IMG/VR virus record: IMGVR_UViG_3300003690_000011
Coordinates: 1 to 64,000 of that record
Strand: one strand, 5' to 3'
DNA from: a virus
DNA: 64,000 bases
Position numbers and translations under genes: made by a program. This document shows, in pieces, positions 1-64,000 of the stretch (within the stretch, counting starts at the first letter, position 1; each line of letters begins with the position of its first letter). The notes under the pieces are model-generated. The model made no database searches, had not been told where the DNA came from, and saw nothing but the letters and a program-made list of their open reading frames with translations.

Positions 1-1205
1 AGATAGAAGTTTGTTTTCCCATTTAAATATTTTAAAATATTTCTAATAATATATTTAACTAGTCCTGCTTCGGAAAATGCCTTCTCCCAGAAACGCATAG
101 TCTCGTACTTATTATTATGATCTTCTTTTATTTTATGAGCTTCCTCTTGCTTTTGGAGAGTATCCCCTTTTACAGATGCAAATGTATCGACCTTACTACA
201 TAATTCTTTATACTCTATAATTTTATTGTATTGTGACGAAGGGATAGGGACATGCTGTAGCTGGTTATTCCTATTGCATAACTGTTCCTCAAATTCAGCT
301 ACGGATACCTCACATTCCCGAATAAGATACATAATATGTTTGGGATGATGCGAAACATCTATAGGTTGGTTACACTTATCACAAATTTCCTGAACTGTTG
401 GGTTCTTATATTTATTAGCGAGATCCTCACACCTGTCTTGGAGAGCATCAATCTCCTTCTCTATGCCTGCTATGTGCCCCCCTACACTCCTGTTATTTTC
501 TTCTATCGCCAAAATATCATTCAGATCAGTATCCAGAATGGTACTGTCGTACTTTCCTTCCACTTCTCTCTTAAGCTCCTCTACCTTTTTTACCTTCCCA
601 TCTAATTCTCTAATGGTTTTAGTATGCTCGTTAATTACCGCGTCCTGTCTCTTTATCTCTAAGGAATAGTTAGACTTCAATTTCTTTACTGAATCTCTCA
701 TCGAGAAAAGATTCTCTAGATTCAGGAAATTTTTAATAATTATTCTTTTATCCTCAGGAGTAGCACTAATGAACTCAATATTATTTTGTTGTCCGAAAAT
801 CGTAGTTGCTAGAAATACCTTATAATTTGTCCCCAGAAACTCTTCTATTAGCTTTTGGGTATTGGTAGCATTATCCTTCGTCTTTTCCTTTCCCCCAACA
901 AAAAAGCGAAGAAATGTGGGCTTTTTTCCCCGTTCAATAACAACATTAGTATTTACAGTGATCCTTACTGAACAATTCTTCTTAGAATAAAGATTGATTA
1001 GAGCATCCTCAGTAGATTTTCTAATAGTCCTCCCAAACAAACCCCATACTACAGCTTCAATAAGGACACTCTTACCTGATCCATTAGACCCTCCTGTATC
1101 TCTATTCTTCCCCTCTAGAAGAACTAAGCCTTTAAAATTATCAAAATTGAGGACTACATTTTTTATAGAATAAAAGTTTTTAATCTCTACCTTGTTTATT
1201 TTCAT
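1..1205 (-). CDS. 46: Recombination endonuclease subunit gp46 / SbcC-Rad50-like ATPase (partial, C-terminus outside window)
   Basis: ATPase subunit of the gp46/gp47 (Rad50/Mre11, SbcCD) complex that processes DNA ends for recombination-dependent replication. I translated it by hand from ATG at 1205-1203; the frame stays open to base 1, giving about 401 residues. A Walker A loop G-S-N-G-S-G-K-S lies at residues 39-46, followed by the typical 'VLIEA'. Long charged, coiled-coil-like stretches follow and then a C-D-K-C zinc hook at residues 275-278, the Rad50 dimerisation hook. The second coiled coil and the Walker B/signature half lie off the left edge. The start overlaps the gp47 gene by 26 bases, so the two are probably translationally coupled. 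Confidence 0.9.
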   Translation of the reverse strand, partial: MKINKVEIKNFYSIKNVVLNFDNFKGLVLLEGKNRDTGGSNGSGKSVLIEAVVWGLFGRTIRKSTEDALINLYSKKNCSVRITVNTNVVIERGKKPTFLRFFVGGKEKTKDNATNTQKLIEEFLGTNYKVFLATTIFGQQNNIEFISATPEDKRIIIKNFLNLENLFSMRDSVKKLKSNYSLEIKRQDAVINEHTKTIRELDGKVKKVEELKREVEGKYDSTILDTDLNDILAIEENNRSVGGHIAGIEKEIDALQDRCEDLANKYKNPTVQEICDKCNQPIDVSHHPKHIMYLIRECEVSVAEFEEQLCNRNNQLQHVPIPSSQYNKIIEYKELCSKVDTFASVKGDTLQKQEEAHKIKEDHNNKYETMRFWEKAFSEAGLVKYIIRNILKYLNGKTNFY

Positions 1206-2202
1206 GTATTAGTTGTAAGCCTTCTAGTAATTTATCTTTACTAATCTGGGTAGGACTAGCGTTTATATATCTCTCTATTATTTCCTCGCTGATTTCCACT
1301 ACAGGGTTGATAGGGTCAAAATCACTCTGCTCATCTCTATCATCAAAAACAGCCTTGTATTTTACTTCCACATAACCTACCTCCAATTGATCTATTAGCT
1401 CTGCTATATTCTCTCTGTCCTCCTTGAGGGTAGACAGATTTATTCGTAGCAAAGTAAAGTAATTGGGATCGTTAATCCAATCTAGATTCTCTTCCACTAA
1501 ATCCTGATCCATAATCAGATGTCTAGGCCCAAAATCTACAGGATAAATATCAATTTTATGATCAAAATCCACAATAGCATAATAATTTTCCTTCTTATGC
1601 TCTGTATAATTTGTAGTATAAGGAGTACCTAAGAGGGTGACGTTTTCTGTTCTACCATAACGGTGAATATGTCCCAAAATAGTAGGAGAAGTAAACTCAG
1701 AAATGTTGATACCAAAATCAGCATCCCCAGCGGAATTAAGAGAACCCCGATACCCAAAGTGACCATATACCATATAATCTTCAGGGACCTCTGCCAAAAG
1801 TTCTTTAATTTTTTCTTCATCTTCATAATGGGGAATAAAATATTGTCTAGTTAGATCATCACGATGAAAATAGGTAACGACCTCTACTTTATTAGACTCC
1901 AGTAAACTAAGGGCAGTCACTCCATCATCAGATTTATTTTCACTATCATGATTTCCTCTAAGAATATACACCTTGTTTATACGGGGGGAGATAAAATCAA
2001 TCACCTCTTTCAGAGCTAAGAGAACTCTGGGGTAGGGCTTCCTATGCATCATAAGATCCCCCAAGAATACTACAGAGTCCAGATCCTTGTGGTCGCTGTG
2101 TGCGATATTAAAAATATCTTTAACTGCGTCAACCTGAGCTTCCAACAAACCAAAGGGTTTGTTATCGAAATGTAAATCTCCTATTACTAATGTTTTTACC
2201 AT
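1180..2202 (-). CDS. 47: Recombination endonuclease subunit gp47 / SbcD-Mre11-like nuclease
   Basis: Metallophosphoesterase nuclease, partner of the gp46-like ATPase immediately downstream. The phosphoesterase motifs appear in order: G-D-L-H-F-D (residues 8-13), F-L-G-D (46-49), R-G-N-H-D (82-86), G-H-F-G (147-150) and G-H-I-H (177-180). The length of 340 residues matches T4 gp47. The start overlaps the stop of the upstream 66-residue gene, and the 3' end overlaps gp46, so polymerase, zinc protein, gp47 and gp46 form one tightly packed replication operon. Confidence 0.93.
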   Translation of the reverse strand: MVKTLVIGDLHFDNKPFGLLEAQVDAVKDIFNIAHSDHKDLDSVVFLGDLMMHRKPYPRVLLALKEVIDFISPRINKVYILRGNHDSENKSDDGVTALSLLESNKVEVVTYFHRDDLTRQYFIPHYEDEEKIKELLAEVPEDYMVYGHFGYRGSLNSAGDADFGINISEFTSPTILGHIHRYGRTENVTLLGTPYTTNYTEHKKENYYAIVDFDHKIDIYPVDFGPRHLIMDQDLVEENLDWINDPNYFTLLRINLSTLKEDRENIAELIDQLEVGYVEVKYKAVFDDRDEQSDFDPINPVVEISEEIIERYINASPTQISKDKLLEGLQLIHENKQGRD

Positions 2203-2396
2203 TTTTGTATGGGGCAGCTTTCAGAATTCATTTTAGTTTTTAGAGATAGTGTACAGCCACAAATTACACACTTTCCTTTTAAAAAATGCTCACATTTTTT
2301 ACAAATCTCCATACGCTCCTCTGAATTTAAAGATGTTTTACACCCTCCCGCTCCCCAGCAATAAATAGCTTTAATAAATCTAAAAATTAACTTCAT
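2196..2396 (-). CDS. Small cysteine-rich (zinc-ribbon-like) phage protein
   Basis: A 66-residue protein with the pattern C-x2-C ... C-x2-C-x-C ... C-P near its C-terminus (C-K-K-C, C-V-I-C-G-C, then S-C-P and a final K-W). Small proteins with this cysteine layout and terminal C-P-x3-K-W are common next to replication genes in T4-like and other phages. Metal binding is likely; the function is unknown. The start codon overlaps the polymerase stop (ATGA) and its end overlaps the gp47 start, so it is embedded in the polymerase-gp47-gp46 operon. Confidence 0.75.
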   Translation of the reverse strand: MKLIFRFIKAIYCWGAGGCKTSLNSEERMEICKKCEHFLKGKCVICGCTLSLKTKMNSESCPIQKW

Positions 2397-3463
2397 TTGT
2401 CAAAAGTAAACTCCTTACCATCTCCAAACGATCTCCCCACCTCTGCGTCAATCTTGAAAGGAATATCAAAATAAATATTAAATATCTCTTTTATTGTAGG
2501 ATAGTTTACCAATTCGTCATAAATAATGTCTAAACACTGTTGTTCTTCTTCGTAAGGACAAACAACTTCTACACTGTCATGCACAGTAGCTACAGGCCGA
2601 GCCAAGAGGTTATTATCTTTAAACCTCCGAGAAATACCCAGAAGACCACACAATAAAATATCAGAAGCAGTGCTTTGGATAGTAAAGTTAAGTCCTTGAC
2701 GGAGGGCTCTGTTAACAATGCTCCTATCAGGAGAACGGATATCAGGCAGATTCCGATGCCTGCCAAATATAGTATAAGCGTACCCATTAGTTCTAATAAA
2801 ATCATTCACAAACTCCATGTACTCAAAGATACCAGGGTACACATTCTGGTAATTCTTAATAATCTTTTCTGCTCTCCTAAGCGAAATACCTACTGTCTCG
2901 GAAAGATTAAAAGCCCCTCCTCCGTACACAATGAGGAAGGATACTGTCTTAGCAATCTGCCTCTCTTCTTTTGTGACCTTCTCTTTATTAAAGAGAAGTT
3001 GTGCGGTGTAGGTATGCAAATCAGCACCCTCAAGGAATGCCTTCTGCATGTTACCCTCCTTCGCTATGTGAGACAGAACACGCAACTCCATAGCTGCGTA
3101 GTCCACCGTTATAAATGAGTACCCAGGAGGCGCTGTGAAGATGCTCCTGACATTTGTAGTAGTATCACGGGGAAGGGTGTGGAATGATACTCCCATCGCT
3201 TCCTGGGCGTTGTAGGCCGCACAGGAGAGTCTACCTGTAGTGGTCCCATCAAAGCGGAAGTCTACATAGATTTTATTCTTCTTATTGTATGCAATAGCTT
3301 TCTTTGTACCCTTGATATAGGTCTTAGTAATCTTCTCTGATTTTCGCAAATTCAGTAGACCTTTAAGAAATTTCTTGGCCTCCAGCAGATCCTCGATGCT
3401 CTTGGAAGCAATGACAGATTTGCTAATCTTCTTGCCCTCGTCTCTGTGTTGCCACTTACTCAC
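2393..3463 (-). CDS. DNA polymerase family A, C-terminal polymerase (palm/fingers) part
   Basis: Carries the catalytic core of a family-A DNA polymerase. Numbered from the GTG at 3463 (356 residues): motif A T-V-D-Y-A-A-M-E-L-R with D121, motif B R168-x3-K172 ... Y180-G, and motif C V-H-D-S at 294-297 (usually H-D-E). The frame stays open upstream to 3574, but that extra stretch does not look like polymerase, whereas the other frame there does (see 3456-3629). GTG 3463 overlaps the upstream piece's stop (GTGAGTAA) and has GAGGAA about 10 bases upstream, so reinitiation is plausible. Alternatively this is the 3' part of a gene broken by compensating indels. Downstream it overlaps the 66-residue gene by ATGA. 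Confidence 0.8.
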   Translation of the reverse strand: MSKWQHRDEGKKISKSVIASKSIEDLLEAKKFLKGLLNLRKSEKITKTYIKGTKKAIAYNKKNKIYVDFRFDGTTTGRLSCAAYNAQEAMGVSFHTLPRDTTTNVRSIFTAPPGYSFITVDYAAMELRVLSHIAKEGNMQKAFLEGADLHTYTAQLLFNKEKVTKEERQIAKTVSFLIVYGGGAFNLSETVGISLRRAEKIIKNYQNVYPGIFEYMEFVNDFIRTNGYAYTIFGRHRNLPDIRSPDRSIVNRALRQGLNFTIQSTASDILLCGLLGISRRFKDNNLLARPVATVHDSVEVVCPYEEEQQCLDIIYDELVNYPTIKEIFNIYFDIPFKIDAEVGRSFGDGKEFTFDK

Positions 3464-3629
3464 GATTCTTAAGTTCCTCTTCAATATGTTCCAACAATAG
3501 TTTAAGAGTGGGAGCGGACACAGAAGGACTTCCTTTCGCAGTTTTGTCAGGAGGGTACAGTCCCAAAGCCCCATCCCTAGTATATATAATTTCTATCAAA
3601 TCATTATTGGATGCTTCGCTCCTAACTCC
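3456..3629 (-). other. Middle polymerase segment in a shifted frame
   Basis: Between about 3610 and 3458 the polymerase-like sequence runs in a frame shifted by -1 relative to both flanking parts. It reads, among others, N-N-D-L-I-E-I-I-Y, L-Y-P-P-D-K-T-A-K-G and S-P-S-V-S-A-P-T-L-K-L-L. The last resembles the family-A region just before the thumb ('G-x-x-S-T-x-x-x-L-x-x-L'). It ends at TAA 3458-3456. The open frame has no ATG; a TTG or frameshifted entry would be needed. I read it as coding sequence separated from its neighbours by two small frame changes, either real indels, recoding, or sequence error. Confidence 0.6.
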
Positions 3630-3874
3630 TTACCTACCTTCTGGAGCACATCCGTATCTACATCAAGCCCCTCATACTCCATCTCTGCGAAAACCTCAAG
3701 AGATGGCATTACCACCTGTTCAATTAGTTTAAGCATAGAACCCTCCCCTAGCTTCTCATAGATTAGATCGAAGAGCTTTAAGGTAAAATACGAATCCAAA
3801 GCATTACCCTCACAGCAGTCGGAGAGAGGCATGTTTTTCCAATCGAATTTTTTCGGATTGTTGATGGTGAGCAT
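3596..3874 (-). CDS. DNA polymerase family A, central fragment carrying motif Exo III
   Basis: A 92-residue open frame that continues the 3'-5' exonuclease domain begun at 5440-6456. The segment C-C-E-G-N-A-L-D-S-Y-F-T (residues 20-31) fits Exo III, with D27 the likely metal ligand, followed by helix-like L-K-L-F-D-L-I-Y-E-K-L. It then runs into the linker before the polymerase domain and hits TGA at 3596 after K-H-P, where the polymerase-like reading moves to the -1 frame. ATG 3874 lies directly after an AT-rich box (TAATATATAGCC) similar to those at other replication-gene starts, so separate expression is possible. Otherwise it is a disconnected exon-like remnant. Confidence 0.65.
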   Translation of the reverse strand: MLTINNPKKFDWKNMPLSDCCEGNALDSYFTLKLFDLIYEKLGEGSMLKLIEQVVMPSLEVFAEMEYEGLDVDTDVLQKVGKELGAKHPIMI

Positions 3875-3905
3875 GGCTATATATTAGAGACGATGGAGCT
3901 TAATT

Positions 3906-4265
3906 ATGCCAATAGTTGGTAAGAAACATTTTAGTTATAGCAAAAAAGGGAAATTGGCTGCTAAAAAGTATGCTAAGAGGTTAGGGAAAAAGGTAATACA
4001 TAAAAAGAACCCAGGTTTATACGTAGAAATGCATGGCGAATCTATGGAAAAAAAACATACCGCTTATTTGAATTTAGTTAAAGAAATTATGGCTGCGCGG
4101 GAGAGGGGTGAAGTCCATCCAATGGATCAGGGCTCGCGTGTAGATTATGCGGCTACTTTAAAAAAGATAGGTCCAGCAGCAGAGGGAGTCCGAAGAGGTC
4201 AACAACGGAAAGAGGCTTTTCGCTCTTTAGCAAAAAGAATAGAACTTAGAAGAGGATTACGATGA
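3906..4265 (+). CDS. Small basic protein, first gene of the polymerase-splitting cassette
   Basis: A 119-residue, very basic protein with a good Shine-Dalgarno (GGAG about 9 bases before ATG 3906). Its start M-P-I-V-G-K-K-H-F-S-Y-S-K-K-G-K-L-A-A-K and the Lys/Arg-rich run after it resemble small DNA-binding-like proteins that I recall from marine T4-type phages; the function there is unknown. The middle (M-H-G-E-S-M-E) and end are helical and charged. It overlaps the next gene by ATGA (4262). It opens an opposite-strand block of four genes lying between two halves of the DNA polymerase exonuclease domain. A virion-internal DNA-binding role is a guess from context. Confidence 0.6.
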   Translation: MPIVGKKHFSYSKKGKLAAKKYAKRLGKKVIHKKNPGLYVEMHGESMEKKHTAYLNLVKEIMAARERGEVHPMDQGSRVDYAATLKKIGPAAEGVRRGQQRKEAFRSLAKRIELRRGLR

Positions 4266-4807
4266 ATGATTATGAATACGAATTAATTGGTGAATCAATT
4301 TGGGATACTTATAAAAATATGGCTTATCTATTATCTGAAATTAGTTTAGAGTACATAGGTAGGGCAGCAGCGAGTGGTTTTAGGGCGCGTCAAGGCCAAC
4401 CCCAGGATCTGGGCCAGCCGGGAAGTCGGACAGCGCGAGGGGGTAAAGATCCAGGTCGGGACGCGGCAATGAAGAGAATTCGGAGAAGACTAGGTGCGCC
4501 ACAAGGGTATGAGGGTTCGCCAGAGGCGAGGACATTCCAGACCAGATTCTTTGCCCACCTTGATCCAGACGCCCCGCCCGAGGGCACTGTTCCTCCCACG
4601 CATCCACACGCACGAAGGAAAAAAACCGACCCAAGCCCATTAGCACAGCGTACAGTAAGGCCAGAACTTGGGAGGAGTAGGTCCAGAGGGAACAAAAATG
4701 GTAATGGCAGTAAACAAACCTCCACAAACCCGAACCCCACAACAAGGGAAGCCTTACGAACCGAACCACTCAAACACCTACGAGCTAGGGAAAAAGGAAA
4801 TCAGTAG
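4262..4807 (+). CDS. Putative internal head protein with capsid-targeting-like leader (181 residues)
   Basis: The N-terminus M-N-D-Y-E-Y-E-L-I-G-E-S-I-W closely matches the genes at 4813 and 5207, and has candidate prohead-protease sites (I-G-E before S, and L-S-E before I at residues 24-26). T4 internal proteins carry a comparable short leader ending in L/I-x-E. The rest is Arg/Pro/Gly/Thr-rich and looks disordered. From 4384 to 4463 I count 55 G/C in 80 bases, far above the AT-rich surroundings. ATG overlaps the stop of the upstream gene (ATGA). I infer a packaged, possibly injected, basic protein; no enzymatic domain is visible. Confidence 0.55.
   Translation: MNDYEYELIGESIWDTYKNMAYLLSEISLEYIGRAAASGFRARQGQPQDLGQPGSRTARGGKDPGRDAAMKRIRRRLGAPQGYEGSPEARTFQTRFFAHLDPDAPPEGTVPPTHPHARRKKTDPSPLAQRTVRPELGRSRSRGNKNGNGSKQTSTNPNPTTREALRTEPLKHLRAREKGNQ
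4281..4303 (+). repeat. 23-base direct repeat, leader copy 1
   Basis: Identical over 23 bases to 5220-5242. It encodes the L-I-G-E-S-I-W part of the leaders of the 181- and 78-residue proteins. Identity at the DNA level next to diverged flanks suggests recent duplication or gene conversion of the leader. Confidence 0.85.
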
Positions 4808-4812
4808 TAATC

Positions 4813-5175
4813 ATGAATGACAAGCAATATGAATCTATAGCTGAGTCCATGTGGAATACCTATAAAGGGTTAGCTTCATTTATATATGAAAAAAGTATAA
4901 AACCTCAAAAAGGAGAGCCTGGGTATAGTAAAAAGAAGAGAACTAAATTAGGACAAACCCTAAGAGGAATCAAGCAGGCTGGGCAACGATATGCCTCCGT
5001 AGAAGGAGGCCAAGAGGCTCCCTCTATAAAGTATGCAGCCGTTGAACCTCATATTACTGCTGCTGAATTACGACGAAAGGCAGAGATTGAATCAGGAACG
5101 GGTACACCTGAAGGAAGTCTAGCTACGCGAGTATTTAGAGGATCCAGAACACGCACAGGAACACGCCGCTCCTAA
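4813..5175 (+). CDS. Putative internal head protein with capsid-targeting-like leader (120 residues)
   Basis: Begins M-N-D-K-Q-Y-E-S-I-A-E-S-M-W-N-T-Y-K-G-L, aligning residue for residue with the leaders of its two neighbours. The candidate cleavage site is I-A-E before S. The remainder is basic, with Lys/Arg runs and no recognisable domain (ends R-T-R-T-G-T-R-R-S). It starts 5 bases after the previous stop. Its TAA stop lies inside a 27-base sequence copied from the end of the polymerase exonuclease fragment (5172-5198). Function is inferred only from leader, charge and context. Confidence 0.55.
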   Translation: MNDKQYESIAESMWNTYKGLASFIYEKSIKPQKGEPGYSKKKRTKLGQTLRGIKQAGQRYASVEGGQEAPSIKYAAVEPHITAAELRRKAEIESGTGTPEGSLATRVFRGSRTRTGTRRS

Positions 5176-5198
5176 AGATCCTCCAACTCCGTAGGAAA
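5172..5198. repeat. 27-base direct repeat copied from the polymerase gene, copy 1
   Basis: Matches 5440-5466 with one mismatch (26 of 27). On the minus strand it encodes F-P-T-E-L-E-D-L-stop, the end of the UDG-exonuclease fragment; on the plus strand it supplies the stop of the 120-residue gene. The two copies flank the 78-residue leader gene, so the cassette apparently grew by insertion or duplication at this site. Confidence 0.85.
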
Positions 5199-5206
5199 AT
5201 ATATTT

Positions 5207-5443
5207 ATGAACAAGTATCAATTAATTGGTGAATCAATTTGGAATATTTACAGAAGTATGGCTTATGTTATAGCAGAAGTAAAAACTCCTGGTGGGCAGA
5301 GAAGAAAATCGACTGTTGATCCTGGTCCTAAGGTCCCAAGAGATCCGAAGGATATAAAAAGACTTGCTTTACAAAATCAATTAAGTACGGCTAAAACTGA
5401 GGGCGCAAGAGTAGCACTACGAAGGCAGATTGCTGCTCTCTAA
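5207..5443 (+). CDS. Putative internal head protein with capsid-targeting-like leader (78 residues)
   Basis: Starts M-N-K-Y-Q-L-I-G-E-S-I-W and continues M-A-Y-V-I-A-E (residues 19-25), so it carries both candidate cleavage sites I-G-E/S and I-A-E/V. The tail is short, basic and low-complexity, ending R-R-Q-I-A-A-L. The gene sits exactly between the two copies of the 27-base polymerase-derived repeat, and its stop codon comes from the second copy. It is the shortest and cleanest example of the leader-plus-basic-tail design in this window. Confidence 0.55.
   Translation: MNKYQLIGESIWNIYRSMAYVIAEVKTPGGQRRKSTVDPGPKVPRDPKDIKRLALQNQLSTAKTEGARVALRRQIAAL
5220..5242 (+). repeat. 23-base direct repeat, leader copy 2
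   Basis: Identical to 4281-4303; encodes the conserved leader core of the 78-residue protein. Confidence 0.85.
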
Positions 5444-5466
5444 AGATCCTCCAACTCGGTAGGAAA
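5440..5466. repeat. 27-base direct repeat, copy 2 (original polymerase copy)
   Basis: Pair of 5172-5198 (one mismatch). This copy is continuous with the polymerase coding sequence to its right, so it is the likely donor. Confidence 0.85.
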
Positions 5467-6456
5467 GTAAAGCTTCACCAAGTCCATCAAACTCTTAGGC
5501 ATGTTCTCATCAATAAAATGATGCATAATCTTGGTGTCCCACACATTCTTTACATAGATTCCGTAATTAATCAAGAACTTTAGATCGAACTTAGCATTGT
5601 GAAATACCTTCTTGCTTTTTGGGTTCTCTAGTATTTGCCGTAGACTCACCCACAATGCTCCCTGGTGCTCATCAACAAAGGGAGAGTCCTTATGATCACA
5701 CGGAATTACCCATGTTCTTTCCCTACATGAGATAGCAATCGTCATAATACTATCCTCTAGGAAATTAAGACCTGTAGTTTCAATATCACAAGCTAAGGTC
5801 TCTGTGGAATCCTTCAACTCATCAGCTAAAGTCTTAACCTGTTCGATATCTAACAGAACCTCATAACTAAAGTTTCCCTTGCTCTTCTTCTTGAGAATAT
5901 ACTTCTCATAAGCGTTGGTAATGTCCCGTTTGAAGAGGGTATTGAATCTAGGCTCTCGAATTACAGAATAAGGATGATAAATAGGGACAACAGTTGCTGT
6001 ATGTCCTGCCTTTGTTGTAAATTCAAAAGATGTACCTCTCTTATTTAAGATTCCGCTCTTCTTGATTAGCATCTTCATCGCTAGATTACCACAAGGGAAG
6101 ATTAAAGTAGGCTTTACCCTATCTACCGTCGCTTCCAAGTGCGCCCTGCACAGCTTCATATTATCAGGAGACATGTCTCCTTCTTTAACCGAAGGACATT
6201 TTACAGAGGCAGCACAAACAAAAGGTTCATGGTATGCATCTTTAAGGAGGTCCATTTCCTTGTCGGAGAAAGAACACACCTTCCCAAAACGATAACGAAA
6301 AGAATCAGATAAAAATAATGTGGGACTTTCTTGCAAATCCTTATAATCCATGTGTGAATGACATGGTTTAATTTTACTAAGGATTGTGCAACCCTCACAT
6401 AAAGGGTTGTCCGAACTTACTTTATGACCAGAATACAAAGTTTCTAAATCAAACAT
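5440..6456 (-). CDS. DNA polymerase family A, N-terminal UDG-like plus 3'-5' exonuclease part (truncated)
   Basis: Residues about 15-170 resemble a family-4 type uracil-DNA glycosylase: cysteines C20-x2-C23 and C87-x15-C103 fit its Fe-S cluster, P-x-L-I-F-P-C-G-N-L-A at 115-125 and H-P-Y-S at 161-164 fit conserved blocks. The catalytic G-E-A-P-G motif is not seen, so the domain may be inactive. Residues about 200-338 are the exonuclease: Exo I D224-I-E-T and Exo II N287-A-K-F-D291. The reading stops at L-E-D-L before Exo III, which lies 1.57 kb away at 3596-3874 beyond an opposite-strand cassette. A UDG-exo-PolA order is known from SPO1-type phages, where this gene carries a group I intron. 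ATG 6456 directly follows TATAATAGT. Confidence 0.85.
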   Translation of the reverse strand: MFDLETLYSGHKVSSDNPLCEGCTILSKIKPCHSHMDYKDLQESPTLFLSDSFRYRFGKVCSFSDKEMDLLKDAYHEPFVCAASVKCPSVKEGDMSPDNMKLCRAHLEATVDRVKPTLIFPCGNLAMKMLIKKSGILNKRGTSFEFTTKAGHTATVVPIYHPYSVIREPRFNTLFKRDITNAYEKYILKKKSKGNFSYEVLLDIEQVKTLADELKDSTETLACDIETTGLNFLEDSIMTIAISCRERTWVIPCDHKDSPFVDEHQGALWVSLRQILENPKSKKVFHNAKFDLKFLINYGIYVKNVWDTKIMHHFIDENMPKSLMDLVKLYFPTELEDL

Positions 6457-6465
6457 ACTATTATA
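6457..6465 (-). promoter_or_regulatory. -10-like box TATAATAGT abutting the polymerase start codon
   Basis: On the minus strand TATAATAGT is immediately followed by ATG 6456. The same 12-base string (box plus ATG) occurs at 57573-57584 before the helicase. With a normal -10 to start distance the mRNA would begin at or near the ATG, suggesting a leaderless transcript. On the plus strand TATTAT at 6459-6464 stands 5 bases before the GTG of the divergent sigma gene, so two promoters may overlap here. Confidence 0.4.
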
Positions 6466-6469
6466 TGTT

Positions 6470-6811
6470 GTGAAAAATTATTATATTAATAACGAAGAAT
6501 TTGAAAAGCTCATCTTGTTATACAAGGAGGATCCCAAAGCTCACGAAGAAGAGCTAGTATCTTTATTTGATATCCTTATTACTAATATCATAGAATCTTT
6601 TAAATTTCAAGTAGACCGTGATGATGCAAAACAGGATTGTTTTACTTTAATTTTAAAAACCGTTAAAAACTTTAAACCCCGTAAGGGGACTGCTTTCAAT
6701 TATTTTACGACAATAATAGTAAACAATCTCAAACTTCTCTATACTAGAGAGAAAAAATATCAAAAAAAGATTGAATCCTATATAGAAACGCAGAAAGATA
6801 AATTTAACTAA
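6470..6811 (+). CDS. 55: Late-transcription sigma factor, gp55-like
   Basis: Small sigma-70-family protein that directs host RNA polymerase to late promoters. The block K-G-T-A-F-N-Y-F-T-T-I-I-V-N-N-L (about residues 73-88), followed by Y-T-R-E-K-K-Y, is the hallmark I associate with gp55 of T4-type marine phages; D-A-K-Q-D-C upstream also fits. At 113 residues it is shorter than T4 gp55 (about 185). Start is GTG 6470, 13 bases from the divergent polymerase start, with no Shine-Dalgarno. Its 3' end overlaps the convergent gene at 6804 by 8 bases. Confidence 0.75.
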   Translation: MKNYYINNEEFEKLILLYKEDPKAHEEELVSLFDILITNIIESFKFQVDRDDAKQDCFTLILKTVKNFKPRKGTAFNYFTTIIVNNLKLLYTREKKYQKKIESYIETQKDKFN

Positions 6812-7124
6812 GTTTTAGAGTTTTTAATATTCTGGACAAGTAATCTTCCGATATAAATTTATCGGAACGCATCTGTATTAGATGAGGAATTTTTGTGGTT
6901 TTGAATATCATAAAACTATGGGGCATTCGAAAACTATCAACGATATATAGTGTCTCCCCTTTAGAATTACTTGAATATTTTTCCTTTAAATTCTCAACTA
7001 ATTTCATGGAAAATTCATCCCATAAAGAAACAAATAAAATACTTACAGATTTTGAATCCCTCTTGAAAATCTTAATAACTTTATTTAAATCATTCTCTTT
7101 TGAAAGAAATTTCAAATGAAACAT
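6804..7124 (-). CDS. Thioredoxin-fold-like small protein lacking the CxxC
   Basis: A 106-residue protein. The central strand S-I-L-F-V-S-L-W-D-E-F-S, a following helix, and T-K-I-P-H-L-I with a possible cis-Pro suggest a thioredoxin-like fold, but the position of the redox C-x-x-C reads W-D-E-F-S, so it would not be an oxidoreductase. It starts 4 bases after the stop of the upstream 139-residue gene and has no clear ribosome site, so coupling is likely. Fold assignment is tentative. Confidence 0.45.
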   Translation of the reverse strand: MFHLKFLSKENDLNKVIKIFKRDSKSVSILFVSLWDEFSMKLVENLKEKYSSNSKGETLYIVDSFRMPHSFMIFKTTKIPHLIQMRSDKFISEDYLSRILKTLKLS

Positions 7125-7128
7125 TTTA

Positions 7129-7548
7129 TTAATCTTTTTTCACGTATTTTCGAATCATATCATCTTGTGGGATATCATCTCTGATTTTCCCCTCACCAGA
7201 TAGATCATGCTCCAACACTCTGGTATCTGCTAGTCTAACTGTTCCATCGTCACCCTCCAAAACAGTAATACCTGAAGAAGCTAACTCTTCCTTATTCTCT
7301 AAGGCATATTTTTTTACAAGTTCAGCTAATTCATTGTTCATCCCCTCAATTCCAGTAAGAAATATTGTTTTTAAAAAATCTGAATCTGGAACGTCCAGAG
7401 GTTTAACCAACTGTGCGAAGTTTTTATAAGCTACAGCTTCGTCTTTATTTAAATTAATTTGTATTCTCATACGATTATTCCTTCTATCTCTAACCTTAAT
7501 TTTCCAAGTATCTACATTAAATTTAATAGTATCTACAGGTTTATCCAT
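7129..7548 (-). CDS. Hypothetical protein with acidic C-terminus
   Basis: 139 residues. The N-terminal half is basic and looks structured (R-D-R-R-N-N-R-M-R-I-Q-I-N-L-N-K-D-E-A). The C-terminal third is rich in Asp/Glu and probably flexible. I do not recognise the family. It is followed closely by the thioredoxin-like gene, and ATG 7548 lies three bases after a TATAATAGT box. Confidence 0.5.
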   Translation of the reverse strand: MDKPVDTIKFNVDTWKIKVRDRRNNRMRIQINLNKDEAVAYKNFAQLVKPLDVPDSDFLKTIFLTGIEGMNNELAELVKKYALENKEELASSGITVLEGDDGTVRLADTRVLEHDLSGEGKIRDDIPQDDMIRKYVKKD

Positions 7549-7551
7549 TTC

Positions 7552-7560
7552 ACTATTATA
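7552..7560 (-). promoter_or_regulatory. -10-like box TATAATAGT near the start of the 139-residue gene
   Basis: Minus-strand TATAATAGT followed by GAA and the ATG at 7548. It is the third copy of this exact 9-mer at the start of a divergently transcribed gene. Confidence 0.35.
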
Positions 7561-7576
7561 GTAGGAGGACGAATTT

Positions 7577-8104
7577 ATGGAAGATAATTACGATATTTCT
7601 AATCTAAAAGAAAAAAAGAAGATCAACAGCAGGACCAAGGGTAGCTCCTTTGAACGCCAAATATGTAAGATACTTAATAAACGCTTTAATACTACTGAAT
7701 TCTGTAGAAGCCCTGGGTCTGGTGCTTTTGCTACAACACATTCATTGCCTGAACATTTAAAAATATATGGAGATATAATAACACCTAAAGAATTTAAATA
7801 TTGTATTGAATGTAAAAAAGGATATAATAACCAAAATTTATATAGTCTATATAATTATAATAGCGAGTTCTGGGGATTTGTAAACCAATGTGAAAAAGAT
7901 TCGAAAAAGTGTTACAAAATCCCAATGGTGATATTCAAACAGGATAGACAACCTATACTAGCCATAGTACCTGCTTATATTAAGTTTGGAAATCAGTATA
8001 AATCTATTCAAATATTTAAAAAACTAGATGGATTTATTATTAGCTATAATATTTATCTATTTGAATCTATACTTGAAAGCTATGATGCTCTGTGGATGAA
8101 GTAA
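7577..8104 (+). CDS. Holliday-junction-resolvase-like PD-(D/E)XK nuclease
   Basis: 175 residues. An endonuclease pattern is visible: helix with E26 (S-F-E-R-Q-I-C), R-S-P-G-S-G-A at 44-50, D66 in Y-G-D-I-I and E78-C-K80 in I-E-C-K-K-G. This order (E, GSG, GD, ExK) matches Holliday-junction resolvase/Hjr-like nucleases. Strong Shine-Dalgarno AGGAGG before ATG 7577. The 3' end overlaps the convergent 877-residue gene by 38 bases. Likely role: resolving recombination intermediates before packaging. Confidence 0.7.
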   Translation: MEDNYDISNLKEKKKINSRTKGSSFERQICKILNKRFNTTEFCRSPGSGAFATTHSLPEHLKIYGDIITPKEFKYCIECKKGYNNQNLYSLYNYNSEFWGFVNQCEKDSKKCYKIPMVIFKQDRQPILAIVPAYIKFGNQYKSIQIFKKLDGFIISYNIYLFESILESYDALWMK

Positions 8105-10700
8105 GGAGCTTCTCCAGAAGTACATGCTGGCCTTTTAAGAACTCATAGAATATATCAGAAGTAGTTTCACCATAGCTTTCAAGTAATTGAAGCATCTTGT
8201 TATTAGTCTCACATATCCAGTTAGCTGATGAAGCTTGTCGTTGAAGACCCAATCTCATCGTAATAGATTTCCCATCTTCAGCAGGAAATGTTAAGAAAAC
8301 AGTAGCACCTTTTACAGAAATATCCAATTTAGGGGGATCCCCGTTTGCTATACGAGTCTTATCGCCCTCATAAGTCTCTCCTAATCTTCGAACTAATTCG
8401 TTATGATCGTAATAAAAAGTTTCTCCATTTGGTTTACTAACTATTTGAGCTAACTCTTTCATGTCCATAGTTATCATCCCAGCAACATTAACCATATAAG
8501 CTCTAGCATCAGCACTTTTAGTAGGATCCGCTAAATCTTGTTCGATTTTAGTAAGCATATAAGCTCTTTGAACACTCTCTTGAAGAGTCTTCATCGCTTT
8601 GGGTTTTGTTAAATCTACTTTTTGTTGTACTCCTTGAGTACTATATGTCGTTATTGTATTCTGTAAAATTGGAGGTATATTATTCACAGGAAAACTTTGA
8701 AGAAGCTGACTTTGAACCCGTTTAGCTATTTGTTTAGCACTAATCGTTGTTAAACCGGCTTTACCCCAGAACGTAGTATCAGTACTAATAGAAGTGGTTT
8801 TATCTAAAGCGTCCCCGATCTCTTTCCCATAGGTAGCTAATCGTCCTTGATCTGGTTTTAATCGTAGCAGAGTTGCTAACCGATTATAATATTTAGAATA
8901 ACTTGCGGGGGGACTGTCTCCTAGATTTTTACTTCTCTGTGCTCCTTTAGCCGCCTTATCTACAGCTAATTGTCCTTGCCTAGTCGAGCCGCTCTCAGAA
9001 AACTTTTGAGCAGTATTAACTATAGTTATTTCATCATCGTCTTTGATTCCTAGCTTCGCAAATCTTTCTTTAATTGTATTTAAATCTCTCTCTGTTTTAG
9101 CCATCGCTAACACTTCACTAGCTTTAAGTGTTTCAACAGCCTTCTCTGGGTGCTTTAATTTAAAAGCCGTAGCAGCTTTTAAAGCTCTGCGTTGGCTCCC
9201 CGCTCCTACAAATGCTAACGTACTATCAATCTTTAATCCTAATTCTTGGGACTCACCTAGAGGAAGAGAAGCATCGGCATCAATATTTTTAAAAATAGCA
9301 ACATTTTTTGCAAGTAAATTTTGAAGATATTGTTTCAAAGCTTTACTATCGGTTGCAAGTTCAAGTTGCTTTATCATTTCCCCATAAACGTCCGCACTAT
9401 CTAAAGAAATACCTCCATTAGATGCTTTGATAGCATCTAATGCTTTATTTAGTTGTTTCTTTATTGATTTAAATCCTGGCATTAATCCCGATTTTGGACG
9501 CCCTTCTTTAGGATCCCACTCCTTCCCTCTTTCCATAGGAAGCTGCGTTGCTAAAACCGTAAGTTCTTGAGCATGCAGAATAACATCATTTAAAAATACA
9601 GCTAGAGCTTCCTTAATTGCATCCTTATTATTATCTCTCACTCCCCTCAAAACACTAATTACGGCTCCGATAGATATCTCATTGAAACGTCCTTGTAAAT
9701 TAGATACATTCCCCCCTTTATATATATTTGTATGTAATTTACACTTATTTTTTTCAACTGCATCAGATATAGCTTGTGTCAAATTTTTAGATTTTAGTAC
9801 TATGCCCTCAGTCTTACCTGTACCTTGATTATAAAAAACCAAATCCTTTGCTGGTCCTGCCATTACACCCATACGCTCATTGATAGCTTCACAGACTCCA
9901 TCCTGTGTGGGATCCTGAAGTAAGGAAGCTAACACATCGTTAACTGATTCTAGGACGCCCTCAATTAGCGCAGGATCTACAAAATCTCTTTTTACAAACC
10001 CCACTCCCTCTTCATAATCAAACCCAATAGAATTAGCTAAAGCATACTCTAAACTTTTCTTATCCTTATTTTTATCTCCTCCTACAAGAGCTTGCTTGTC
10101 TTCCTCGCTTTTTCTACATAGTTGGTCGAATCCTATGATGCTCCCCACACATATATCCTTAAGTTTATCAGTAATTTTACGAAGGACTGAGGTAAGGTCA
10201 GGTTCACTCTCTTTAATAGCGGGGTCAGGGCTAGTTGCGAATAAAAATCCTTCTTCCTCAGGTTGTTTCCCTACCAGGGTGGCCGTTCCATCTCTAGGTT
10301 CAGTCTCTCCCTCTTTTCCCTCCTCTCCTGATTTTTTCTGAGAGTCCCCCCCTTTCTTAAAATAATTTACTAGTTTAATAAAACCCTCAGAATTTTCAAT
10401 GGGATTTCCTGCCGCATCTCCTACCTGCATAGCCCAAGACCCTACGGGTCCTCCAATTAATTGTATTACGGCTGGTTTGTTCTTTGTTGCTTTGGTTAAA
10501 TAAGCGTAAGGAGGAACGTCTTTTCTTTTGTATTTATTATCGAATGGTAAATTTATGCCTGCTTTAACAAGTTCCGTAGCTTGACTTCTAGCTTGCTCAT
10601 CATCCGTCATTTCCCCCTCTGCTTCACTAATATATCTAAGCTTAAAAGATCTCTTTTTAAGCTTATGATAACTACTTAATAATTCCTCAAAATAATCCAT
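8067..10700 (-). CDS. Large 877-residue protein of unknown function, possible internal virion protein
   Basis: I do not recognise the family. The sequence is mostly helical and charged, with no membrane segment or enzymatic motif. The N-terminus M-D-Y-F-E-E-L-L-S-S-Y leads to L-R-Y-I-S-E-A-E-G-E (residues 22-31), where I-S-E/A fits a T4-type prohead-protease site. Size, leader and position beside late genes make a large packaged protein (as T4 Alt) one option; this is inference. It lies after the tube gene, separated by a strong hairpin, and has its own TATAAAGT box directly before ATG 10700. Its 3' end overlaps the resolvase gene. Confidence 0.5.
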   Translation of the reverse strand: MDYFEELLSSYHKLKKRSFKLRYISEAEGEMTDDEQARSQATELVKAGINLPFDNKYKRKDVPPYAYLTKATKNKPAVIQLIGGPVGSWAMQVGDAAGNPIENSEGFIKLVNYFKKGGDSQKKSGEEGKEGETEPRDGTATLVGKQPEEEGFLFATSPDPAIKESEPDLTSVLRKITDKLKDICVGSIIGFDQLCRKSEEDKQALVGGDKNKDKKSLEYALANSIGFDYEEGVGFVKRDFVDPALIEGVLESVNDVLASLLQDPTQDGVCEAINERMGVMAGPAKDLVFYNQGTGKTEGIVLKSKNLTQAISDAVEKNKCKLHTNIYKGGNVSNLQGRFNEISIGAVISVLRGVRDNNKDAIKEALAVFLNDVILHAQELTVLATQLPMERGKEWDPKEGRPKSGLMPGFKSIKKQLNKALDAIKASNGGISLDSADVYGEMIKQLELATDSKALKQYLQNLLAKNVAIFKNIDADASLPLGESQELGLKIDSTLAFVGAGSQRRALKAATAFKLKHPEKAVETLKASEVLAMAKTERDLNTIKERFAKLGIKDDDEITIVNTAQKFSESGSTRQGQLAVDKAAKGAQRSKNLGDSPPASYSKYYNRLATLLRLKPDQGRLATYGKEIGDALDKTTSISTDTTFWGKAGLTTISAKQIAKRVQSQLLQSFPVNNIPPILQNTITTYSTQGVQQKVDLTKPKAMKTLQESVQRAYMLTKIEQDLADPTKSADARAYMVNVAGMITMDMKELAQIVSKPNGETFYYDHNELVRRLGETYEGDKTRIANGDPPKLDISVKGATVFLTFPAEDGKSITMRLGLQRQASSANWICETNNKMLQLLESYGETTSDIFYEFLKGQHVLLEKLLTSSTEHHSFQV

Positions 10701-10708
10701 ACTTTATA
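10701..10708 (-). promoter_or_regulatory. -10-like box TATAAAGT abutting the start of the 877-residue gene
   Basis: Minus strand reads ATTATAAAGT then ATG 10700. It resembles the TATAATAGT-ATG arrangement elsewhere and follows the hairpin at 10726-10754, as expected for a new transcription unit. Confidence 0.3.
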
Positions 10709-10725
10709 ATAGGTAATGCAGAGAA

Positions 10726-10754
10726 GGCTCAGTCTAAATTATATAGACTGAGCC
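10726..10754 (-). terminator. Hairpin downstream of the tail tube gene
   Basis: Perfect 11-base-pair stem (GGCTCAGTCTA / TAGACTGAGCC) with a 7-base AT loop, about 30 bases after the tube stop codon. The minus strand continues TTCTC, so the U tract is weak. Likely a terminator or an mRNA 3'-end stabiliser between tube and the 877-residue gene. Confidence 0.6.
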
Positions 10755-10782
10755 TAAACAAAATCAATATTGTATAATTAAA

Positions 10783-11370
10783 TTAGTAATTATACTGCTG
10801 AAGAAAGTCATATTTAAATGTAACATCTATTGAATGAAAATCATTAGTAGAGTAATTAAACTCAGCAGCAGACCATTTACTAGGCCATACTCCATAAAGA
10901 TCTACTGTAGCATGGGGGGTCATAGTATTATCAAGCTGCACTACTTCTACTTTATCAGCTTTGAAAGTTTTCCCTGCTACACCTCCTGGCTGTGCATTTT
11001 CAGTCATCTCTCCTGTTAGAGGGTTATAGATAGTGGAGAAAAACTTCCATAAATCACTCGCCGTTTCCCTCAGATACAGATTATCAAAGGTTACTACCAT
11101 ATCTCCAGGAGTAGGTCTCCCAGGGTAGAAAACCTTATCATTTACCCGATCAATAGGCATAGGTTCCACACTCATTTCAATGCCAGTAACCTTTTTAGCT
11201 GCTAAAGTAAGTTCCATTGAGCCTTGATTTGATAGAGTATTTGGAAGACCAAAGAAATGGATCTCAAATTGATAGGCCCTTACTGAATCTAACTCTGTGG
11301 AAATAACAGGCAGACCCTGACCTGGGGTAAACTCGCGCCCGTATTTACTCTTGTAATATGATGTTGCCAT
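10783..11370 (-). CDS. 19: Tail tube protein gp19
   Basis: 195-residue inner tube subunit. It matches the T4 gp19-type pattern: Y-Q-F-E-I-H-F near residue 33, a T-G-I-E-M-S segment, G-R-P-T-P-G-D-M-V-V-T-F-D-N-L around 90-105, then W-P-S-K-W-S and a final T-F-K-Y-D-F. It follows the sheath gene by 11 bases, the normal gp18-gp19 order. A strong hairpin follows it. Confidence 0.88.
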   Translation of the reverse strand: MATSYYKSKYGREFTPGQGLPVISTELDSVRAYQFEIHFFGLPNTLSNQGSMELTLAAKKVTGIEMSVEPMPIDRVNDKVFYPGRPTPGDMVVTFDNLYLRETASDLWKFFSTIYNPLTGEMTENAQPGGVAGKTFKADKVEVVQLDNTMTPHATVDLYGVWPSKWSAAEFNYSTNDFHSIDVTFKYDFLQQYNY

Positions 11371-11381
11371 AAATTAAACTC

Positions 11382-13580
11382 CTATAAGTTTCCTAATTGT
11401 GCGGATTGATTCGTTAGGTTTATTTCAAAGATTAGGATTTCCGCTGTCTTCGTTGGCTTAATAAGAACTTTAGTCCAAAGTTCATTTCGATCAACTCTAA
11501 TTGGTGTATTTACTGATGAATCGCATACAACACGGAATTCAGTTATCCCGCGTCTCCTTCTAATATCATCAAGGAAAGGATTAAGAACCCCCTCAATTTG
11601 TGCCCAAGTGAACTCATCATTGGGCTCAAAAACAAATCTTCCTGTAGCTCGAAGAATTACCTTTCTCACATAAATCATTAACCTACGTACATTAATACGA
11701 TCTAATGCAGAGGAAGATCTTTGAGTAGTTCGCTGTCCCCAAATTGTAATTCCCTGTTGTGGGAAGGATACGATTGGATTAATGATATTTCCCCCACTAT
11801 ATAGGGCATCTCTATCGCCTTGATTTAATTTTACCTCTGTGTCAATAGGCTTAGTTAATCTACCTCGTTGGAATCCTGCTGGAGCTACCCAGCTATCGGC
11901 AACGCTATCAGTATAGCACATCTGCCGTGCAGCAAAGATTGAGGGATCATACCATCTATCTTTCCCATCAAATACACTAAACACTTTTAACCAAGGCCAG
12001 TGAACAGCAGCATAGGAACTGTTTATAGCAGCCGTTCTAGACCCCGCAGTACTAGCAGACTTACCATTTGTCCAATCAATAGCATCCTGCGCTGTTCCAA
12101 TACCATAAGGGGGAGCTACTAAAGCCATGAAATTTTGAGTATTTTCGGCTAAGGTTATTAAATTATTTTGTACACTCTGAGTAGAAATACCTGGGACAAC
12201 CGCTATTCCGATATTAATAGTCTCATCATCAAGAGATTGCATACCTGTTTTTGGATCGACAGTAGCATCCCCAATGAGTGCGGTGGCATCTTCAGTACCG
12301 TTTGTACCTCCTGCCATATTTAAGCCAGTATTGGCAAGGAGTTTACTCCATCTACCTCCACCCGGCAACACCGTTTCATAATTTTCCTCAGCAGTACCAA
12401 CTCCATTAGGGAAGTCTCTGGAGTAGAGATATTGAGTCTTTGCAACAAAGTTATCTGTTCCATCAGGTGATGTCACACCAAAAATAAGATAACCCAAAGT
12501 ATCTCCAAAGTTTTGTTGCCTTGTCACAGCCACATCAGCTTGAGAATACATTATGTTACCCTTAATAACATCTGAAGTTAAGTTGGTTTCTCCTGTATTA
12601 ATCACATCTTCAATAAAGTTACCTGAAGCAAGGAAACTAGAATTAAATTGTTCTGCCGCTACTCCATCTTGTACAACATTAAGGTTAAAGGTTCCTCCCC
12701 CTAATTGAGTAAGGCTAATTGCGTTTCCACTAGCTGTACCATCAGTTCTAGTACCTCCATTATATCCATTGCCCTCGTATAGGGAAAGTAGACTATACTG
12801 AGTAGAACTAGCTCCTTCTTTAATAAAAGTAGACCCATAAGCTCGAACTGCCGAAGCTAAGTAAAAACCTGGCCCATAAGCGGAAACACCATAATTTGTT
12901 ACAGCAGTAGCACTTACAGGATAGAGAGCAGATAACCCGACATCAAAGTTGGAGTCCGTGTGAGCGGACACTCCAATAGATGCACCTGAGCCAGCATATT
13001 GCCCCACTAGGGCTCCTGATAACCCTAGAGAAGTGTCTGTTGCCTGCCCTCCATCAAAACATCCCACTTCATCAGCCTCTAAAGATCCTCCTACAATAGA
13101 TCTAATAGCCTGAGCTTGGCCTATGGTAGCGGTGCCCGCAGGAATGGAATACTTTCTGGGGGTGGCAAATTGAGCAGTACCATCATTATCATATACTTGA
13201 ATTTGGAGATATAAATCCACATCAACCCCATAAGCTGCGCCTGTTACGTCACTTCCTGAAACAATAACAGCAGGACAAGAACCTAGGGACATCAAAGCAG
13301 AAGCATCTGTAGCTCCCGAACCTATAGCCCGAACAAAGTACAAGTTACTTGTTTGTTCTAAGATCTCTAAAGACCCTTCTAACGCCTGCCCAGGAATTCC
13401 TTCGTTGGGCTCACCAAAAGTAGTAATTAGACTATTCTGACTAGTAATTAAAGTTGCTTTATTAGTAGGACCCTTTCCTGCAAAACCTACAACCCCTACA
13501 ATAGAAGTATTAATAGAGGGGGCGAATTCAGAAATATCCTTTTCAATAGTATAGACACCTGGGCTTACGTAATTTACCAT
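11382..13580 (-). CDS. 18: Contractile tail sheath protein gp18
   Basis: 732 residues, close to T4 gp18 (659). The N-terminus S-P-G-V-Y-T-I-E-K-D and G-V-V-G-F-A-G-K-G-P are sheath hallmarks. The C-terminal third has the conserved V-R-R-L-M-I-Y-V-R-K region, and W-G-Q-R-T-T before it. The middle (about 90-420) is a variable, Gly/Ser/Thr-rich surface insertion. A clear Shine-Dalgarno (TAGGAG) precedes ATG 13580, and the tube gene follows at once. Confidence 0.93.
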   Translation of the reverse strand: MVNYVSPGVYTIEKDISEFAPSINTSIVGVVGFAGKGPTNKATLITSQNSLITTFGEPNEGIPGQALEGSLEILEQTSNLYFVRAIGSGATDASALMSLGSCPAVIVSGSDVTGAAYGVDVDLYLQIQVYDNDGTAQFATPRKYSIPAGTATIGQAQAIRSIVGGSLEADEVGCFDGGQATDTSLGLSGALVGQYAGSGASIGVSAHTDSNFDVGLSALYPVSATAVTNYGVSAYGPGFYLASAVRAYGSTFIKEGASSTQYSLLSLYEGNGYNGGTRTDGTASGNAISLTQLGGGTFNLNVVQDGVAAEQFNSSFLASGNFIEDVINTGETNLTSDVIKGNIMYSQADVAVTRQQNFGDTLGYLIFGVTSPDGTDNFVAKTQYLYSRDFPNGVGTAEENYETVLPGGGRWSKLLANTGLNMAGGTNGTEDATALIGDATVDPKTGMQSLDDETINIGIAVVPGISTQSVQNNLITLAENTQNFMALVAPPYGIGTAQDAIDWTNGKSASTAGSRTAAINSSYAAVHWPWLKVFSVFDGKDRWYDPSIFAARQMCYTDSVADSWVAPAGFQRGRLTKPIDTEVKLNQGDRDALYSGGNIINPIVSFPQQGITIWGQRTTQRSSSALDRINVRRLMIYVRKVILRATGRFVFEPNDEFTWAQIEGVLNPFLDDIRRRRGITEFRVVCDSSVNTPIRVDRNELWTKVLIKPTKTAEILIFEINLTNQSAQLGNL

Positions 13581-13591
13581 TTGTTATTCTC

Positions 13592-13768
13592 CTAAGCGTT
13601 AGAAATATTAAAAATTCGTCTACGTTGCAGAGTTTTTAATTGCTCCGTAATGTAACTATTAGGAACTACCAAAGTTTCCCCTGGCTTCATCCACATTTCT
13701 TTACACCCTTTTTCAGTATTAAAATATACTGTGAAGGCTTGTAGACTATCATTTTTAACTGTTTTCAT
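13592..13768 (-). CDS. Small conserved-looking protein upstream of the sheath gene
   Basis: 58 residues (M-K-T-V-K-N-D-S-L-Q-A-F ... R-R-I-F-N-I-S-N-A). Shine-Dalgarno GGAGAC stands about 6 bases before ATG 13768. The central M-K-P-G-E-T-L-V-V-P and Y-I-T-E-Q resemble short proteins seen beside sheath genes in marine T4-type phages, as I recall; function unknown. The 80-residue protein at 17049-17291 has a similar I-R-P-G-E-L-F-E-S segment. Confidence 0.65.
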   Translation of the reverse strand: MKTVKNDSLQAFTVYFNTEKGCKEMWMKPGETLVVPNSYITEQLKTLQRRRIFNISNA

Positions 13769-13828
13769 AATTTTGTCTCCTTATTATCTACCCAAGTAAG
13801 ATTATTTTTTTGATAACTTTTTTTATAC

Positions 13829-14173
13829 TCAATTCACAAAGACAGTAGGGGTTCCCACAGCCCATCCAGTAATAGCACCACACCCATCTACTACATATGT
13901 ATCCCCAATTCTGCCTACAGCTAAACTATTTACAAAAACATTCGGTGAAGCAGTCCCTAAAGCAGGAGTGTGTGGAGAACAGTCAGTACCCTCAGGATCA
14001 GCACAATTACCACCCTCGACAGTGCAATAAGTATGCGGTGTAGTTCCATCGGTTAATCTATGCACCCCCAGTCCTCCTGCAAGAGTATCAACAGAGGCAC
14101 CCAAACACGTAGTATTTAAAGTACATAAATGATCAGTCGCTACTGCATCAGTTCTTCTAGCTATACCTGGCAT
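13829..14173 (-). CDS. PAAR-domain spike-tip protein
   Basis: 114 residues with the PAAR pattern: M-P-G-I-A-R-R-T-D at the start, two N-V-F-V-N / T-V-F-V-N strands, and V-G-R-I-G-D with a following D-G-C-G. PAAR proteins sharpen the tip of VgrG/gp5 spikes. Extra cysteines and His (H-L-C, H-T-Y-C, D-C-S-P-H) could bind metal. It is encoded in the neck/tail-completion block, 32 kb from the spike gene at 45835, its likely partner. Confidence 0.78.
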   Translation of the reverse strand: MPGIARRTDAVATDHLCTLNTTCLGASVDTLAGGLGVHRLTDGTTPHTYCTVEGGNCADPEGTDCSPHTPALGTASPNVFVNSLAVGRIGDTYVVDGCGAITGWAVGTPTVFVN

Positions 14174-14913
14174 TAAAACTCCATGTTGACTTTTTCGATT
14201 TTCCCTGTTGCGGTAATTAGGAATTTAGGATTAGGAATATATGTTCTTACAACTATATTAATAGCTTTTTGCAAAACTCTATCCTCTTTATCTGCTGCTG
14301 TAAGAGTTCCTACATCCTCCTCACTATCTATAAATCCCTTAGTAAGGGTAGCGTGCTTGGTAGGAACTTCCATTTCAGGATTGAACTTAATTCTAATCTG
14401 CTCTAATATTTGATCCATATCAGCCATATACTTTGTCCATATATTTATTTGGTATCTAATATTAATTGCTCTTGGAGCTAAACTGAGAATTCTAAATGCT
14501 CTATTTTTCTCAGCGTCCCAAAATTTTTCATGAACTAGCAGACTCTCGTATCGCCTCCTAGTCTCATCATTATCCGAAGTAGTTTGCGAAATAGATAGGA
14601 TAGGAAGAATAATATTATTTTCTTGTTGTAATTTAGCAACCGCACGCTCTGCATTTGCATGTATACATTTTATATTTAAAAACTTATCTTCCGAACTAAT
14701 GTATCCTACATCATTAAACGATACAATCATCGCTCGCAATAGTTCTCTATAAACAAAAGAGATGTTACTCTCAGCTTGTGTCATTTTATATAGAAGTTTA
14801 CGAAAACCTCCTTCTCGCGTATCCCACCTATCATTTCTACTTCCATAGGCTAGGATAGCTGAAGTATCAGTATCCAAGTATCCACTATCAATAACTACTC
14901 CACTAGATGACAC
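14173..14913 (-). CDS. 15: Tail completion / sheath stabiliser protein gp15-like
   Basis: I chose GTG 14913 because AGGAGG stands 6 bases upstream; the longer start at 14934 would overlap the previous gene by 32 bases. The 246-residue protein has I-N-I-R-Y-Q-I-N-I-W-T-K-Y-M-A-D-M-D-Q-I-L-E-Q (split here: 'INIRYQINIWTKY', 'ADMDQILEQI') like T4 gp15's 'L-S-I-F-T-R-Y-x-D-D-M-F-Q-I-V-E-Q-I'. gp15 caps the tail tube and joins it to the neck. The gp13, gp14, gp15 order here matches T4. Confidence 0.7.
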   Translation of the reverse strand: MSSSGVVIDSGYLDTDTSAILAYGSRNDRWDTREGGFRKLLYKMTQAESNISFVYRELLRAMIVSFNDVGYISSEDKFLNIKCIHANAERAVAKLQQENNIILPILSISQTTSDNDETRRRYESLLVHEKFWDAEKNRAFRILSLAPRAINIRYQINIWTKYMADMDQILEQIRIKFNPEMEVPTKHATLTKGFIDSEEDVGTLTAADKEDRVLQKAINIVVRTYIPNPKFLITATGKIEKVNMEF

Positions 14914-15481
14914 TTTCGCCTCCTGCGTAGCCACCTAGTTCATCCGAGACCTGAGAGAGAGGAGTATCCTGCACATCGGGAGCATCGCGTAGGAGCCTCG
15001 CAGAGCACGCTATATGGTACACTCCATAAGCTTCAAAGCTCTCCTCTACAACCTCAAAGATTTCATAATCTTGATCCTGAAAAAGGGGCTTAACTATATC
15101 TCCAGGAATTATTAATCTTCCTAATCTACGTTCAATATAACTCTTATTGAATGTAAATAGCTGATCATTAGTGAGTTGAATACCAAACTGTGTAAGTTCT
15201 TCACTCATAGCAATAGGTTCATAGTGTCCATGAATTACTATAGGCTGCTTTGCCACTGGTTTGTTCCGGGATTCCATATATACGGGATCAAAATCATGAG
15301 TTTGAAAGTATTTATATAGATAAAACTTGGAACCCGAAAGCCTAATGATTTCATCATCTACTAAATTAAAAAGATTTATATCAGCATTATTCTGATCAAA
15401 TAAACTAAGTAAACTATCCTCACCATCAAGGTCAGGAAGCTCTGGTAGTTTAGTTGTTACTTTCCAATTTTTATTAGGCAT
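14903..15481 (-). CDS. 14: Neck protein gp14-like
   Basis: 192 residues. Y-I-E-R-R-L-G-R-L-I-I-P-G-D-I-V and F-E-V-V-E-E-S (about residues 115-150), preceded by F-G-I-Q-L-T-N-D-Q, match the central beta region of T4 gp14. It forms the head-to-tail neck with gp13. Shine-Dalgarno AGAGGT precedes ATG 15481. Its stop overlaps the gp15 start region. Confidence 0.65.
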   Translation of the reverse strand: MPNKNWKVTTKLPELPDLDGEDSLLSLFDQNNADINLFNLVDDEIIRLSGSKFYLYKYFQTHDFDPVYMESRNKPVAKQPIVIHGHYEPIAMSEELTQFGIQLTNDQLFTFNKSYIERRLGRLIIPGDIVKPLFQDQDYEIFEVVEESFEAYGVYHIACSARLLRDAPDVQDTPLSQVSDELGGYAGGESVI

Positions 15482-15491
15482 TTATTTACCT

Positions 15492-16178
15492 CTATTTAGC
15501 TGCTGCCTTCTTCTTCCTTGCGGCGGCTTTCTTTCTTCTCCTCTCAAGCCTTGCCTCGTCCCAGAACGCCTTCCCTGGTACTCCTCCACTTCCTTTTCCT
15601 GTCTCTCTTTGTCTTGCTTCGCCAGGGTGTTCACCGTAATCAGGATCGTATCTCTCGCTGTCTGGGCCTGGGGGACCTCTTCTTTCTGCAAGAACACTTC
15701 CAATTCTTTGGTACTCAGTCCAATCTCTCATTTTACGACGCGGATTGGCGATCCTTCTTTTTCTATCCGCTCTTTGTTTTTTTGTCTCTGCTGGGTAATG
15801 TGTTTCTGTTCCACCCTCCGTTCCAGGACCAGTACCCGCTGGTCTAGCTGGCTCGTTCCCCGTTTCCTGGTGGGCCTGTCGCCCTCCCCCACTGGATGGT
15901 CTTGTTGGTTTCACCCTTCTCCCATGAACTTCCGTTAAAGCTTGTACATATTTATTCATTTTTAATTCGATTCCTTCCATTGATACATCTGGATCGAGGT
16001 AAGTAGGTTTCCTTCTTTTAGGTTTTTGAGGAGCAGCACCCGCTCTTTCCTGCCTAACTACCCGCGTTGTTTGAGCTAGTGATGACCCTGGCCTAAAGGG
16101 TTTTGGCGGTTTAACCTGAGGTAATTTTAATCTTTCCACTAAATATTTACCTATTCTTTTATTTTCCTGATGTGTCAT
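15492..16178 (-). CDS. Basic disordered protein with two leader-like motifs
   Basis: 228 residues, rich in Arg, Lys, Pro and Gly, with a GC-rich coding region unlike its neighbours. It begins M-T-H-Q-E-N-K-R-I-G-K-Y-L-V-E and carries a second copy, M-R-D-W-T-E-Y-Q-R-I-G-S-V-L-A-E, near residue 145, itself starting with Met. Both fit I-G-x-x-L-x-E, the leader/cleavage pattern of the proposed internal proteins, so it looks like an in-frame fusion of two such genes. The C-terminus is a Lys/Ala run. It lies between gp13 and gp14, starting 9 bases after the gp13 stop. No domain recognised. Confidence 0.5.
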   Translation of the reverse strand: MTHQENKRIGKYLVERLKLPQVKPPKPFRPGSSLAQTTRVVRQERAGAAPQKPKRRKPTYLDPDVSMEGIELKMNKYVQALTEVHGRRVKPTRPSSGGGRQAHQETGNEPARPAGTGPGTEGGTETHYPAETKKQRADRKRRIANPRRKMRDWTEYQRIGSVLAERRGPPGPDSERYDPDYGEHPGEARQRETGKGSGGVPGKAFWDEARLERRRKKAAARKKKAAAK

Positions 16179-16186
16179 AATAATTT

Positions 16187-17074
16187 TTAGAAAGTAGTGA
16201 AGACTGGGGGTTCTTCTATTTCAAAGAGAAGTTCCTCTTTTAGTTTCTCTTTATCTTGTACACTTTGTTGAATAAGAGCTTGTCCATTTAACTGCGCTCC
16301 TCCTCCTGGGGAGGGGAGGGTAGCATACTTCCCTCGAATTTCTCCTAAAATACCCATAGATGCCGCAAGCGCATATCTCTGTATCCAATTTTTGTAATAT
16401 GGATGTAATGTAGCAGCATCTAACGCCCTGTACACTAAAATAACGATTTGGCTACTTAGTACAGGAGTAGGATATAGCTGGAGAACATTTCCATTTATAA
16501 GATCCCAAGCCCCTTCTTGGCTTAAAACTTTTCTCATCATTTCTAGATGAGTCTGTAACAAGTAGAAATCAGAAACACTAAAATTACTAAAGAGAAAATT
16601 ATCTTGAAAATACTTGATAAAGAAATCAAACTCCAAAGTTCCAGCCATACTTTGAAGGCTCAATAAACTCTTCTTGTAAACCACATAACTTAAATTATAA
16701 GCAATATGCATTGGAAGAACATAAGCACCTACGCCCGCTGAACACTGAAAAGAAGCTACCTGCGTAGTCCACATAGGAGCGTGATAATCTAGATTAGTAA
16801 TGGCTTCATCTATCGCTGTTTTTAATTGATAATCCGTAAGCTCCACCCTTACCACAGGATGGCCCAGGCGAGCGAGCACGAAGTCTCTAATGGTCTCTTC
16901 AAATATAGTTAACTCAACAGGATCAGCAAATGTCATAGTATTCAATTTACTACTATCAATTGCTGTGGAATATATATCGGTATTCCCTAGGTATCTACCT
17001 CCATAAGTTCCAAAGGTATCACCATACCCCATTAGTAGGGGGTCTACTCTAGGTGCTGCTGCTAGGGGTGGCAT
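16187..17074 (-). CDS. 13: Neck protein gp13-like
   Basis: 295 residues (T4 gp13 is 309). The diagnostic region is I-R-D-F-V-L-A-R-L-G-H-P-V-V-R-V-E-L-T-D (about 65-84), followed by Q-L-K-T-A-I-D-E-A; later L-Y-P-T-P and I-L-V-Y-R-A-L-D match the family. It binds the portal and, with gp14, completes the head for tail joining. Its first 26 bases overlap the small gene upstream. The Shine-Dalgarno is weak, so coupling is likely. Confidence 0.82.
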   Translation of the reverse strand: MPPLAAAPRVDPLLMGYGDTFGTYGGRYLGNTDIYSTAIDSSKLNTMTFADPVELTIFEETIRDFVLARLGHPVVRVELTDYQLKTAIDEAITNLDYHAPMWTTQVASFQCSAGVGAYVLPMHIAYNLSYVVYKKSLLSLQSMAGTLEFDFFIKYFQDNFLFSNFSVSDFYLLQTHLEMMRKVLSQEGAWDLINGNVLQLYPTPVLSSQIVILVYRALDAATLHPYYKNWIQRYALAASMGILGEIRGKYATLPSPGGGAQLNGQALIQQSVQDKEKLKEELLFEIEEPPVFTTF

Positions 17075-17291
17075 TTATACTCTTTTTTTCTACTCTTTTA
17101 TTAAAAGTCTTTTTTATAGATAAACTTTTTCTCTTTACTCTGATCAATTTTTCTTTTTCAGAAATTAATTCTAAATGTCTCGATTGAATAGTTACATCTG
17201 ATTCAAATAATTCCCCTGGTCTAATTTCAATTATTTCATTTTTGATATGAAGTAGCATATTCCATCTACATTTACTTCTGTAGGTATACAT
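17049..17291 (-). CDS. Small basic protein between capsid and neck genes
   Basis: I favour ATG 17291 (80 residues) because AGAGGA stands about 6 bases upstream; a TTG at 17297 is the only longer option. The segment I-I-E-I-R-P-G-E-L-F-E-S looks like a small beta module comparable with the 58-residue protein at 13592. The C-terminal half is Lys/Arg/Ser-rich. It is the first gene after the capsid terminator-like hairpin and overlaps gp13. Function unknown. Confidence 0.5.
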   Translation of the reverse strand: MYTYRSKCRWNMLLHIKNEIIEIRPGELFESDVTIQSRHLELISEKEKLIRVKRKSLSIKKTFNKRVEKKSINATPSSST

Positions 17292-17324
17292 AAACAATCC
17301 TCTACTGTATATAGGAAGGGAAAA

Positions 17325-17355
17325 GGGGTCAGAGGATTTATTTTCCTCTGACCCC
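17325..17355 (-). terminator. Terminator-like hairpin after the major capsid gene
   Basis: Perfect 12-base-pair stem (GGGGTCAGAGGA / TCCTCTGACCCC) with a 7-base loop, 27 bases past the capsid stop. On the minus strand it is followed by TTTTCCC. Probably attenuates transcription into the neck genes or protects capsid mRNA. Confidence 0.7.
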
Positions 17356-17381
17356 CTGTAAAACTTCTTACCTACTTCAGA

Positions 17382-19043
17382 TTACCGTGGTACAGCAGTA
17401 CCATTAATAGCAGTATTCTTAGAGAAAGGTGAGTAGAGGTAGTTAGCAGTAGGACCAACGATCCTAATAATGCGATAGTACCTGTTATATGGCTCAAGTG
17501 TTACCTTACCATAACGAGTGAGAATACCCTTCCTAGGCTGGAAGGTCTCAGGATCAACTATGGTGGGTAGCTGCTGGAGTGGGATGTATGGAGCGTAGAC
17601 AAAGCCTGTGTCCATAGCATTGGCACCCTTATAGCCAACCATAATTTCGTCTTGAGGATACATAGGATCAACAAACAGATCGTAACGACCCATAAATTTA
17701 CCCCTGTATTCAATACTGTTCTTACCCATATTAGTAGGACCATCCTTAGGCATTACGCCTCCCTCAAGTTTTGCAGCACTCTCTAGGAGAGAAGCTACAA
17801 GAGGAGAAGTGACAAGCCAACTGCCAGGACCACGCATAGTTGTGCGATAAATATCCTGCGAAGCAAGGTTAATAACCGCAAGCAGGTTAGCATACACTTC
17901 GCCAACGTGACGAGGATACATACCAACAGTTTCTTGACTGAAATCACAAATAAAGACGTTTGATTCTCCTGTATGTTGAGACACCGATTGAGTCGCTCCC
18001 GTCCCCTCAGCACCGTCGAAATCGTAGGTAAACTGGTTAGGAACAAAAACACCTGTGCTTGTGCCATCAATAATACCTGGGAAGGTATTGGGTCCACCCA
18101 TCGTAATATAATCGCTATCCATTAAATTAAGATTAACACCACCAAGGTTAGTGTTGTGCATTCCGTAAGCAATCATACGAACATCTTCGATAATTTCACG
18201 ATCAATTTCTAAAGCTAGTTCTTTAGAAAGAAGCTCAGTAAGCTCTTTCTCAAGATCAAGGTTGTGATATGCTTTCAGATCTTGAGAAGCCTCAAGAGTC
18301 CAAAGACAACGCATCTTACGAGTGTTAGCAACAACTGCTTCTTGCTCAATGTGGAAGGTCATTTCTGGAATACCAGTTCCAGTCAGACGCTCACCAGCAG
18401 AGAGTTGCCAGCCCTGTACTGACGAAGTATTAGGCCATGCAGCAATTCTACCACCCATAGTACCAGAACCAGCACCAGCACCAAACTGTGTGACACCAGA
18501 ACCAGCTATGACGTTCGAAACATCGAAGCCGCTTACGGCTGTATCTCCGTCAAGACCATCACCAGTACCTGTACCTTGATCAATACTAAAAGTACCCGCA
18601 CCAGGAAGCGAGTCCGTCGCCGCTGCCTGTCCAACCGTGTTCGCGGTTGAACCAATAGCAGAAGCTGTTAAGCCGCGATAAGTAAGTTGAAACTTACTGT
18701 ACACATTCTGGATTGTGCTTCCATATGCTCTGTCGTTACCAATATAAAATACTTGGCTAACTGGGCCTTGCATAGGCTGAACTCCAACAATACTGTTGGC
18801 AATAAGTTCGGGGTATACTCGGCGTACAAGAGGGAAAGCGAATTTTTGGAAAGTACCTAGCTGACCAGTTGTGGTGGTAGCAGCAGTAATAGCCTCATTC
18901 ATCTTATCCTCTACAATAGACTTAGCTTGATTCTCTAGGAGTTGAGCAGTTACTCTACGAGTATAATCACTATCAATACCCTCTAGTACTGGCTCCCACT
19001 TCTGAACAAGCTCTTCATCGTGTAAATACATTCCTGTGTCCAT
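17382..19043 (-). CDS. 23: Major capsid protein gp23
   Basis: 553 residues (T4 gp23 521). V-R-R-V-Y-P-E-L-I-A-N-S-I-V-G-V-Q-P-M and the S-Q-V-F-Y-I segment after it are the gp23 signature. Further on, I-N-L-A-S-Q-D-I-Y-R-T-T-M-R-G-P-G and K-G-I-L-T-R-Y-G-K match. The first 60 or so residues are the expected propeptide; K-M-N-E/A-I-T-A (about residue 49) is a candidate protease site before the mature N-terminus. Residues about 140-210 are a Gly/Ser/Thr-rich insertion. Shine-Dalgarno AAGGA precedes ATG 19043. Confidence 0.95.
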   Translation of the reverse strand: MDTGMYLHDEELVQKWEPVLEGIDSDYTRRVTAQLLENQAKSIVEDKMNEAITAATTTTGQLGTFQKFAFPLVRRVYPELIANSIVGVQPMQGPVSQVFYIGNDRAYGSTIQNVYSKFQLTYRGLTASAIGSTANTVGQAAATDSLPGAGTFSIDQGTGTGDGLDGDTAVSGFDVSNVIAGSGVTQFGAGAGSGTMGGRIAAWPNTSSVQGWQLSAGERLTGTGIPEMTFHIEQEAVVANTRKMRCLWTLEASQDLKAYHNLDLEKELTELLSKELALEIDREIIEDVRMIAYGMHNTNLGGVNLNLMDSDYITMGGPNTFPGIIDGTSTGVFVPNQFTYDFDGAEGTGATQSVSQHTGESNVFICDFSQETVGMYPRHVGEVYANLLAVINLASQDIYRTTMRGPGSWLVTSPLVASLLESAAKLEGGVMPKDGPTNMGKNSIEYRGKFMGRYDLFVDPMYPQDEIMVGYKGANAMDTGFVYAPYIPLQQLPTIVDPETFQPRKGILTRYGKVTLEPYNRYYRIIRIVGPTANYLYSPFSKNTAINGTAVPR

Positions 19044-19070
19044 AATAAAATAATTCCTTTTTGTAATCTA

Positions 19071-19709
19071 TTAAGAGTTGGAGAAAGGCATGAACCTCAT
19101 GACCTCATCTGTTAAGAACTGATTTCCACCAGTCCTTTCTTCGTTAATCTCCCTGTCTGCGTTGGAGATAATAACAGCTTTTTCAGATGAGACAAATGCC
19201 TCGTCCTTGGAAGCCTCTAAATCCTCAACTTCTTCAACAAGTTGAGTGTTAACACTTTCTAGATCACTAATATGAGATTCGAAAAGAGATGCTTTATTAT
19301 CTAGTACTTTTAAAGTACCCTGTAATTTCTCGTTCTCTTCAACCAGTCTATTAACTTGGTCAACGAGAACATCAAACTCCTCTTGGAGTTCAACTTGATT
19401 ATCGGTCATTTCCGATAGAGCATTTTCCTCATCCTTATCAGAGAGTTCAAGCGACATTAAAGTTCTTACTGATTCGAATAGTCTAGCATTTCTAAACACT
19501 TCATCTTCTTCGGATAGTTCCGTAAGAGCTTGTTCTTTTAATTGATCAATTTTAGTTCTTAAATATCCATTTACTTTAGCTTCTAAAAGTGATACTTTCT
19601 CTTCTACCTGCTCATTTATAGTAGAATCCACCAACTTGAAAATTTCTTCAACGGTAGACTCATCCAAACCCTCAGGTAGTATCTCTGCAATTGTTTTTAT
19701 ATTACTCAT
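19071..19709 (-). CDS. 22: Prohead scaffolding core protein gp22-like
   Basis: 212-residue acidic, coiled-coil protein directly upstream of the capsid gene and downstream of the protease, the position of T4 gp22. Heptad-like stretches occupy about residues 30-75 and 115-180. L-P-E/G at residues 11-14 is a candidate leader cleavage site; several other L/I-x-E tripeptides would let gp21 degrade it. It has its own candidate late promoter at 19734-19758 and Shine-Dalgarno AGGAG. Confidence 0.78.
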   Translation of the reverse strand: MSNIKTIAEILPEGLDESTVEEIFKLVDSTINEQVEEKVSLLEAKVNGYLRTKIDQLKEQALTELSEEDEVFRNARLFESVRTLMSLELSDKDEENALSEMTDNQVELQEEFDVLVDQVNRLVEENEKLQGTLKVLDNKASLFESHISDLESVNTQLVEEVEDLEASKDEAFVSSEKAVIISNADREINEERTGGNQFLTDEVMRFMPFSNS

Positions 19710-19733
19710 TAGTTATAAGTCTCCTATGCATAA

Positions 19734-19758
19734 GTATTTACTACGCTTAGTAAATAAA
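19734..19758 (-). promoter_or_regulatory. Candidate late promoter before gp22
   Basis: Minus strand reads TTTATTTACTAAGCGTAGTAAATAC. The same TTTATTTA...TAAATAC arrangement recurs at 22931-22956. T4 late promoters are a -10 box TATAAATA recognised by gp55; TAAATAC about 25 bases before the gp22 start may be the equivalent. Confidence 0.4.
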
Positions 19759-19785
19759 TTTATTTTTTTTTTAAAAATGTAGGCG

Positions 19786-20532
19786 CTAATTATTTTTTCT
19801 TAGATTTTCGCAAGAGGATACATAACGTTCAGCTAACAACTTGCCTATTCTTCTGTATTCTGTCGATTCGAAAGAACCGAACTTCTTTTTAAACATAAGT
19901 TTTTCACTCGCGGCGGTCTCCTGCGCACGCTCCGTCCATCGACCCTCCCCCCTGCGCCTTTTAATAAATTTTGCTAGTTCATCCCTGCCTGCTTGAAGTT
20001 CTGGTTTCTCCCCCGCACGCCGTGCAAGCCTCAACCGCCCACGCTGCCGCCGCCGAGCGTCTCGGGATCGGGGCCCAGGAGCACGATATCGTGATTTTGG
20101 TGTTGGTGTTCCTGTTGGTTCTGATTCTGGTGTTGAATGCCAACTTGGTAGTGATGTTTCTGTTGATGTTTCTGTTGATGTTGGTTTTGGTTTTGGTTTT
20201 GGTGGTGGTGTTTCTGTTGGTGGTGTTTCTGTTGGTGATGTTTCTGTTGGTGTTTCTGTTGATGTTTCTGTTGATTCCGGGTCTGGGTCTGTTGTTGGTG
20301 TTCCTGTTGGTCCGGGTGTTCCTCTGGGTCTGGGTTTTCCTCTGGGTCTGGGTTTTCCTCTGGGTGATAGCGGCCCCCTAGGTTTTCTAGGCTTCGGGAC
20401 CCTCGCAAGCGCCCCTAAGTATCGAAATTGTGCTGCTCCGCGTCGAGCTAGAGTATGGGGGCGAACTTGTCGATCCCTACCACGTAAAGTAGATTCAATC
20501 CTCTCAATTAGTAATTCTAACCTATTCGTCAT
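19786..20532 (-). CDS. Disordered Pro/Thr/Arg-rich protein ending in a leader-like motif
   Basis: 248 residues. The Arg/Pro-rich N-terminal part is followed by R-G-K-P-R-P repeats and then P-T-E-T-x repeats (about residues 55-135), with a Lys/Arg-rich C-terminal part. Near the end, M-F-K-K-K-F-G-S-F-E-S-T-E-Y-R-R-I-G-K-L-L-A-E (split: 'STEYRRIGKLLAE') repeats the leader pattern found at the N-terminus of other core proteins, as though a second leader gene was fused and decayed. The start overlaps the gp21 stop (TAATG). It lies between protease and scaffold, where T4 has none. Likely a prohead core or internal protein. Confidence 0.45.
   Translation of the reverse strand: MTNRLELLIERIESTLRGRDRQVRPHTLARRGAAQFRYLGALARVPKPRKPRGPLSPRGKPRPRGKPRPRGTPGPTGTPTTDPDPESTETSTETPTETSPTETPPTETPPPKPKPKPTSTETSTETSLPSWHSTPESEPTGTPTPKSRYRAPGPRSRDARRRQRGRLRLARRAGEKPELQAGRDELAKFIKRRRGEGRWTERAQETAASEKLMFKKKFGSFESTEYRRIGKLLAERYVSSCENLRKNN
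20100..20366. repeat. Low-complexity tandem repeats inside the 248-residue gene
   Basis: Degenerate GTTTCTGTTGGT-type repeats over about 200 bases encode P-T-E-T and related units. At 20321-20365 there are two and a half perfect copies of an 18-base unit encoding R-G-K-P-R-P. This is a slippage-prone region, so length may vary among relatives. Confidence 0.75.
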
Positions 20533-21461
20533 TAGACTGGAGTGATGCCCCTTCTACGTGCGTTCTGTGCAGTAGTGAGAGGAGCATTCCGTAAACCCTG
20601 TCTATATCTACGCAACTTTTTGTCTCGGTCAAACTTACTTTCCACATGAGGCTCAACATCAGGAGCCTGTTCTCTTAATCTTTCGCTAACTACTTCAGCA
20701 AGTCTATGCCAATGATCATCATCACGAACAAGTTCCATAGCTTCAGAGTTTACAGTTGCTTTTTCTCTTCGTGCAAGACGATCTTTGTTGGCTCTAGCTC
20801 TATCGGCCTTTCTCTCTGCGGCTGTATCACCTTTTCCTGCCATAGCTTCTTCAACCCAAGGCTGATAGGCTTTACGCATTCTAGACTCAAGCATAGTAAC
20901 AAAGTTACCTTCTTTTTGTAATTTATTTTGGGTCTCTCTAGCAAACTTGGATTCAGTGGACTCCGCAAGACCAGGGTAAGCTCCTCTAGTTGAAGGATCA
21001 GCAACTAGATCAAAGGTAACTAATTTAAAATCTTCATTAACAATTTTTTGTCCTGTGTGATCTTCCGAAAGAGTGCCCATTCCTCTAGATGATATACCTA
21101 TCTTTACCCCCCCATTAATTAATGCTTGAGCAGTAAGACCAGCGGGAGTTTTAAGAATTTCTGCTTCACCAATAACTTCATTCCCTACCATCTCTAGTTT
21201 AGTTAGTAGGTGTGAAGCATTAGAAAGTTTTACAGTCTCATTTTGTGGATGATCAAGCTCTCCACACAATCGACGTTCTTTAATTAGAGGTTGCAATTTT
21301 TTAATCTGTCCTTCTAACACAGCAGTAGGATAAATTCTTCCATTATTATTAGCTTCCATAGCTCTTTGGAAAGTACCCCTAATTTTCATTACCCCACCTT
21401 TAGTACCCTCATTAATAATTTGTAAATTTTCTATAACAAATACGTCTTGTAATAATTGCAT
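20532..21461 (-). CDS. 21: Prohead core protease gp21
   Basis: 309-residue serine protease that matures the capsid. Catalytic triad candidates are H71 in G-E-L-D-H-P, S124/S125 in I-G-I-S-S-R-G-M-G and D151 in V-T-F-D-L-V. The N-x-N-G-R-I-Y-P motif at 39-45 is also typical. G-L-A-E/S at 164-168 is a possible autocleavage site, after which the tail is charged and disordered. It heads the protease-core-scaffold-capsid block. Its specificity (L/I-x-E) is what makes the leader motifs in neighbouring small proteins meaningful. Confidence 0.92.
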   Translation of the reverse strand: MQLLQDVFVIENLQIINEGTKGGVMKIRGTFQRAMEANNNGRIYPTAVLEGQIKKLQPLIKERRLCGELDHPQNETVKLSNASHLLTKLEMVGNEVIGEAEILKTPAGLTAQALINGGVKIGISSRGMGTLSEDHTGQKIVNEDFKLVTFDLVADPSTRGAYPGLAESTESKFARETQNKLQKEGNFVTMLESRMRKAYQPWVEEAMAGKGDTAAERKADRARANKDRLARREKATVNSEAMELVRDDDHWHRLAEVVSERLREQAPDVEPHVESKFDRDKKLRRYRQGLRNAPLTTAQNARRRGITPV

Positions 21462-21462
21462 T

Positions 21463-21909
21463 TTATTTTCCCTTATCTAATCTACCGTCAGCGCCACCGA
21501 TCCCTCGTTTTCGTCGGATAGTTCTACTGCCATATTTTTTGGCTAATTTATCCGAACCCGATCCATACCTGAGCATTGTGCGTGCAGCATGCTTTTTAAT
21601 ACTGGGAAAAGAGGCCGAAGGAGTTGCGCTTCCTTTAGTGAATCCTTTTGCAATCTTTCCTCTGCCACTTTTTGCTCCCCATTTCCCTTTAGAAGTAACA
21701 TATAATCTACCTGCGGCCTTTGTTGACCAGATTTGCCCGTAGTAAGTTTGTCCTAATGCATGCTTTATACTTTTATAAGTTTTTACTCTCCCTTTTTGTG
21801 TTTGAGTTACTTCCTTCTTAGCTCCTTCTCTAGAGGTGTATTTTTTTCTACCTTTAACACTCCCCCTCTTAGCCTCCTCTAAACATGCAATAGTTTCAAC
21901 AAGATTCAT
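21463..21909 (-). CDS. Basic prohead core / internal protein (148 residues)
   Basis: Very Lys/Arg/Gly-rich throughout, with an N-terminal leader M-N-L-V-E-T-I-A-C-L-E-E/A-K-R-G that fits the L-x-E/A cleavage pattern. It starts within one base of the upstream stop and is followed at once by the protease gene. Position corresponds to the small core proteins gp67/gp68 of T4, but those are not this basic; a DNA-binding internal protein is an alternative. No domain recognised. Confidence 0.5.
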   Translation of the reverse strand: MNLVETIACLEEAKRGSVKGRKKYTSREGAKKEVTQTQKGRVKTYKSIKHALGQTYYGQIWSTKAAGRLYVTSKGKWGAKSGRGKIAKGFTKGSATPSASFPSIKKHAARTMLRYGSGSDKLAKKYGSRTIRRKRGIGGADGRLDKGK

Positions 21910-22424
21910 TATCTAGATATTCTACGTCTAATAGACTGGCGCAATATATTTTTTGTACTAAAATTACTAGGTAGGGTAGCCTTGCGAGCAGAAGGATATC
22001 CTTTTTGACGAGATACCACACCTTCTCCAGATTCTCCCGCTAAATTAATGCCTACCTGACCACTCCCCGTGGTTGCAGCGGTCATTTCTGATAGGAGTTC
22101 CTTTACCTCTCTAAGTAAAACAATAAGTTCCTCTACACCCTCTTCGGATAAAAGAGTGGGTTTAGGAGCTTCCTTTTCTTCTTCAGAATCCGTCCAAACT
22201 AATTGAGGAATTGCATCTACAGGAGGTGTGTCCTGTGGATGAAATGCTTCTCCTAGAATTTCCCTCATCATTGAATCAGGTACTTGTGTGCCGCGTATAT
22301 CTTTTCCAGCAGGCGCAGCCGTAGGATTAGATGTAGTAGTAGAATGAAGTGATGTCTTTCCTTCCGAGATACTCTTTACCTCATTCAGAATTAAATTTTC
22401 TGCGAAATCTGCTATATTATTCAT
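21909..22424 (-). CDS. Prohead core-associated protein (171 residues)
   Basis: Starts M-N-N-I-A-D-F-A-E-N-L-I-L-N-E-V-K-S-I-S-E/G-K, giving a leader-like helix ending in I-S-E/G. A second segment, V-P-D-S-M-M-R-E-I-L-G-E/A-F, holds another candidate site. The centre is acidic, with a helix (E-L-I-V-L-L-R-E-V-K-E-L-L), and the C-terminus is Arg-rich. Abuts the 148-residue gene (end/start share 21909). Presumably a core protein cut by gp21; the T4 counterpart is uncertain. Confidence 0.5.
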   Translation of the reverse strand: MNNIADFAENLILNEVKSISEGKTSLHSTTTSNPTAAPAGKDIRGTQVPDSMMREILGEAFHPQDTPPVDAIPQLVWTDSEEEKEAPKPTLLSEEGVEELIVLLREVKELLSEMTAATTGSGQVGINLAGESGEGVVSRQKGYPSARKATLPSNFSTKNILRQSIRRRISR

Positions 22425-22440
22425 TAGAATAAAAGACTAC

Positions 22441-22887
22441 TTATTCCTCTTCTAGATCGCCTAGAAGAATATCCTGAAGGGCAGCGTCAATAACTTGATC
22501 AACATCTTCTTCATCTTCATTTAATGAAGAAAGACGATCAATTAGGCTTAGGATAATATCCATGTGCTCTACAAGACGCTCTTCATCAATAGCTTCATCT
22601 AGTTGAGAGGTGCAAAGGGGGCATACGTGGATAGCTTCTTCCTCAAGCTGCTCGCCATCACCGTCATATTCGGTGTGTGCAAAATCGGGGCGACTTTCAG
22701 ACTCATCACCTTTATTGCCTCCATACTTTTGTCTCTCACTCCGCTTGGACTTTTTCTTTTTAGCCTCATCAATCTGCTCTGATTCTCCAGCTACTTTAGC
22801 TTCTGAAAGAACAATACCAATCTTACTCCAAGCAGCAGACTCTAGAAGTAGATCACGAAACTCATCATTCAATTTGAAATTTTGCAT
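22441..22887 (-). CDS. Prohead core protein with leader and CxxC (148 residues)
   Basis: I take ATG 22887 because AAGGA lies 8 bases upstream; an in-frame TTG at 22941 is less likely. The leader A-A-W-S-K-I-G-I-V-L-S-E/A-K-V-A-G-E matches the I-G-x-x-L-x-E family. Next comes a Lys run, an acidic middle, a C-P-L-C pair and an acidic helical C-terminus (D-V-D-Q-V-I-D-A-A-L-Q-D-I-L-L). It is the first gene of the prohead block after a candidate late promoter. Likely core scaffold component, analogous in position to T4 gp67/gp68. Confidence 0.5.
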   Translation of the reverse strand: MQNFKLNDEFRDLLLESAAWSKIGIVLSEAKVAGESEQIDEAKKKKSKRSERQKYGGNKGDESESRPDFAHTEYDGDGEQLEEEAIHVCPLCTSQLDEAIDEERLVEHMDIILSLIDRLSSLNEDEEDVDQVIDAALQDILLGDLEEE

Positions 22888-22930
22888 ATCATAAATCCTT
22901 TTTTCTTTTTGAGATGTCTTATCTCTACCT

Positions 22931-22956
22931 GTATTTAGCAAAGTTTACTAAATAAA
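22931..22956 (-). promoter_or_regulatory. Candidate late promoter before the prohead-core operon
   Basis: Minus strand reads TTTATTTAG, then TAAACTTTG, then CTAAATAC, matching the element before gp22 with one base difference in spacing. It is about 45 bases upstream of the first core gene, in one of the few intergenic gaps. Confidence 0.4.
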
Positions 22957-22983
22957 CTGTTTTTATTTTATTTTTTGCGAGGA

Positions 22984-25827
22984 TCACTTTATTCTAGAAC
23001 TTAAGGCTTCTTGGTCCTTATTAGGGGGCACCCCAAAAGAAGAGGAGTCGGGTTTAGTGGAAGAAGGAGGTAATATATAATTCCCAATATCATCTATTCT
23101 AGACATGATTGGAGGAAATGTATCAGGGAATGTCCCCGTAGACCGTCTTCTATCTAACTGAGTATAGGTTTGTGTGTATGAAGCGCGTGTTAAGGGGAAA
23201 ATTTTAATATCATTAACCAATCCATTTTTAAGTTTATTCCACAAATAAGTAGAATTTTCTAATGTTACAAATTTATTAAATTCCATCATAGATAACCGTG
23301 AAATTACATCAAACTCAAGTAAAGCTCTTCCATTACCCTCTCTTTTTATTACATAATTTGCATCTAATTCTTGGATTATTTCCCTAAGAAGCCGTATAGT
23401 AGTCTTAGTTCGCGCAGGTTTTTGTGTTACTAAGGACCCTACCAAATCTCCTACCCTGTAGCCTTCTTTAAAGAGAGGATTGTTGGGATTAAAAGTATTA
23501 ATTCTAGCTTGTAAATTTTCAGTACTTCCATATACATCAGTAGTTCCCTCCTCATAGGCATTCTTGTATTTTAACCATTGATTATTTTGTATAGCAAGAT
23601 TATTATCAATAGTAGGTATCACATGTAAAATACGGGTTGCGGCTCCTGTAGAATTTAGTGAGTATAACCTAGATTTTTCAGAAAAAGGCAAGTATTCAGT
23701 CCTATTTCCTGGAAATAAGATGTACATCCACGGAATACATCGTGGAAATAAGTCTTCACTACCCGTATCTGTTTTCGCGGTATCCGGTGAAAAATCTTCG
23801 CGGCTAACAGAGAAGGTTTCTGTAGCTGATGCATAATAGAAAAAAGGATCATCGTGATCAATAAATTGTACTCCATACGGTCCAAATTTATATTTAACCC
23901 ATTCATCAATAGCTGAAATTCCCGCCTCAGTAGTATGATCCATCAAAGTATAGGAAGCGGTAGTATTTTTTAAAAATGAGGAAGCTTTAGAGGTGGTAGT
24001 GATAGAGTCTAAATTTAATTTAAAGAATAATATATCAGGGGGAGGATCTTCTCCACTTAGATTTAAATTATAATTAAATTCCAAATCCGTAGCATTTGAA
24101 GAAGAAACAGATAACGTTTTTTGACCTGTACCTCCCAATAACTTCACTACCTGCTGTTGAATAGAGATAGGAACATAATAAGCTCGATCTACATCACTAG
24201 TAGCGTATACTCTCTGCCCATTTACAAGAATAAAATCCCCATCTTGTAAATATAAACCAGCACGGCCTATCACCTCATTATTATCACCAATATAATATTT
24301 TGCTTCTACCCCATCTACATCAATAGCAATATACTTATTTAAATCAGTAGCTAATGTCTTCCAGTTCTTGGCTACTTCATGATGCAGGCCGTTGCTTTGT
24401 GCGGGGTCTAAAGAAATTTTATTTTTTTCCAATAATCCTAGAGCTACCACAGTATTAACCGTAGAATTTGGACTAGGAAGTACAGGAATATTTCGAGGAG
24501 ACTGTTTAGCCATAGTAAGGAAAGAAAAAATCTCGTCATCATTTACAGTCCCATTTACTAATCTATTTTTAACAATAACACTAATATCTTGATCACTCAA
24601 CGGACTGCCATCCTGAAATCTAATCTGTCTTAAATTTTTTAGAAAATTTTCATTCAAACTATTAATTATATTCTCAGTAGTTAAATTTGCTAGAGCATTA
24701 GGTCTCCAATCATCAAAAGTATTATTTTTACTCTGTACATATCTTATACTTTGATGAATATTATTTCCAAATATACCGTGTGTTAGAGAATTATTATTTA
24801 CTCGGGGTTCTGGAGAGGGGATATCTCGCATGAGCGCAGTTGCGGGGTTCATATATCCTGTAGGAAATTTTCGGTTAACTTCTTGAATAAAGGATGGAGT
24901 ATTTATATTTAAAAATTCTATACCTCCTCCTACTGTACTTTTAGTATTGATATTAAGGGGAGGGAGTACATAAGCGCCTGCGGTAGTACCCACTCTTCCT
25001 CTATTCCTATTTTGTGGAGCAGGTAACTGATCTTTAGTAGCTCCTCTACTCCCCCCTACTAATTTAAATCCTCCAGGAATACTTGGTGCTTCCCCCTGTG
25101 GCGGTGGGGGAAATGGAGGTGGGGGTGGAGGATCACGCCCAGGCTCCCCATCCCCACAAACCCATCGTCGGGTACGAACAACTACATCTGCACAGCACTT
25201 CTCTCCATGGCAACATTTACCTGTACCAAGATCGGCACAATCTGATCCCAGAGTTTCATTAGCATCGTCTGAATCTAACTGCAAACCTGGATCGCTATTA
25301 ATATCATCTAGTAGCTTTTGATAAGAATCAGAGTGGCCTGGATCATTCTGACCAATTTCTTTACAAGATTGGGTAAAACGATGATTACTCACTAACCAAC
25401 AATTATTATCTCCTTCATAGTTATAAGTAAGACGCCCGCTCCCCGTAATTCTACAGTAACATTTACCACCTCCTCCTCCTGGTGTTCCTGGGGAAGGGGG
25501 TCCAGGGGTGGATGGGGCCCCCAGCCCTGGCGTTCCTGGGGAAGGGGGTCCAGGGGTCTGCGCGGCGGGAGGCTCGGGAGGAGGCCCTGGAGGTGGGGGT
25601 GGAGGTGGGGGTGGTGGAGGTTGTGGAGGTTGTGGTGGAGGTGGGGGTGGTGGAGGAGGGGGTGGTTCTCCAGGTGGGGGTGGAATTGGCGGGGGCCCCG
25701 GAATTCCAATTGTATCTATGGTAGGTTTAGGCCCAGGAATATCTATATTTATAGGAGTTGGAAAATCTGGAAAATTTAAAGCTTCCCCTTGTCCTGGGAG
25801 TAATTGTCCACACTCAAAATATGTCAC
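22984..25827 (-). CDS. Virion protein with polyproline and cysteine-rich N-terminal region (947 residues)
   Basis: Residues about 45-85 are almost pure proline; 85-120 hold two copies of a 16-residue P-G-P-P-S-P-G-T-P-G unit. Residues about 122-223 contain roughly a dozen cysteines (C-Y-C, K-C-C, K-C-C, V-C-G), and a second proline run follows. The remaining 700 residues look like a structural protein. It ends the tail/fibre block and precedes the prohead operon, so a tail-tip or fibre-network protein is likely. The Pro-rich part may be a stalk and the Cys-rich part a disulfide- or metal-bound knob; both are guesses. Confidence 0.5.
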   Translation of the reverse strand: MTYFECGQLLPGQGEALNFPDFPTPINIDIPGPKPTIDTIGIPGPPPIPPPPGEPPPPPPPPPPPQPPQPPPPPPPPPPPGPPPEPPAAQTPGPPSPGTPGLGAPSTPGPPSPGTPGGGGGKCYCRITGSGRLTYNYEGDNNCWLVSNHRFTQSCKEIGQNDPGHSDSYQKLLDDINSDPGLQLDSDDANETLGSDCADLGTGKCCHGEKCCADVVVRTRRWVCGDGEPGRDPPPPPPFPPPPQGEAPSIPGGFKLVGGSRGATKDQLPAPQNRNRGRVGTTAGAYVLPPLNINTKSTVGGGIEFLNINTPSFIQEVNRKFPTGYMNPATALMRDIPSPEPRVNNNSLTHGIFGNNIHQSIRYVQSKNNTFDDWRPNALANLTTENIINSLNENFLKNLRQIRFQDGSPLSDQDISVIVKNRLVNGTVNDDEIFSFLTMAKQSPRNIPVLPSPNSTVNTVVALGLLEKNKISLDPAQSNGLHHEVAKNWKTLATDLNKYIAIDVDGVEAKYYIGDNNEVIGRAGLYLQDGDFILVNGQRVYATSDVDRAYYVPISIQQQVVKLLGGTGQKTLSVSSSNATDLEFNYNLNLSGEDPPPDILFFKLNLDSITTTSKASSFLKNTTASYTLMDHTTEAGISAIDEWVKYKFGPYGVQFIDHDDPFFYYASATETFSVSREDFSPDTAKTDTGSEDLFPRCIPWMYILFPGNRTEYLPFSEKSRLYSLNSTGAATRILHVIPTIDNNLAIQNNQWLKYKNAYEEGTTDVYGSTENLQARINTFNPNNPLFKEGYRVGDLVGSLVTQKPARTKTTIRLLREIIQELDANYVIKREGNGRALLEFDVISRLSMMEFNKFVTLENSTYLWNKLKNGLVNDIKIFPLTRASYTQTYTQLDRRRSTGTFPDTFPPIMSRIDDIGNYILPPSSTKPDSSSFGVPPNKDQEALSSRIK
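25484..25557. repeat. 48-base-period repeat and G-rich tract
   Basis: The 26 bases at 25484-25509 recur exactly at 25532-25557, encoding the duplicated 16-residue Pro/Gly unit. The plus strand from here to about 25695 is a run of GGnGG blocks that could form G-quadruplexes. Confidence 0.8.
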
Positions 25828-25845
25828 TTTCTTATTGTACTATTT

Positions 25846-28521
25846 CTAAATTGTAAGTTGACCTAAATTAGGGTTATTTCCTAAATCAGTATGATGTCTA
25901 TCTGAATCCATTACTAGAGATAAAGACCAAGAAACAGAAGGAAGAACACTTCTACCTACCTTAGGATTACCTTTATAACCCTTGCAATAGGGGACGTTGC
26001 CGGGACCCACATATTCATTATTCTCAAAATTCATAATATTTTCATTCATTACGTACCAACCAGCTGTATTCCATCGGTCAACACGTACAGATCTATTCAT
26101 ATACATTCCATTTGGGCCGGACCCGCCACCGCCGCCGCTCTGGATGCCCCAGACAGGTATTGCCCAATAGGATACGCTCGTCCTTGGGCTCCACTCATGA
26201 GCATTCTGATTTATACTTTTTCCTGCCCACGCAACATATACGATAAAATAATCAGTGCCTTGAGCATCATTTCCACTAGGTCTTCCTTTTTCTACCCAAA
26301 GTCCCTGACAAAATCCCGCTGACTGAGTGTAGGAGGATCTGTTGAGCGACCCTCTCCCCGCTGCCCCTATACAATTAGCTAGGTTAACATTAACATGATA
26401 ATCTACACAACCATTAGGTCTTGTAAAATAGATCTTTTTTTTACATAGATAAAAATAATGTGGGGCCATCATATTGTGGGTTGTGAGCGCGTTTATCTCA
26501 TACATACCGTCACAATTTTTAAGTCTGCCATACGTTGCGGTATCATAGATGCCATCAAGGAGAACCGCCCCCCCTCCATCAGAACCTTCTCCTTCCCCCA
26601 TCCAACAAGCGCCATTGATCATAGGACTTTGAGTAGTATCAGACTCAGTACTAGACTTCATAGGTGTAAAAACAGGTGTTATGAAATCACCTGGATAACC
26701 TCCTGGGTGATCCAACTCCGTCCATTTACCCACCCACTCAGCAACATCCCAATCAGGCAAAACAGGAATATCTCCTCCATCAATAACACCTAAATTCGCT
26801 CCATTCTGAGAGTCAGTTCCATTAACCATTTTTTCTAGAACATCAAGATCATTTACCCCGCCTTCATCACTTCCACCCTGAGTCGCCCTGTGCATGAAAT
26901 CATATAACACTCCTTCCGGCCCAAAAGCTAATCCTCCATAAATCCACCCAGTAGCTGCTTGACCTTGATGAGGAATCTCTGGAATCGCCGCCTCAACTTG
27001 ATCTACTCTAATATTGAGAGCATCATTAACCCTCTTTATTTCCCAATCTACCTCCACTCGACCTACCGCAGGATTAGCTAATGAAAGTTGGGGGGTAGCT
27101 GCTGCAATCCCTGCTCTTTCATTGTAGGCTAATTCTGCTGTTCTGAATAGAGGTCTAATATCTATTACATCCGTTTCAACCACTACAGTTGAACCATTCT
27201 GTACCCAAACATAGGCTACAGGAAGAATAGACTGTCCTACTAATTCCAAAGCATTATTTTCTAATTTCTCTGATATTAGAGGAGCAATATTTAAAATATC
27301 ATCGGGAGATGGAAACGATCCACGAACATCAAAAGCTACATCATTTCCTGAAGTGGCAGTAAACCCCATATCCGCATTATTCTGATCACCAGGACTTGCC
27401 ATTATTTTAGGATTGAGGTCAGCATCAGCCCCTGCTACCCTTTTATAACTATCAAGAGTTACATTAGGGTCAGTATCAGAATATCTCATACTAATACCCG
27501 CTCCTCGAACAATTCCTAAAATAGGTTTAGTTATAGTAGTTCCAGGAATATTTGCCCCAGCATCTCCTCCCCTGGCTATCTGAGCAGCACTGGCGTCGAT
27601 TGATTTACTATAAATAAATACCATATCTATTCTACTCTGAGCCCCCTCTATCTGTATTTCAGTCCCCTCTTCATCGAAATAATTAAAATCATTTGGGGAA
27701 AACGGAGGAACTTCAACAGTGATCTCCTCACTAATATCTACAATTGAAGTTCTAGCTATGCCACGCCACTTTTTAATTAATTGAGACTCCAACATACCTA
27801 ATTGAGTAAGACTATCCGTAGGAGTAAATAAAGTTTCTGCTATCCAATTATCGACAGACCCATCTGATCGCGCCCATAGTAAAGCTTGATTAACTACGTT
27901 AGGGTTTCTCCCCACATAGTTCATCGGAGAATAGGATATGGAACCATTATGATCATGAGTATACCAATTTACTCCAGTACCATTAAGTGGAGTATCAGGT
28001 GAATATATTGGTCGAGTTGTAATTCTGTTTTCTAAACCCGTCATTCCTAAAGCATTTTGAGAAAGAAGTAAACTATCTCTAAATTTTTCTAAAACATTAA
28101 CTAACAGAGTGTTCCATGACGGAGAGACTCCTGATGGAAATGCTCCAGCATTTGCGGCAGTTATCTTGAACTGTTCCATAGCTCCAGGTAATTCACTTGC
28201 ACCAATCTTTTTTAAATATTGAAGAGGTTCTTTCGTTACGCCATCATTAATACGAGCAGTAAATCTTCCTGGTTTTACACGAATTACTCTATCGGCTCCT
28301 GTAGCATATGGGCGTAATTCATCCAAATCCCTTCGTTTTATTCCTAAAGGAGCATCAGATATTGTTCGGATTAATTGATCTTTTAACCACTTACAATTCT
28401 CTTCCAACTGTTTGATAGGGATGTTATCTACTTCAAAGAAATAAGGATCATTAGCTTTAAAATAACGAACGGGATCCGTAAATCTATAAACACTATCTTC
28501 ATAATCTAGTTCTTCTGCCAT
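25846..28521 (-). CDS. Tail fibre/baseplate protein (891 residues)
   Basis: The N-terminus F-T-D-P-V-R-Y-F-K-A-N-D-P-Y-F-F-E-V-D-N (then I-P-I-K-Q-L-E-E-N) resembles the start of the neighbouring 1244-residue protein (W-E-Q-D-N-L-P-L-Y-D-L-E-E-R), suggesting a shared baseplate-attachment module. The rest is large, Gly/Asn-rich and mostly beta, without an enzymatic motif that I recognise. The C-terminal W-A-I-P-V-W-G region could be receptor-facing. Starts 1 base from the preceding gene's stop. Confidence 0.55.
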   Translation of the reverse strand: MAEELDYEDSVYRFTDPVRYFKANDPYFFEVDNIPIKQLEENCKWLKDQLIRTISDAPLGIKRRDLDELRPYATGADRVIRVKPGRFTARINDGVTKEPLQYLKKIGASELPGAMEQFKITAANAGAFPSGVSPSWNTLLVNVLEKFRDSLLLSQNALGMTGLENRITTRPIYSPDTPLNGTGVNWYTHDHNGSISYSPMNYVGRNPNVVNQALLWARSDGSVDNWIAETLFTPTDSLTQLGMLESQLIKKWRGIARTSIVDISEEITVEVPPFSPNDFNYFDEEGTEIQIEGAQSRIDMVFIYSKSIDASAAQIARGGDAGANIPGTTITKPILGIVRGAGISMRYSDTDPNVTLDSYKRVAGADADLNPKIMASPGDQNNADMGFTATSGNDVAFDVRGSFPSPDDILNIAPLISEKLENNALELVGQSILPVAYVWVQNGSTVVVETDVIDIRPLFRTAELAYNERAGIAAATPQLSLANPAVGRVEVDWEIKRVNDALNIRVDQVEAAIPEIPHQGQAATGWIYGGLAFGPEGVLYDFMHRATQGGSDEGGVNDLDVLEKMVNGTDSQNGANLGVIDGGDIPVLPDWDVAEWVGKWTELDHPGGYPGDFITPVFTPMKSSTESDTTQSPMINGACWMGEGEGSDGGGAVLLDGIYDTATYGRLKNCDGMYEINALTTHNMMAPHYFYLCKKKIYFTRPNGCVDYHVNVNLANCIGAAGRGSLNRSSYTQSAGFCQGLWVEKGRPSGNDAQGTDYFIVYVAWAGKSINQNAHEWSPRTSVSYWAIPVWGIQSGGGGGSGPNGMYMNRSVRVDRWNTAGWYVMNENIMNFENNEYVGPGNVPYCKGYKGNPKVGRSVLPSVSWSLSLVMDSDRHHTDLGNNPNLGQLTI

Positions 28522-31500
28522 TTAATTATCTCTCTTCAAATCAAAAATATTAGCCGATTTAAATCCTATAGTTGCAGATGCATCTCCTTCAAAAGCTTCT
28601 GAGCCTGCATCTAGGCTATCTCTGGATCTATATAAGTATACTTTCCTAGGTCTCCCCGACATTCCTATAGAAGCATTTTTCGCATTAGCGAATAAGTTAG
28701 AGGCTGATTCATCTAACATACATTGAGTGGGGTTATCATCAACAAACTCTTTACAATAATAAAATCCAGAAGTCCATAATTGATCTGCCACTCCGTATCC
28801 CCTTGAATCATAACTCAATTTTAATAAATTGGGATAATTACTGCTTGTTGCATTTGCCTCTCCCCATGTAGTGGTATCAGGACTAGCCAAAGCAGATACA
28901 GGAGCCGACATATTGTAACATTGTGAGAAAATTTGATATACAGGGCCTGCAACTCCATAAAAATCATGACCCCCCAACGCACACGCTCCATTAATATAAC
29001 CACTCATATCAGCATATAAAAGTTTAGTTTCTGGTTTGGGAGAGAAGTAAAGTCTGAACACACCTTGATTGTCATAGTTAACTACCCCTGCTCCATATAT
29101 CCCTGCATCTACATGCCCCATAAATCCCCGTCCTGATACAGCAATACCTGCGTCTACTAAGCGTTTAACTAAAGCCAAAGGAAGGATCCCCTCCAAAGCA
29201 GCGGCAGTACCGGCATCTCCTCGATCCACTCCCGATACAGGATAATATCTCCCAAAGGGTTCATTAAACCCAACACCAGAAGGAATTAGCCATGCACCAC
29301 TTCCTGCCCCAAAAGTATCTAACACACTTAGAACACCCGTATCAGGAGTAGCAGAGGGAGCCCCAGACGCTATTATATCACGCCCCGCACCCGGAGATAC
29401 GGGGTTATTTCCTGGCACCTCAGCCGACGCCCACAATGCACTAGGACCATGATACCCCACATCATAAGGATACATTGCACTAACGGAGCAATAAGCTGCA
29501 TTAAGTCTAGATGTATCAGCAATATTCCACATCATTAGGAGATTACAGGGGGTTCCACTACAACTATAGAATACGGAATCCATGGGCGAAGTACTTGTTC
29601 CAACGGGAAAATTAACATTCATCACATTAACTACACTATCTTCGGTAGCTCGTAGACAAACTCCTCCTTTGGACATCCATGCCATCTTCTCCTCCCAGGT
29701 ATTATCGTCATAATAGGATTTAACGCTAATAGCAAATTGATTACTAGAAGTATAAACATCAAAGGTGGGGGAAGTTCCTCCAGCCCCTAAGGCCGCAAAT
29801 TGTGAATATGATAAATTCCTGCTAGTTGAAGAAAGATCATCCATTTCAAATCCAGTATATGCTGATTCATTCTGCGGATTCGGGAAGAACTGTAAAGATC
29901 CGTTACGTAAAATTTCTCTGGTATCCGCATCTACAATGTAATCAGTTCCATCTGCTAGTAGAATTCGCCCCGTGGGACTATTACCCCAAGATCCTGCATA
30001 GTCTCCTAAGTCTCTCAGATTAATTGTAGAGTTTTTATTAGCTACTAAACAAGACCTTGTTGAGTGTAACTCAACAGAAGTATGATTCCCTACGTCACTT
30101 AAATCAAAACCACTTACATCTATTGTATTGGTGGAATCGAGTTGTGGAGGAGTAATATTAATAACGGAATTATCTTCTGCCAGAACATCCACTCCAAATT
30201 GTCCAATAAATGTAGGCCCATGCAATCCTATAGTAGAATTTTTAGAGGCATACAACCCAGCAACATACCGCTGGTAGTCATATCCAGGAGGACCCATAAT
30301 AAAAGTAGCTCCGTTTTTAGTTCCATAAAACTCAACATTGGAATTATTATTAGCTTGAAGAGCTAGGCCATAATGGGGAGTATTAGGAACGAAATTACTT
30401 TGTAACCTAGGTACAATAAAAGTATTTAGAAAATTTGCTTTCGAGTGATCAACTTGAATTGCAGGTGGAATTAAAGTATTGGGAGTTTCCCCCCACCTCA
30501 GTCCCCCATGAGCAAAGAGAAAAGCAGTATTTCCATAGGAAGTGGGTATATGCACCTTCTTTTTGAAAGAAAACTCACTGTTTGCCTGTAAATCTAAGTG
30601 CTGTCCGTTATGAGCAAAATCAGTTTGTTTATTACGGTACTGTCCAGTAGTACCAGGATTACCAGAAGTATCCACCATTACACTAGAATTCTTTGACAAT
30701 AATCCTTTTTCTTGATTACCTCCTACACACAAATCCTCATATACAAGTTGAGAATTATTTAAAGAAATTCCATCCAAATTTCCATAGACATCAAGAAGAC
30801 CTTTCAAATCAACTTGTGAATTATTTAACTCTATCCCAAATGTATTATTAAGTTCAAAGGTAGAGATACCCCCTGTCTTCGAGTTAGTAAGAACTGAACG
30901 AGGAAGACCGCCAGTAAGTTTAGAGTTATCTAAACGCATACCGAGATTATTTCGAGAAGCACACAGAATAACATCCCGACCTTCGCCCTCCCACTCACCC
31001 GCACCCGCTTCCGTAGTAGCTGTAAGTAAGGCGCTAATAGAAATATCACTATTTACTCCATGAAAACCTATACCTCGATCAGGGAAGCGTCCCGTACTTG
31101 AAGATAATTCATAATTTCTATATGCAAATGCTGATCTTGATAAAACTACTTTTGAATTATTAAATTTAAACCCAGCTTCTTTACATCTAATAGCCGCACA
31201 ATTTTCTAGAAGTACATCCGAATTTGTGATTTCTATTCCCGTTCGTTTGGGGCTGCGTAGGAGAACCGCACCCATTCCTGTTTGATTATCTCCATCAACC
31301 AAGAAATTTCGTATATAAATAGGCCCATCACAATCCTTTACACTAATTTTACTACAACGATTAAGATATGTGGACCCTCCCGCACTCGTATCAACGGCAA
31401 TATCGAGTCTCTTTACAAATGTATCATCTATAGGATTAACCGCACTCATATCAAAGCCTGCGGCTATAGATGCATCTGTTGTCTCATTCTCATAAGGATC

Positions 31501-32256
31501 TAGCCCAAATGTGTAGAGGGTGGCAGGCGTAGGCATAAATTCTGTTTTCGTATTTCTGACGGAGACAGTTAGAGGAGATCTGCGATTATAAGAATCAGGG
31601 TACAGGAAAGTATAAACTGAAGATAAACGAGATACGGTATCATCAACCCCATCAACATCACTATCTTGTAAAACCCTAGTAGAAATATGTACTGCCGACG
31701 TACAAACATAGTCGCTATTACCTGAAAAGAGAGTAGCACTCAAATCAGGAGCCAATAAATTAGTAACTAGAGGATAATTTTTATCGGACGCAGGCTCATC
31801 AACTATTGCCTTAATTTGTCCCGAAGTTGTAAAAATTTTAGAATAAGCTCTATTTATAATTTCAATAGAACCACCCTCTTCAATTCTAATATTATGTAAT
31901 TCCAGTTTACCTAGATCTCCAAAGTTACAAACCTCAACGAGAACAGGGAATCTAACTACCTTAGGAATGGCTGCGAGACAAGCTGATAGAGTGGTAAATA
32001 TTGTTGAATCAGCGACTAAAGTATTAGTAGGTGTATTTCCTGATACTGTTAAGGCAAAGCCTGTAATAGAAGAAGTAGGGAACCCACCCTGCTCCCACAT
32101 CTCATAAGTTCTCTCCTCTAAATCATAAAGGGGCAGATTATCTTGTTCCCAATTATAGAAAGAACTTGTATCAAATTTAGCTACATAAGGAGCCCATTGG
32201 TTAAATAATTTAACACTTCCACTAGTTGTATAAATATCATGTCTATTAAATGTCAT
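28522..32256 (-). CDS. Tail fibre/spike protein with parallel beta-helix (1244 residues)
   Basis: After an N-terminal adaptor-like segment (F-Y-N-W-E-Q-D-N-L-P-L), residues about 300-800 show repeated short rungs such as L-N-N-S-Q, D-N-S-K, K-N-S-S-V and N-N-S-K-V, each with Asn/Ser turns. This is the pattern of right-handed parallel beta-helices in phage tailspikes and fibres. No catalytic motif can be assigned; such folds often bind or cleave polysaccharide. The C-terminal 400 residues are globular-looking and variable in type, and may bind the receptor. Confidence 0.6.
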   Translation of the reverse strand: MTFNRHDIYTTSGSVKLFNQWAPYVAKFDTSSFYNWEQDNLPLYDLEERTYEMWEQGGFPTSSITGFALTVSGNTPTNTLVADSTIFTTLSACLAAIPKVVRFPVLVEVCNFGDLGKLELHNIRIEEGGSIEIINRAYSKIFTTSGQIKAIVDEPASDKNYPLVTNLLAPDLSATLFSGNSDYVCTSAVHISTRVLQDSDVDGVDDTVSRLSSVYTFLYPDSYNRRSPLTVSVRNTKTEFMPTPATLYTFGLDPYENETTDASIAAGFDMSAVNPIDDTFVKRLDIAVDTSAGGSTYLNRCSKISVKDCDGPIYIRNFLVDGDNQTGMGAVLLRSPKRTGIEITNSDVLLENCAAIRCKEAGFKFNNSKVVLSRSAFAYRNYELSSSTGRFPDRGIGFHGVNSDISISALLTATTEAGAGEWEGEGRDVILCASRNNLGMRLDNSKLTGGLPRSVLTNSKTGGISTFELNNTFGIELNNSQVDLKGLLDVYGNLDGISLNNSQLVYEDLCVGGNQEKGLLSKNSSVMVDTSGNPGTTGQYRNKQTDFAHNGQHLDLQANSEFSFKKKVHIPTSYGNTAFLFAHGGLRWGETPNTLIPPAIQVDHSKANFLNTFIVPRLQSNFVPNTPHYGLALQANNNSNVEFYGTKNGATFIMGPPGYDYQRYVAGLYASKNSTIGLHGPTFIGQFGVDVLAEDNSVINITPPQLDSTNTIDVSGFDLSDVGNHTSVELHSTRSCLVANKNSTINLRDLGDYAGSWGNSPTGRILLADGTDYIVDADTREILRNGSLQFFPNPQNESAYTGFEMDDLSSTSRNLSYSQFAALGAGGTSPTFDVYTSSNQFAISVKSYYDDNTWEEKMAWMSKGGVCLRATEDSVVNVMNVNFPVGTSTSPMDSVFYSCSGTPCNLLMMWNIADTSRLNAAYCSVSAMYPYDVGYHGPSALWASAEVPGNNPVSPGAGRDIIASGAPSATPDTGVLSVLDTFGAGSGAWLIPSGVGFNEPFGRYYPVSGVDRGDAGTAAALEGILPLALVKRLVDAGIAVSGRGFMGHVDAGIYGAGVVNYDNQGVFRLYFSPKPETKLLYADMSGYINGACALGGHDFYGVAGPVYQIFSQCYNMSAPVSALASPDTTTWGEANATSSNYPNLLKLSYDSRGYGVADQLWTSGFYYCKEFVDDNPTQCMLDESASNLFANAKNASIGMSGRPRKVYLYRSRDSLDAGSEAFEGDASATIGFKSANIFDLKRDN

Positions 32257-32257
32257 T

Positions 32258-32893
32258 TTAGAAATTGAGTGTCCATCTAAATATTAAACTAAAATCATTA
32301 GTTTTGCGTATGTTGCTAAAAGTGCGATAGGCTGCTAAAATAGAAGCAGTAGGGCTCGTATCTCCTCGGGGATTTTTTACAAATAATCCAATTTCATTTA
32401 AGTATGCGTCCTCACCCCCATCATCACGCATACCGTTAGCAGCTTCATCATCAACTACGAGAGTGTATCTTACAGAGTTGTCCGCTATTCGAGTTACCTT
32501 ATTAGCAGGAATCATAGCAAAGTCTACATCCGTCGTATCCGTAGTATTAGTTATTTGTGTAGCCCTTTCAATAAAGAGATTGCTTCCTCCACCATACCCC
32601 CCAGGTACACCCCCTTCAACGAGAGGCCCTGACAATTGATATGTAGTACTAGTTTCTAGTATAGTATCCGTTACGCCTGCGGCTCTTCCTGAAACTCCCA
32701 ATTGAAATCTATCAATTTGGTAATCTAAAACTGTATCAGATCCAGATGCAGTAAACAAATATGTTAAAGATACGCCCATCCCTGATACAATAACATTGTG
32801 ATCATCGAATAGAATTTCTTCAACACCATCCTTAGATCTTTTAATAATGGTTAAATGCCCATAAATACCGAGTTCTTCTGTAAAATTTTTCAT
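32258..32893 (-). CDS. Baseplate/fibre accessory protein, paralogue of the next gene (211 residues)
   Basis: Start ATG 32893 overlaps the upstream stop as ATGA; an in-frame GTG 18 bases earlier is less convincing. The N-terminal half (Y-G-H-L-T-I-I-K ... N-V-I-V-S-G-M-G-V-S-L) and end (F-R-W-T-L-N-F) match the 386-residue neighbour (G-E-V-E-I-Y ... N-L-I-V-N-G-A-G-V-L-L; K-W-R-L-H-F). Probably a structural connector of the fibre apparatus; no known family recognised. Confidence 0.5.
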   Translation of the reverse strand: MKNFTEELGIYGHLTIIKRSKDGVEEILFDDHNVIVSGMGVSLTYLFTASGSDTVLDYQIDRFQLGVSGRAAGVTDTILETSTTYQLSGPLVEGGVPGGYGGGSNLFIERATQITNTTDTTDVDFAMIPANKVTRIADNSVRYTLVVDDEAANGMRDDGGEDAYLNEIGLFVKNPRGDTSPTASILAAYRTFSNIRKTNDFSLIFRWTLNF

Positions 32894-34050
32894 ATAAAAT
32901 GTAATCTCCACTTAACTAATAGATCTAGGTGGCTAATCGCACCACCCGGACTGCCGGTATCTAGTATTTGGCATAAATTTTGTGAAAACGATTTAGTGGC
33001 AAATAGTCTATATCTCCTAGGATTATTTAGAGGATCAAACGCATAAGGAGGAGTATTTCCTGCGAGGAGAGATTTTTCCATATCAATTGTCCATAATCCC
33101 ATATTATATATACCCCCATAGAGGTTAGCTGCGCCCATATCCCCCGATCCTATGGTTACTGAATACTCAACCACCCCAGAATTAGAGTATTGACTAACCC
33201 CAGGAAGATTTGTACCACCTGAAATACATAATCCACTCGCAGTACTACTCATTTCATAATGTTCGACCCCCCTAGTTCCTGGGCATCCTGACATAATCAT
33301 ATTAACAAAACCAGAGGTATCCATAGAACTAGCTTCATTAAATAACCCATTATATACACCTGAATAAACTATATCAGGATGGTCATACGAATTCGTTCCC
33401 GGCGTAAAACCCGAAAAACCAGTTCCTACAAAACCAGCCCAAGATTTTGTACTAGATCCAGCAGCCCAACAACCAATTAGAGAAGCCCCTACTGAAGACA
33501 ACGAGGATAATACAGTACCACTAAACACAGCCTGATGATAAGCTGAAGGAATTAAATTTAAATTTTGTCCATTTCCAGGGACTAAAGAACTTAAAGCAAC
33601 CCCACTCACGGAAGCTGAAACATCACTACTTAATTCTAAAGATGTAAGTGTGGGATCAGAATAATGAGGCAAAAGATCTATAGGAGAATAGGAACTCGGA
33701 GTGGTGACTCCTGGTTTAGGTTGCTGAACTACTGCAATTACCGAACTACTGTGCCCAGCCGCATCAGGGCCAAATGTAGCAGACAATAATGTAGCTTTAT
33801 TCTCAGCGTAGGTATGAGCATTTTGCTGATACGCTTTAGCTGCGGTTCCAAAAGAAATAGCTTGAACAGTATAGTTAGAAGAATCTAATATAGCAGAGGT
33901 AGCAGTATCCAAATTATCTACAGCAATAGCTGAGAGAGAGGGAGAAACTGTCATAATATCAGCCAGCAGAACCCCCGCCCCATTTACAATAAGATTAGAC
34001 TCTCTATGCAAGAGCTTTCCGTTAGAATATATTTCTACTTCACCCCTCAT
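32890..34050 (-). CDS. Baseplate/fibre accessory protein (386 residues)
   Basis: Shares N- and C-terminal patterns with the 211-residue neighbour, with a Ser/Gly-rich insertion of about 180 residues in between. It begins M-R-G-E-V-E-I-Y-S-N-G-K and ends L-L-V-K-W-R-L-H-F-I. It lies directly after the gpI-like gene (stop/start adjacent), so it probably sits at the baseplate periphery where fibres attach. Function not recognised. Confidence 0.5.
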   Translation of the reverse strand: MRGEVEIYSNGKLLHRESNLIVNGAGVLLADIMTVSPSLSAIAVDNLDTATSAILDSSNYTVQAISFGTAAKAYQQNAHTYAENKATLLSATFGPDAAGHSSSVIAVVQQPKPGVTTPSSYSPIDLLPHYSDPTLTSLELSSDVSASVSGVALSSLVPGNGQNLNLIPSAYHQAVFSGTVLSSLSSVGASLIGCWAAGSSTKSWAGFVGTGFSGFTPGTNSYDHPDIVYSGVYNGLFNEASSMDTSGFVNMIMSGCPGTRGVEHYEMSSTASGLCISGGTNLPGVSQYSNSGVVEYSVTIGSGDMGAANLYGGIYNMGLWTIDMEKSLLAGNTPPYAFDPLNNPRRYRLFATKSFSQNLCQILDTGSPGGAISHLDLLVKWRLHFI

Positions 34051-37000
34051 TTAATTATCCGTCTGTATAAGTGTATAACATTGAACCCCAGCCTGAGCTA
34101 TATATACACCCCATCGTGGATGTAATCTATAATTTAGTCTACTGCCCCCTTTGTTTTCTCCGTTTGTCGGTCCTATGTCAGCAGCCACAGCATTTCTAGT
34201 AACTATATTAGTAGTGTACTCTCCCATCCCCGCAACCCCAGCTAATCCTGTAAAGAAGCGCAAGGTATCTCTTAGTTGTTCTTTATCAAAATATAACTTA
34301 TCTTCTGCCTCTTCTGATACAAATGTTCGAAGTGGAATACCGTCAGTCTTAGTTCCTGTACCAGTCCCAATTCCAGCCCTATCGCGTAGGGTGGAATCTT
34401 CTAATGAAATATTATCAATCAAAAGATACTTTGCTGTGACAGGATTTTTAGGAAAATATATTTCAACAACATAATCGGTATCATCATTATTTACTAGTTC
34501 TTTCAACTTATAATATTCTTCTGGGACAGGAATAATATCTAAATATTCATAGTTATTATAGATAGTATAATTTCTTGTATCGAAATTTACTTCAAAAGTC
34601 TCAAAATAATCTTCCTTAATATTATTAAGTGAAACATTATTAATAATATCATCCGATCCCGTAGTAATATTTCCCAAGCAAATAATTTGAGATTGTGGAT
34701 CAGGCTGTTTTATTGGAAACTCGAATAAATGTGAGTATGACATTACATGTGCTTTGGAGGTCTGGTGACAATCATGCATTACCCACTTTCCCTTAGAAGT
34801 AAAGGACCACATTAACCCACTTAAGGCTGCTCCTGTGCTTCCTAAATCACTAGCGAACGTCCTAGGTTTTGTATGAATCCATATGCCTACTCTGCCACCC
34901 CCCAAAATTGGCGAATTTTCTTCGGCTACTAAAGCTTTAATTTTTAATTTAAATTTATGATCCTTAATAAAGTGATTATTATAATCCCTATCTTCTCCAT
35001 AAGAAGCCAAATCAAATCTAAGACGAGGTAATCCCCCAAAAGTTTTACACTTAATTATCGTATTTCCTATTAGATAATTCTCTTCTCCTGCCGCTTTATA
35101 TTTATTATCAATTCTAAACACGTAAAAAGCATTTCCTGAAGGCGCACCAGAAGTATCACAAAATTCTATACCACTTAACAAATGTGGGTTTCTATACTCT
35201 GCATTATTAGCGGCTCCTGAAACAAATTCAATACCATCAAGCGGAACTACAGAATCCGTCAGTCCACTAGCAATATAAGTTCCCGAAGCTGGGAGAATGT
35301 CAGTTCCATCACTATACGATGCTACCGCACAGATACTAAAAACACCCGAACCATGATTCTGGCTGATGGCTAATCCCGTATTAACGCTGGAGGCTACATA
35401 ATCCCCCGCCATTGTCTCTACCGCAGACCCCTCTAGCTCTAAATCACAATTATATAACCCCTTTCCAAATACGTGAGCAAATATATTTCCTCCTGTTTTA
35501 TCTATTTGTGTTAAACCTAAGGGCGTTGGAAAGTATGTTTTATAATCTTTAAATACTTTATGCAGTCCCGTTCCAAACTTAAAGTCTCTATAATCTTCAA
35601 AAGAATTTAAAACTAATCCACTTGCAATTGCACTATTAGCATAACTTTGAATTTCATTTTTCCAATATGTATTTGCTGAACTAGTAGTAATATCTTGGTT
35701 AGCAGTAAACATAGCCTTATCTTCAAATAATTTATGCATACTTATATAAATAGAAGGTGTTTGTCCTCTATCCACATACCTATCTGTAACTGAAGCAAAC
35801 TCCTCCCATTTAGCATTTGATCCCATTCCACGAAGTCCCCTATACGGGAAAGTATTACTAGTATCAACCCCTGAAAAGGTCCTGGAAGATTCCAAATTCT
35901 CACAGTAATGCCATACACCCGAAGGATTAATGGGATCTACTATAGGAAAAAATTTATTAGCAGAAGCCACATACCCTAAAGTTAATTCTCCTAATGAAGA
36001 AGGCATTGAATTTTCTAAAGAAGACGCATCCCAACTATTTGGAGCATTAAAAGCAGTTCGATCATAGTATCCCTCCATAGGAAGAGCATACCTAAAATTC
36101 CTACGTCTTGTCGCTCGCCTTGCTGTGTTTCCAGCCGCTACTTGAGCAAGAGTAAAAGAGGTCTTACTACTTAATAAATCATCAAAGATATTATCCACCT
36201 CAGATCTAACAAAAGTATTTAATCCTCCTCTCCCATCATTGGTCCCTACACTCCCCATATTAACTCCACTTAACTCAAAACCACCCAAAAATCCCAGACC
36301 TGAGGGGTTAGATTGTGAACCATAAGAACGTAAATTATTAGCACTAGTACTATAACCTAAATAATTCCACGTAGTAGAGGAATAATCGAATATATCGACC
36401 GCACTCGCATTCACATTAACTTTTACTATGGAGTGCGCGGGAGTAAATTGTCTAGCTATCCTTGCGGCTTCGTACAACGCAAATTTTGAATCCCCCTCAA
36501 AAGAAGTTTTTGCAAAATTAAAATCTATATCGTCAAAATCAAGGAATAAGTGAGAGGACTTCCCATTCCACAACCCTAAAATATTATTCGACTGCTCCGA
36601 AATGTTGAGTAAAACATCATTATAATTAGGGGGAGTTTGGACGGAACTAAAGAACATTAAGAATTCATTTAAACTTCCTAAATTAGTGTCCGTAGTTATA
36701 CCTGCACTTACAATAAAGTTTTGTACTGAACTTGCAAAGCTAGGACGTACTCCAAAACATTCTAACCTTTCTCGCAGATATGCTACTAGCTGAGGAGTTA
36801 GCGAGCAATCGGCATAGTATTTAATTTCTTCAAAAGGTGGGAGAGGACAATTCATACGTCCTCGGTAATTAAAAAAGAATTCCAAATCTCCTGTAGATGA
36901 TAAATAAAGAACATCCTGGGGCTCCCCTGGGTGTGCATCTCCCTTCATATAAACGCCGTATCCCAACACCCCACTTGAATGTGATGCCTCCCACTCTATT

Positions 37001-38607
37001 CCCCTCCCTGCCGAATATGCTTGTGCTCTAAAAAATGTATAACTAGGATCTTCAGCTAAATGAGCATGAAATGGTTGCATACCAAATTCATTTACAACTG
37101 TATATAAATCTGTTTTATCCCCAAATTCATTTATATTAAAAAGTTTATTTACGGGGAATTTCTCTCCATGAAAATTAAAATTATCAGGAAATTTCTTATA
37201 TAATTCTAACATCAGGGAGTCTGTAACTATCTTTAAGTTTTCTTCCAAACTGCTAGTGTTATAGTAGTACACCCCCGCGTCAACAGCAAGTCCTGGGGTC
37301 CAAGTCTCTAAACTTTTAAAATAAGGAGACTCAGTTCCAAGACTATACCAAATCAGATGAGGAATATATGATTCCCACAATTCTTGAATATTACCTGAAA
37401 CATTCAATACTGAGTCAGTTATTAAATTATTAACAGCAAATTGAACAGCATCTAATGTGCCTTTTCTCTTATAAATATTAACAGCTTGTCGTAGTTGTTG
37501 CCTCCACTTATCTGTAGAGCCGCCCCATAGTTTCCACCCAATTAAATCAGCTATATAACGCAGATACTCAGGTTTAGTATTTTCAATGTCATAAATTAAA
37601 CCGATATTCTCTACTTCATCCGTCAAGTCTGCTAGACTAAACCCCATCGCAGTTTGAAATTTTCTAAGCGGTCCCTTAGATATACGATCATCTAATTGAG
37701 TAGATGCCCCTATGTAATCATCAAATGCATCCTTAACTCGGAAATCCTGCTCATCTATGAATAATGGAGAATAAATTACATCAATAAGAGTGAGTAAATT
37801 TTCTAACTTTTGTACCCCACTTGTATAAGTGGCTACCACCCCTGCACTAGGAGATAAAATAGCGTCCGCTGCCCCAGAAATAAAAGAGGTGGGAATCAAT
37901 CCCAGATTAGAAAATGTGGTACAAGTAGAATAATTTCTCCAGAGAAAATTTTCAAACCCTCTTACTCCATCCCCTGTATCTAAACTCCCTCCTAGGTATA
38001 GAGAATTTAGAGAACTTAATACATATCCCGAAGGCTCCCAAGCTAACCCCCCATCAGCAGACGTATTTAGAAAGTAAAACCACCCTAGAGCATCTACCAA
38101 GTAATTGTGAACACTACTCCCATCAGAGTTTCCTGTAAAGGATGATAGCTCACTCATGTTTGTCCATAAAGGATCATCGGAAGTCCCATCTCCTTGAAAC
38201 AATCTAATTTTAGGGAGTAGCGTTCCCGATAGATAATCATTAAAAGCACTACTTGTATCAAACTTATTAATAGAAGCACTTAAAGGAAGTAAAATCTTTT
38301 GATCGAATGTAAACGCATTAATATTAGTTAATTTATTTTGTTTTACAAAGTACTGGGATATCCCAGAGATATTATCTAGATTTACAGTTTGCGAATCTGC
38401 TACAGCCGATATGGAGAGAACAGTAGAAATATTATCAGCAGCAACTAGATTAGTATTTATTATCTCTGAGACTGGGTTAAGCTCTTTTCCGCTTAAGGTT
38501 AAATCCTCTTCCTCATAAATACCAGGGGTTATCAACTCCAGTAATTCTACAAAATTACGTTTAGAGTAAGTTCTAGTATTCGGAGTAAAGGGATTTGGAT
38601 TACTCAT
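34051..38607 (-). CDS. Baseplate wedge protein with P2 gpI-like domain (gp7-like, 1518 residues)
   Basis: Residues about 336-395 hold the tail-protein-I signature: K-P-E-Y-L-R-Y-I-A-D-L-I-G-W, then R-Q-A-V-N-I-Y-K-R-K-G-T-L-D-A-V. In contractile tails this protein pairs with gpJ/gp6 to build the wedge and link fibres. The start overlaps the gp6 stop (TAATG). The rest is a very large extension of beta-rich, Ser/Gly-rich sequence, possibly decorating the baseplate, comparable in size and place to T4 gp7. Confidence 0.7.
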   Translation of the reverse strand: MSNPNPFTPNTRTYSKRNFVELLELITPGIYEEEDLTLSGKELNPVSEIINTNLVAADNISTVLSISAVADSQTVNLDNISGISQYFVKQNKLTNINAFTFDQKILLPLSASINKFDTSSAFNDYLSGTLLPKIRLFQGDGTSDDPLWTNMSELSSFTGNSDGSSVHNYLVDALGWFYFLNTSADGGLAWEPSGYVLSSLNSLYLGGSLDTGDGVRGFENFLWRNYSTCTTFSNLGLIPTSFISGAADAILSPSAGVVATYTSGVQKLENLLTLIDVIYSPLFIDEQDFRVKDAFDDYIGASTQLDDRISKGPLRKFQTAMGFSLADLTDEVENIGLIYDIENTKPEYLRYIADLIGWKLWGGSTDKWRQQLRQAVNIYKRKGTLDAVQFAVNNLITDSVLNVSGNIQELWESYIPHLIWYSLGTESPYFKSLETWTPGLAVDAGVYYYNTSSLEENLKIVTDSLMLELYKKFPDNFNFHGEKFPVNKLFNINEFGDKTDLYTVVNEFGMQPFHAHLAEDPSYTFFRAQAYSAGRGIEWEASHSSGVLGYGVYMKGDAHPGEPQDVLYLSSTGDLEFFFNYRGRMNCPLPPFEEIKYYADCSLTPQLVAYLRERLECFGVRPSFASSVQNFIVSAGITTDTNLGSLNEFLMFFSSVQTPPNYNDVLLNISEQSNNILGLWNGKSSHLFLDFDDIDFNFAKTSFEGDSKFALYEAARIARQFTPAHSIVKVNVNASAVDIFDYSSTTWNYLGYSTSANNLRSYGSQSNPSGLGFLGGFELSGVNMGSVGTNDGRGGLNTFVRSEVDNIFDDLLSSKTSFTLAQVAAGNTARRATRRRNFRYALPMEGYYDRTAFNAPNSWDASSLENSMPSSLGELTLGYVASANKFFPIVDPINPSGVWHYCENLESSRTFSGVDTSNTFPYRGLRGMGSNAKWEEFASVTDRYVDRGQTPSIYISMHKLFEDKAMFTANQDITTSSANTYWKNEIQSYANSAIASGLVLNSFEDYRDFKFGTGLHKVFKDYKTYFPTPLGLTQIDKTGGNIFAHVFGKGLYNCDLELEGSAVETMAGDYVASSVNTGLAISQNHGSGVFSICAVASYSDGTDILPASGTYIASGLTDSVVPLDGIEFVSGAANNAEYRNPHLLSGIEFCDTSGAPSGNAFYVFRIDNKYKAAGEENYLIGNTIIKCKTFGGLPRLRFDLASYGEDRDYNNHFIKDHKFKLKIKALVAEENSPILGGGRVGIWIHTKPRTFASDLGSTGAALSGLMWSFTSKGKWVMHDCHQTSKAHVMSYSHLFEFPIKQPDPQSQIICLGNITTGSDDIINNVSLNNIKEDYFETFEVNFDTRNYTIYNNYEYLDIIPVPEEYYKLKELVNNDDTDYVVEIYFPKNPVTAKYLLIDNISLEDSTLRDRAGIGTGTGTKTDGIPLRTFVSEEAEDKLYFDKEQLRDTLRFFTGLAGVAGMGEYTTNIVTRNAVAADIGPTNGENKGGSRLNYRLHPRWGVYIAQAGVQCYTLIQTDN

Positions 38608-40229
38608 TAGTCTAAGAGAGTAATATTGATAGTTAAATTATTCAACTGAATAATCTCATTAAAATCTACCATAATATCTTGAGCTATATTATCTATAGTA
38701 GAAAATCTAATTTCATCAATTTCAAAAATTTTTCTATTTAACTCAGAAATATATAAAGACTCACCAAAAGATCTATTCATTACATTCATATATACTAAAA
38801 TCTTATCCCGTGCTTTAGCAACAATAAGATCTTGTAATGATTCTTCTTCTTTATCAATATAAATTGTTATTACCAAATCTAAAGTACGGATTAGTCCGTC
38901 CACCACCACAAGTTCATCAGTTGCCATCTTCTTCTTATTGGCATCAGCAAGCAATTGTGTTTTAAAATTGGGTGTAGCTTTTTGCAGTTGTAGATCGGAA
39001 GCTTTTTCTAGAACATAAATATCAATGATGTTGGCAGAGCTATATGCCTTCCTGGTAGCTGCTGTAGCTATCCCTACCGTTCCAAATTTACTTATAAACG
39101 TATTAGCAAATACGCTATAATCTTCCAAAGTAACCAGTCTATCTTGTCTAGCAAAAGTTAGGGGAGCCCATTTTTTTGCATGCTCTACTGTTTCAGCGTT
39201 TGAACCCCCCGTAGCTACAGAGGTATTAGTTAAAGCTCCAATAACAGGATCTAAGGCTAATCCCGTAATTCCTGTTACATTAATATTAATAGTATTAGGA
39301 TTTATATTTCCCCGTGATCCTCCACCCACTCTATAAGTAATAAAATAAGACGCTGTATCATCGGGAGACGTACCCACCGTCCCATCTCCAAAAACTACAG
39401 TAGCATCATAATTTGTACCATATACTAGTTCATAGATTTTATCAGAAGCTCCAGATGCAAAATAGATATTATCTACCTCTTCATACACCCCCGAAACAGC
39501 AGAATCAGTTGAAGTAATAAATACTTCAACACTTCCCTCCACGACAGGGGATTGAGATAATTTAACTGTTTTAATTCCTTCTGTAGCAGCAAACGATCCA
39601 CCATCAGTAACAAATACTCCCTCCTGAAGTACTAAGTTAGAATAAACTGTGTGGGAAGGGGTACCATCGGGATTATCACTCTCCGAATCATATAAAAGAA
39701 TATTACCTGCGGAATTGGCTTGGGCTACCAGTCCATTAACTACTTTGTATAATGTATAAGTTACAGAACCTCCATCTTCAGGGGAGGTAATACTTACTGT
39801 TCTACTTGCTGGTGCAATATTATAATAAATCTCATTATCTCCTGAGTCTGCGGGAGAACTCTCGAACGTTACCTGGGCGTCGGCAGCCGCTGATAGGGGT
39901 CCGCGCATCCTCACTCCGATTAATTGTAATAATTTTTTAATACTACTCCTCTGCTTGGCCGTAGCAAAGAAATTCTCATTAGCTAACATATCCGCTTTCA
40001 TAGACAGGACCGATCCCATATAAGCCACTTGCTCAATGAACATCATTCCTAAATCTGATTCAACAAAATAAGTATATTCGAGGGGATAAACAGCTTTAAT
40101 ATAAGCTATTAACGAATTCCTTAGAGAGATGAAATCAGTGGCAGCGAAATTAATAAGAGAGGGGCGCTTTAATACAGGGATTTTAGCCAGAGCTAAATAA
40201 TCCGACGCTATAGTTCCAGAAAAACTCAT
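38607..40229 (-). CDS. 6: Baseplate wedge protein gp6 / gpJ-like
   Basis: 540 residues. The N-terminal region V-E-S-D-L-G-M-M-F-I-E-Q-V-A-Y-M-G and D-M-L-A-N-E-N-F-F-A-T-A-x-x-R-S-S are typical of gpJ/gp6 wedges, followed by the beta-rich middle and the family's G-G-S-R-G-N-I-N-P. Start overlaps gp25 stop by ATGA and its end overlaps the gpI-like start, the usual gp25-gp6-gp7 order. Confidence 0.88.
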   Translation of the reverse strand: MSFSGTIASDYLALAKIPVLKRPSLINFAATDFISLRNSLIAYIKAVYPLEYTYFVESDLGMMFIEQVAYMGSVLSMKADMLANENFFATAKQRSSIKKLLQLIGVRMRGPLSAAADAQVTFESSPADSGDNEIYYNIAPASRTVSITSPEDGGSVTYTLYKVVNGLVAQANSAGNILLYDSESDNPDGTPSHTVYSNLVLQEGVFVTDGGSFAATEGIKTVKLSQSPVVEGSVEVFITSTDSAVSGVYEEVDNIYFASGASDKIYELVYGTNYDATVVFGDGTVGTSPDDTASYFITYRVGGGSRGNINPNTININVTGITGLALDPVIGALTNTSVATGGSNAETVEHAKKWAPLTFARQDRLVTLEDYSVFANTFISKFGTVGIATAATRKAYSSANIIDIYVLEKASDLQLQKATPNFKTQLLADANKKKMATDELVVVDGLIRTLDLVITIYIDKEEESLQDLIVAKARDKILVYMNVMNRSFGESLYISELNRKIFEIDEIRFSTIDNIAQDIMVDFNEIIQLNNLTINITLLD

Positions 40230-40693
40230 GTTATTACCACCTCTACATCAAACATAGTTAGATCCCCCTCTGATATCTTTATTACTAAACTAACTTTTAA
40301 AGAATTCCCTCCTGCGGGTCCTGCGTCCCCATAGGGGATTACAGATATCCTTTGAATTGTTGCTCCTACTATATATCTATCAAAGGACCAAGCAATTTCT
40401 CTTTTAATAGCTTCAAACGTAGATTCTGTTAATGGTTGAAATAAAAATCTTCGGAGATTACATCCAAAACGAGGAAGCATTATTCGCTCTCCCCGTTCTG
40501 TTGATAATAATTGTTTTACTGCTCCTCTAATTAAATCCCTGCCTACTACTTTTTTGAAAAAACCACCGCTATCTCTATTCTTTCCTATAGGAAAATTTAG
40601 ACCATAGGTAACTTTTTGTAATTCAGCACTATTTCTTTCTAGTGGGGGAAAGTAAGTAGTTCCATAAGTGTTTACAGTTTGATTTGCTCCCAT
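40226..40693 (-). CDS. 25: Baseplate wedge protein gp25
   Basis: 155 residues with the GPW/gp25 pattern: T-E-R-G-E-R-I-M-L-P-R-F-G-C-N-L-R (about residues 66-82), then F-Q-P-L-T-E. gp25 links sheath to wedge. Overlaps gp6 by ATGA and follows the sulfatase giant by 14 bases. Confidence 0.88.
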   Translation of the reverse strand: MGANQTVNTYGTTYFPPLERNSAELQKVTYGLNFPIGKNRDSGGFFKKVVGRDLIRGAVKQLLSTERGERIMLPRFGCNLRRFLFQPLTESTFEAIKREIAWSFDRYIVGATIQRISVIPYGDAGPAGGNSLKVSLVIKISEGDLTMFDVEVVIT

Positions 40694-40707
40694 TTATTTA
40701 TTCTCCT

Positions 40708-43700
40708 TTAAGAAAAGGGCTGTGTCCTCTGTTCTAAGTAATTATTAAGAGAAGTTATCATTGCCCAATATACCCTAGCTATCACCCAATTATCATTTGT
40801 ACTACTAGTTTGGTCAGCATTGTCTAGAAGCCATCTTAAAATATCTTTACTATCAGCAACTCCCCCCACCTTGGCAGGTAATAATACATTAATAAGTTCG
40901 AATGGATCAGCAACTGAACCTGTTCCATCTCTCAGATGATACAACTCATCAAATCCTGATCCTTCGTATGTATAGCCACTAGTACATCTAATAAGTTTCC
41001 ATGTTCCTGCACTAGCGTCTGGTAAAGAAGTATAAATCGCTGTAGTATCGGCTCCTGAGGCGCTATGATGTCCCCATGCATAACCATTCGCACTCACACT
41101 CATGCCTCTACGTCTCTGCACAGGCAAATTAGGATTACCAGAAACGCCTACGGCAGCAGTCGTAGTCAGCGTCACTGAGCCATCAGAACCCAATGTATAT
41201 TTACCAACTTTACCAGTGTAAGTTCCCATACCAGCATCATTAATAACCCCATCAACATCAAATGGGTCTAAACGATGCAGTGGGATAGTTCCTGATGCTA
41301 CTGAATTTCCTAAAGGTCTAAAAGACTCTGCAAAACTAAAGTTCTTTGCAGTCTTTCCTTCCCCAGATAATACGGATAAGAATGATGTTCCTTCGTATCT
41401 TTGAGGTTGTTGAGGAGTATTAGGTATAAGATCCTTGTTAACTCCTGCAATTTCTGCTATAGTAGCATAAATATCAATAGCATCAACAAAAGCCAGCGAA
41501 CTACCTCCTGGATCAGCCAAGAATGGAGCTTTTACGATTAGGGGAACTCTTGTCCCCCGTTCATAAACTGAATCCTTGAAACCCCGACTACTATCTCCCT
41601 CTCCTCCTCTTCTCTCAGGTAAATAAGTAGTGCCAGTATTGTGCTTATTACCTCCATACAATAATTTAGTATAAATTGGCCCCATTCCGCTAGTAGTGTT
41701 ACCTACTTCCCCTCCTGAGATAGAAGAAACATAAGTATTCATTTTTGCTAAAATACTTGGATCTGCTCCATTATCCCCCATGAAGATAAATATAGTTCTA
41801 TCCTTTCTACCTTCGTCAATAGATGATAAGAAAGAACTTAACATCCAATCCATATCCTCAATTTGGGCGTTAACATTAAAGCATGTACTACTACTATCAG
41901 CCAAATTCTTCTGATCTGGACTAACATCTGCTGTGGGGAGAGCGTCTATTCGAGCTTGGTAATGCATGGAAGAATAAAAAGCCTCAGCAGGAGAGGTGCC
42001 CCACCCCTCCATACCCCACCCATAAGTAGTTCCTGATGGAGTCATGGTTTGGGGGGCATGAGGAGCATTCATAGCCATATATAAGAAAAACGGTTCCTCT
42101 AAATTATTAAAGGAATCGACTGCTTCCACTATGGTCTTATGAGTAGCATAGGAAGAAGCGTCCCCCTGAGCATAAGGTACACGGAGAGACGTATCTACAG
42201 CACCTCCTGCTACTGTAGTTCCAGAAATAGATTCACTAAATGTGGTATATCCAGTATCTGAAACAGTAATAACCTCTCCATTTTTATTCATAAAATAGTT
42301 AACATACCCACTATTAACATCTGATAGTGAATAATCTGCATCCCAGGCTCCAGCACCTGTATTACTAATAAAATCATTATGACCAGGAGCAGGAGGTTTA
42401 TTCAAATTCCAGAACATAGCCCTATAATCATCCCACTTTCCTACCTTACTAATATGATCCCACCCCGCACCAGAAGCATTTCTATTAGGATGTCCTGCTG
42501 TAGTTGGACTTTCATTATAGGAAGCTATACTACTCCACTCCCCTAGATGCCATTTACCCACCATACCACTCTTGTAACCTTTAGCCCTGATAGCTTCAGG
42601 TAGAATCTTAAAATTGACTCCCGATGCCCAAGAAGACTTTGCACCATCTGTAGCTGTTACAATATCTTCTAGTAATCGCACATTTCCATTCACATCATAA
42701 ATCGGATATTGAGTTCCTAGCCCATTAAGACCTCCAGAGGTTTTTTCAAATTTTAAAGTTCCTACACCACCAATGCCATGTCCCCAATAACCACGGCTAC
42801 CATCTTTATGTAAATAGTTAGGACTACTAAATGCTTGCTTGCCCGTCATAATAGCGGCTCTACTAGGGGAACATAAAGGTTGTGCATGAGCATTAAAGAA
42901 AGTAAGACCCTCTGAAGCTATACTACTCAAAGTAGGTGTATAAGGATAAATATTAATTCCATTAGTAGGATCATCTAACGTACTAAACGGAGTAGAAGGA
43001 GAGGGCAATTCATAAGGATTCTCAGAGTCATAGACTGATAACTGGTCTATACCTAAATCATCCATAAATACTAGAACAACATTAAATCCTGCACCTGTAA
43101 GGTAATTTAGTTGATGTAATTTTAGATCAATACTTTGGAAAAAACCTTTTTGAGCATTATAATTTTTTTGAACTTCGTATCCTGTGAGAGGTTTTCCATA
43201 AAATTTTAAACTTCCTAAATGCCCCTTATAACTACTTTGAATTCCCCCTCTATCTCCTCCCATAAAGTTCCCATGCTCATACATTCCATCAGTATATCCC
43301 CCTCCCACTATCCAAGGAGTAAAGAATGGATTTAATCTAGGCCCATCATGCAGCGTAGTAGGTCCATCTACTGTAGTAGATGAATATTCGAAACTATTAT
43401 TTTTCTTAAACGAAGGTAGACTCGGAGTAGTAAAGGGAGCAACCCCAAATACCTCACTGATAGCCGAAGTAGTTACCAAAGTCCCATCTACAAAGAATCT
43501 CATTGTATTAGTTGCAGGATCAGCAGTAATATCTACTAATATAAAGTTAGATGAAACTCCTCCAAAAGCAGTAGCAGATAGATCAACCTTCATTTTATAG
43601 AAAGTCGCATAATCCTGACATTCATCGTTATTTATCCAGGAACAAGATGAGAAATCTCTTGACTGAGTAGGAGCAATAAAGAAACTTAAAGAAGAAGTAG

Positions 43701-45834
43701 GTTCATTTAGTAAATTATCATTACTATACCCCGTAGAGGCGTGAGTAATACGTCTGTCTCGCGTAAATCCCATCACCATTCCCCTTACATAACTACTTCC
43801 TTTATTATTCTCTAGGAAATCAAGGTCAAGGGGGTTTCCTACGTGATCCTGAGGAGCGGAGGCTGCACTTGCTGCGCCTACATTCTCACACCCTAGAATT
43901 ACTTTTGTTAGAGCCGACGCTGTGCTACTAGCCCACCCCGCTTCCCCATCCATAATATTGGGTACATAAGCCCAAAATTCTATAGAGAAACCGCTAGGAC
44001 TATATGTTAATTCCCTAAACTCTTGTGTGTCGGGGAGTCTTCCAAAAGATCCCATAGCAGATGCGCCTGCGGTATCGGTAGATTTATTTTTAGTAATTCC
44101 CTCAAAGTAAGGAATAGCAAGTCCAAACGGAAAAACACTAGGTCTATTAGTTCCTAAAAGTTTAGCATTATTATATTGATCAGTGGTAGCACAATTAGTA
44201 ACAAAATAATCAGTAGAAGATGGTGTTACTAACTTTGTTTCTAAGAAATTATAAATAGCAAACAACTGATCAGTAACAATTTGATCAGTAAGAGATAATA
44301 TACTAGCAGAGTTCGCTGCCGAAGCATTATATATAATGCTACCCTTTCCTACTTTTGGTACATGTAAATGTCTAAAGCCTATAGAAGCTGGTTTAGGGGG
44401 AGATTGAACAAAGAGAGGATTTATAGGTAACACCATCCCTGTGACCTCCCCCTGCTCAAAGATTAAAGCTTTTTGTTTCTCTAAATCTACTTGTAGATTA
44501 TATTCTTCTAGATAGGAAAAATCATTGATGGGTACATGCCCTGGAAGAAAGGGTGTAGTAGCACCTGACGGTCCATAAATTTGCGGGCCTTTAAATGCTA
44601 TTTCGATCTGTTTCTTTCGTCTATCAATCTTATCGTAATGATTTGCTATTTCAGAAATAATCTCTTGACGCTGATTCTGTACTATAGAAGAATCTTCTCC
44701 ATAATTTTCAATATAATTAAAGAGGGCACCTGATAAATCTGATACATGTTTATCTTTTTGCTGTATAAGAACGCTCAAGAAATGGTCTACATTATAATTG
44801 GCTTGCATTCCTAAACTCTCGTCTATTCTAGAGATATCAAAAATGTTTTCTGTAAACTTATTCAGAGATTTGATAGAAACTGCGTCTCCCTTTCCCCCCA
44901 AGTTAGGGTCATAATCATAAGTCCACGCATCTCCAACAGGCACTATGCCAGAAATAGCTAAATAAATGGGATCTAGCCCTCCTGATTGAGAATCATAATA
45001 TAGTCCATCCGAAGTAAGGATATATTGACCTTCAGTAGTTATAGGAGGTCCGTAAACCAGCCTAAAGACATCTTCAGCAGCCTCAATCCCCAAACCAGGG
45101 TCTTCTGGAGCGCATCGTGTGAATGTAGTTCCTGATAACGACTCATCAAATTCAGCAGAATCTAAAAAACATGGCTCTAAATTAGGATCAGCAGCCCTCT
45201 CCCCTAGAATGGCATCAATCTCATTCATTCTAGCGGTGCATTCGTTAATGAAATTGGAAGTAGCCTCAATTCGAGCTATAGCTCCTGCATACCTAGAATT
45301 TATAAAATCTTCTTGCTCCTGAGGAGGTAAGGTATTACGTTGAGTAGCAGCATTCCCTCCCTGGAACGATTGCATATCACTAAATTTCCCCAAACAATCT
45401 AATATTCCCCCAATTTGGGCTGAAATATTGGTATAATTGGAATAAATATCTATACCGAACTCATAAGCTGTACCTAATACAGAGATAGCACCATTCAAGT
45501 TAGCAAGTAATTGAGAAGAATCGTTATCTATTCCAAGAAAAGAAGAGTCCGATTTAATTTTAAATGTCCCTGTCTCCGTATCAAAAGCTAATACGCCCGT
45601 ATCACTCATTACACTCTTTATTAAATTACCAACGTAACCGTTAGCTTCCGCTCGACCTTCTGCAAATGAAGACTGAATTGAAGTTAAAATTGGAGAAGGT
45701 AATAAAGACATCGCTGCCGAAGCTAAACTTAGCATACAACTAGGAAGACCGTAAGCCATTCCTAGGGCATCAAATAACCCAGCACCACCAACTCCCTGTA
45801 CCTTTAAAAAGGTAGTAAGATCAAAAGCTGCCAT
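40708..45834 (-). CDS. Baseplate-associated giant protein with LamG-like and sulfatase domains (1708 residues)
   Basis: Residues 1 to about 600 are helical, with coiled coil, and sit between spike and gp25 genes as large baseplate proteins do in marine T4-type phages (from memory). Residues about 612-897 look like a LamG/concanavalin fold (F-S-I-E-F-W-A-Y-V-P at the start, L-K-F-Y-G-K-P-L-T near the end). Residues about 912-1650 are a sulfatase: F-M-D-D with D925/D926, formylglycine motif C988-S-P-S-R-A-A-I-M-T-G, G-K-W-H-L-G with K1094 and H1096, N-A-P-H-A-P, M-G-D-N-G with D1354/N1355, and a closing E-L-Y-H-L-R. All core catalytic positions appear intact. It needs host formylglycine maturation of C988. 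Likely role: desulfating polysaccharide at the cell surface during adsorption. Confidence 0.85.
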   Translation of the reverse strand: MAAFDLTTFLKVQGVGGAGLFDALGMAYGLPSCMLSLASAAMSLLPSPILTSIQSSFAEGRAEANGYVGNLIKSVMSDTGVLAFDTETGTFKIKSDSSFLGIDNDSSQLLANLNGAISVLGTAYEFGIDIYSNYTNISAQIGGILDCLGKFSDMQSFQGGNAATQRNTLPPQEQEDFINSRYAGAIARIEATSNFINECTARMNEIDAILGERAADPNLEPCFLDSAEFDESLSGTTFTRCAPEDPGLGIEAAEDVFRLVYGPPITTEGQYILTSDGLYYDSQSGGLDPIYLAISGIVPVGDAWTYDYDPNLGGKGDAVSIKSLNKFTENIFDISRIDESLGMQANYNVDHFLSVLIQQKDKHVSDLSGALFNYIENYGEDSSIVQNQRQEIISEIANHYDKIDRRKKQIEIAFKGPQIYGPSGATTPFLPGHVPINDFSYLEEYNLQVDLEKQKALIFEQGEVTGMVLPINPLFVQSPPKPASIGFRHLHVPKVGKGSIIYNASAANSASILSLTDQIVTDQLFAIYNFLETKLVTPSSTDYFVTNCATTDQYNNAKLLGTNRPSVFPFGLAIPYFEGITKNKSTDTAGASAMGSFGRLPDTQEFRELTYSPSGFSIEFWAYVPNIMDGEAGWASSTASALTKVILGCENVGAASAASAPQDHVGNPLDLDFLENNKGSSYVRGMVMGFTRDRRITHASTGYSNDNLLNEPTSSLSFFIAPTQSRDFSSCSWINNDECQDYATFYKMKVDLSATAFGGVSSNFILVDITADPATNTMRFFVDGTLVTTSAISEVFGVAPFTTPSLPSFKKNNSFEYSSTTVDGPTTLHDGPRLNPFFTPWIVGGGYTDGMYEHGNFMGGDRGGIQSSYKGHLGSLKFYGKPLTGYEVQKNYNAQKGFFQSIDLKLHQLNYLTGAGFNVVLVFMDDLGIDQLSVYDSENPYELPSPSTPFSTLDDPTNGINIYPYTPTLSSIASEGLTFFNAHAQPLCSPSRAAIMTGKQAFSSPNYLHKDGSRGYWGHGIGGVGTLKFEKTSGGLNGLGTQYPIYDVNGNVRLLEDIVTATDGAKSSWASGVNFKILPEAIRAKGYKSGMVGKWHLGEWSSIASYNESPTTAGHPNRNASGAGWDHISKVGKWDDYRAMFWNLNKPPAPGHNDFISNTGAGAWDADYSLSDVNSGYVNYFMNKNGEVITVSDTGYTTFSESISGTTVAGGAVDTSLRVPYAQGDASSYATHKTIVEAVDSFNNLEEPFFLYMAMNAPHAPQTMTPSGTTYGWGMEGWGTSPAEAFYSSMHYQARIDALPTADVSPDQKNLADSSSTCFNVNAQIEDMDWMLSSFLSSIDEGRKDRTIFIFMGDNGADPSILAKMNTYVSSISGGEVGNTTSGMGPIYTKLLYGGNKHNTGTTYLPERRGGEGDSSRGFKDSVYERGTRVPLIVKAPFLADPGGSSLAFVDAIDIYATIAEIAGVNKDLIPNTPQQPQRYEGTSFLSVLSGEGKTAKNFSFAESFRPLGNSVASGTIPLHRLDPFDVDGVINDAGMGTYTGKVGKYTLGSDGSVTLTTTAAVGVSGNPNLPVQRRRGMSVSANGYAWGHHSASGADTTAIYTSLPDASAGTWKLIRCTSGYTYEGSGFDELYHLRDGTGSVADPFELINVLLPAKVGGVADSKDILRWLLDNADQTSSTNDNWVIARVYWAMITSLNNYLEQRTQPFS

Positions 45835-47142
45835 TTACATCACCCCCCCAGTTCCATATACAGGATAATCCGATCCTATAGCAAATATGTTAATCCCTGG
45901 AAGCCAAGTATTGATGGGTGCGGGGGGAGCAATAGGATTGAGATTAATGGGAAATCCTATCATGGTAATTCCTCCTGGGCTAGTGAGGTTGGCAACAGCA
46001 TTTATTGAACCTCCTGCGCTCAAATTTAAGTCTCCCTCGGCTCTCATATTCAAATTTCCTCCTTTTGCCACAATCTCCACATCTCCTATAGCCTCAATTT
46101 CTATCTTTCCTGATGATTTTAAGCGAATTACACAACCCCCTGTCCCATAATTAGTTATATTGGGTCTCGGGAAGGGAGGATTAGGGATACTTCCAGTACC
46201 TCTTGTTTGAAGTTGGATAACTTGCTGCGTACCTTTAATATTTAGGCAATCAAGAAAAATTCTACCAGTTCCATGTCCTCTAGCTGCATTAAAATTATCT
46301 TGTTTACTAGTATCTGTAAAAATATTAACATCTTTAAACTTACTTTGAATATTTATATTTCCATACTCTGCGTCTGAAAACAAAAGGGGAGGAGAAAACA
46401 TAATAGGAGGAAACCCTAAAGGTCCGTGATCTCCTGTAGAATTGTTCATTATATTTACTTCTTTCCCATCTTGAAGTCTCATATTTACAGTACCTTGTAC
46501 TGATTTAAATGTTTGATCCCCGGAACTTTCTACTCTAATTTCAGACATACTAGGAGCAAATAAAGAAGGCGTAGCCAATCCTGCCATATGCTGATTTGCT
46601 ATAGTAATTTTACTATTATTTCCACTATCTAAAGTAATAGAATCTATACCAGGGCTGTCATCTAAGGTTATAGTTTTTCCATTTGGAGAGTTTAATTCTA
46701 CCTTTGTATTAATAAATGTAGCATTATCTTCTTCCGATATTAATAATCCTCCTCCTCTAGCTCCTTTTAACATACTTCTCTTAGGAACTCCTCTAGCTCT
46801 AAACATTTTAGGATCAGCCCGCTCAAAGGGATAATTACTTGTATTAACAAAAGCATTTCCTTTTAGTGGTGTTCCCGTACTTTCTCTTAAGATAGGGGCG
46901 TATGTAGATGCAAGATAATAATAAGTTAATTGTCCTTCTGGTTGACATACTAAGATCTGAGTTCCTGGTGTTGGCATAGCAACAAAGCCCCCCTCTGTAT
47001 TTGTAACAAAAGGTGAACAATAATTTACTGGTTCTTCTTTTATAGGTGTTCCATCAGTAAAAATTGTAGCATAGAATACCCCATCTAATGAAGGACTATA
47101 CTGATCATCAACTTCTGCTAAATAAATATTTGTTCCAGCCAT
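45835..47142 (-). CDS. Central baseplate spike, gp5/gpV/VgrG-like
   Basis: 435 residues. The N-terminal 110 fit an OB-fold (Y-A-T-I-F-T-D-G-T-P ... M-P-T-P-G-T-Q-I-L-V). From about residue 150 comes T-I-T-L-D-D-S-P-G-I-D-S-I-T-L, the classic start of the triple-stranded beta-helix, and repeated short rungs (I-E-I-E-A-I-G-D-V-E-I-V-A-K-G-G) follow. No lysozyme domain is seen. It pierces the outer membrane; the PAAR protein at 13829 is the likely tip. It abuts the sulfatase gene. Confidence 0.8.
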   Translation of the reverse strand: MAGTNIYLAEVDDQYSPSLDGVFYATIFTDGTPIKEEPVNYCSPFVTNTEGGFVAMPTPGTQILVCQPEGQLTYYYLASTYAPILRESTGTPLKGNAFVNTSNYPFERADPKMFRARGVPKRSMLKGARGGGLLISEEDNATFINTKVELNSPNGKTITLDDSPGIDSITLDSGNNSKITIANQHMAGLATPSLFAPSMSEIRVESSGDQTFKSVQGTVNMRLQDGKEVNIMNNSTGDHGPLGFPPIMFSPPLLFSDAEYGNINIQSKFKDVNIFTDTSKQDNFNAARGHGTGRIFLDCLNIKGTQQVIQLQTRGTGSIPNPPFPRPNITNYGTGGCVIRLKSSGKIEIEAIGDVEIVAKGGNLNMRAEGDLNLSAGGSINAVANLTSPGGITMIGFPINLNPIAPPAPINTWLPGINIFAIGSDYPVYGTGGVM

Positions 47143-47155
47143 TACGAACCTCTTT

Positions 47156-50092
47156 CTAATGTCTTCCTATACTGAGCATCCCAGTCACCCCACCTAGGCT
47201 GGCATCGTACCCAGCTAGTGACTCGGCGTACTCGTCAGCACTCTGACCTCCTAAATCAAAAATATCTTCAGATTCAGGTAGCGGAGGCTTTCTCCAATTT
47301 CTGTGTAGTTGAAAAGTTGAACTCGCTTCTCTACTATTTATAGTATGCTTAAATCCAGTTATACGATAACCTCCACTAAAAAAGTTATTCAGTGTACCTC
47401 TCTCAGGACGAATTTGTTGAGTAATAGGAACATCTTCTGCTATAACAATACAATTAATCATTAATGTAGTAATTTTAGATAAATGACACATAGGAAGAGT
47501 TGTGATATTCATCTGATGTGCTCTTTTCATCATATCCTCCAAAAAAGATGCAAGTATTTGGGTAGGTTGTCCAGGGAGTCGTTGATTAACAACAAATAAC
47601 ATCTGATCTCTTTGGTCTTCTGTTAGTATTTCATATAAAGCAATAGCTCCTGTAGCAAACTGTAGTGCATCTTGATGTAAATGGGCTGCTCCTGTAGGAT
47701 TAACCTGGAACATTAAATCATTCGTGAGTATTTGTTGATCCTCACTTGACAAATTAGCATAATCCATCTTTGTAATGTAAGCTAACACATCCCCCACATT
47801 ATTAAAATCAAATCCGGTAAACCGCTCTTCTATTAACCCACCTACATCATCTGAAACTCTTCTTTTTACACTTTTTGCAAATGCTCCTTGTAATAAACCA
47901 AAATAAATAGGACCATATTTATAATTAAAATCTAGGATATTGGAATTTTTTACATTAAATCTAAAAATAGGTAATTCTCTCAGTTTTTCCGTGGTGTTTG
48001 TCCCCTCCTCGCCCGTGACGGGCAAGTACGCGCCTCTATCTAGCAAAGCGCCTATTTCTTTAGTAGTAAGATAATGAGGATCATATAGTCCCCCTTCGTT
48101 CCTCGTTGGATAACTCTCAAGAAGATAATTTATTGCGGAATGATAGTCTCTATCTGTAAGAATTAATTTATCTAAGGGATGAATAGGAGCAAGATCTATT
48201 TGAGCTACTGCTGCTCCACCCCCTGGTCCTTGTAACGTTCCACCAAGGGCATTCCTTAAATTTCTAATTCTAAAATCATAAATCATCTGCTGCTCCAGTG
48301 CGCCTTGGGCCTGTTCGATTTCTGAGGCCGTAGGAGGGGGAAGAACGCCTCGGCCTGGGAAGGCGTCGGGGAAGTACCCCCCCGGACTGACTTGAGCACC
48401 TAAAGTAGCCTCATCAGCGTCTGCTGTTAGTTTATCTTTTAATTTTTCAGCGGCTGTTATCACCGCTTGCTTATCTTTAAAACCTTGTACTGTGTTGTAG
48501 TATTGCTCTAGATCAATTTGTCCATATAAAAAATTTGTAATCAAAGCTCTATCTCCAAAAACAATAACAGGACTACCTATATCGAAATCTGCACTTCCTC
48601 CAAATAAATAATCAGCCCCCCCACTATCTCCAAATTTAGCTTTCTGCTCACTCCACAATTTTATAATATCTAAGTTAGTTTCTGCTGCATAAAATACGTC
48701 TAGTTTATAAATACTTTCTATTACTTTTTTTAATGTATCAGTAAATCCAAAAATAGCTTTAGCATTATCTGGTAGTCTTCCTGTAGCATGCTGGACTAGT
48801 TGGGCTCTGTATAGCCAATCCTCAGAAAACACTTTAAACGCTATGTCTTCGTTAGTAGGAGTAACGCCAGGAGTTACAGAAGGATCTCCTGCTATCCACG
48901 GCATTATAACAGGACTGACTAAGGGAGTGACAACGGGAACGAGAGTAACGAGTTCGTCGCGGAAGGCTGTTCTAGCTAACTGAGTCCCGAACCGATTGAG
49001 GATATAATGAAAAGTTTTATAAAATTGTCCAAACGACCAGACATTTCCACCCCCGCCGTCTTTTCTCTCAAAACTCTTATACGCATCGTCTATAAACTCT
49101 CTACCAACATAATTAATATTAGGCAAAAGAACAATAACATTCGAATTTCCGGTAGCTTTTTGAATATAATTTCTGATTAAATCCGTCAATATCAGATGAA
49201 TATCGGCTCTGTCAACAAATTCAGCTACCTTCTCCTTACCTAATTTTTTTAGAGCAGTTAAAACTACCGATCTTTCAGCTTCAATCCCAGCCAGAGCCCC
49301 GCCCTCAGCACCCGCACCCCCCAAGCGCCCCAAAGGATCCCCCAGCGCAGTAGCCCCTACCTTCCTCTCATATATTTCATTACCATCATTCCAACTTTTA
49401 AAATCTAATTGGCCCGATTCCCCCATAACAGTATTAAGTAAGCCCCCCATATGGATATCTACTAATTCTCCATATGGCCCCCTTCTGTCCCCACTTCTAA
49501 TACTCCTCACGATGGGCGCAAATTCTAGAGTTATGCGTCTAGCATCCTGAATGGTTACATCAGCATTTATTAATTTCATAACATGCGGACCAGCCCAGTG
49601 ATCTATATCTAAACCTACTCCATAAGCAAAATAGAAAAATTTATTACCATACAGCGCCCGAAGGTATTTTTTCCAATCACCTACTTCAAAAGGAGTTAGT
49701 ACGGGGGGTTCATCAATTTCACCCTCTTCTCTATGTAGAGGAGGCATATAACCCACAGCATCCCGTAAAATATTGTCACTAAGAAATTTCTTTTCAAACT
49801 CATGGTTGGGATCAATTAAAGTGAGGGTCATTTTTTGAGAATTTGTGCCCGCCCCCAGGGAATGCTCAAATGATTCAAAATTGGGATTCCCCACATTACT
49901 AAATAACATTGCATCTTTAGCATTCCTAGTAGCTTCTAATACATTTCCACCTACTCTAGCAGTGGCTAATATTTCCTTAATTACATCCATATTAAAACAT
50001 ACGAGTACACTAGCAGTAGGGACAATAGATCTTTCACTAGACCTTTGTGCTGTAATTACTGTTGTCCCTAAATCTACAGTACCTTGAACCAT
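47156..50092 (-). CDS. Baseplate hub protein, gp27/gpD-like (978 residues)
   Basis: Placed directly before the spike gene. The N-terminal part contains M-T-L-T-L-I-D-P-N-H and a F-Y-F-A-Y-G-V-G region; the C-terminus reads F-F-S-G-G-Y-R-I-T-G-F-K-H-T-I, then F-Q-L-H-R-N-W, as in hub proteins that form the ring above the spike. At 978 residues it is much longer than T4 gp27 (391), with helical insertions (about 430-640). Confidence 0.65.
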   Translation of the reverse strand: MVQGTVDLGTTVITAQRSSERSIVPTASVLVCFNMDVIKEILATARVGGNVLEATRNAKDAMLFSNVGNPNFESFEHSLGAGTNSQKMTLTLIDPNHEFEKKFLSDNILRDAVGYMPPLHREEGEIDEPPVLTPFEVGDWKKYLRALYGNKFFYFAYGVGLDIDHWAGPHVMKLINADVTIQDARRITLEFAPIVRSIRSGDRRGPYGELVDIHMGGLLNTVMGESGQLDFKSWNDGNEIYERKVGATALGDPLGRLGGAGAEGGALAGIEAERSVVLTALKKLGKEKVAEFVDRADIHLILTDLIRNYIQKATGNSNVIVLLPNINYVGREFIDDAYKSFERKDGGGGNVWSFGQFYKTFHYILNRFGTQLARTAFRDELVTLVPVVTPLVSPVIMPWIAGDPSVTPGVTPTNEDIAFKVFSEDWLYRAQLVQHATGRLPDNAKAIFGFTDTLKKVIESIYKLDVFYAAETNLDIIKLWSEQKAKFGDSGGADYLFGGSADFDIGSPVIVFGDRALITNFLYGQIDLEQYYNTVQGFKDKQAVITAAEKLKDKLTADADEATLGAQVSPGGYFPDAFPGRGVLPPPTASEIEQAQGALEQQMIYDFRIRNLRNALGGTLQGPGGGAAVAQIDLAPIHPLDKLILTDRDYHSAINYLLESYPTRNEGGLYDPHYLTTKEIGALLDRGAYLPVTGEEGTNTTEKLRELPIFRFNVKNSNILDFNYKYGPIYFGLLQGAFAKSVKRRVSDDVGGLIEERFTGFDFNNVGDVLAYITKMDYANLSSEDQQILTNDLMFQVNPTGAAHLHQDALQFATGAIALYEILTEDQRDQMLFVVNQRLPGQPTQILASFLEDMMKRAHQMNITTLPMCHLSKITTLMINCIVIAEDVPITQQIRPERGTLNNFFSGGYRITGFKHTINSREASSTFQLHRNWRKPPLPESEDIFDLGGQSADEYAESLAGYDASLGGVTGMLSIGRH

Positions 50093-50093
50093 T

Positions 50094-50399
50094 TTAAACC
50101 TTAGGAATTAAAATTCTTTCATGTATTTTAAATCCCTCAAAAGGATCTGAAATATTGTTAACCAACATTAGTAACCACCAATTTTTAGGAGTGCCATAAA
50201 ATAAATTAGAAATTAAATCAGGTCTATGCTCATATCCTAAGGGAATATATCCTACATTATACTTTGCTTGTTCATCCATATTAAATAGATAATTATCAAA
50301 AAATTGTGTATTTACAATAGTCGTAACTTTTGCATTTCTATGTGATACTATATTGCAGTCTAACTCATATGGACCCTTATTCTTCCCTAAACTTGCCAT
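50094..50399 (-). CDS. 53: Baseplate wedge protein gp53-like
   Basis: 101 residues. The C-terminal half H-R-P-D-L-I-S-N-L-F-Y-G-T-P-K-N-W-W-L-L-M-L-V-N-N (split: 'HRPDLISNLFYG', 'NWWLLMLVNNI') and final R-I-L-I-P match gp53/LysM-like wedge proteins. One base from the hub gene. Confidence 0.8.
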   Translation of the reverse strand: MASLGKNKGPYELDCNIVSHRNAKVTTIVNTQFFDNYLFNMDEQAKYNVGYIPLGYEHRPDLISNLFYGTPKNWWLLMLVNNISDPFEGFKIHERILIPKV

Positions 50400-50402
50400 G
50401 AT

Positions 50403-51440
50403 TTATCCCCCTCCATAGCCTGGGTCCATAGACCCCGTTGAAGCTGTATCTGTTTCTCCTACAACAGATTCCCAACCTGCTAAATTATCTTTTAAAATAG
50501 CTGTATTAGGCTGAAATTTTTGAAAATCTCCCGTTCTTAATTCCTCTAATCTCATCCTTATTTCTAATCTACGAGGTAACAAAGTTTTAACATCAAACCC
50601 AAATTTTTCATCCCACTCAATACTATAGTCTAAACATACACAAGGAATATCCTGAAACATAACACCATGTCTTAATCTTATTATAGGGGGTCCATATAGA
50701 GGATTTTCAGAATTATTTACTACACTAGACCTTACTATATTAATCCAATAAATAATAAGATCAATAAATTTATATCTAGAAAGTTGGGATGCTGAATCTA
50801 GTGCTATATCCCAGGCCCGATCAAACTTCGTCATGGTCCCTACGTCTGGATCCAATAATACTGTATCCTGCTTCGCTTGTTGTACAGCCCACCCCACTTG
50901 CGCTTTTTCTACACCTTCCGTATGATATTTTCCTTCTTGTTTTGCTAAATATGTCTCAATAATATACTGTCTCTCCGCATAATTTAGATATCTTGACTGC
51001 GTTAGAACTTGTTTCGCAGAAGCCTCTACATCAGGATTATTTAAATATTTATACGCAATTTCTACCGAAGGATTTGTTAGTAAATCAGGTGTAGCTATAG
51101 GAGATCTAAATCTTTCTCGTTCGGCTGAAGGATTTTTTTGCATAAAAGTATAATCTGTTCGATTTATATTAGTATGCTCCTCTGTCAAGTGGGGTAATGT
51201 TATTTGAAATGTTAAATCTAAGCTCCGTGAATCCGCGCCCAGATAACTATACAGATTACTGGATCTTCCAATTAAGGAATATTTTTGGTAACGTGCTTTT
51301 TTCCGTTCTCTAATCTCAACATTCTCAAAAAATGGTAGTTCTACAATAAAATAATCTTCTCCTTCAATTGGATTAGGAAAGTAAAACATCAGTTTTGTGC
51401 GCTCAGGTAAAGCCCTGTCTATAATATGTCTATTTACCAT
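50403..51440 (-). CDS. Baseplate/tail-tube initiator-like protein (345 residues)
   Basis: Y-F-I-V-E-L-P-F-F-E-N-V-E-I-R-E near residue 30, F-Q-I-T-L-P-H-L around 77, and I-R-L-R-H-G-V-M-F-Q-D-I-P-C-V-C-L-D (about 250-267) are patterns I associate with proteins between tape measure and hub in large myoviruses. Such proteins nucleate the tube on the hub (role of T4 gp48/gp54). Assignment rests on position and general fold appearance. C-terminus is Gly/Ser-rich. Confidence 0.5.
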   Translation of the reverse strand: MVNRHIIDRALPERTKLMFYFPNPIEGEDYFIVELPFFENVEIRERKKARYQKYSLIGRSSNLYSYLGADSRSLDLTFQITLPHLTEEHTNINRTDYTFMQKNPSAERERFRSPIATPDLLTNPSVEIAYKYLNNPDVEASAKQVLTQSRYLNYAERQYIIETYLAKQEGKYHTEGVEKAQVGWAVQQAKQDTVLLDPDVGTMTKFDRAWDIALDSASQLSRYKFIDLIIYWINIVRSSVVNNSENPLYGPPIIRLRHGVMFQDIPCVCLDYSIEWDEKFGFDVKTLLPRRLEIRMRLEELRTGDFQKFQPNTAILKDNLAGWESVVGETDTASTGSMDPGYGGG

Positions 51441-51456
51441 AAATTATACCTTTCTC

Positions 51457-53088
51457 CTATGGAGCCTCCGATCCAATAGCTCCTGGGCTAGTTACCAGAG
51501 ATGTACGCTCGACTATTCGCCTGGAAATTTCAACTTGCTCCGCAGTTAGTCCCAATAACTCTCTAAAATCATCATTGGTTATTCTACTAAACACCGTTTC
51601 TGCCATCGTATCCCTCCTTGCCTCCACATCATCTCGCAAAGCTTCAGAATGAGTCGTATAACTGTCTATTAGGGGGCGCATTATTCTCTCACCTAGAGAT
51701 CTATCATCTTCCGCTCGTTCCCGTGCTCTTTCGTTGCGCGCTCTGATTTCGTCGGCCTCCTCCGCTGTCAAGAGTTTAAAACCTGCATACTCTCTATCAA
51801 GTAAACCAAGCGGAGACGCACCCAACCCGAGCGCATCGACTGGACCGGCTGGACCGATAACGTCCCACACCTTAAAAAGTCCCCCCATGACGTTACCTGA
51901 GATTGTAAGGATTTTTAATAAAGGAGCAAGTGAGGCAGTTAATTCTTTAAGTTGCTTCTCCCAAAAATTAATGATAGGTATTAGCCCACTTAGCCACCCA
52001 AGAACGGTTTTATCTAAGTCTTTCATTATTTTAGGAAATTCTTTTTTTAACCAACCTCCTACTGTCTCGGCTAATGCCGAACCCATTGCAGTAAAAGACT
52101 TAGTAATTCTAATAACCTCAGGAGTAAACATTTCAGAAATAACTTTAAATAATGGTGTAAGTATCTCGGATTTTAAAGTTTCTATAGTTTCAAAAAAGCG
52201 AGTCATCCCCATCGCTTGTTTCTTGTTACTCTTCTTTAATTCATCACTAAGTAACTTAAAGTTCATAATATTTGTACCTAAGTAACTCTGAGTAATTCCT
52301 AGTAGTAGTGGCATCTCCTTGCTGCCTGCTGCAAACATTTCCACGCTCTCAGCCGCAGTATGGATCGCGTCTACCATTATTCGCATGTCCTCAGTTTGAG
52401 ACTTCGAGGCAATTAATTGTTGTTTTGTTTGGTCAACCCCCAACATAACTCTTTGCCCAAACTTATCAATGCTTACATCCATAATCTCAGCAACTACTTT
52501 ATTAAGTTCTGGGAGCATATCACGACCTACGATCCCCGCTAACTCAGTTACTGCCCCTGTAAGTTGCTTTCCTATACCAAGCATACCTGCTACGGGCATT
52601 ACATCAGATAAACCATCTAAGGCATCTACTAATACTTCGGTACTGACACTGTAAGTTTTATTTAAAATTAATATCTTACGAGTTAGCTGATCTGTAGCAT
52701 CTCTATCCAATCCCGCAATAGATTCTAATCTTGCGAATGTCTTCGCAGTTTTGGCATAGTTAGTACCTGTTAACATTTGCTGGTTTATTAGTTTAGCAAC
52801 TCCCTGTGTGTTACCTTGTAAACCAGCCTCTAAGGCCATAAAAGCCCCAACATACCTAGTAGTCAGATCACCCCGTAACCCCTCGATTGACCCAGCAAAC
52901 TTAGTCTGAGCCTCCTTATAGGTCATGCCTAATTCTAGGGATGCCTTCTGTGCCCTGTCACCAAACCCAATACTCTTTGTAAATGCTGTTTCTATGGATT
53001 GGGTAAGTTTATCTACACCCTTAGCTAAGAGTGCTAGTGAACCATGTAGGGCTGCAAACCCCATCGCAGCAGGTATTGGTGGCACCAT
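51457..53088 (-). CDS. Tail tape measure protein
   Basis: 543 residues, largely helical, with hydrophobic segments near the C-terminal third (G-W-L-S-G-L-I-P-I-I-N-F-W, L-L-K-I-L-T-I-S-G-N-V-M). The N-terminal A-A-L-H-G-S-L-A-L-L-A-K-G-V and later A-M-G-S-A-L-A-E-T-V-G fit tape-measure composition. It precedes hub and baseplate genes. T4 gp29 has 590 residues; at the usual 0.15 nm per residue this one predicts a tail of about 80 nm. Confidence 0.72.
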   Translation of the reverse strand: MVPPIPAAMGFAALHGSLALLAKGVDKLTQSIETAFTKSIGFGDRAQKASLELGMTYKEAQTKFAGSIEGLRGDLTTRYVGAFMALEAGLQGNTQGVAKLINQQMLTGTNYAKTAKTFARLESIAGLDRDATDQLTRKILILNKTYSVSTEVLVDALDGLSDVMPVAGMLGIGKQLTGAVTELAGIVGRDMLPELNKVVAEIMDVSIDKFGQRVMLGVDQTKQQLIASKSQTEDMRIMVDAIHTAAESVEMFAAGSKEMPLLLGITQSYLGTNIMNFKLLSDELKKSNKKQAMGMTRFFETIETLKSEILTPLFKVISEMFTPEVIRITKSFTAMGSALAETVGGWLKKEFPKIMKDLDKTVLGWLSGLIPIINFWEKQLKELTASLAPLLKILTISGNVMGGLFKVWDVIGPAGPVDALGLGASPLGLLDREYAGFKLLTAEEADEIRARNERARERAEDDRSLGERIMRPLIDSYTTHSEALRDDVEARRDTMAETVFSRITNDDFRELLGLTAEQVEISRRIVERTSLVTSPGAIGSEAP

Positions 53089-53100
53089 ATAATATTCCTC

Positions 53101-53598
53101 CTATTCCCCTTCTCTCGATACTCTTCTTATAGGTCCATCTATTCGATTATAAATATATGTTCTATAACTATCTTCTGGAACTACTATATCCATTATTTGT
53201 TTCAATTGTTTCAACGCGGTTGTCGCTGGATTAATAACTTTAGTGGTCTTCCAGCGCCCTTCTATCTTATCTAAAGATTTATAAATGTCCAATCCTTGAT
53301 CCATTTTTACTCTTCCCATTTTATATAGAATATTTAAAGCTCCTAGGTCAAAAGTCCCGTCTACAGGGAGGGTGAAGCCCGTCATGAGTTTGTTTCCTGT
53401 ACGGGCGCTTCGAAAAACTGGTCTAACTAGTAGGACTAACCTATCACCCTTGCTACCCTCACCTGTAATAGGGTGGTACTTGAAAAATAATACATCCCCT
53501 GCACGACAACTACTTCCCGTCACAATTGCAACCTGAGTAAAGGGGTCCGCTCCTACTTTATCTAAAAAATCTGAAACTTTTGGTGAAAATCTACTCAT
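53101..53598 (-). CDS. Virion-associated protein with SH3-like segment (165 residues)
   Basis: R-A-G-D-V-L-F-F-K-Y-H-P-I-T-G (about residues 32-46) and R-L-V-L-L-V-R-P-V-F, then G-N-K-L-M-T-G-F-T-L-P, look like a small SH3/Sm-like beta barrel of a type I recall from T4-like phage structural regions. It is the first gene of the tape measure-baseplate unit, 12 bases before the tape measure. Possibly an assembly factor; no firm family. Confidence 0.5.
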   Translation of the reverse strand: MSRFSPKVSDFLDKVGADPFTQVAIVTGSSCRAGDVLFFKYHPITGEGSKGDRLVLLVRPVFRSARTGNKLMTGFTLPVDGTFDLGALNILYKMGRVKMDQGLDIYKSLDKIEGRWKTTKVINPATTALKQLKQIMDIVVPEDSYRTYIYNRIDGPIRRVSREGE

Positions 53599-53612
53599 AG
53601 CTATTATTATAT
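53599..53612 (-). promoter_or_regulatory. -10-like AT box before the 165-residue gene
   Basis: Minus strand reads TATAATAATAGCT and then ATG 53598, another box within a few bases of a start codon in a divergent gap of 40 bases. Confidence 0.3.
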
Positions 53613-53638
53613 ATTGTTCTTGGAAGATAAAATAAACA

Positions 53639-53938
53639 ATGCATAGTGAAAATCTTGATATAGATATAATTGATTTTTTAGATTTACTTAATGAAACATT
53701 AAGTGCTTCTTTCGTAGAAAAATGGCGACATAAATACTCTGAAAAATTTATAAAGCATTTTCAATTAAAGATTCTAGCAGCCTTGAATAAACAAAAACCT
53801 CTTAAAATTGAAATGCTTTATAATTACTTAACCAGGAAGTGTAAGTACTCGGATGAACAAGTACTTAATTTCTTTCATACAATAGATATTGAAATATACA
53901 GTCCTTTTATTTACGGGCGTCTGAAAAAGCCTTTTTAA
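53639..53938 (+). CDS. Hypothetical helical protein (99 residues)
   Basis: Divergent from the tail block. Helical; K-I-E-M-L-Y-N-Y-L-T-R-K-C-K-Y-S and I-D-I-E-I-Y-S-P-F-I-Y-G at the C-terminal end look conserved in style, but I cannot assign a family. GGAAG is about 13 bases before ATG, a weak ribosome site. Its end overlaps the convergent nuclease by 32 bases. Confidence 0.45.
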   Translation: MHSENLDIDIIDFLDLLNETLSASFVEKWRHKYSEKFIKHFQLKILAALNKQKPLKIEMLYNYLTRKCKYSDEQVLNFFHTIDIEIYSPFIYGRLKKPF

Positions 53939-54698
53939 GTTTCTTACTTTCTTCTATTGCTTTTTCACAACTACGATGATCACTAAATTCAGGACAATGG
54001 TTCTTTTGCCAAGGACACCAGTTGCAGAAATCATTCCTACTTGGTTTCATATCTAGTTTCTTTTTCTTACGGATCTTCCAGACCTCATCTACTATTTTGC
54101 GTAGATGAGCATTTATCTGAGGAACGGAGTACTGCACAAAAACGAATGTATTCGTCAGAGGGTAGTAATGTGCCGCAACTATATTAGAAACTTGGGTATC
54201 ATACAATTTGCCTATAGCGTAAGTATACCCCTTTAGTTGAGTATCCTGGTAAAGCTCCACTTTACTCTTTTGACGCTTTGAAGTCTTATAATCAATAATT
54301 AGGTATCCACCGTCTTTTCCCTTGATCACTCGATCAATTACACCATTTAAAGTAATGTCATCTTTTACGGGAACTTCGAAAACTAATTCGGTTGCAACCG
54401 TTTCCCCTAACTTTGCGTTAAATTTAAGAAAATTCTCAATACACGTTAAATCTTTACCTGTGTACTTCTTTGATACCCTGTATGAACCCCTCACCTCCTC
54501 AGCAATCTGAACTAATTCATCCTTTGTGGTGGCTTTTACACCATCTTCAAGAACTTTGTGGATGTATGATCCAAAGTGCAAAGCTTCAGTATTCACTTCC
54601 TTCGGTTCAGGTAGTCTATCAACATACCTATAGCGGTACTTAAGTTGACATTGTTTAAAAGTTTGATATTTTGATTCGGAAATTGTTTTAATGTACAT
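53907..54698 (-). CDS. Cas4/RecB-like PD-(D/E)XK exonuclease with Fe-S cysteines
   Basis: 263 residues. H47 (G-S-Y-I-H), D122 (V-I-D-R), D136-Y-K138 (L-I-I-D-Y-K-T-S) and the Q-L-K-G-Y helix form the RecB-nuclease core. C17 together with C225, C228 and C235 (F-C-N-W-C-P-W) fit the Fe-S cluster of Cas4/AddB-type nucleases. Phage versions process DNA ends during recombination or host-DNA degradation. Shine-Dalgarno GAGGAG precedes ATG 54698. The start codon shares the palindrome ATGTACAT with the divergent primase. Confidence 0.82.
   Translation of the reverse strand: MYIKTISESKYQTFKQCQLKYRYRYVDRLPEPKEVNTEALHFGSYIHKVLEDGVKATTKDELVQIAEEVRGSYRVSKKYTGKDLTCIENFLKFNAKLGETVATELVFEVPVKDDITLNGVIDRVIKGKDGGYLIIDYKTSKRQKSKVELYQDTQLKGYTYAIGKLYDTQVSNIVAAHYYPLTNTFVFVQYSVPQINAHLRKIVDEVWKIRKKKKLDMKPSRNDFCNWCPWQKNHCPEFSDHRSCEKAIEESKKLKKAFSDARK
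54691..54698. other. Shared palindromic start ATGTACAT of two divergent genes
   Basis: ATG 54691-54693 (+) starts the primase and ATG 54698-54696 (-) starts the nuclease; both proteins begin M-Y-I. Transcripts from the two genes must overlap over at least these bases. Confidence 0.85.
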
Positions 54699-55680
54699 AA
54701 TAGCTCCTCAGTTTATTAGAGACTACATTACTGAAAAATTCAGCGATGTTGGCAAACTCTCTGCTAATGATCGAGAATTTATCCTCCAATCTGTTTTTGT
54801 TGAGAATGATTGGAAACGCCACATGAGTATCAATTTAGATAGTGGTCTGTGGCAATGCTTCAAAACAGGTAGAACAGGTAATTTCACAAGCCTCTATGCC
54901 CATATAGAAAATATACCTTACTTTCGAGCCCAACGAGACTTACTAATCAAAAACTTCGAATACTTGGGAGAAGAAGTACCTAATTTAAATTTACCTCCTC
55001 CAGAGTATGTAGAATTAGATACTTCCAAATTACAGCCTATCTCCATATCTTCTGCATATAGTGAAGATAAAAATGTGCTACTTGCATGGAGCTTTTTATT
55101 TGGTAGAAAACTTTTTAATGAATCTTCTGAAGAAGAAGAACCTTTTTACTTATGCATGGAGGGAAAATTTCATAATAGGATTATTATTCCATTTCGAAAA
55201 GATAATGTAGTTTATTACTACCAAGGAAGAACAATCTCTGACGCTAGGCCGAAGTACCTCAATCCCTCCACGGAAATAGCCCCAAAACCCTCAAATATTC
55301 TTTACCCTTACGACGAAGAGGCTAATATGCTAGTCGTATGCGAAGGCCCCCTTGACGCTCTCTCGCTTCAATTAAATGGCGTTAATGCTACATGTACTAT
55401 CGGGTCTTCCGTGAGTCCTACCCAAGCTGAAATACTATCTACCTTCAAAGGAAAAATTATTATGGGATATGATAGTGACGAAGCAGGGCAACGAGGGATT
55501 GTCAAATTTGATAGATTAAGAAAAGAAAGAAGGATGGACACTTTTGAAGTTTGTTTCCCTCCTTCTGGGCACAAGGATTGGAATTCGGCCCATATTGCTA
55601 ACTTTGATTTAAAGTCTCACATCACAAGAAACAGCAAACTATACGATTTTGAGTATAGGATGAGATTTAGCTTATTGTAA
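54691..55680 (+). CDS. DNA primase (DnaG/gp61-like, TOPRIM)
   Basis: 329 residues. TOPRIM motifs: V-V-C-E218-G-P-L-D-A and M-G-Y-D261-S-D263-E-A-G. The N-terminal region (D-S-G-L-W-Q-C-F-K-T-G-R-T-G) aligns with the zinc domain of phage primases but keeps only one cysteine, so zinc may be missing. Y-Y-Y-Q-G-R-T-I and P-K-Y-L-N-P precede the TOPRIM as in gp61-type primases. No clear Shine-Dalgarno. 3' end overlaps the convergent virion gene by 14 bases. Confidence 0.85.
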   Translation: MYIIAPQFIRDYITEKFSDVGKLSANDREFILQSVFVENDWKRHMSINLDSGLWQCFKTGRTGNFTSLYAHIENIPYFRAQRDLLIKNFEYLGEEVPNLNLPPPEYVELDTSKLQPISISSAYSEDKNVLLAWSFLFGRKLFNESSEEEEPFYLCMEGKFHNRIIIPFRKDNVVYYYQGRTISDARPKYLNPSTEIAPKPSNILYPYDEEANMLVVCEGPLDALSLQLNGVNATCTIGSSVSPTQAEILSTFKGKIIMGYDSDEAGQRGIVKFDRLRKERRMDTFEVCFPPSGHKDWNSAHIANFDLKSHITRNSKLYDFEYRMRFSLL

Positions 55681-56644
55681 AGTAATAAGGAACTGTAATT
55701 ATGGTTTCATTCAATATACCATACTTTGCCGTAACCATGTAAGTGCCTGTCAAACCACCAAAATTAGCTACATTAGGATGAGTAGCTAGAGTTGTGGTAT
55801 CAAACCTCCAGACAATAGTATTATCAGCCGTAATATCTACAGTCGCGCTAGTATCCGAATACCCCGAAACTGGCACATGAGCAGGCAAGGAAACCGAACC
55901 CTCATTAACTTTATCTACTCTAACCATCGCGCTCGTAATAACGGAATCTTTAAAAAGATTTATAATACTTTCATCCAAGTCCTTATTTTGAATATTTACA
56001 GTTGTAGTAATTTTTAGATTTTCTATTGAGGATAATGTCAGATGTTTATTTACTAATCTATTTTCGGTGGTAAGTAGAACAGGCTGAGTAACCGAGAAAA
56101 AAGTATCATCGTACAGATGGAAATCATTAATTAGAGATTGGTATTCCGATCCGTTATTAAATTTTAGAGTCCAAACATCAATATAATCATCCACACTGGT
56201 AGCATCATTCGCAATAACTGTACTTTCATTACTGTTTATATCACTATAAAAGGTATACAATCCAAACTGGGGTTGCGTTCCAACTTGCACATCCCCGTCT
56301 AGCACGCAAACATATTCTCCTGTTTTCACACGAAATACACCACTTAACGAAGATAAATTTAGGGGATTATACTCCCCCTCAGGGAGTGCCCCACCCGTAT
56401 ACTCATGAGTTGAAGCAGCAAAATGCATCTTAATTATATCCGTGGAAATGGAGGACGCAACCACATTACCATCTAATATAGAATCAGGAGAAATATTTGC
56501 TGCTTTCTTAAAAATTGTTACCCCACTAATATCGGCAGGATCATAGTATTCCCCATCATTAATAAAAAATGCTCTCAGAGCCACTTTTTGAATTACTGTA
56601 GGTCTATTATGCCTATCTACTACGCTAACTCCGTTTAATTGCAT
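55667..56644 (-). CDS. Putative virion structural protein (325 residues)
   Basis: Beta-rich, Thr/Ser/Val-rich sequence with no membrane segment and an Ig-like look at the C-terminus (S-A-T-V-D-I-T-A-D-N-T-I-V-W, then G-T-Y-M-V-T-A-K-Y). It follows gp26 in the late unit; its start overlaps the end of the frameshift extension by 20 bases. Probably a tail or head surface component; family not recognised. Confidence 0.5.
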   Translation of the reverse strand: MQLNGVSVVDRHNRPTVIQKVALRAFFINDGEYYDPADISGVTIFKKAANISPDSILDGNVVASSISTDIIKMHFAASTHEYTGGALPEGEYNPLNLSSLSGVFRVKTGEYVCVLDGDVQVGTQPQFGLYTFYSDINSNESTVIANDATSVDDYIDVWTLKFNNGSEYQSLINDFHLYDDTFFSVTQPVLLTTENRLVNKHLTLSSIENLKITTTVNIQNKDLDESIINLFKDSVITSAMVRVDKVNEGSVSLPAHVPVSGYSDTSATVDITADNTIVWRFDTTTLATHPNVANFGGLTGTYMVTAKYGILNETIITVPYYFTIS

Positions 56645-56807
56645 CTGCTTGCCGTTCCTGATCTTCTCGTAAGAGGTTAAGGAAGACTCCCCTCTCCACT
56701 CTAGTCATACCTTTTACGTCTAGATACGAGAATCTTCCCCTATTCACAAGTATATAGGCTTCTAATAGAAGAGAATCTAAATCAATTATCTCTTCTAATT
56801 CACATCG
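56625..56807 (-). CDS. 51: gp51-like tail extension reached by -1 frameshift from gp26
   Basis: A 60-codon open frame with no ATG upstream of its conserved part. It reads E-L-E-E-I-I-D-L-D-S-L-L-L-E-A-Y, then L-V-N-R-G-R-F-S-Y-L-D-V and M-T-R-V-E-R-G-V-F, resembling the short gp51-like ORF after gp26 in marine T4-type phages as I recall. It lies in the -1 frame of gp26 and joins it through the heptamer at 56807-56813. The fusion product would have 305 residues. This mirrors the tail-assembly chaperone pairs made by frameshifting in many tailed phages. Confidence 0.6.
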   Translation of the reverse strand, partial: RCELEEIIDLDSLLLEAYILVNRGRFSYLDVKGMTRVERGVFLNLLREDQERQADAIKRS

Positions 56808-57541
56808 AAAAAATTTGCATCTATGGGTAGATCAACTACGGAGACCTCCTCACAGCCAGTGCATTCGAATTTAACCATTGTGTCTACCCCAAAATCAGTA
56901 TGCATAGCCTTTAAAATTAGTCTCATATCTTTAATAGGTAATTTTTCTAAAACCGCATTAACAATAGTTTTATCGCTGTGCCCCCCAATCTCTAGAACAA
57001 ATCTCCATAGTTGAGATAGGGCTTTTGCACTATCCTGAAATAATTTCTCATCCCGTACTCTAGGCAAGCGTATTTTAGCCTCTTTTTTAATAGACGGAAG
57101 GGTTATAATTACGGGATCAACAAAATCATCTGGAACAGGATTTACATTTAGCTGCGATAGTTGAACAACAGTAGGGTTTTCTGCTCCACAATTTTTACAA
57201 ATAAGTAACGTGTGATAATCATCCCCATACGAGATTTCTCGTAATTTCATAATTAGATATAATTTATCAAGAGAAAGCAAATCCCCTATCTTAATATTTG
57301 TAGTACATCGTTGGAGAATCATATTTACAGGATCCTGATCTTTTCCCGCACTTACAATATGTTTTTCATCTTCAAATGTCATAGATCTAAGCGTGATGGG
57401 AGCACCAGGATCTTCCAATGTATAGACCCTATTTTCAGAAGGAAGTTCCACTTCTATTGCGGTGTCCGTAGGTAGATCCTTTAATAACTCATCAATAATT
57501 TTTTGTTTGGCTTCTGCCGTAGCAGGACTCTGTTCTAACAT
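56795..57541 (-). CDS. 26: Baseplate hub / tail-assembly protein gp26-like
   Basis: 248 residues. I-T-L-R-S-M-T-F-E-D-E-K near residue 50 and two C-x2-C pairs (I-C-K-N-C-G-A about residue 118; E-C-T-G-C-E-E about 230) match the T4 gp26-type baseplate family with its zinc-like module. A -1 slip near the end would fuse it to the gp51-like frame. It opens a minus-strand unit divergent from the helicase. Confidence 0.75.
   Translation of the reverse strand: MLEQSPATAEAKQKIIDELLKDLPTDTAIEVELPSENRVYTLEDPGAPITLRSMTFEDEKHIVSAGKDQDPVNMILQRCTTNIKIGDLLSLDKLYLIMKLREISYGDDYHTLLICKNCGAENPTVVQLSQLNVNPVPDDFVDPVIITLPSIKKEAKIRLPRVRDEKLFQDSAKALSQLWRFVLEIGGHSDKTIVNAVLEKLPIKDMRLILKAMHTDFGVDTMVKFECTGCEEVSVVDLPIDANFFDVN
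56807..56813 (-). promoter_or_regulatory. Slippery heptamer T-TTT-TTC in gp26
   Basis: Read in the gp26 frame as AAT TTT TTC. The pattern X-XXY-YYZ allows both tRNAs to re-pair after a -1 slip, entering the gp51-like frame (next codon CGA). It stands four codons before the gp26 stop. Confidence 0.65.
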
Positions 57542-57572
57542 AAAATAACCTCCATGATTTTGGTTTACATGC

Positions 57573-57581
57573 TATAATAGT
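57573..57581 (+). promoter_or_regulatory. -10-like box TATAATAGT abutting the helicase start
   Basis: TATAATAGT runs directly into ATG 57582, identical to the polymerase start region. No Shine-Dalgarno lies between, so the helicase mRNA may be leaderless. Confidence 0.4.
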
Positions 57582-58802
57582 ATGATGAAAATTCATGTAA
57601 ATACAATAAATTCAAAGATTCAGACGGACAATCCAAAAATTTTAGAGGCATTATATGAATTATACTCCTTTAAGATTCCTGGATCTGAATATTCATTAGC
57701 CTATAAACGCAAAAATTGGGATGGAAAGAAGCACTTCATATCAAGGGTAGGAGTTTTTAGAACAGGATTATTAAATAGAGTAGTCCGTGATTTAAACAAG
57801 ATTGATTGCACACCCCAAGTAATCTATTTGGCAAATTTACCTGATAACACTCCTAATAACTGGCAAATACAAGGATTCAAATATTACGATTACCAAGAAG
57901 AATTAATTCTAAAAGGGATTAATGGTAAACGAGGGGTAATTAAATCTCCCACAGGTTCGGGAAAGACTCTCATCATGGCTGGTTTAGTTAAAGCCCTTGC
58001 TGGGCAGAAGATGGTAATTTTATTTAATGCTAAACAACTCTTAAAACAAACTTATGATTTTTTTACTAAAGACTGTGGTTTGGATAATATTGGGATTTGC
58101 TTTGGGGAGGGTTATATTGACGGTGATATTATGTTGTGTACTGTTCAAAGCATTGAGAGGATCCTGGATACACACCTCAGAGAAGCAAAAGTCCTAATGG
58201 TTGATGAGTGCCATGAGTTTGCAAATGGCAAAACTACACTCGCTGCCATAAGCTCATTTCCAAATGCACAATATCGTATAGGCTTTACAGCCACACCTTC
58301 TTCCGATAAGATACCTAAATATAATCTAGAGGGGGCATTCGGCCCTGTGTGGGAAGTAGTTAGTACCGTAGATTTAATTGAATCAGGAAAACTAACAAAG
58401 CCTATAATACAATTGATTGAGCGATCATATACAGCTAGTGGTATGGATGAAGATATGTCCTACCCAGAAGTTTATGATGAGTACATCGTAAATAATGATT
58501 TACGAAACAAAGTAATTAGAGAGATTACAGATGACATCAAAAAACGATTTAAGCGAGCCCGTATACTTATACTTACCAAATCACTTGCTCATGGAAGAAC
58601 CTTGGAAGACCTACTTGGAGAATCATGCGAGTTTCTTGAAGGGGTTAACTCCATCGGAGAACGGTATAAGGCTATATCTAGATTCAGAAGATCTAAATCG
58701 TCTAGCATCCTCATTGGCACTAAAATCCTGCAAACAGGGATCAACATTGAAGAAATCACACATTTCATTAACGCAAGAGGAATGAAGTCATTTTCTAGAT
58801 AA
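57582..58802 (+). CDS. uvsW: UvsW-like SF2 helicase, C-terminally truncated by an internal deletion
   Basis: 406 residues. Walker A S-P-T-G-S-G-K-T (122-129), DECH box D208-E-C-H and T-A-T-P (236-239) define a superfamily-2 helicase of the T4 UvsW type, which remodels recombination forks. The C-terminal lobe runs to F-I-N-A-R-G-M-K-S-F and then ends S-R-stop. In relatives this is followed by motif VI (Q-x-x-G-R-x-x-R). Here that block is missing and the rest of the gene resumes out of frame at 58798. The protein is therefore probably inactive or altered unless the deletion is an assembly error. No Shine-Dalgarno. Confidence 0.75.
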   Translation: MMKIHVNTINSKIQTDNPKILEALYELYSFKIPGSEYSLAYKRKNWDGKKHFISRVGVFRTGLLNRVVRDLNKIDCTPQVIYLANLPDNTPNNWQIQGFKYYDYQEELILKGINGKRGVIKSPTGSGKTLIMAGLVKALAGQKMVILFNAKQLLKQTYDFFTKDCGLDNIGICFGEGYIDGDIMLCTVQSIERILDTHLREAKVLMVDECHEFANGKTTLAAISSFPNAQYRIGFTATPSSDKIPKYNLEGAFGPVWEVVSTVDLIESGKLTKPIIQLIERSYTASGMDEDMSYPEVYDEYIVNNDLRNKVIREITDDIKKRFKRARILILTKSLAHGRTLEDLLGESCEFLEGVNSIGERYKAISRFRRSKSSSILIGTKILQTGINIEEITHFINARGMKSFSR

Positions 58803-58881
58803 AGAAAAATATCTTAGAGATCACTCCTTAGCTCGTCAACGTCACTATAAAAAAGAAGGACATAAAGTAATAATATTATGA
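58798..58881 (+). pseudogene. uvsW: Out-of-frame 3' remnant of the helicase gene
   Basis: Reads D-K-E-K-Y-L-R-D-H-S-L-A-R-Q-R-H-Y-K-K-E (then G-H-K-V-I-I-L-stop), the typical end of UvsW-type helicases ('Y-L-x-x-H-S-x-x-R-x-x-x-Y-x-x-E-G-H'). Its stop TGA overlaps the ATG of the next gene, so the original helicase was coupled to that gene. About 30 codons plus a frame are lost between 58797 and the upstream part. Confidence 0.75.
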
Positions 58882-59105
58882 GAACATCCCACGATATAAG
58901 AAAAAAGGCTTCGGCATTATCAGAAACCGATAAAAAAACTCTTCTAACTCTAATAGAAGAATTAAAATTTATTATAGATCATCCTAAAATAAATGAGGAC
59001 ATGCTAATAAAGCTAGGAAATATAAGTACAACAATTAATACTTTTAGAGAAAATTACATGTGGCGCATTCTTAGAGCCATTAAACAAAATCACATGCTAG
59101 ACTAG
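58878..59105 (+). CDS. Small helical protein after the helicase (75 residues)
   Basis: Charged, helical (K-T-L-L-T-L-I-E-E-L-K-F-I-I-D-H). ATG overlaps the stop of the helicase remnant. It holds the position of uvsW.1/uvsY-type small genes in T4, but similarity is not clear. With the helicase frame broken, its translation by coupling may be affected. Confidence 0.5.
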   Translation: MRTSHDIRKKASALSETDKKTLLTLIEELKFIIDHPKINEDMLIKLGNISTTINTFRENYMWRILRAIKQNHMLD

Positions 59106-59128
59106 CACGTAGCTATGCACCTTTTCAG

Positions 59129-59161
59129 CAGTGGGCCACGACGGGCCATCCCCATTTTTTT
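59129..59161 (+). terminator. Possible terminator after the 75-residue gene
   Basis: TGGGCC-acgac-GGGCCA forms a short stem with one mismatch and is followed after CCCC-A by seven T (59154-59161 region). It lies between convergent genes. The stem is imperfect, so the call is weak. Confidence 0.3.
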
Positions 59162-59165
59162 ACTG

Positions 59166-59399
59166 TCATTGTTCTACCTCAGGTATAACTATTGTTGGGT
59201 TAGCTAATTTTAGTTTTAAACCCCAGTTTTCCATATCTCGCCTCGTCCATTGATCTTCTAATTTATTTGTTAGAGCTTCTAGTTTATAATTAATAGAATT
59301 TAATTCATTACTAATCCATAGAAGTCCTGTACATATAACTATTACTAAACCCAACGGCAGTAAAGTGTCTTTAGATATTATTGTTTTCTTTTCTGTCAT
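59166..59399 (-). CDS. Single-pass membrane protein (77 residues)
   Basis: A hydrophobic segment at residues about 13-30 (L-L-P-L-G-L-V-I-V-I-C-T-G-L-L-W-I) is followed by a coiled-coil-like stretch (E-L-N-S-I-N-Y-K-L-E-A-L-T-N-K-L-E). The topology could suit a spanin-, holin- or fusion-type accessory, but no family is recognised. Start overlaps the stop of the upstream virion gene at 59399. Confidence 0.5.
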   Translation of the reverse strand: MTEKKTIISKDTLLPLGLVIVICTGLLWISNELNSINYKLEALTNKLEDQWTRRDMENWGLKLKLANPTIVIPEVEQ

Positions 59400-60259
59400 T
59401 AAGCTAACCTCTGTACGAACAATGTCGAACTTTTCATCAATTGAGCATTATCTCCCGATCCCGAATTAATTGTTACTGATATGGGTTCAGTTGTCCTTAC
59501 AAAACCCACCCAAGTTCCTACGAGATTGTGAGGATCAGTTACACTGTGTACTCTAATATTAAACCTATGAACTAGGGTTGAGCCCGTATAAAAGGACACA
59601 GTAATAGTTATGGCAGCAGCTACCTCTGTAACCCCAACAAATTCAACTTTATATACCCCATCTGCACTAACTTCTAATGTATTATCCGTATTATTCCATA
59701 GATAATACCCATCTTCTCCTCCACGACCCACAGAAGAGACTCCTTGAACTGAGGTTCCTGCTCCAAAATTAATTTCAGAAGTTCCTGCTGTACCGTCCCC
59801 CACCGCACTTAAGAAGCAAAATCCTCCAGGAGGAGATGGACAACTTAAACTAGCAATAGTAGGTAATGCTCCTGTCATAGTAGCTACTGAATTTTGAGAA
59901 GAAACAACAAGAGTTTTAGCAAACTGAGACCCACCACTCACATATAAATCCCCACCAACAGTTAGGTCAGTACTACCTCCTGAACTTAAGTCTGCGGTAA
60001 AATGTACTTGCGTTAAATTGGAGTTAGTTATTGCAATTGTTGGGGTACTAAAAGTTCCCCCAGCACCAACCCACAGCTTACCACCTTCATCCCATGTCGC
60101 AGATTGGTCAAAAACTTTAGTTATAGCTTGCTTAAGTTCATCATCAAGAGTTCCACTTGGGAATGTATCGCCCGCAGCTACACTAAAAGACGCTAAACCA
60201 CTAACTATGGTAGAATCATCTGGGTCTGTTGAAGCATAAATCTGATCTCTTTGAACCAC
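59399..60259 (-). CDS. Virion surface protein with jelly-roll-like C-terminus (286 residues)
   Basis: The middle has short beta-rung repeats (D-L-T-V-G-G-D-L-Y-V-S-G-G). The C-terminal 90 residues (G-V-Y-K-V-E-F-V-G-V ... S-S-T-L-F-V-Q-R-L-A) resemble C1q/TNF-like jelly rolls found on phage fibres and head decorations. It lies in a row of small virion genes after the portal block. Possible head fibre or collar protein; inference from fold appearance only. Confidence 0.45.
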   Translation of the reverse strand: MVQRDQIYASTDPDDSTIVSGLASFSVAAGDTFPSGTLDDELKQAITKVFDQSATWDEGGKLWVGAGGTFSTPTIAITNSNLTQVHFTADLSSGGSTDLTVGGDLYVSGGSQFAKTLVVSSQNSVATMTGALPTIASLSCPSPPGGFCFLSAVGDGTAGTSEINFGAGTSVQGVSSVGRGGEDGYYLWNNTDNTLEVSADGVYKVEFVGVTEVAAAITITVSFYTGSTLVHRFNIRVHSVTDPHNLVGTWVGFVRTTEPISVTINSGSGDNAQLMKSSTLFVQRLA

Positions 60260-60678
60260 TACGACCCTCCACTAAACTGAACAGAGGCTGGACAAGTAGC
60301 TGCCGTCATAGCTTCATTTACTGATTTATATACCCTTACCCCTAATACATCACCCAAACCCCCCGCTGTAATAGCGGCTGGGAGTGCCGTCATAGCGGCT
60401 GCAAGGGTTAATGTTGTAGATCTAAAAATATTACATTTTCTATCGTAAATTCGTATCCCCCATCGAGGACCTGAGGAACTAATCCTATTAAACATTAACT
60501 TGTAATCGTTTCCTCTAGCTCCTGCTAATTCCCCCTTTAAATGAAAGGATATAGATCTATCTCCCGCCGAATCATAAAAGAGAGCAGCGGCGTTATTACT
60601 GGGAAGCCTTCCAGAAGCCTTATTTCCCATAAAATAAGGGTTTAATTGTCCAAAAGGAGAAATCCCAAATCTAGACAT
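60259..60678 (-). CDS. Small virion protein (139 residues)
   Basis: Gly/Ala-rich, mixed composition with a W-G-I-R-I-Y-D segment and an Ala-rich helix (L-T-L-A-A-A-M-T-A-L-P-A-A-I-T). Starts 1 base after the 140-residue gene and ends at the start of the 286-residue gene. It looks like one of a set of small structural proteins; function unknown. Confidence 0.4.
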   Translation of the reverse strand: MSRFGISPFGQLNPYFMGNKASGRLPSNNAAALFYDSAGDRSISFHLKGELAGARGNDYKLMFNRISSSGPRWGIRIYDRKCNIFRSTTLTLAAAMTALPAAITAGGLGDVLGVRVYKSVNEAMTAATCPASVQFSGGS

Positions 60679-61101
60679 TTAATTTCCTTTAGGACGTTGG
60701 AAATCTCGGAGAGGATTACCCGTATAGACTTGTCCATAGTTTATCATAAGAAATAATGGTTCAGCCAAATACTGTGAAACATAAATAGTATCAACTCTAT
60801 CCATATCAGGTAACAAAAGCTCAACAACACCTTTTTCCACAGTAGCAACTCCTCCTGGCACGCCACTTACTAAACCCCACATTCCCATAGCTGGGAAAAT
60901 AGTGCCATCATTCTTCCCACTCGTAGCAATACTAGAGGCTGCAACGCTAAACCAATTACCTCCATCAGTGTCTCCCGACGCTGTTACAGAAATAAAATTT
61001 ACCGGAAGCTTATTTCCTGTAGTATCTGTTAATGTAATTGCACTAGCTCCTAGAGAGTCCAAATATGCAACTTTCGAATAAGGCTTAAATTGTTGATTCA
61101 T
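60679..61101 (-). CDS. Small virion protein, possibly head decoration (140 residues)
   Basis: Beta-rich: A-I-T-L-T-D-T-T-G, L-P-V-N-F-I-S-V-T-A-S-G-D-T and V-E-L-L-L-P-D-M-D-R appear as strands. Compact size and position between the 533-residue protein and other small virion genes would suit a head decoration protein. No family recognised. Confidence 0.4.
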   Translation of the reverse strand: MNQQFKPYSKVAYLDSLGASAITLTDTTGNKLPVNFISVTASGDTDGGNWFSVAASSIATSGKNDGTIFPAMGMWGLVSGVPGGVATVEKGVVELLLPDMDRVDTIYVSQYLAEPLFLMINYGQVYTGNPLRDFQRPKGN

Positions 61102-62699
61102 TCTTTTTCCTCTTTATCTTTCGTACTGAGTTCATCAGCAAGTTCGGCTACCATCTTCTCTAAATCTGAAAGCTCATCTGTAGCTTCCTCAGCAGATACG
61201 GGAGATTTAGATTTAGTCTCACCCTCTTCGGGAGAATCTTCTGTTTCTTCTGGTTCTTCTTTCGGTTCAGCCTCAGACGAATCTTTAGTTTCTTCCTCAT
61301 CATCTTCTTTAGCAATAAGCTCTTTAGTATCAACATTCTCATCGGAGGGATACTCCTGGTCCTTAGTAACTAAAGTTTGCGCCTTTTCTTTTTTAAGGGC
61401 TGCTTTTACCTCGGTTAGATGCTCATCATCAAGAATAACGTTGCTTAATCTAATTATTCCTGTATCCTTAGTTTTTGAATCTACTAAAAGTTGATTATAA
61501 CCTGCAATACTGAATAGTTCTCTAATGTAATCGTTTACATCAATTCCTTCTACTCCTGATTTAGTTTTGAATGCGATTGCCGCCTCAGATAATACCTGTT
61601 TTAATACGCTTCCTTTTGGGGATAGACGAGATAAAGCTTCGAAAATAACTATTTGGGTGTTAATAAGACTTTTAAAAGATATTGGCTCTTGTAGATTTTG
61701 AACATTTATTCCATATTTTTCATTCAAAGATTCGATAACCCCCTGTTTTACATCTTTTTTCATATCAAAAATCGTTGAAGCAAATTGTTGCACATCTTTT
61801 TCGGACACCCCAATACCATCCGTCTGAGCTAAACAATTAGTAAAAGTATCAAATAATGTCTTCTTGGAGGCCAGTGCAATATAAGGAACTTCCTCTAATA
61901 CCTCACAAAAAGTATCAATAATATTCTCAGTATTTTCAAATATCATACTGGCTAATTTTCTTATTTTTGAGTTAGAGGCCCAGATAACTTCAAAGTCTTT
62001 TTTAGACTCAAGTAATTCCCTCTTAATAAGTTCCTGTCTACAAATCATTTCATAAATAGATTCAGTAACACCGTCTTTCAGAGTATAGGACTTATTTTCT
62101 AATAATTGAAGATAAGTTAATCTAGGAAAATTAAATGCATTCGAAACAGCATTAGAGAGATTGACCGCATTTTTAATTTCGGGAACCACTGAAATTTTAT
62201 CAAAATTTTCTTTCAGAAATTGTACTAGTTGAGGGGTGACTTCTAATAAATTCTGAAATTCTTTTGATTCTACAATCTTTTCAGTAGACTGTAATCTGTG
62301 CTTTTTTTCAAATAATTTATCCTGTAAAGAATCGAGTTTTACACGGCTTTCCCAGAGAGATAGGAGGTCTCCGAAAGATGTATCAGCACTAGCATATTCA
62401 TTAAAATAAATGTTCTCTACAAATGCATGAAGTTTTTCATTTACATAAGTATCAAATACTTTAGTATCTTCAAAAATAGACGAATCTCTAACATCTATAT
62501 CCTTTAGAGTAATATTTTGATCTATCTTATATTTTCCACTAATTACCTTATTAGTTTGAGTTAGATAAGTAACTACTTCATTATGGCTATCAATAGAAAA
62601 AAGAGCTACATTCTCTCTTAATGATCGACCTATACAATCTCCTAGCTTTACTAAATAGGAAATTTTCCTATCTCTATCCTCGAATAAATTTGAAAACAT
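61098..62699 (-). CDS. Virion-associated helical protein with acidic tail (533 residues)
   Basis: Mostly helical; the N-terminal M-F-S-N-L-F-E-D-R-D-R and middle show no enzymatic motif. The last 90 residues are an Asp/Glu/Ser/Lys-rich tail (K-E-D-D-E-E-E-T-K-D-S). It follows the portal by 42 bases, so a head-assembly or virion-internal role is likely. The family is not recognised. Confidence 0.45.
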   Translation of the reverse strand: MFSNLFEDRDRKISYLVKLGDCIGRSLRENVALFSIDSHNEVVTYLTQTNKVISGKYKIDQNITLKDIDVRDSSIFEDTKVFDTYVNEKLHAFVENIYFNEYASADTSFGDLLSLWESRVKLDSLQDKLFEKKHRLQSTEKIVESKEFQNLLEVTPQLVQFLKENFDKISVVPEIKNAVNLSNAVSNAFNFPRLTYLQLLENKSYTLKDGVTESIYEMICRQELIKRELLESKKDFEVIWASNSKIRKLASMIFENTENIIDTFCEVLEEVPYIALASKKTLFDTFTNCLAQTDGIGVSEKDVQQFASTIFDMKKDVKQGVIESLNEKYGINVQNLQEPISFKSLINTQIVIFEALSRLSPKGSVLKQVLSEAAIAFKTKSGVEGIDVNDYIRELFSIAGYNQLLVDSKTKDTGIIRLSNVILDDEHLTEVKAALKKEKAQTLVTKDQEYPSDENVDTKELIAKEDDEEETKDSSEAEPKEEPEETEDSPEEGETKSKSPVSAEEATDELSDLEKMVAELADELSTKDKEEKE

Positions 62700-62741
62700 A
62701 ATAATTCTCCGTTCCTAAATTCCTACAGTTATATATGTTAG

Positions 62742-64000
62742 CTAATTACTAACTTCTTTAACTTTTTCTTCTTGTTTTTGAATTATTCTAGAAATAACAG
62801 ACTTTTCTCTCTCTTCTAGAACTAAAATATCATTTAAATTGGACAGTTTGGGAACTACTTCCTCATTAGCTGTCGGCGGTTTATTCTCTGCGCTTTCCTG
62901 CCCTCCCGCCGCACCAGGAGGTGCTGTTGGTGCTGGTCCCGCAGTTGGGGGTGCTCCACCACCAGGAGGCAGAGGTGCCCCAGCAGGAGCCATAGATTCT
63001 TGTTGTTCCGCTGCCTCTTTCTGCTCCTGTTGAATCTCTTTCTTCATTCGTCGTACTTCTTCGTCTGTCATGTCATAGTATTCTTTATAAATCTCTTCTT
63101 GAGAGAATAACCCGAGTTGCTGTACAGCCTGAATAACTCTAGTTTTCTGTTCATCAAGATCTAATTTTCTCTTAGCAGACATATCAGAAGGCTCAGGTAA
63201 TTGGATCCGTAATTTTTTAATTAAAGACGGAGCAAATCCCCTTAATTGTAGATGACGTTTTGCCATATTTTCTAACCCCGCTTCAATATTAACTTGAACC
63301 CTATGGATAGTACGAGCAAATTTAACGTCTAATTGAGACAGGTTAGCTTTACGCTCAGGAGATTGATCTTTTTCTACAATATAATCTTTAGGAACCTTTA
63401 ATGCTGCGAGTAGTTTATCACGGTAGTAGCGCACATCCTCAATTTCTCCTAGATTAGTTGCTCCAGGGAGAGTATCAATTTTTGTACCCTTACCCCCCTT
63501 ACTAGGGACATAATAATCTTCATCCATACTTAGTGGATTAAATCTCGCGTCCACCGTTCCCCGAGCAGAATTATAAAACTTTTCCTTCTTAAATTTTTCC
63601 TTAAGACGTTCAATATACATCTCAGCTTTACTAGTAGGAAGATTACCCGTATCTACATAGAATATTCGCCTTTCAGGAGCGCGAGTGAGACGATAAATAA
63701 GCATGGCATCTTCCATCTGTTTAAGAGACCGAAAAATTCTATGACATAACGCAGCAATAGATTTTCCATATGGATAAAAGATGGAATCAGATGTATGTAA
63801 TCTATAATGAACAATCTGATTTTTATCTAGTCTAATATATTTAAGAGGTTTTTCAGCTAAGTAATTAGATCCATATGAAAAACTATCCTCATTAGGAATC
63901 TCTTGTAAGAAATTTTTCAGAAAACCAAATTCATTTTCAACTCTAAGAATAAAATTGGGATTTAAAATTTTAATCTTTTTTATTCCCTCTTCAGGTTTAT
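62742..64000 (-). CDS. 20: Portal vertex protein gp20 (partial, N-terminus outside window)
   Basis: The frame is open through base 64000 and continues upstream of the internal ATG 63716. The diagnostic stretch reads F-Y-P-Y-G-K-S ... R-S-L-K-Q-M-E-D-A-M-L-I-Y-R and then L-T-R-A-P-E-R-R-I-F-Y-V-D, followed by the gp20 'N-L-P-x-x-K-A-E'. The C-terminal part has a coiled-coil and a Pro/Ala/Gly-rich linker (about 62900-63000) before a final helix. Forms the dodecameric DNA gate of the head. Confidence 0.92.
   Translation of the reverse strand, partial: KPEEGIKKIKILNPNFILRVENEFGFLKNFLQEIPNEDSFSYGSNYLAEKPLKYIRLDKNQIVHYRLHTSDSIFYPYGKSIAALCHRIFRSLKQMEDAMLIYRLTRAPERRIFYVDTGNLPTSKAEMYIERLKEKFKKEKFYNSARGTVDARFNPLSMDEDYYVPSKGGKGTKIDTLPGATNLGEIEDVRYYRDKLLAALKVPKDYIVEKDQSPERKANLSQLDVKFARTIHRVQVNIEAGLENMAKRHLQLRGFAPSLIKKLRIQLPEPSDMSAKRKLDLDEQKTRVIQAVQQLGLFSQEEIYKEYYDMTDEEVRRMKKEIQQEQKEAAEQQESMAPAGAPLPPGGGAPPTAGPAPTAPPGAAGGQESAENKPPTANEEVVPKLSNLNDILVLEEREKSVISRIIQKQEEKVKEVSN

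Follow-up and report, generated by a model that had tools for sequence, protein, structure and literature searches.

A predicted S1 sulfatase fused to a baseplate-region scaffold protein in an uncultured T4-like phage

Results

The analysed virus sequence contains a gene in which a scaffold protein of the tail/baseplate region continues, in a single reading frame, into a complete sulfatase of the S1 (type I, formylglycine) class. The product is best interpreted, with a probability of roughly 70%, as a baseplate-borne sulfatase, which would be matured by the formylglycine-generating enzyme (FGE) of the host and would remove sulfate esters from host surface glycans. Location in the virion, activity, substrate and reliance on a host FGE all belong to the interpretation; the computed support consists of the fold, the active-site residues, purifying selection, the recurrence of the fusion across phages, the baseplate neighbourhood and the presence of the module on two tail scaffolds. 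The window, i.e. the whole stretch of 64,000 nucleotides, was drawn from an uncultured virus record of 67,277 bases. The location of the relevant features is reported in Table 1.

Table 1. Position, in the window, of the fusion gene, its parts, its active-site residues and the neighbouring genes
Feature	Position	Strand	Basis and remarks
Fusion gene, 1708 aa	40708..45834	-	scaffold of tail/baseplate region plus sulfatase; single unbroken ORF
Scaffold, residues 1-904	43123..45834	-	not confidently assigned to a family; Laminin_G_3 weakly matched around residues 770-800
Sulfatase module, residues ~905-1708 (core ~916-1700)	40711..43122	-	complete S1 fold, large low-confidence insertions
Calcium ligands D925, D926	43057..43062	-	alignment
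Formylglycine signature C988-S-P-S-R992-A-A-I-M-T-G998	42841..42873	-	alignment
K1094-W-H1096 (GKWH motif)	42547..42555	-	alignment
Catalytic histidine H1259	42058..42060	-	alignment
Calcium ligands D1354, N1355	41770..41775	-	alignment
Sulfate-binding lysine K1420	41575..41577	-	alignment
gp25/gpW-like baseplate wedge protein	40226..40693	-	immediately downstream of fusion gene; Pfam GPW_gp25 3.6e-10, PHROG baseplate wedge
gp6/gpJ-like baseplate wedge protein	38607..40229	-	PHROG 219 2.1e-32; among annotated phage proteins, best matched by baseplate J / wedge proteins
Tail_P2_I-containing protein, 1518 aa	34051..38607	-	Pfam PF09684 7.3e-5
435-aa protein, no known family	45835..47142	-	abuts fusion gene upstream; similar-sized ORF there in relatives

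Sulfatase module and active site

The first-pass annotation, made from the sequence alone, had described a 1708-residue protein with a sulfatase in its C-terminal half. The reading frame is indeed uninterrupted, and its C-terminal ~800 residues match the Pfam Sulfatase family PF00884 (E=1.9e-29, 103 bits, against a cut-off of 25); the same region, free of stops, was recovered when the whole virus record was searched. A profile built from seven viral sequences matched 64 PDB sequences at E<=0.001 (best 1.2e-21), and nearly all of the matches listed carry sulfatase names. The module is about 25-30% identical to cellular sulfatases; for its SulfAtlas S1 subfamily affiliation, the best sequence matches are divided among PAS, S1_15 and S1_16, with many structural ties. 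No signal peptide is apparent by eye at the N-terminus of the fusion protein. The part described earlier as LamG-like is represented by a faint resemblance: Laminin_G_3 scores E 0.023 in the window protein and 2.5e-4 at best in relatives, in all cases below the Pfam cut-off.

Active-site residues were located in an alignment of 47 sequences, 9 viral and 38 from cellular sulfatases. The calcium ligands D925, D926, D1354 and N1355, the signature starting at C988, K1094 and H1096 all lie at the residues named in the first-pass annotation; H1259 and K1420, which it did not mention, complete the S1 set. Family membership is indicated by the formylglycine signature, by the Asp, Asp, Asp, Asn calcium ligands and by R992, K1094, H1096, H1259 and K1420. 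D925, D926, C988, R992, K1094, H1096, H1259, D1354 and K1420 are among the invariant columns of the alignment, and N1355 is conserved at 90% or more. In the viral sequences, down to about 44% identity, the ten catalytic and calcium residues are intact in nine out of nine; the signature is likewise present in all nine, with C, P and R kept and either S or T in the fourth position. Purifying selection acts on the sulfatase part. Its dN/dS is 0.32 relative to L003, the nearest relative, as compared to 0.13 for the scaffold, indicating a weaker constraint on the sulfatase; relative to the other relatives it is 0.21-0.23, with dS near saturation.

Conservation of this kind bears on the possibility that the sulfatase fold has been kept as a silent, lectin-like receptor-binding domain, adhering to sulfated glycans without turnover, for example in a host that makes no formylglycine. 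The position of the module in a tail protein would suit receptor binding, no member of the FGE family was found in the phage record, and unmodified Cys sulfatases are nearly inactive. Yet nine sequences, with differences at as many as half of their positions, have all retained the ten residues for catalysis and metal binding together with the CxP[ST]R signature, and a formylglycine motif is unnecessary for a simple binder: such an adhesin is considered unlikely.

Structure prediction had been suggested earlier as a check on the sulfatase part. AlphaFold, run on the 47-sequence alignment, returned a full S1 sulfatase fold (pTM 0.77), with pLDDT values of 85-96 in the core and low confidence in the insertions. 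The best VIA match is 7stt (Z 32.0, 412 residues aligned at 3.8 A) and the best Foldseek E-value is 2.7e-17; the structural matches listed are sulfatases of several families, along with one related formylglycine phosphonate hydrolase. Among the predicted viral structures of BFVD, strong matches are found only to giant-virus sulfatases. Homology and the matched fold together suggest that the conserved residues share one active site.

The same site could, in principle, carry out a related chemistry of the superfamily, such as hydrolysis of phosphonate monoesters, phosphodiesters or sulfamates, rather than of O-sulfates. The formylglycine phosphonate monoester hydrolase 2w8s has the same fold (Z 29.2), the module shares about 25% identity with any characterised sulfatase, and NCBIfam names are obtained for the sulfatase part only far below their cut-offs. 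The Asp-Asn metal pair and the GKWH motif, in contrast, are of the S1 sulfatase kind, phosphonate monoester hydrolases having Asp-His and lacking that Lys/His pair; moreover, the top sequence and structure matches are almost all sulfatases. A different chemistry is therefore improbable, to about the same degree as a silent adhesin.

Baseplate neighbourhood

The fusion gene lies directly upstream of the gp25, wedge gp6/J and P2-I genes, within a baseplate operon whose order is conserved in relatives. Elsewhere the phage encodes a Gp23 capsid protein (5.1e-78), a contractile sheath, T4 gp15-like and T4_baseplate proteins, a UvsW-like helicase and a family A DNA polymerase. As judged from the Gp23, sheath, gp15-like, T4_baseplate and UvsW-like genes, this uncultured phage is a myovirus distantly related to T4. 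Identity of its gp23 to the best-ranked matches from isolate phages is below 30%. Three large proteins (947, 891 and 1244 aa), encoded downstream of the tail genes (22984-32256, minus strand), have no Pfam match, and are probably further fibres or baseplate parts. A 338-aa protein (5440-6456, minus strand), encoded separately from the family A polymerase gene at 2393-3574, combines a region of the uracil-DNA-glycosylase superfamily (residues 82-174) with a DNA_pol_A_exo1 3'-5' exonuclease domain (199-334).

Scaffolds with and without the sulfatase

The first ~904 residues, whole or partial, occur in twelve IMG/VR contigs. The comparison proposed with the first-pass annotation, a search for relatives having the N-terminal ~900 residues and lacking the sulfatase, yielded seven full-length genes (L005-L010, L012), all ending at the fusion point: they stop a few residues past the junction (...KGFFKNI-stop), and the gp25 gene comes next. 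In five sulfatase-free records, no sulfatase is found elsewhere in the available sequence. In the window and in L003, L015/L016, L017, L018 (the L004 contig), L080 and L082 the frame runs straight into the sulfatase; for L083 only the sulfatase end is visible, located before the same gp25 gene. These in-frame fusions are on contigs of several metagenomes, with sulfatase identities of 47-94%.

One record is at odds with this picture: in L019 (5232-10552), near-identical to L015, the fusion gene is split into two frames and a short stretch of it is duplicated in frame, which probably reflects noise in the assembly. It is the one indication that the fusion might be an artefact of assembly or gene calling. 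Since the same fusion is kept in independent contigs from several other metagenomes, this explanation was rejected and has a negligible probability.

In a tree of the scaffold, every sulfatase-bearing phage falls on one side of a single branch (support 100/100); a tree of the neighbouring wedge gene gives the same split (99/97). The earlier proposal that a sulfatase had been added to a conserved scaffold is consistent with a fusion on that branch; the trees having no outside root, the split may represent either one gain or one loss, in the sulfatase-free phages. GC content is alike in the two parts of the gene, so that the acquisition does not look recent.

The scaffold has no match in the PDB or among isolate phages. 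In L017 and L082 it features, around residues 245-300, inserted short Cys-rich repeats (CxGxxxxxxxCxxxGGxW), weakly matched in L017 by Gp10_D3. Homology to gp10 was not accepted on these grounds, the match (5.1e-5) being below cut-off and confined to short Cys-rich stretches.

A second scaffold and the sulfatase tree

In two further contigs, L020 and L021, a sulfatase of the same lineage (aligned identity about 44%) forms the end of an unrelated protein of 1515-1523 aa, whose gene is the second one after that of a Tail_P2_I protein. A tree that includes cellular sulfatases unites the nine tail-linked ones in a single clade (100/100), set on a long stem; by this placement, they are a virus-specific clade and a new branch of S1 sulfatases. 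L020 and L021 are nested inside the group borne by the first scaffold, where their fork with L017, L018, L080 and L082 is supported at 99/98. Given this nesting, the most economical interpretation is a transfer of the sulfatase module from one tail scaffold to another. Tailspike enzyme modules also shift between scaffolds. A stretch of the second scaffold (L020 5883-8000; L021 5856-8000) resembles by eye, with no Pfam support, an alpha/beta hydrolase (NVIVAGNGFGSTLAGYLAYG), with G in the usual position of the nucleophile serine.

Standalone sulfatases of other phage contigs fall in other parts of the tree. That of L089 (2315-4093, minus strand; PF00884 1e-40) has an apparent signal sequence and lies beside portal-like and terminase genes in a GC-rich phage contig; that of L093 (9160-10620, plus strand; PF00884 1.2e-36), also with an apparent signal sequence, lies within the tail region of a siphovirus, where tape-measure-like and Dit-like genes precede it. 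The L084 contig, assessed by eye as a P2-like prophage, has an arylsulfatase gene (7701-9545, plus strand) next to tail genes and lysis-like ones. Further viral sulfatases were sought by a DNA pattern for the formylglycine motif, which covers only part of codon space. Weak "phage" matches in human faecal contigs were discarded: the one inspected, MT835799, looks by eye like a bacterial cluster that also contains other genes resembling those of sulfatases and of GH2 enzymes.

Such standalone genes raise the possibility that the fusion protein, too, is not part of the particle, being an enzyme set free upon lysis or active within the host (an auxiliary metabolic gene), and merely encoded in a tail operon. 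In addition, the scaffold belongs to no confident structural-protein family. The scaffold is, however, conserved in place between the baseplate genes of sulfatase-free phages, where it must therefore have a function of its own; the fusion protein has no N-terminal signal peptide apparent by eye, whereas standalone phage sulfatases seem to have one; and the second scaffold is likewise found in a tail operon. A role outside the particle is rated slightly less probable than either a silent adhesin or a different chemistry.

Discussion

If the product is a baseplate-borne sulfatase, the following course of events may be proposed. During synthesis of the chain in the cytoplasm, the host FGE would convert C988 to formylglycine. 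The 904-residue scaffold would be incorporated in the baseplate, or in a short fibre, beside the gp25/gp6-like wedge, and would display the C-terminal sulfatase on the particle. Upon contact, sulfate esters would be hydrolysed on the host surface polysaccharide, be it capsule, O-chain or a surrounding matrix of sulfated glycans. Desulfation may then open the path to the final receptor, or may itself be the enzymatic primary receptor interaction, as in tailspikes that remove acetyl groups.

A broader proposal, held with somewhat less confidence and still on the favourable side, is that phage-specific tail-mounted sulfatases, swapped between unrelated scaffolds, desulfate host polysaccharide at adsorption by way of the host FGE. 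They would represent the first virion sulfatase and the first entry enzyme needing a catalytic residue installed by the host; to our knowledge, no earlier phage entry enzyme has such a need.

Numerous sulfatases, along with FGE, are common in bacteria of the Bacteroidetes/Flavobacteriales. In silico work has tied marine far-T4 phages, among which the present phage may fall, to this group (PMC7198788, PMC13037479). A search of 1,077 Verrucomicrobiota, Bacteroidota and Planctomycetota genomes with the scaffold profile gave nothing convincing, and no host; one marginal match (E 7.6e-4 over ~97 residues) was not taken as evidence.

The module shares fold, catalytic and calcium residues and the CxPSR signature with cellular S1 sulfatases, e.g. 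PAS of Pseudomonas aeruginosa (1hdh) and the S1_15, S1_16 and S1_19 carrageenan sulfatases. It differs from them in being part of a tail-region protein with no apparent signal peptide, in length (~800 vs ~500 residues), in its large insertions and in forming a virus-only clade. The standalone sulfatases of L084 (P2-like prophage), L089 and L093 (siphovirus tail region) are phage-encoded S1 enzymes as well, but are separate genes, with apparent secretion signals, on other tree branches. The giant-virus proteins (Yasminevirus, Satyrvirus, Tetraselmis virus 1) also have the sulfatase fold; they belong to tailless viruses of eukaryotes and have an unrelated gene context.

The closest functional parallel is offered by deacetylase (SGNH esterase) tailspikes, such as G7C gp63.1 and the SGNH tail fibres of Klebsiella prophages, likewise tail-borne, exchangeable and expected to remove a decoration without cutting the backbone. 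For gp63.1 of coliphage G7C, activity is essential and the O-chain backbone is left intact, and the G7C/Alt63 swap illustrates the exchangeability of the enzyme module (PMC10743462); the Klebsiella fibres act on acetyl groups with the backbone uncut (PMC13123978). The phage sulfatase differs in fold and chemistry, in addressing a sulfate instead of an acetyl ester and in requiring post-translational activation by the host. It is thus a candidate virion glycan-modifying enzyme with a new chemistry, not a categorically new system. In a non-exhaustive literature search on sulfatases of phages, of viruses at large or of tails, no tail-fused or virion sulfatase was encountered; the passages to which it led dealt with FGE-like domains, with regulators or with genes of the host.

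Marine polysaccharides are characteristically sulfated. If the proposed function is correct, sulfate removal would join hydrolases, lyases and deacetylases as a phage entry chemistry, the host would carry sulfated glycans or live among them, and host range would depend on the maturation enzyme of the host. Such phages would be a natural source of particle-displayed sulfatases, and would offer a testable link between marine phages and the bacteria living on sulfated polysaccharides.
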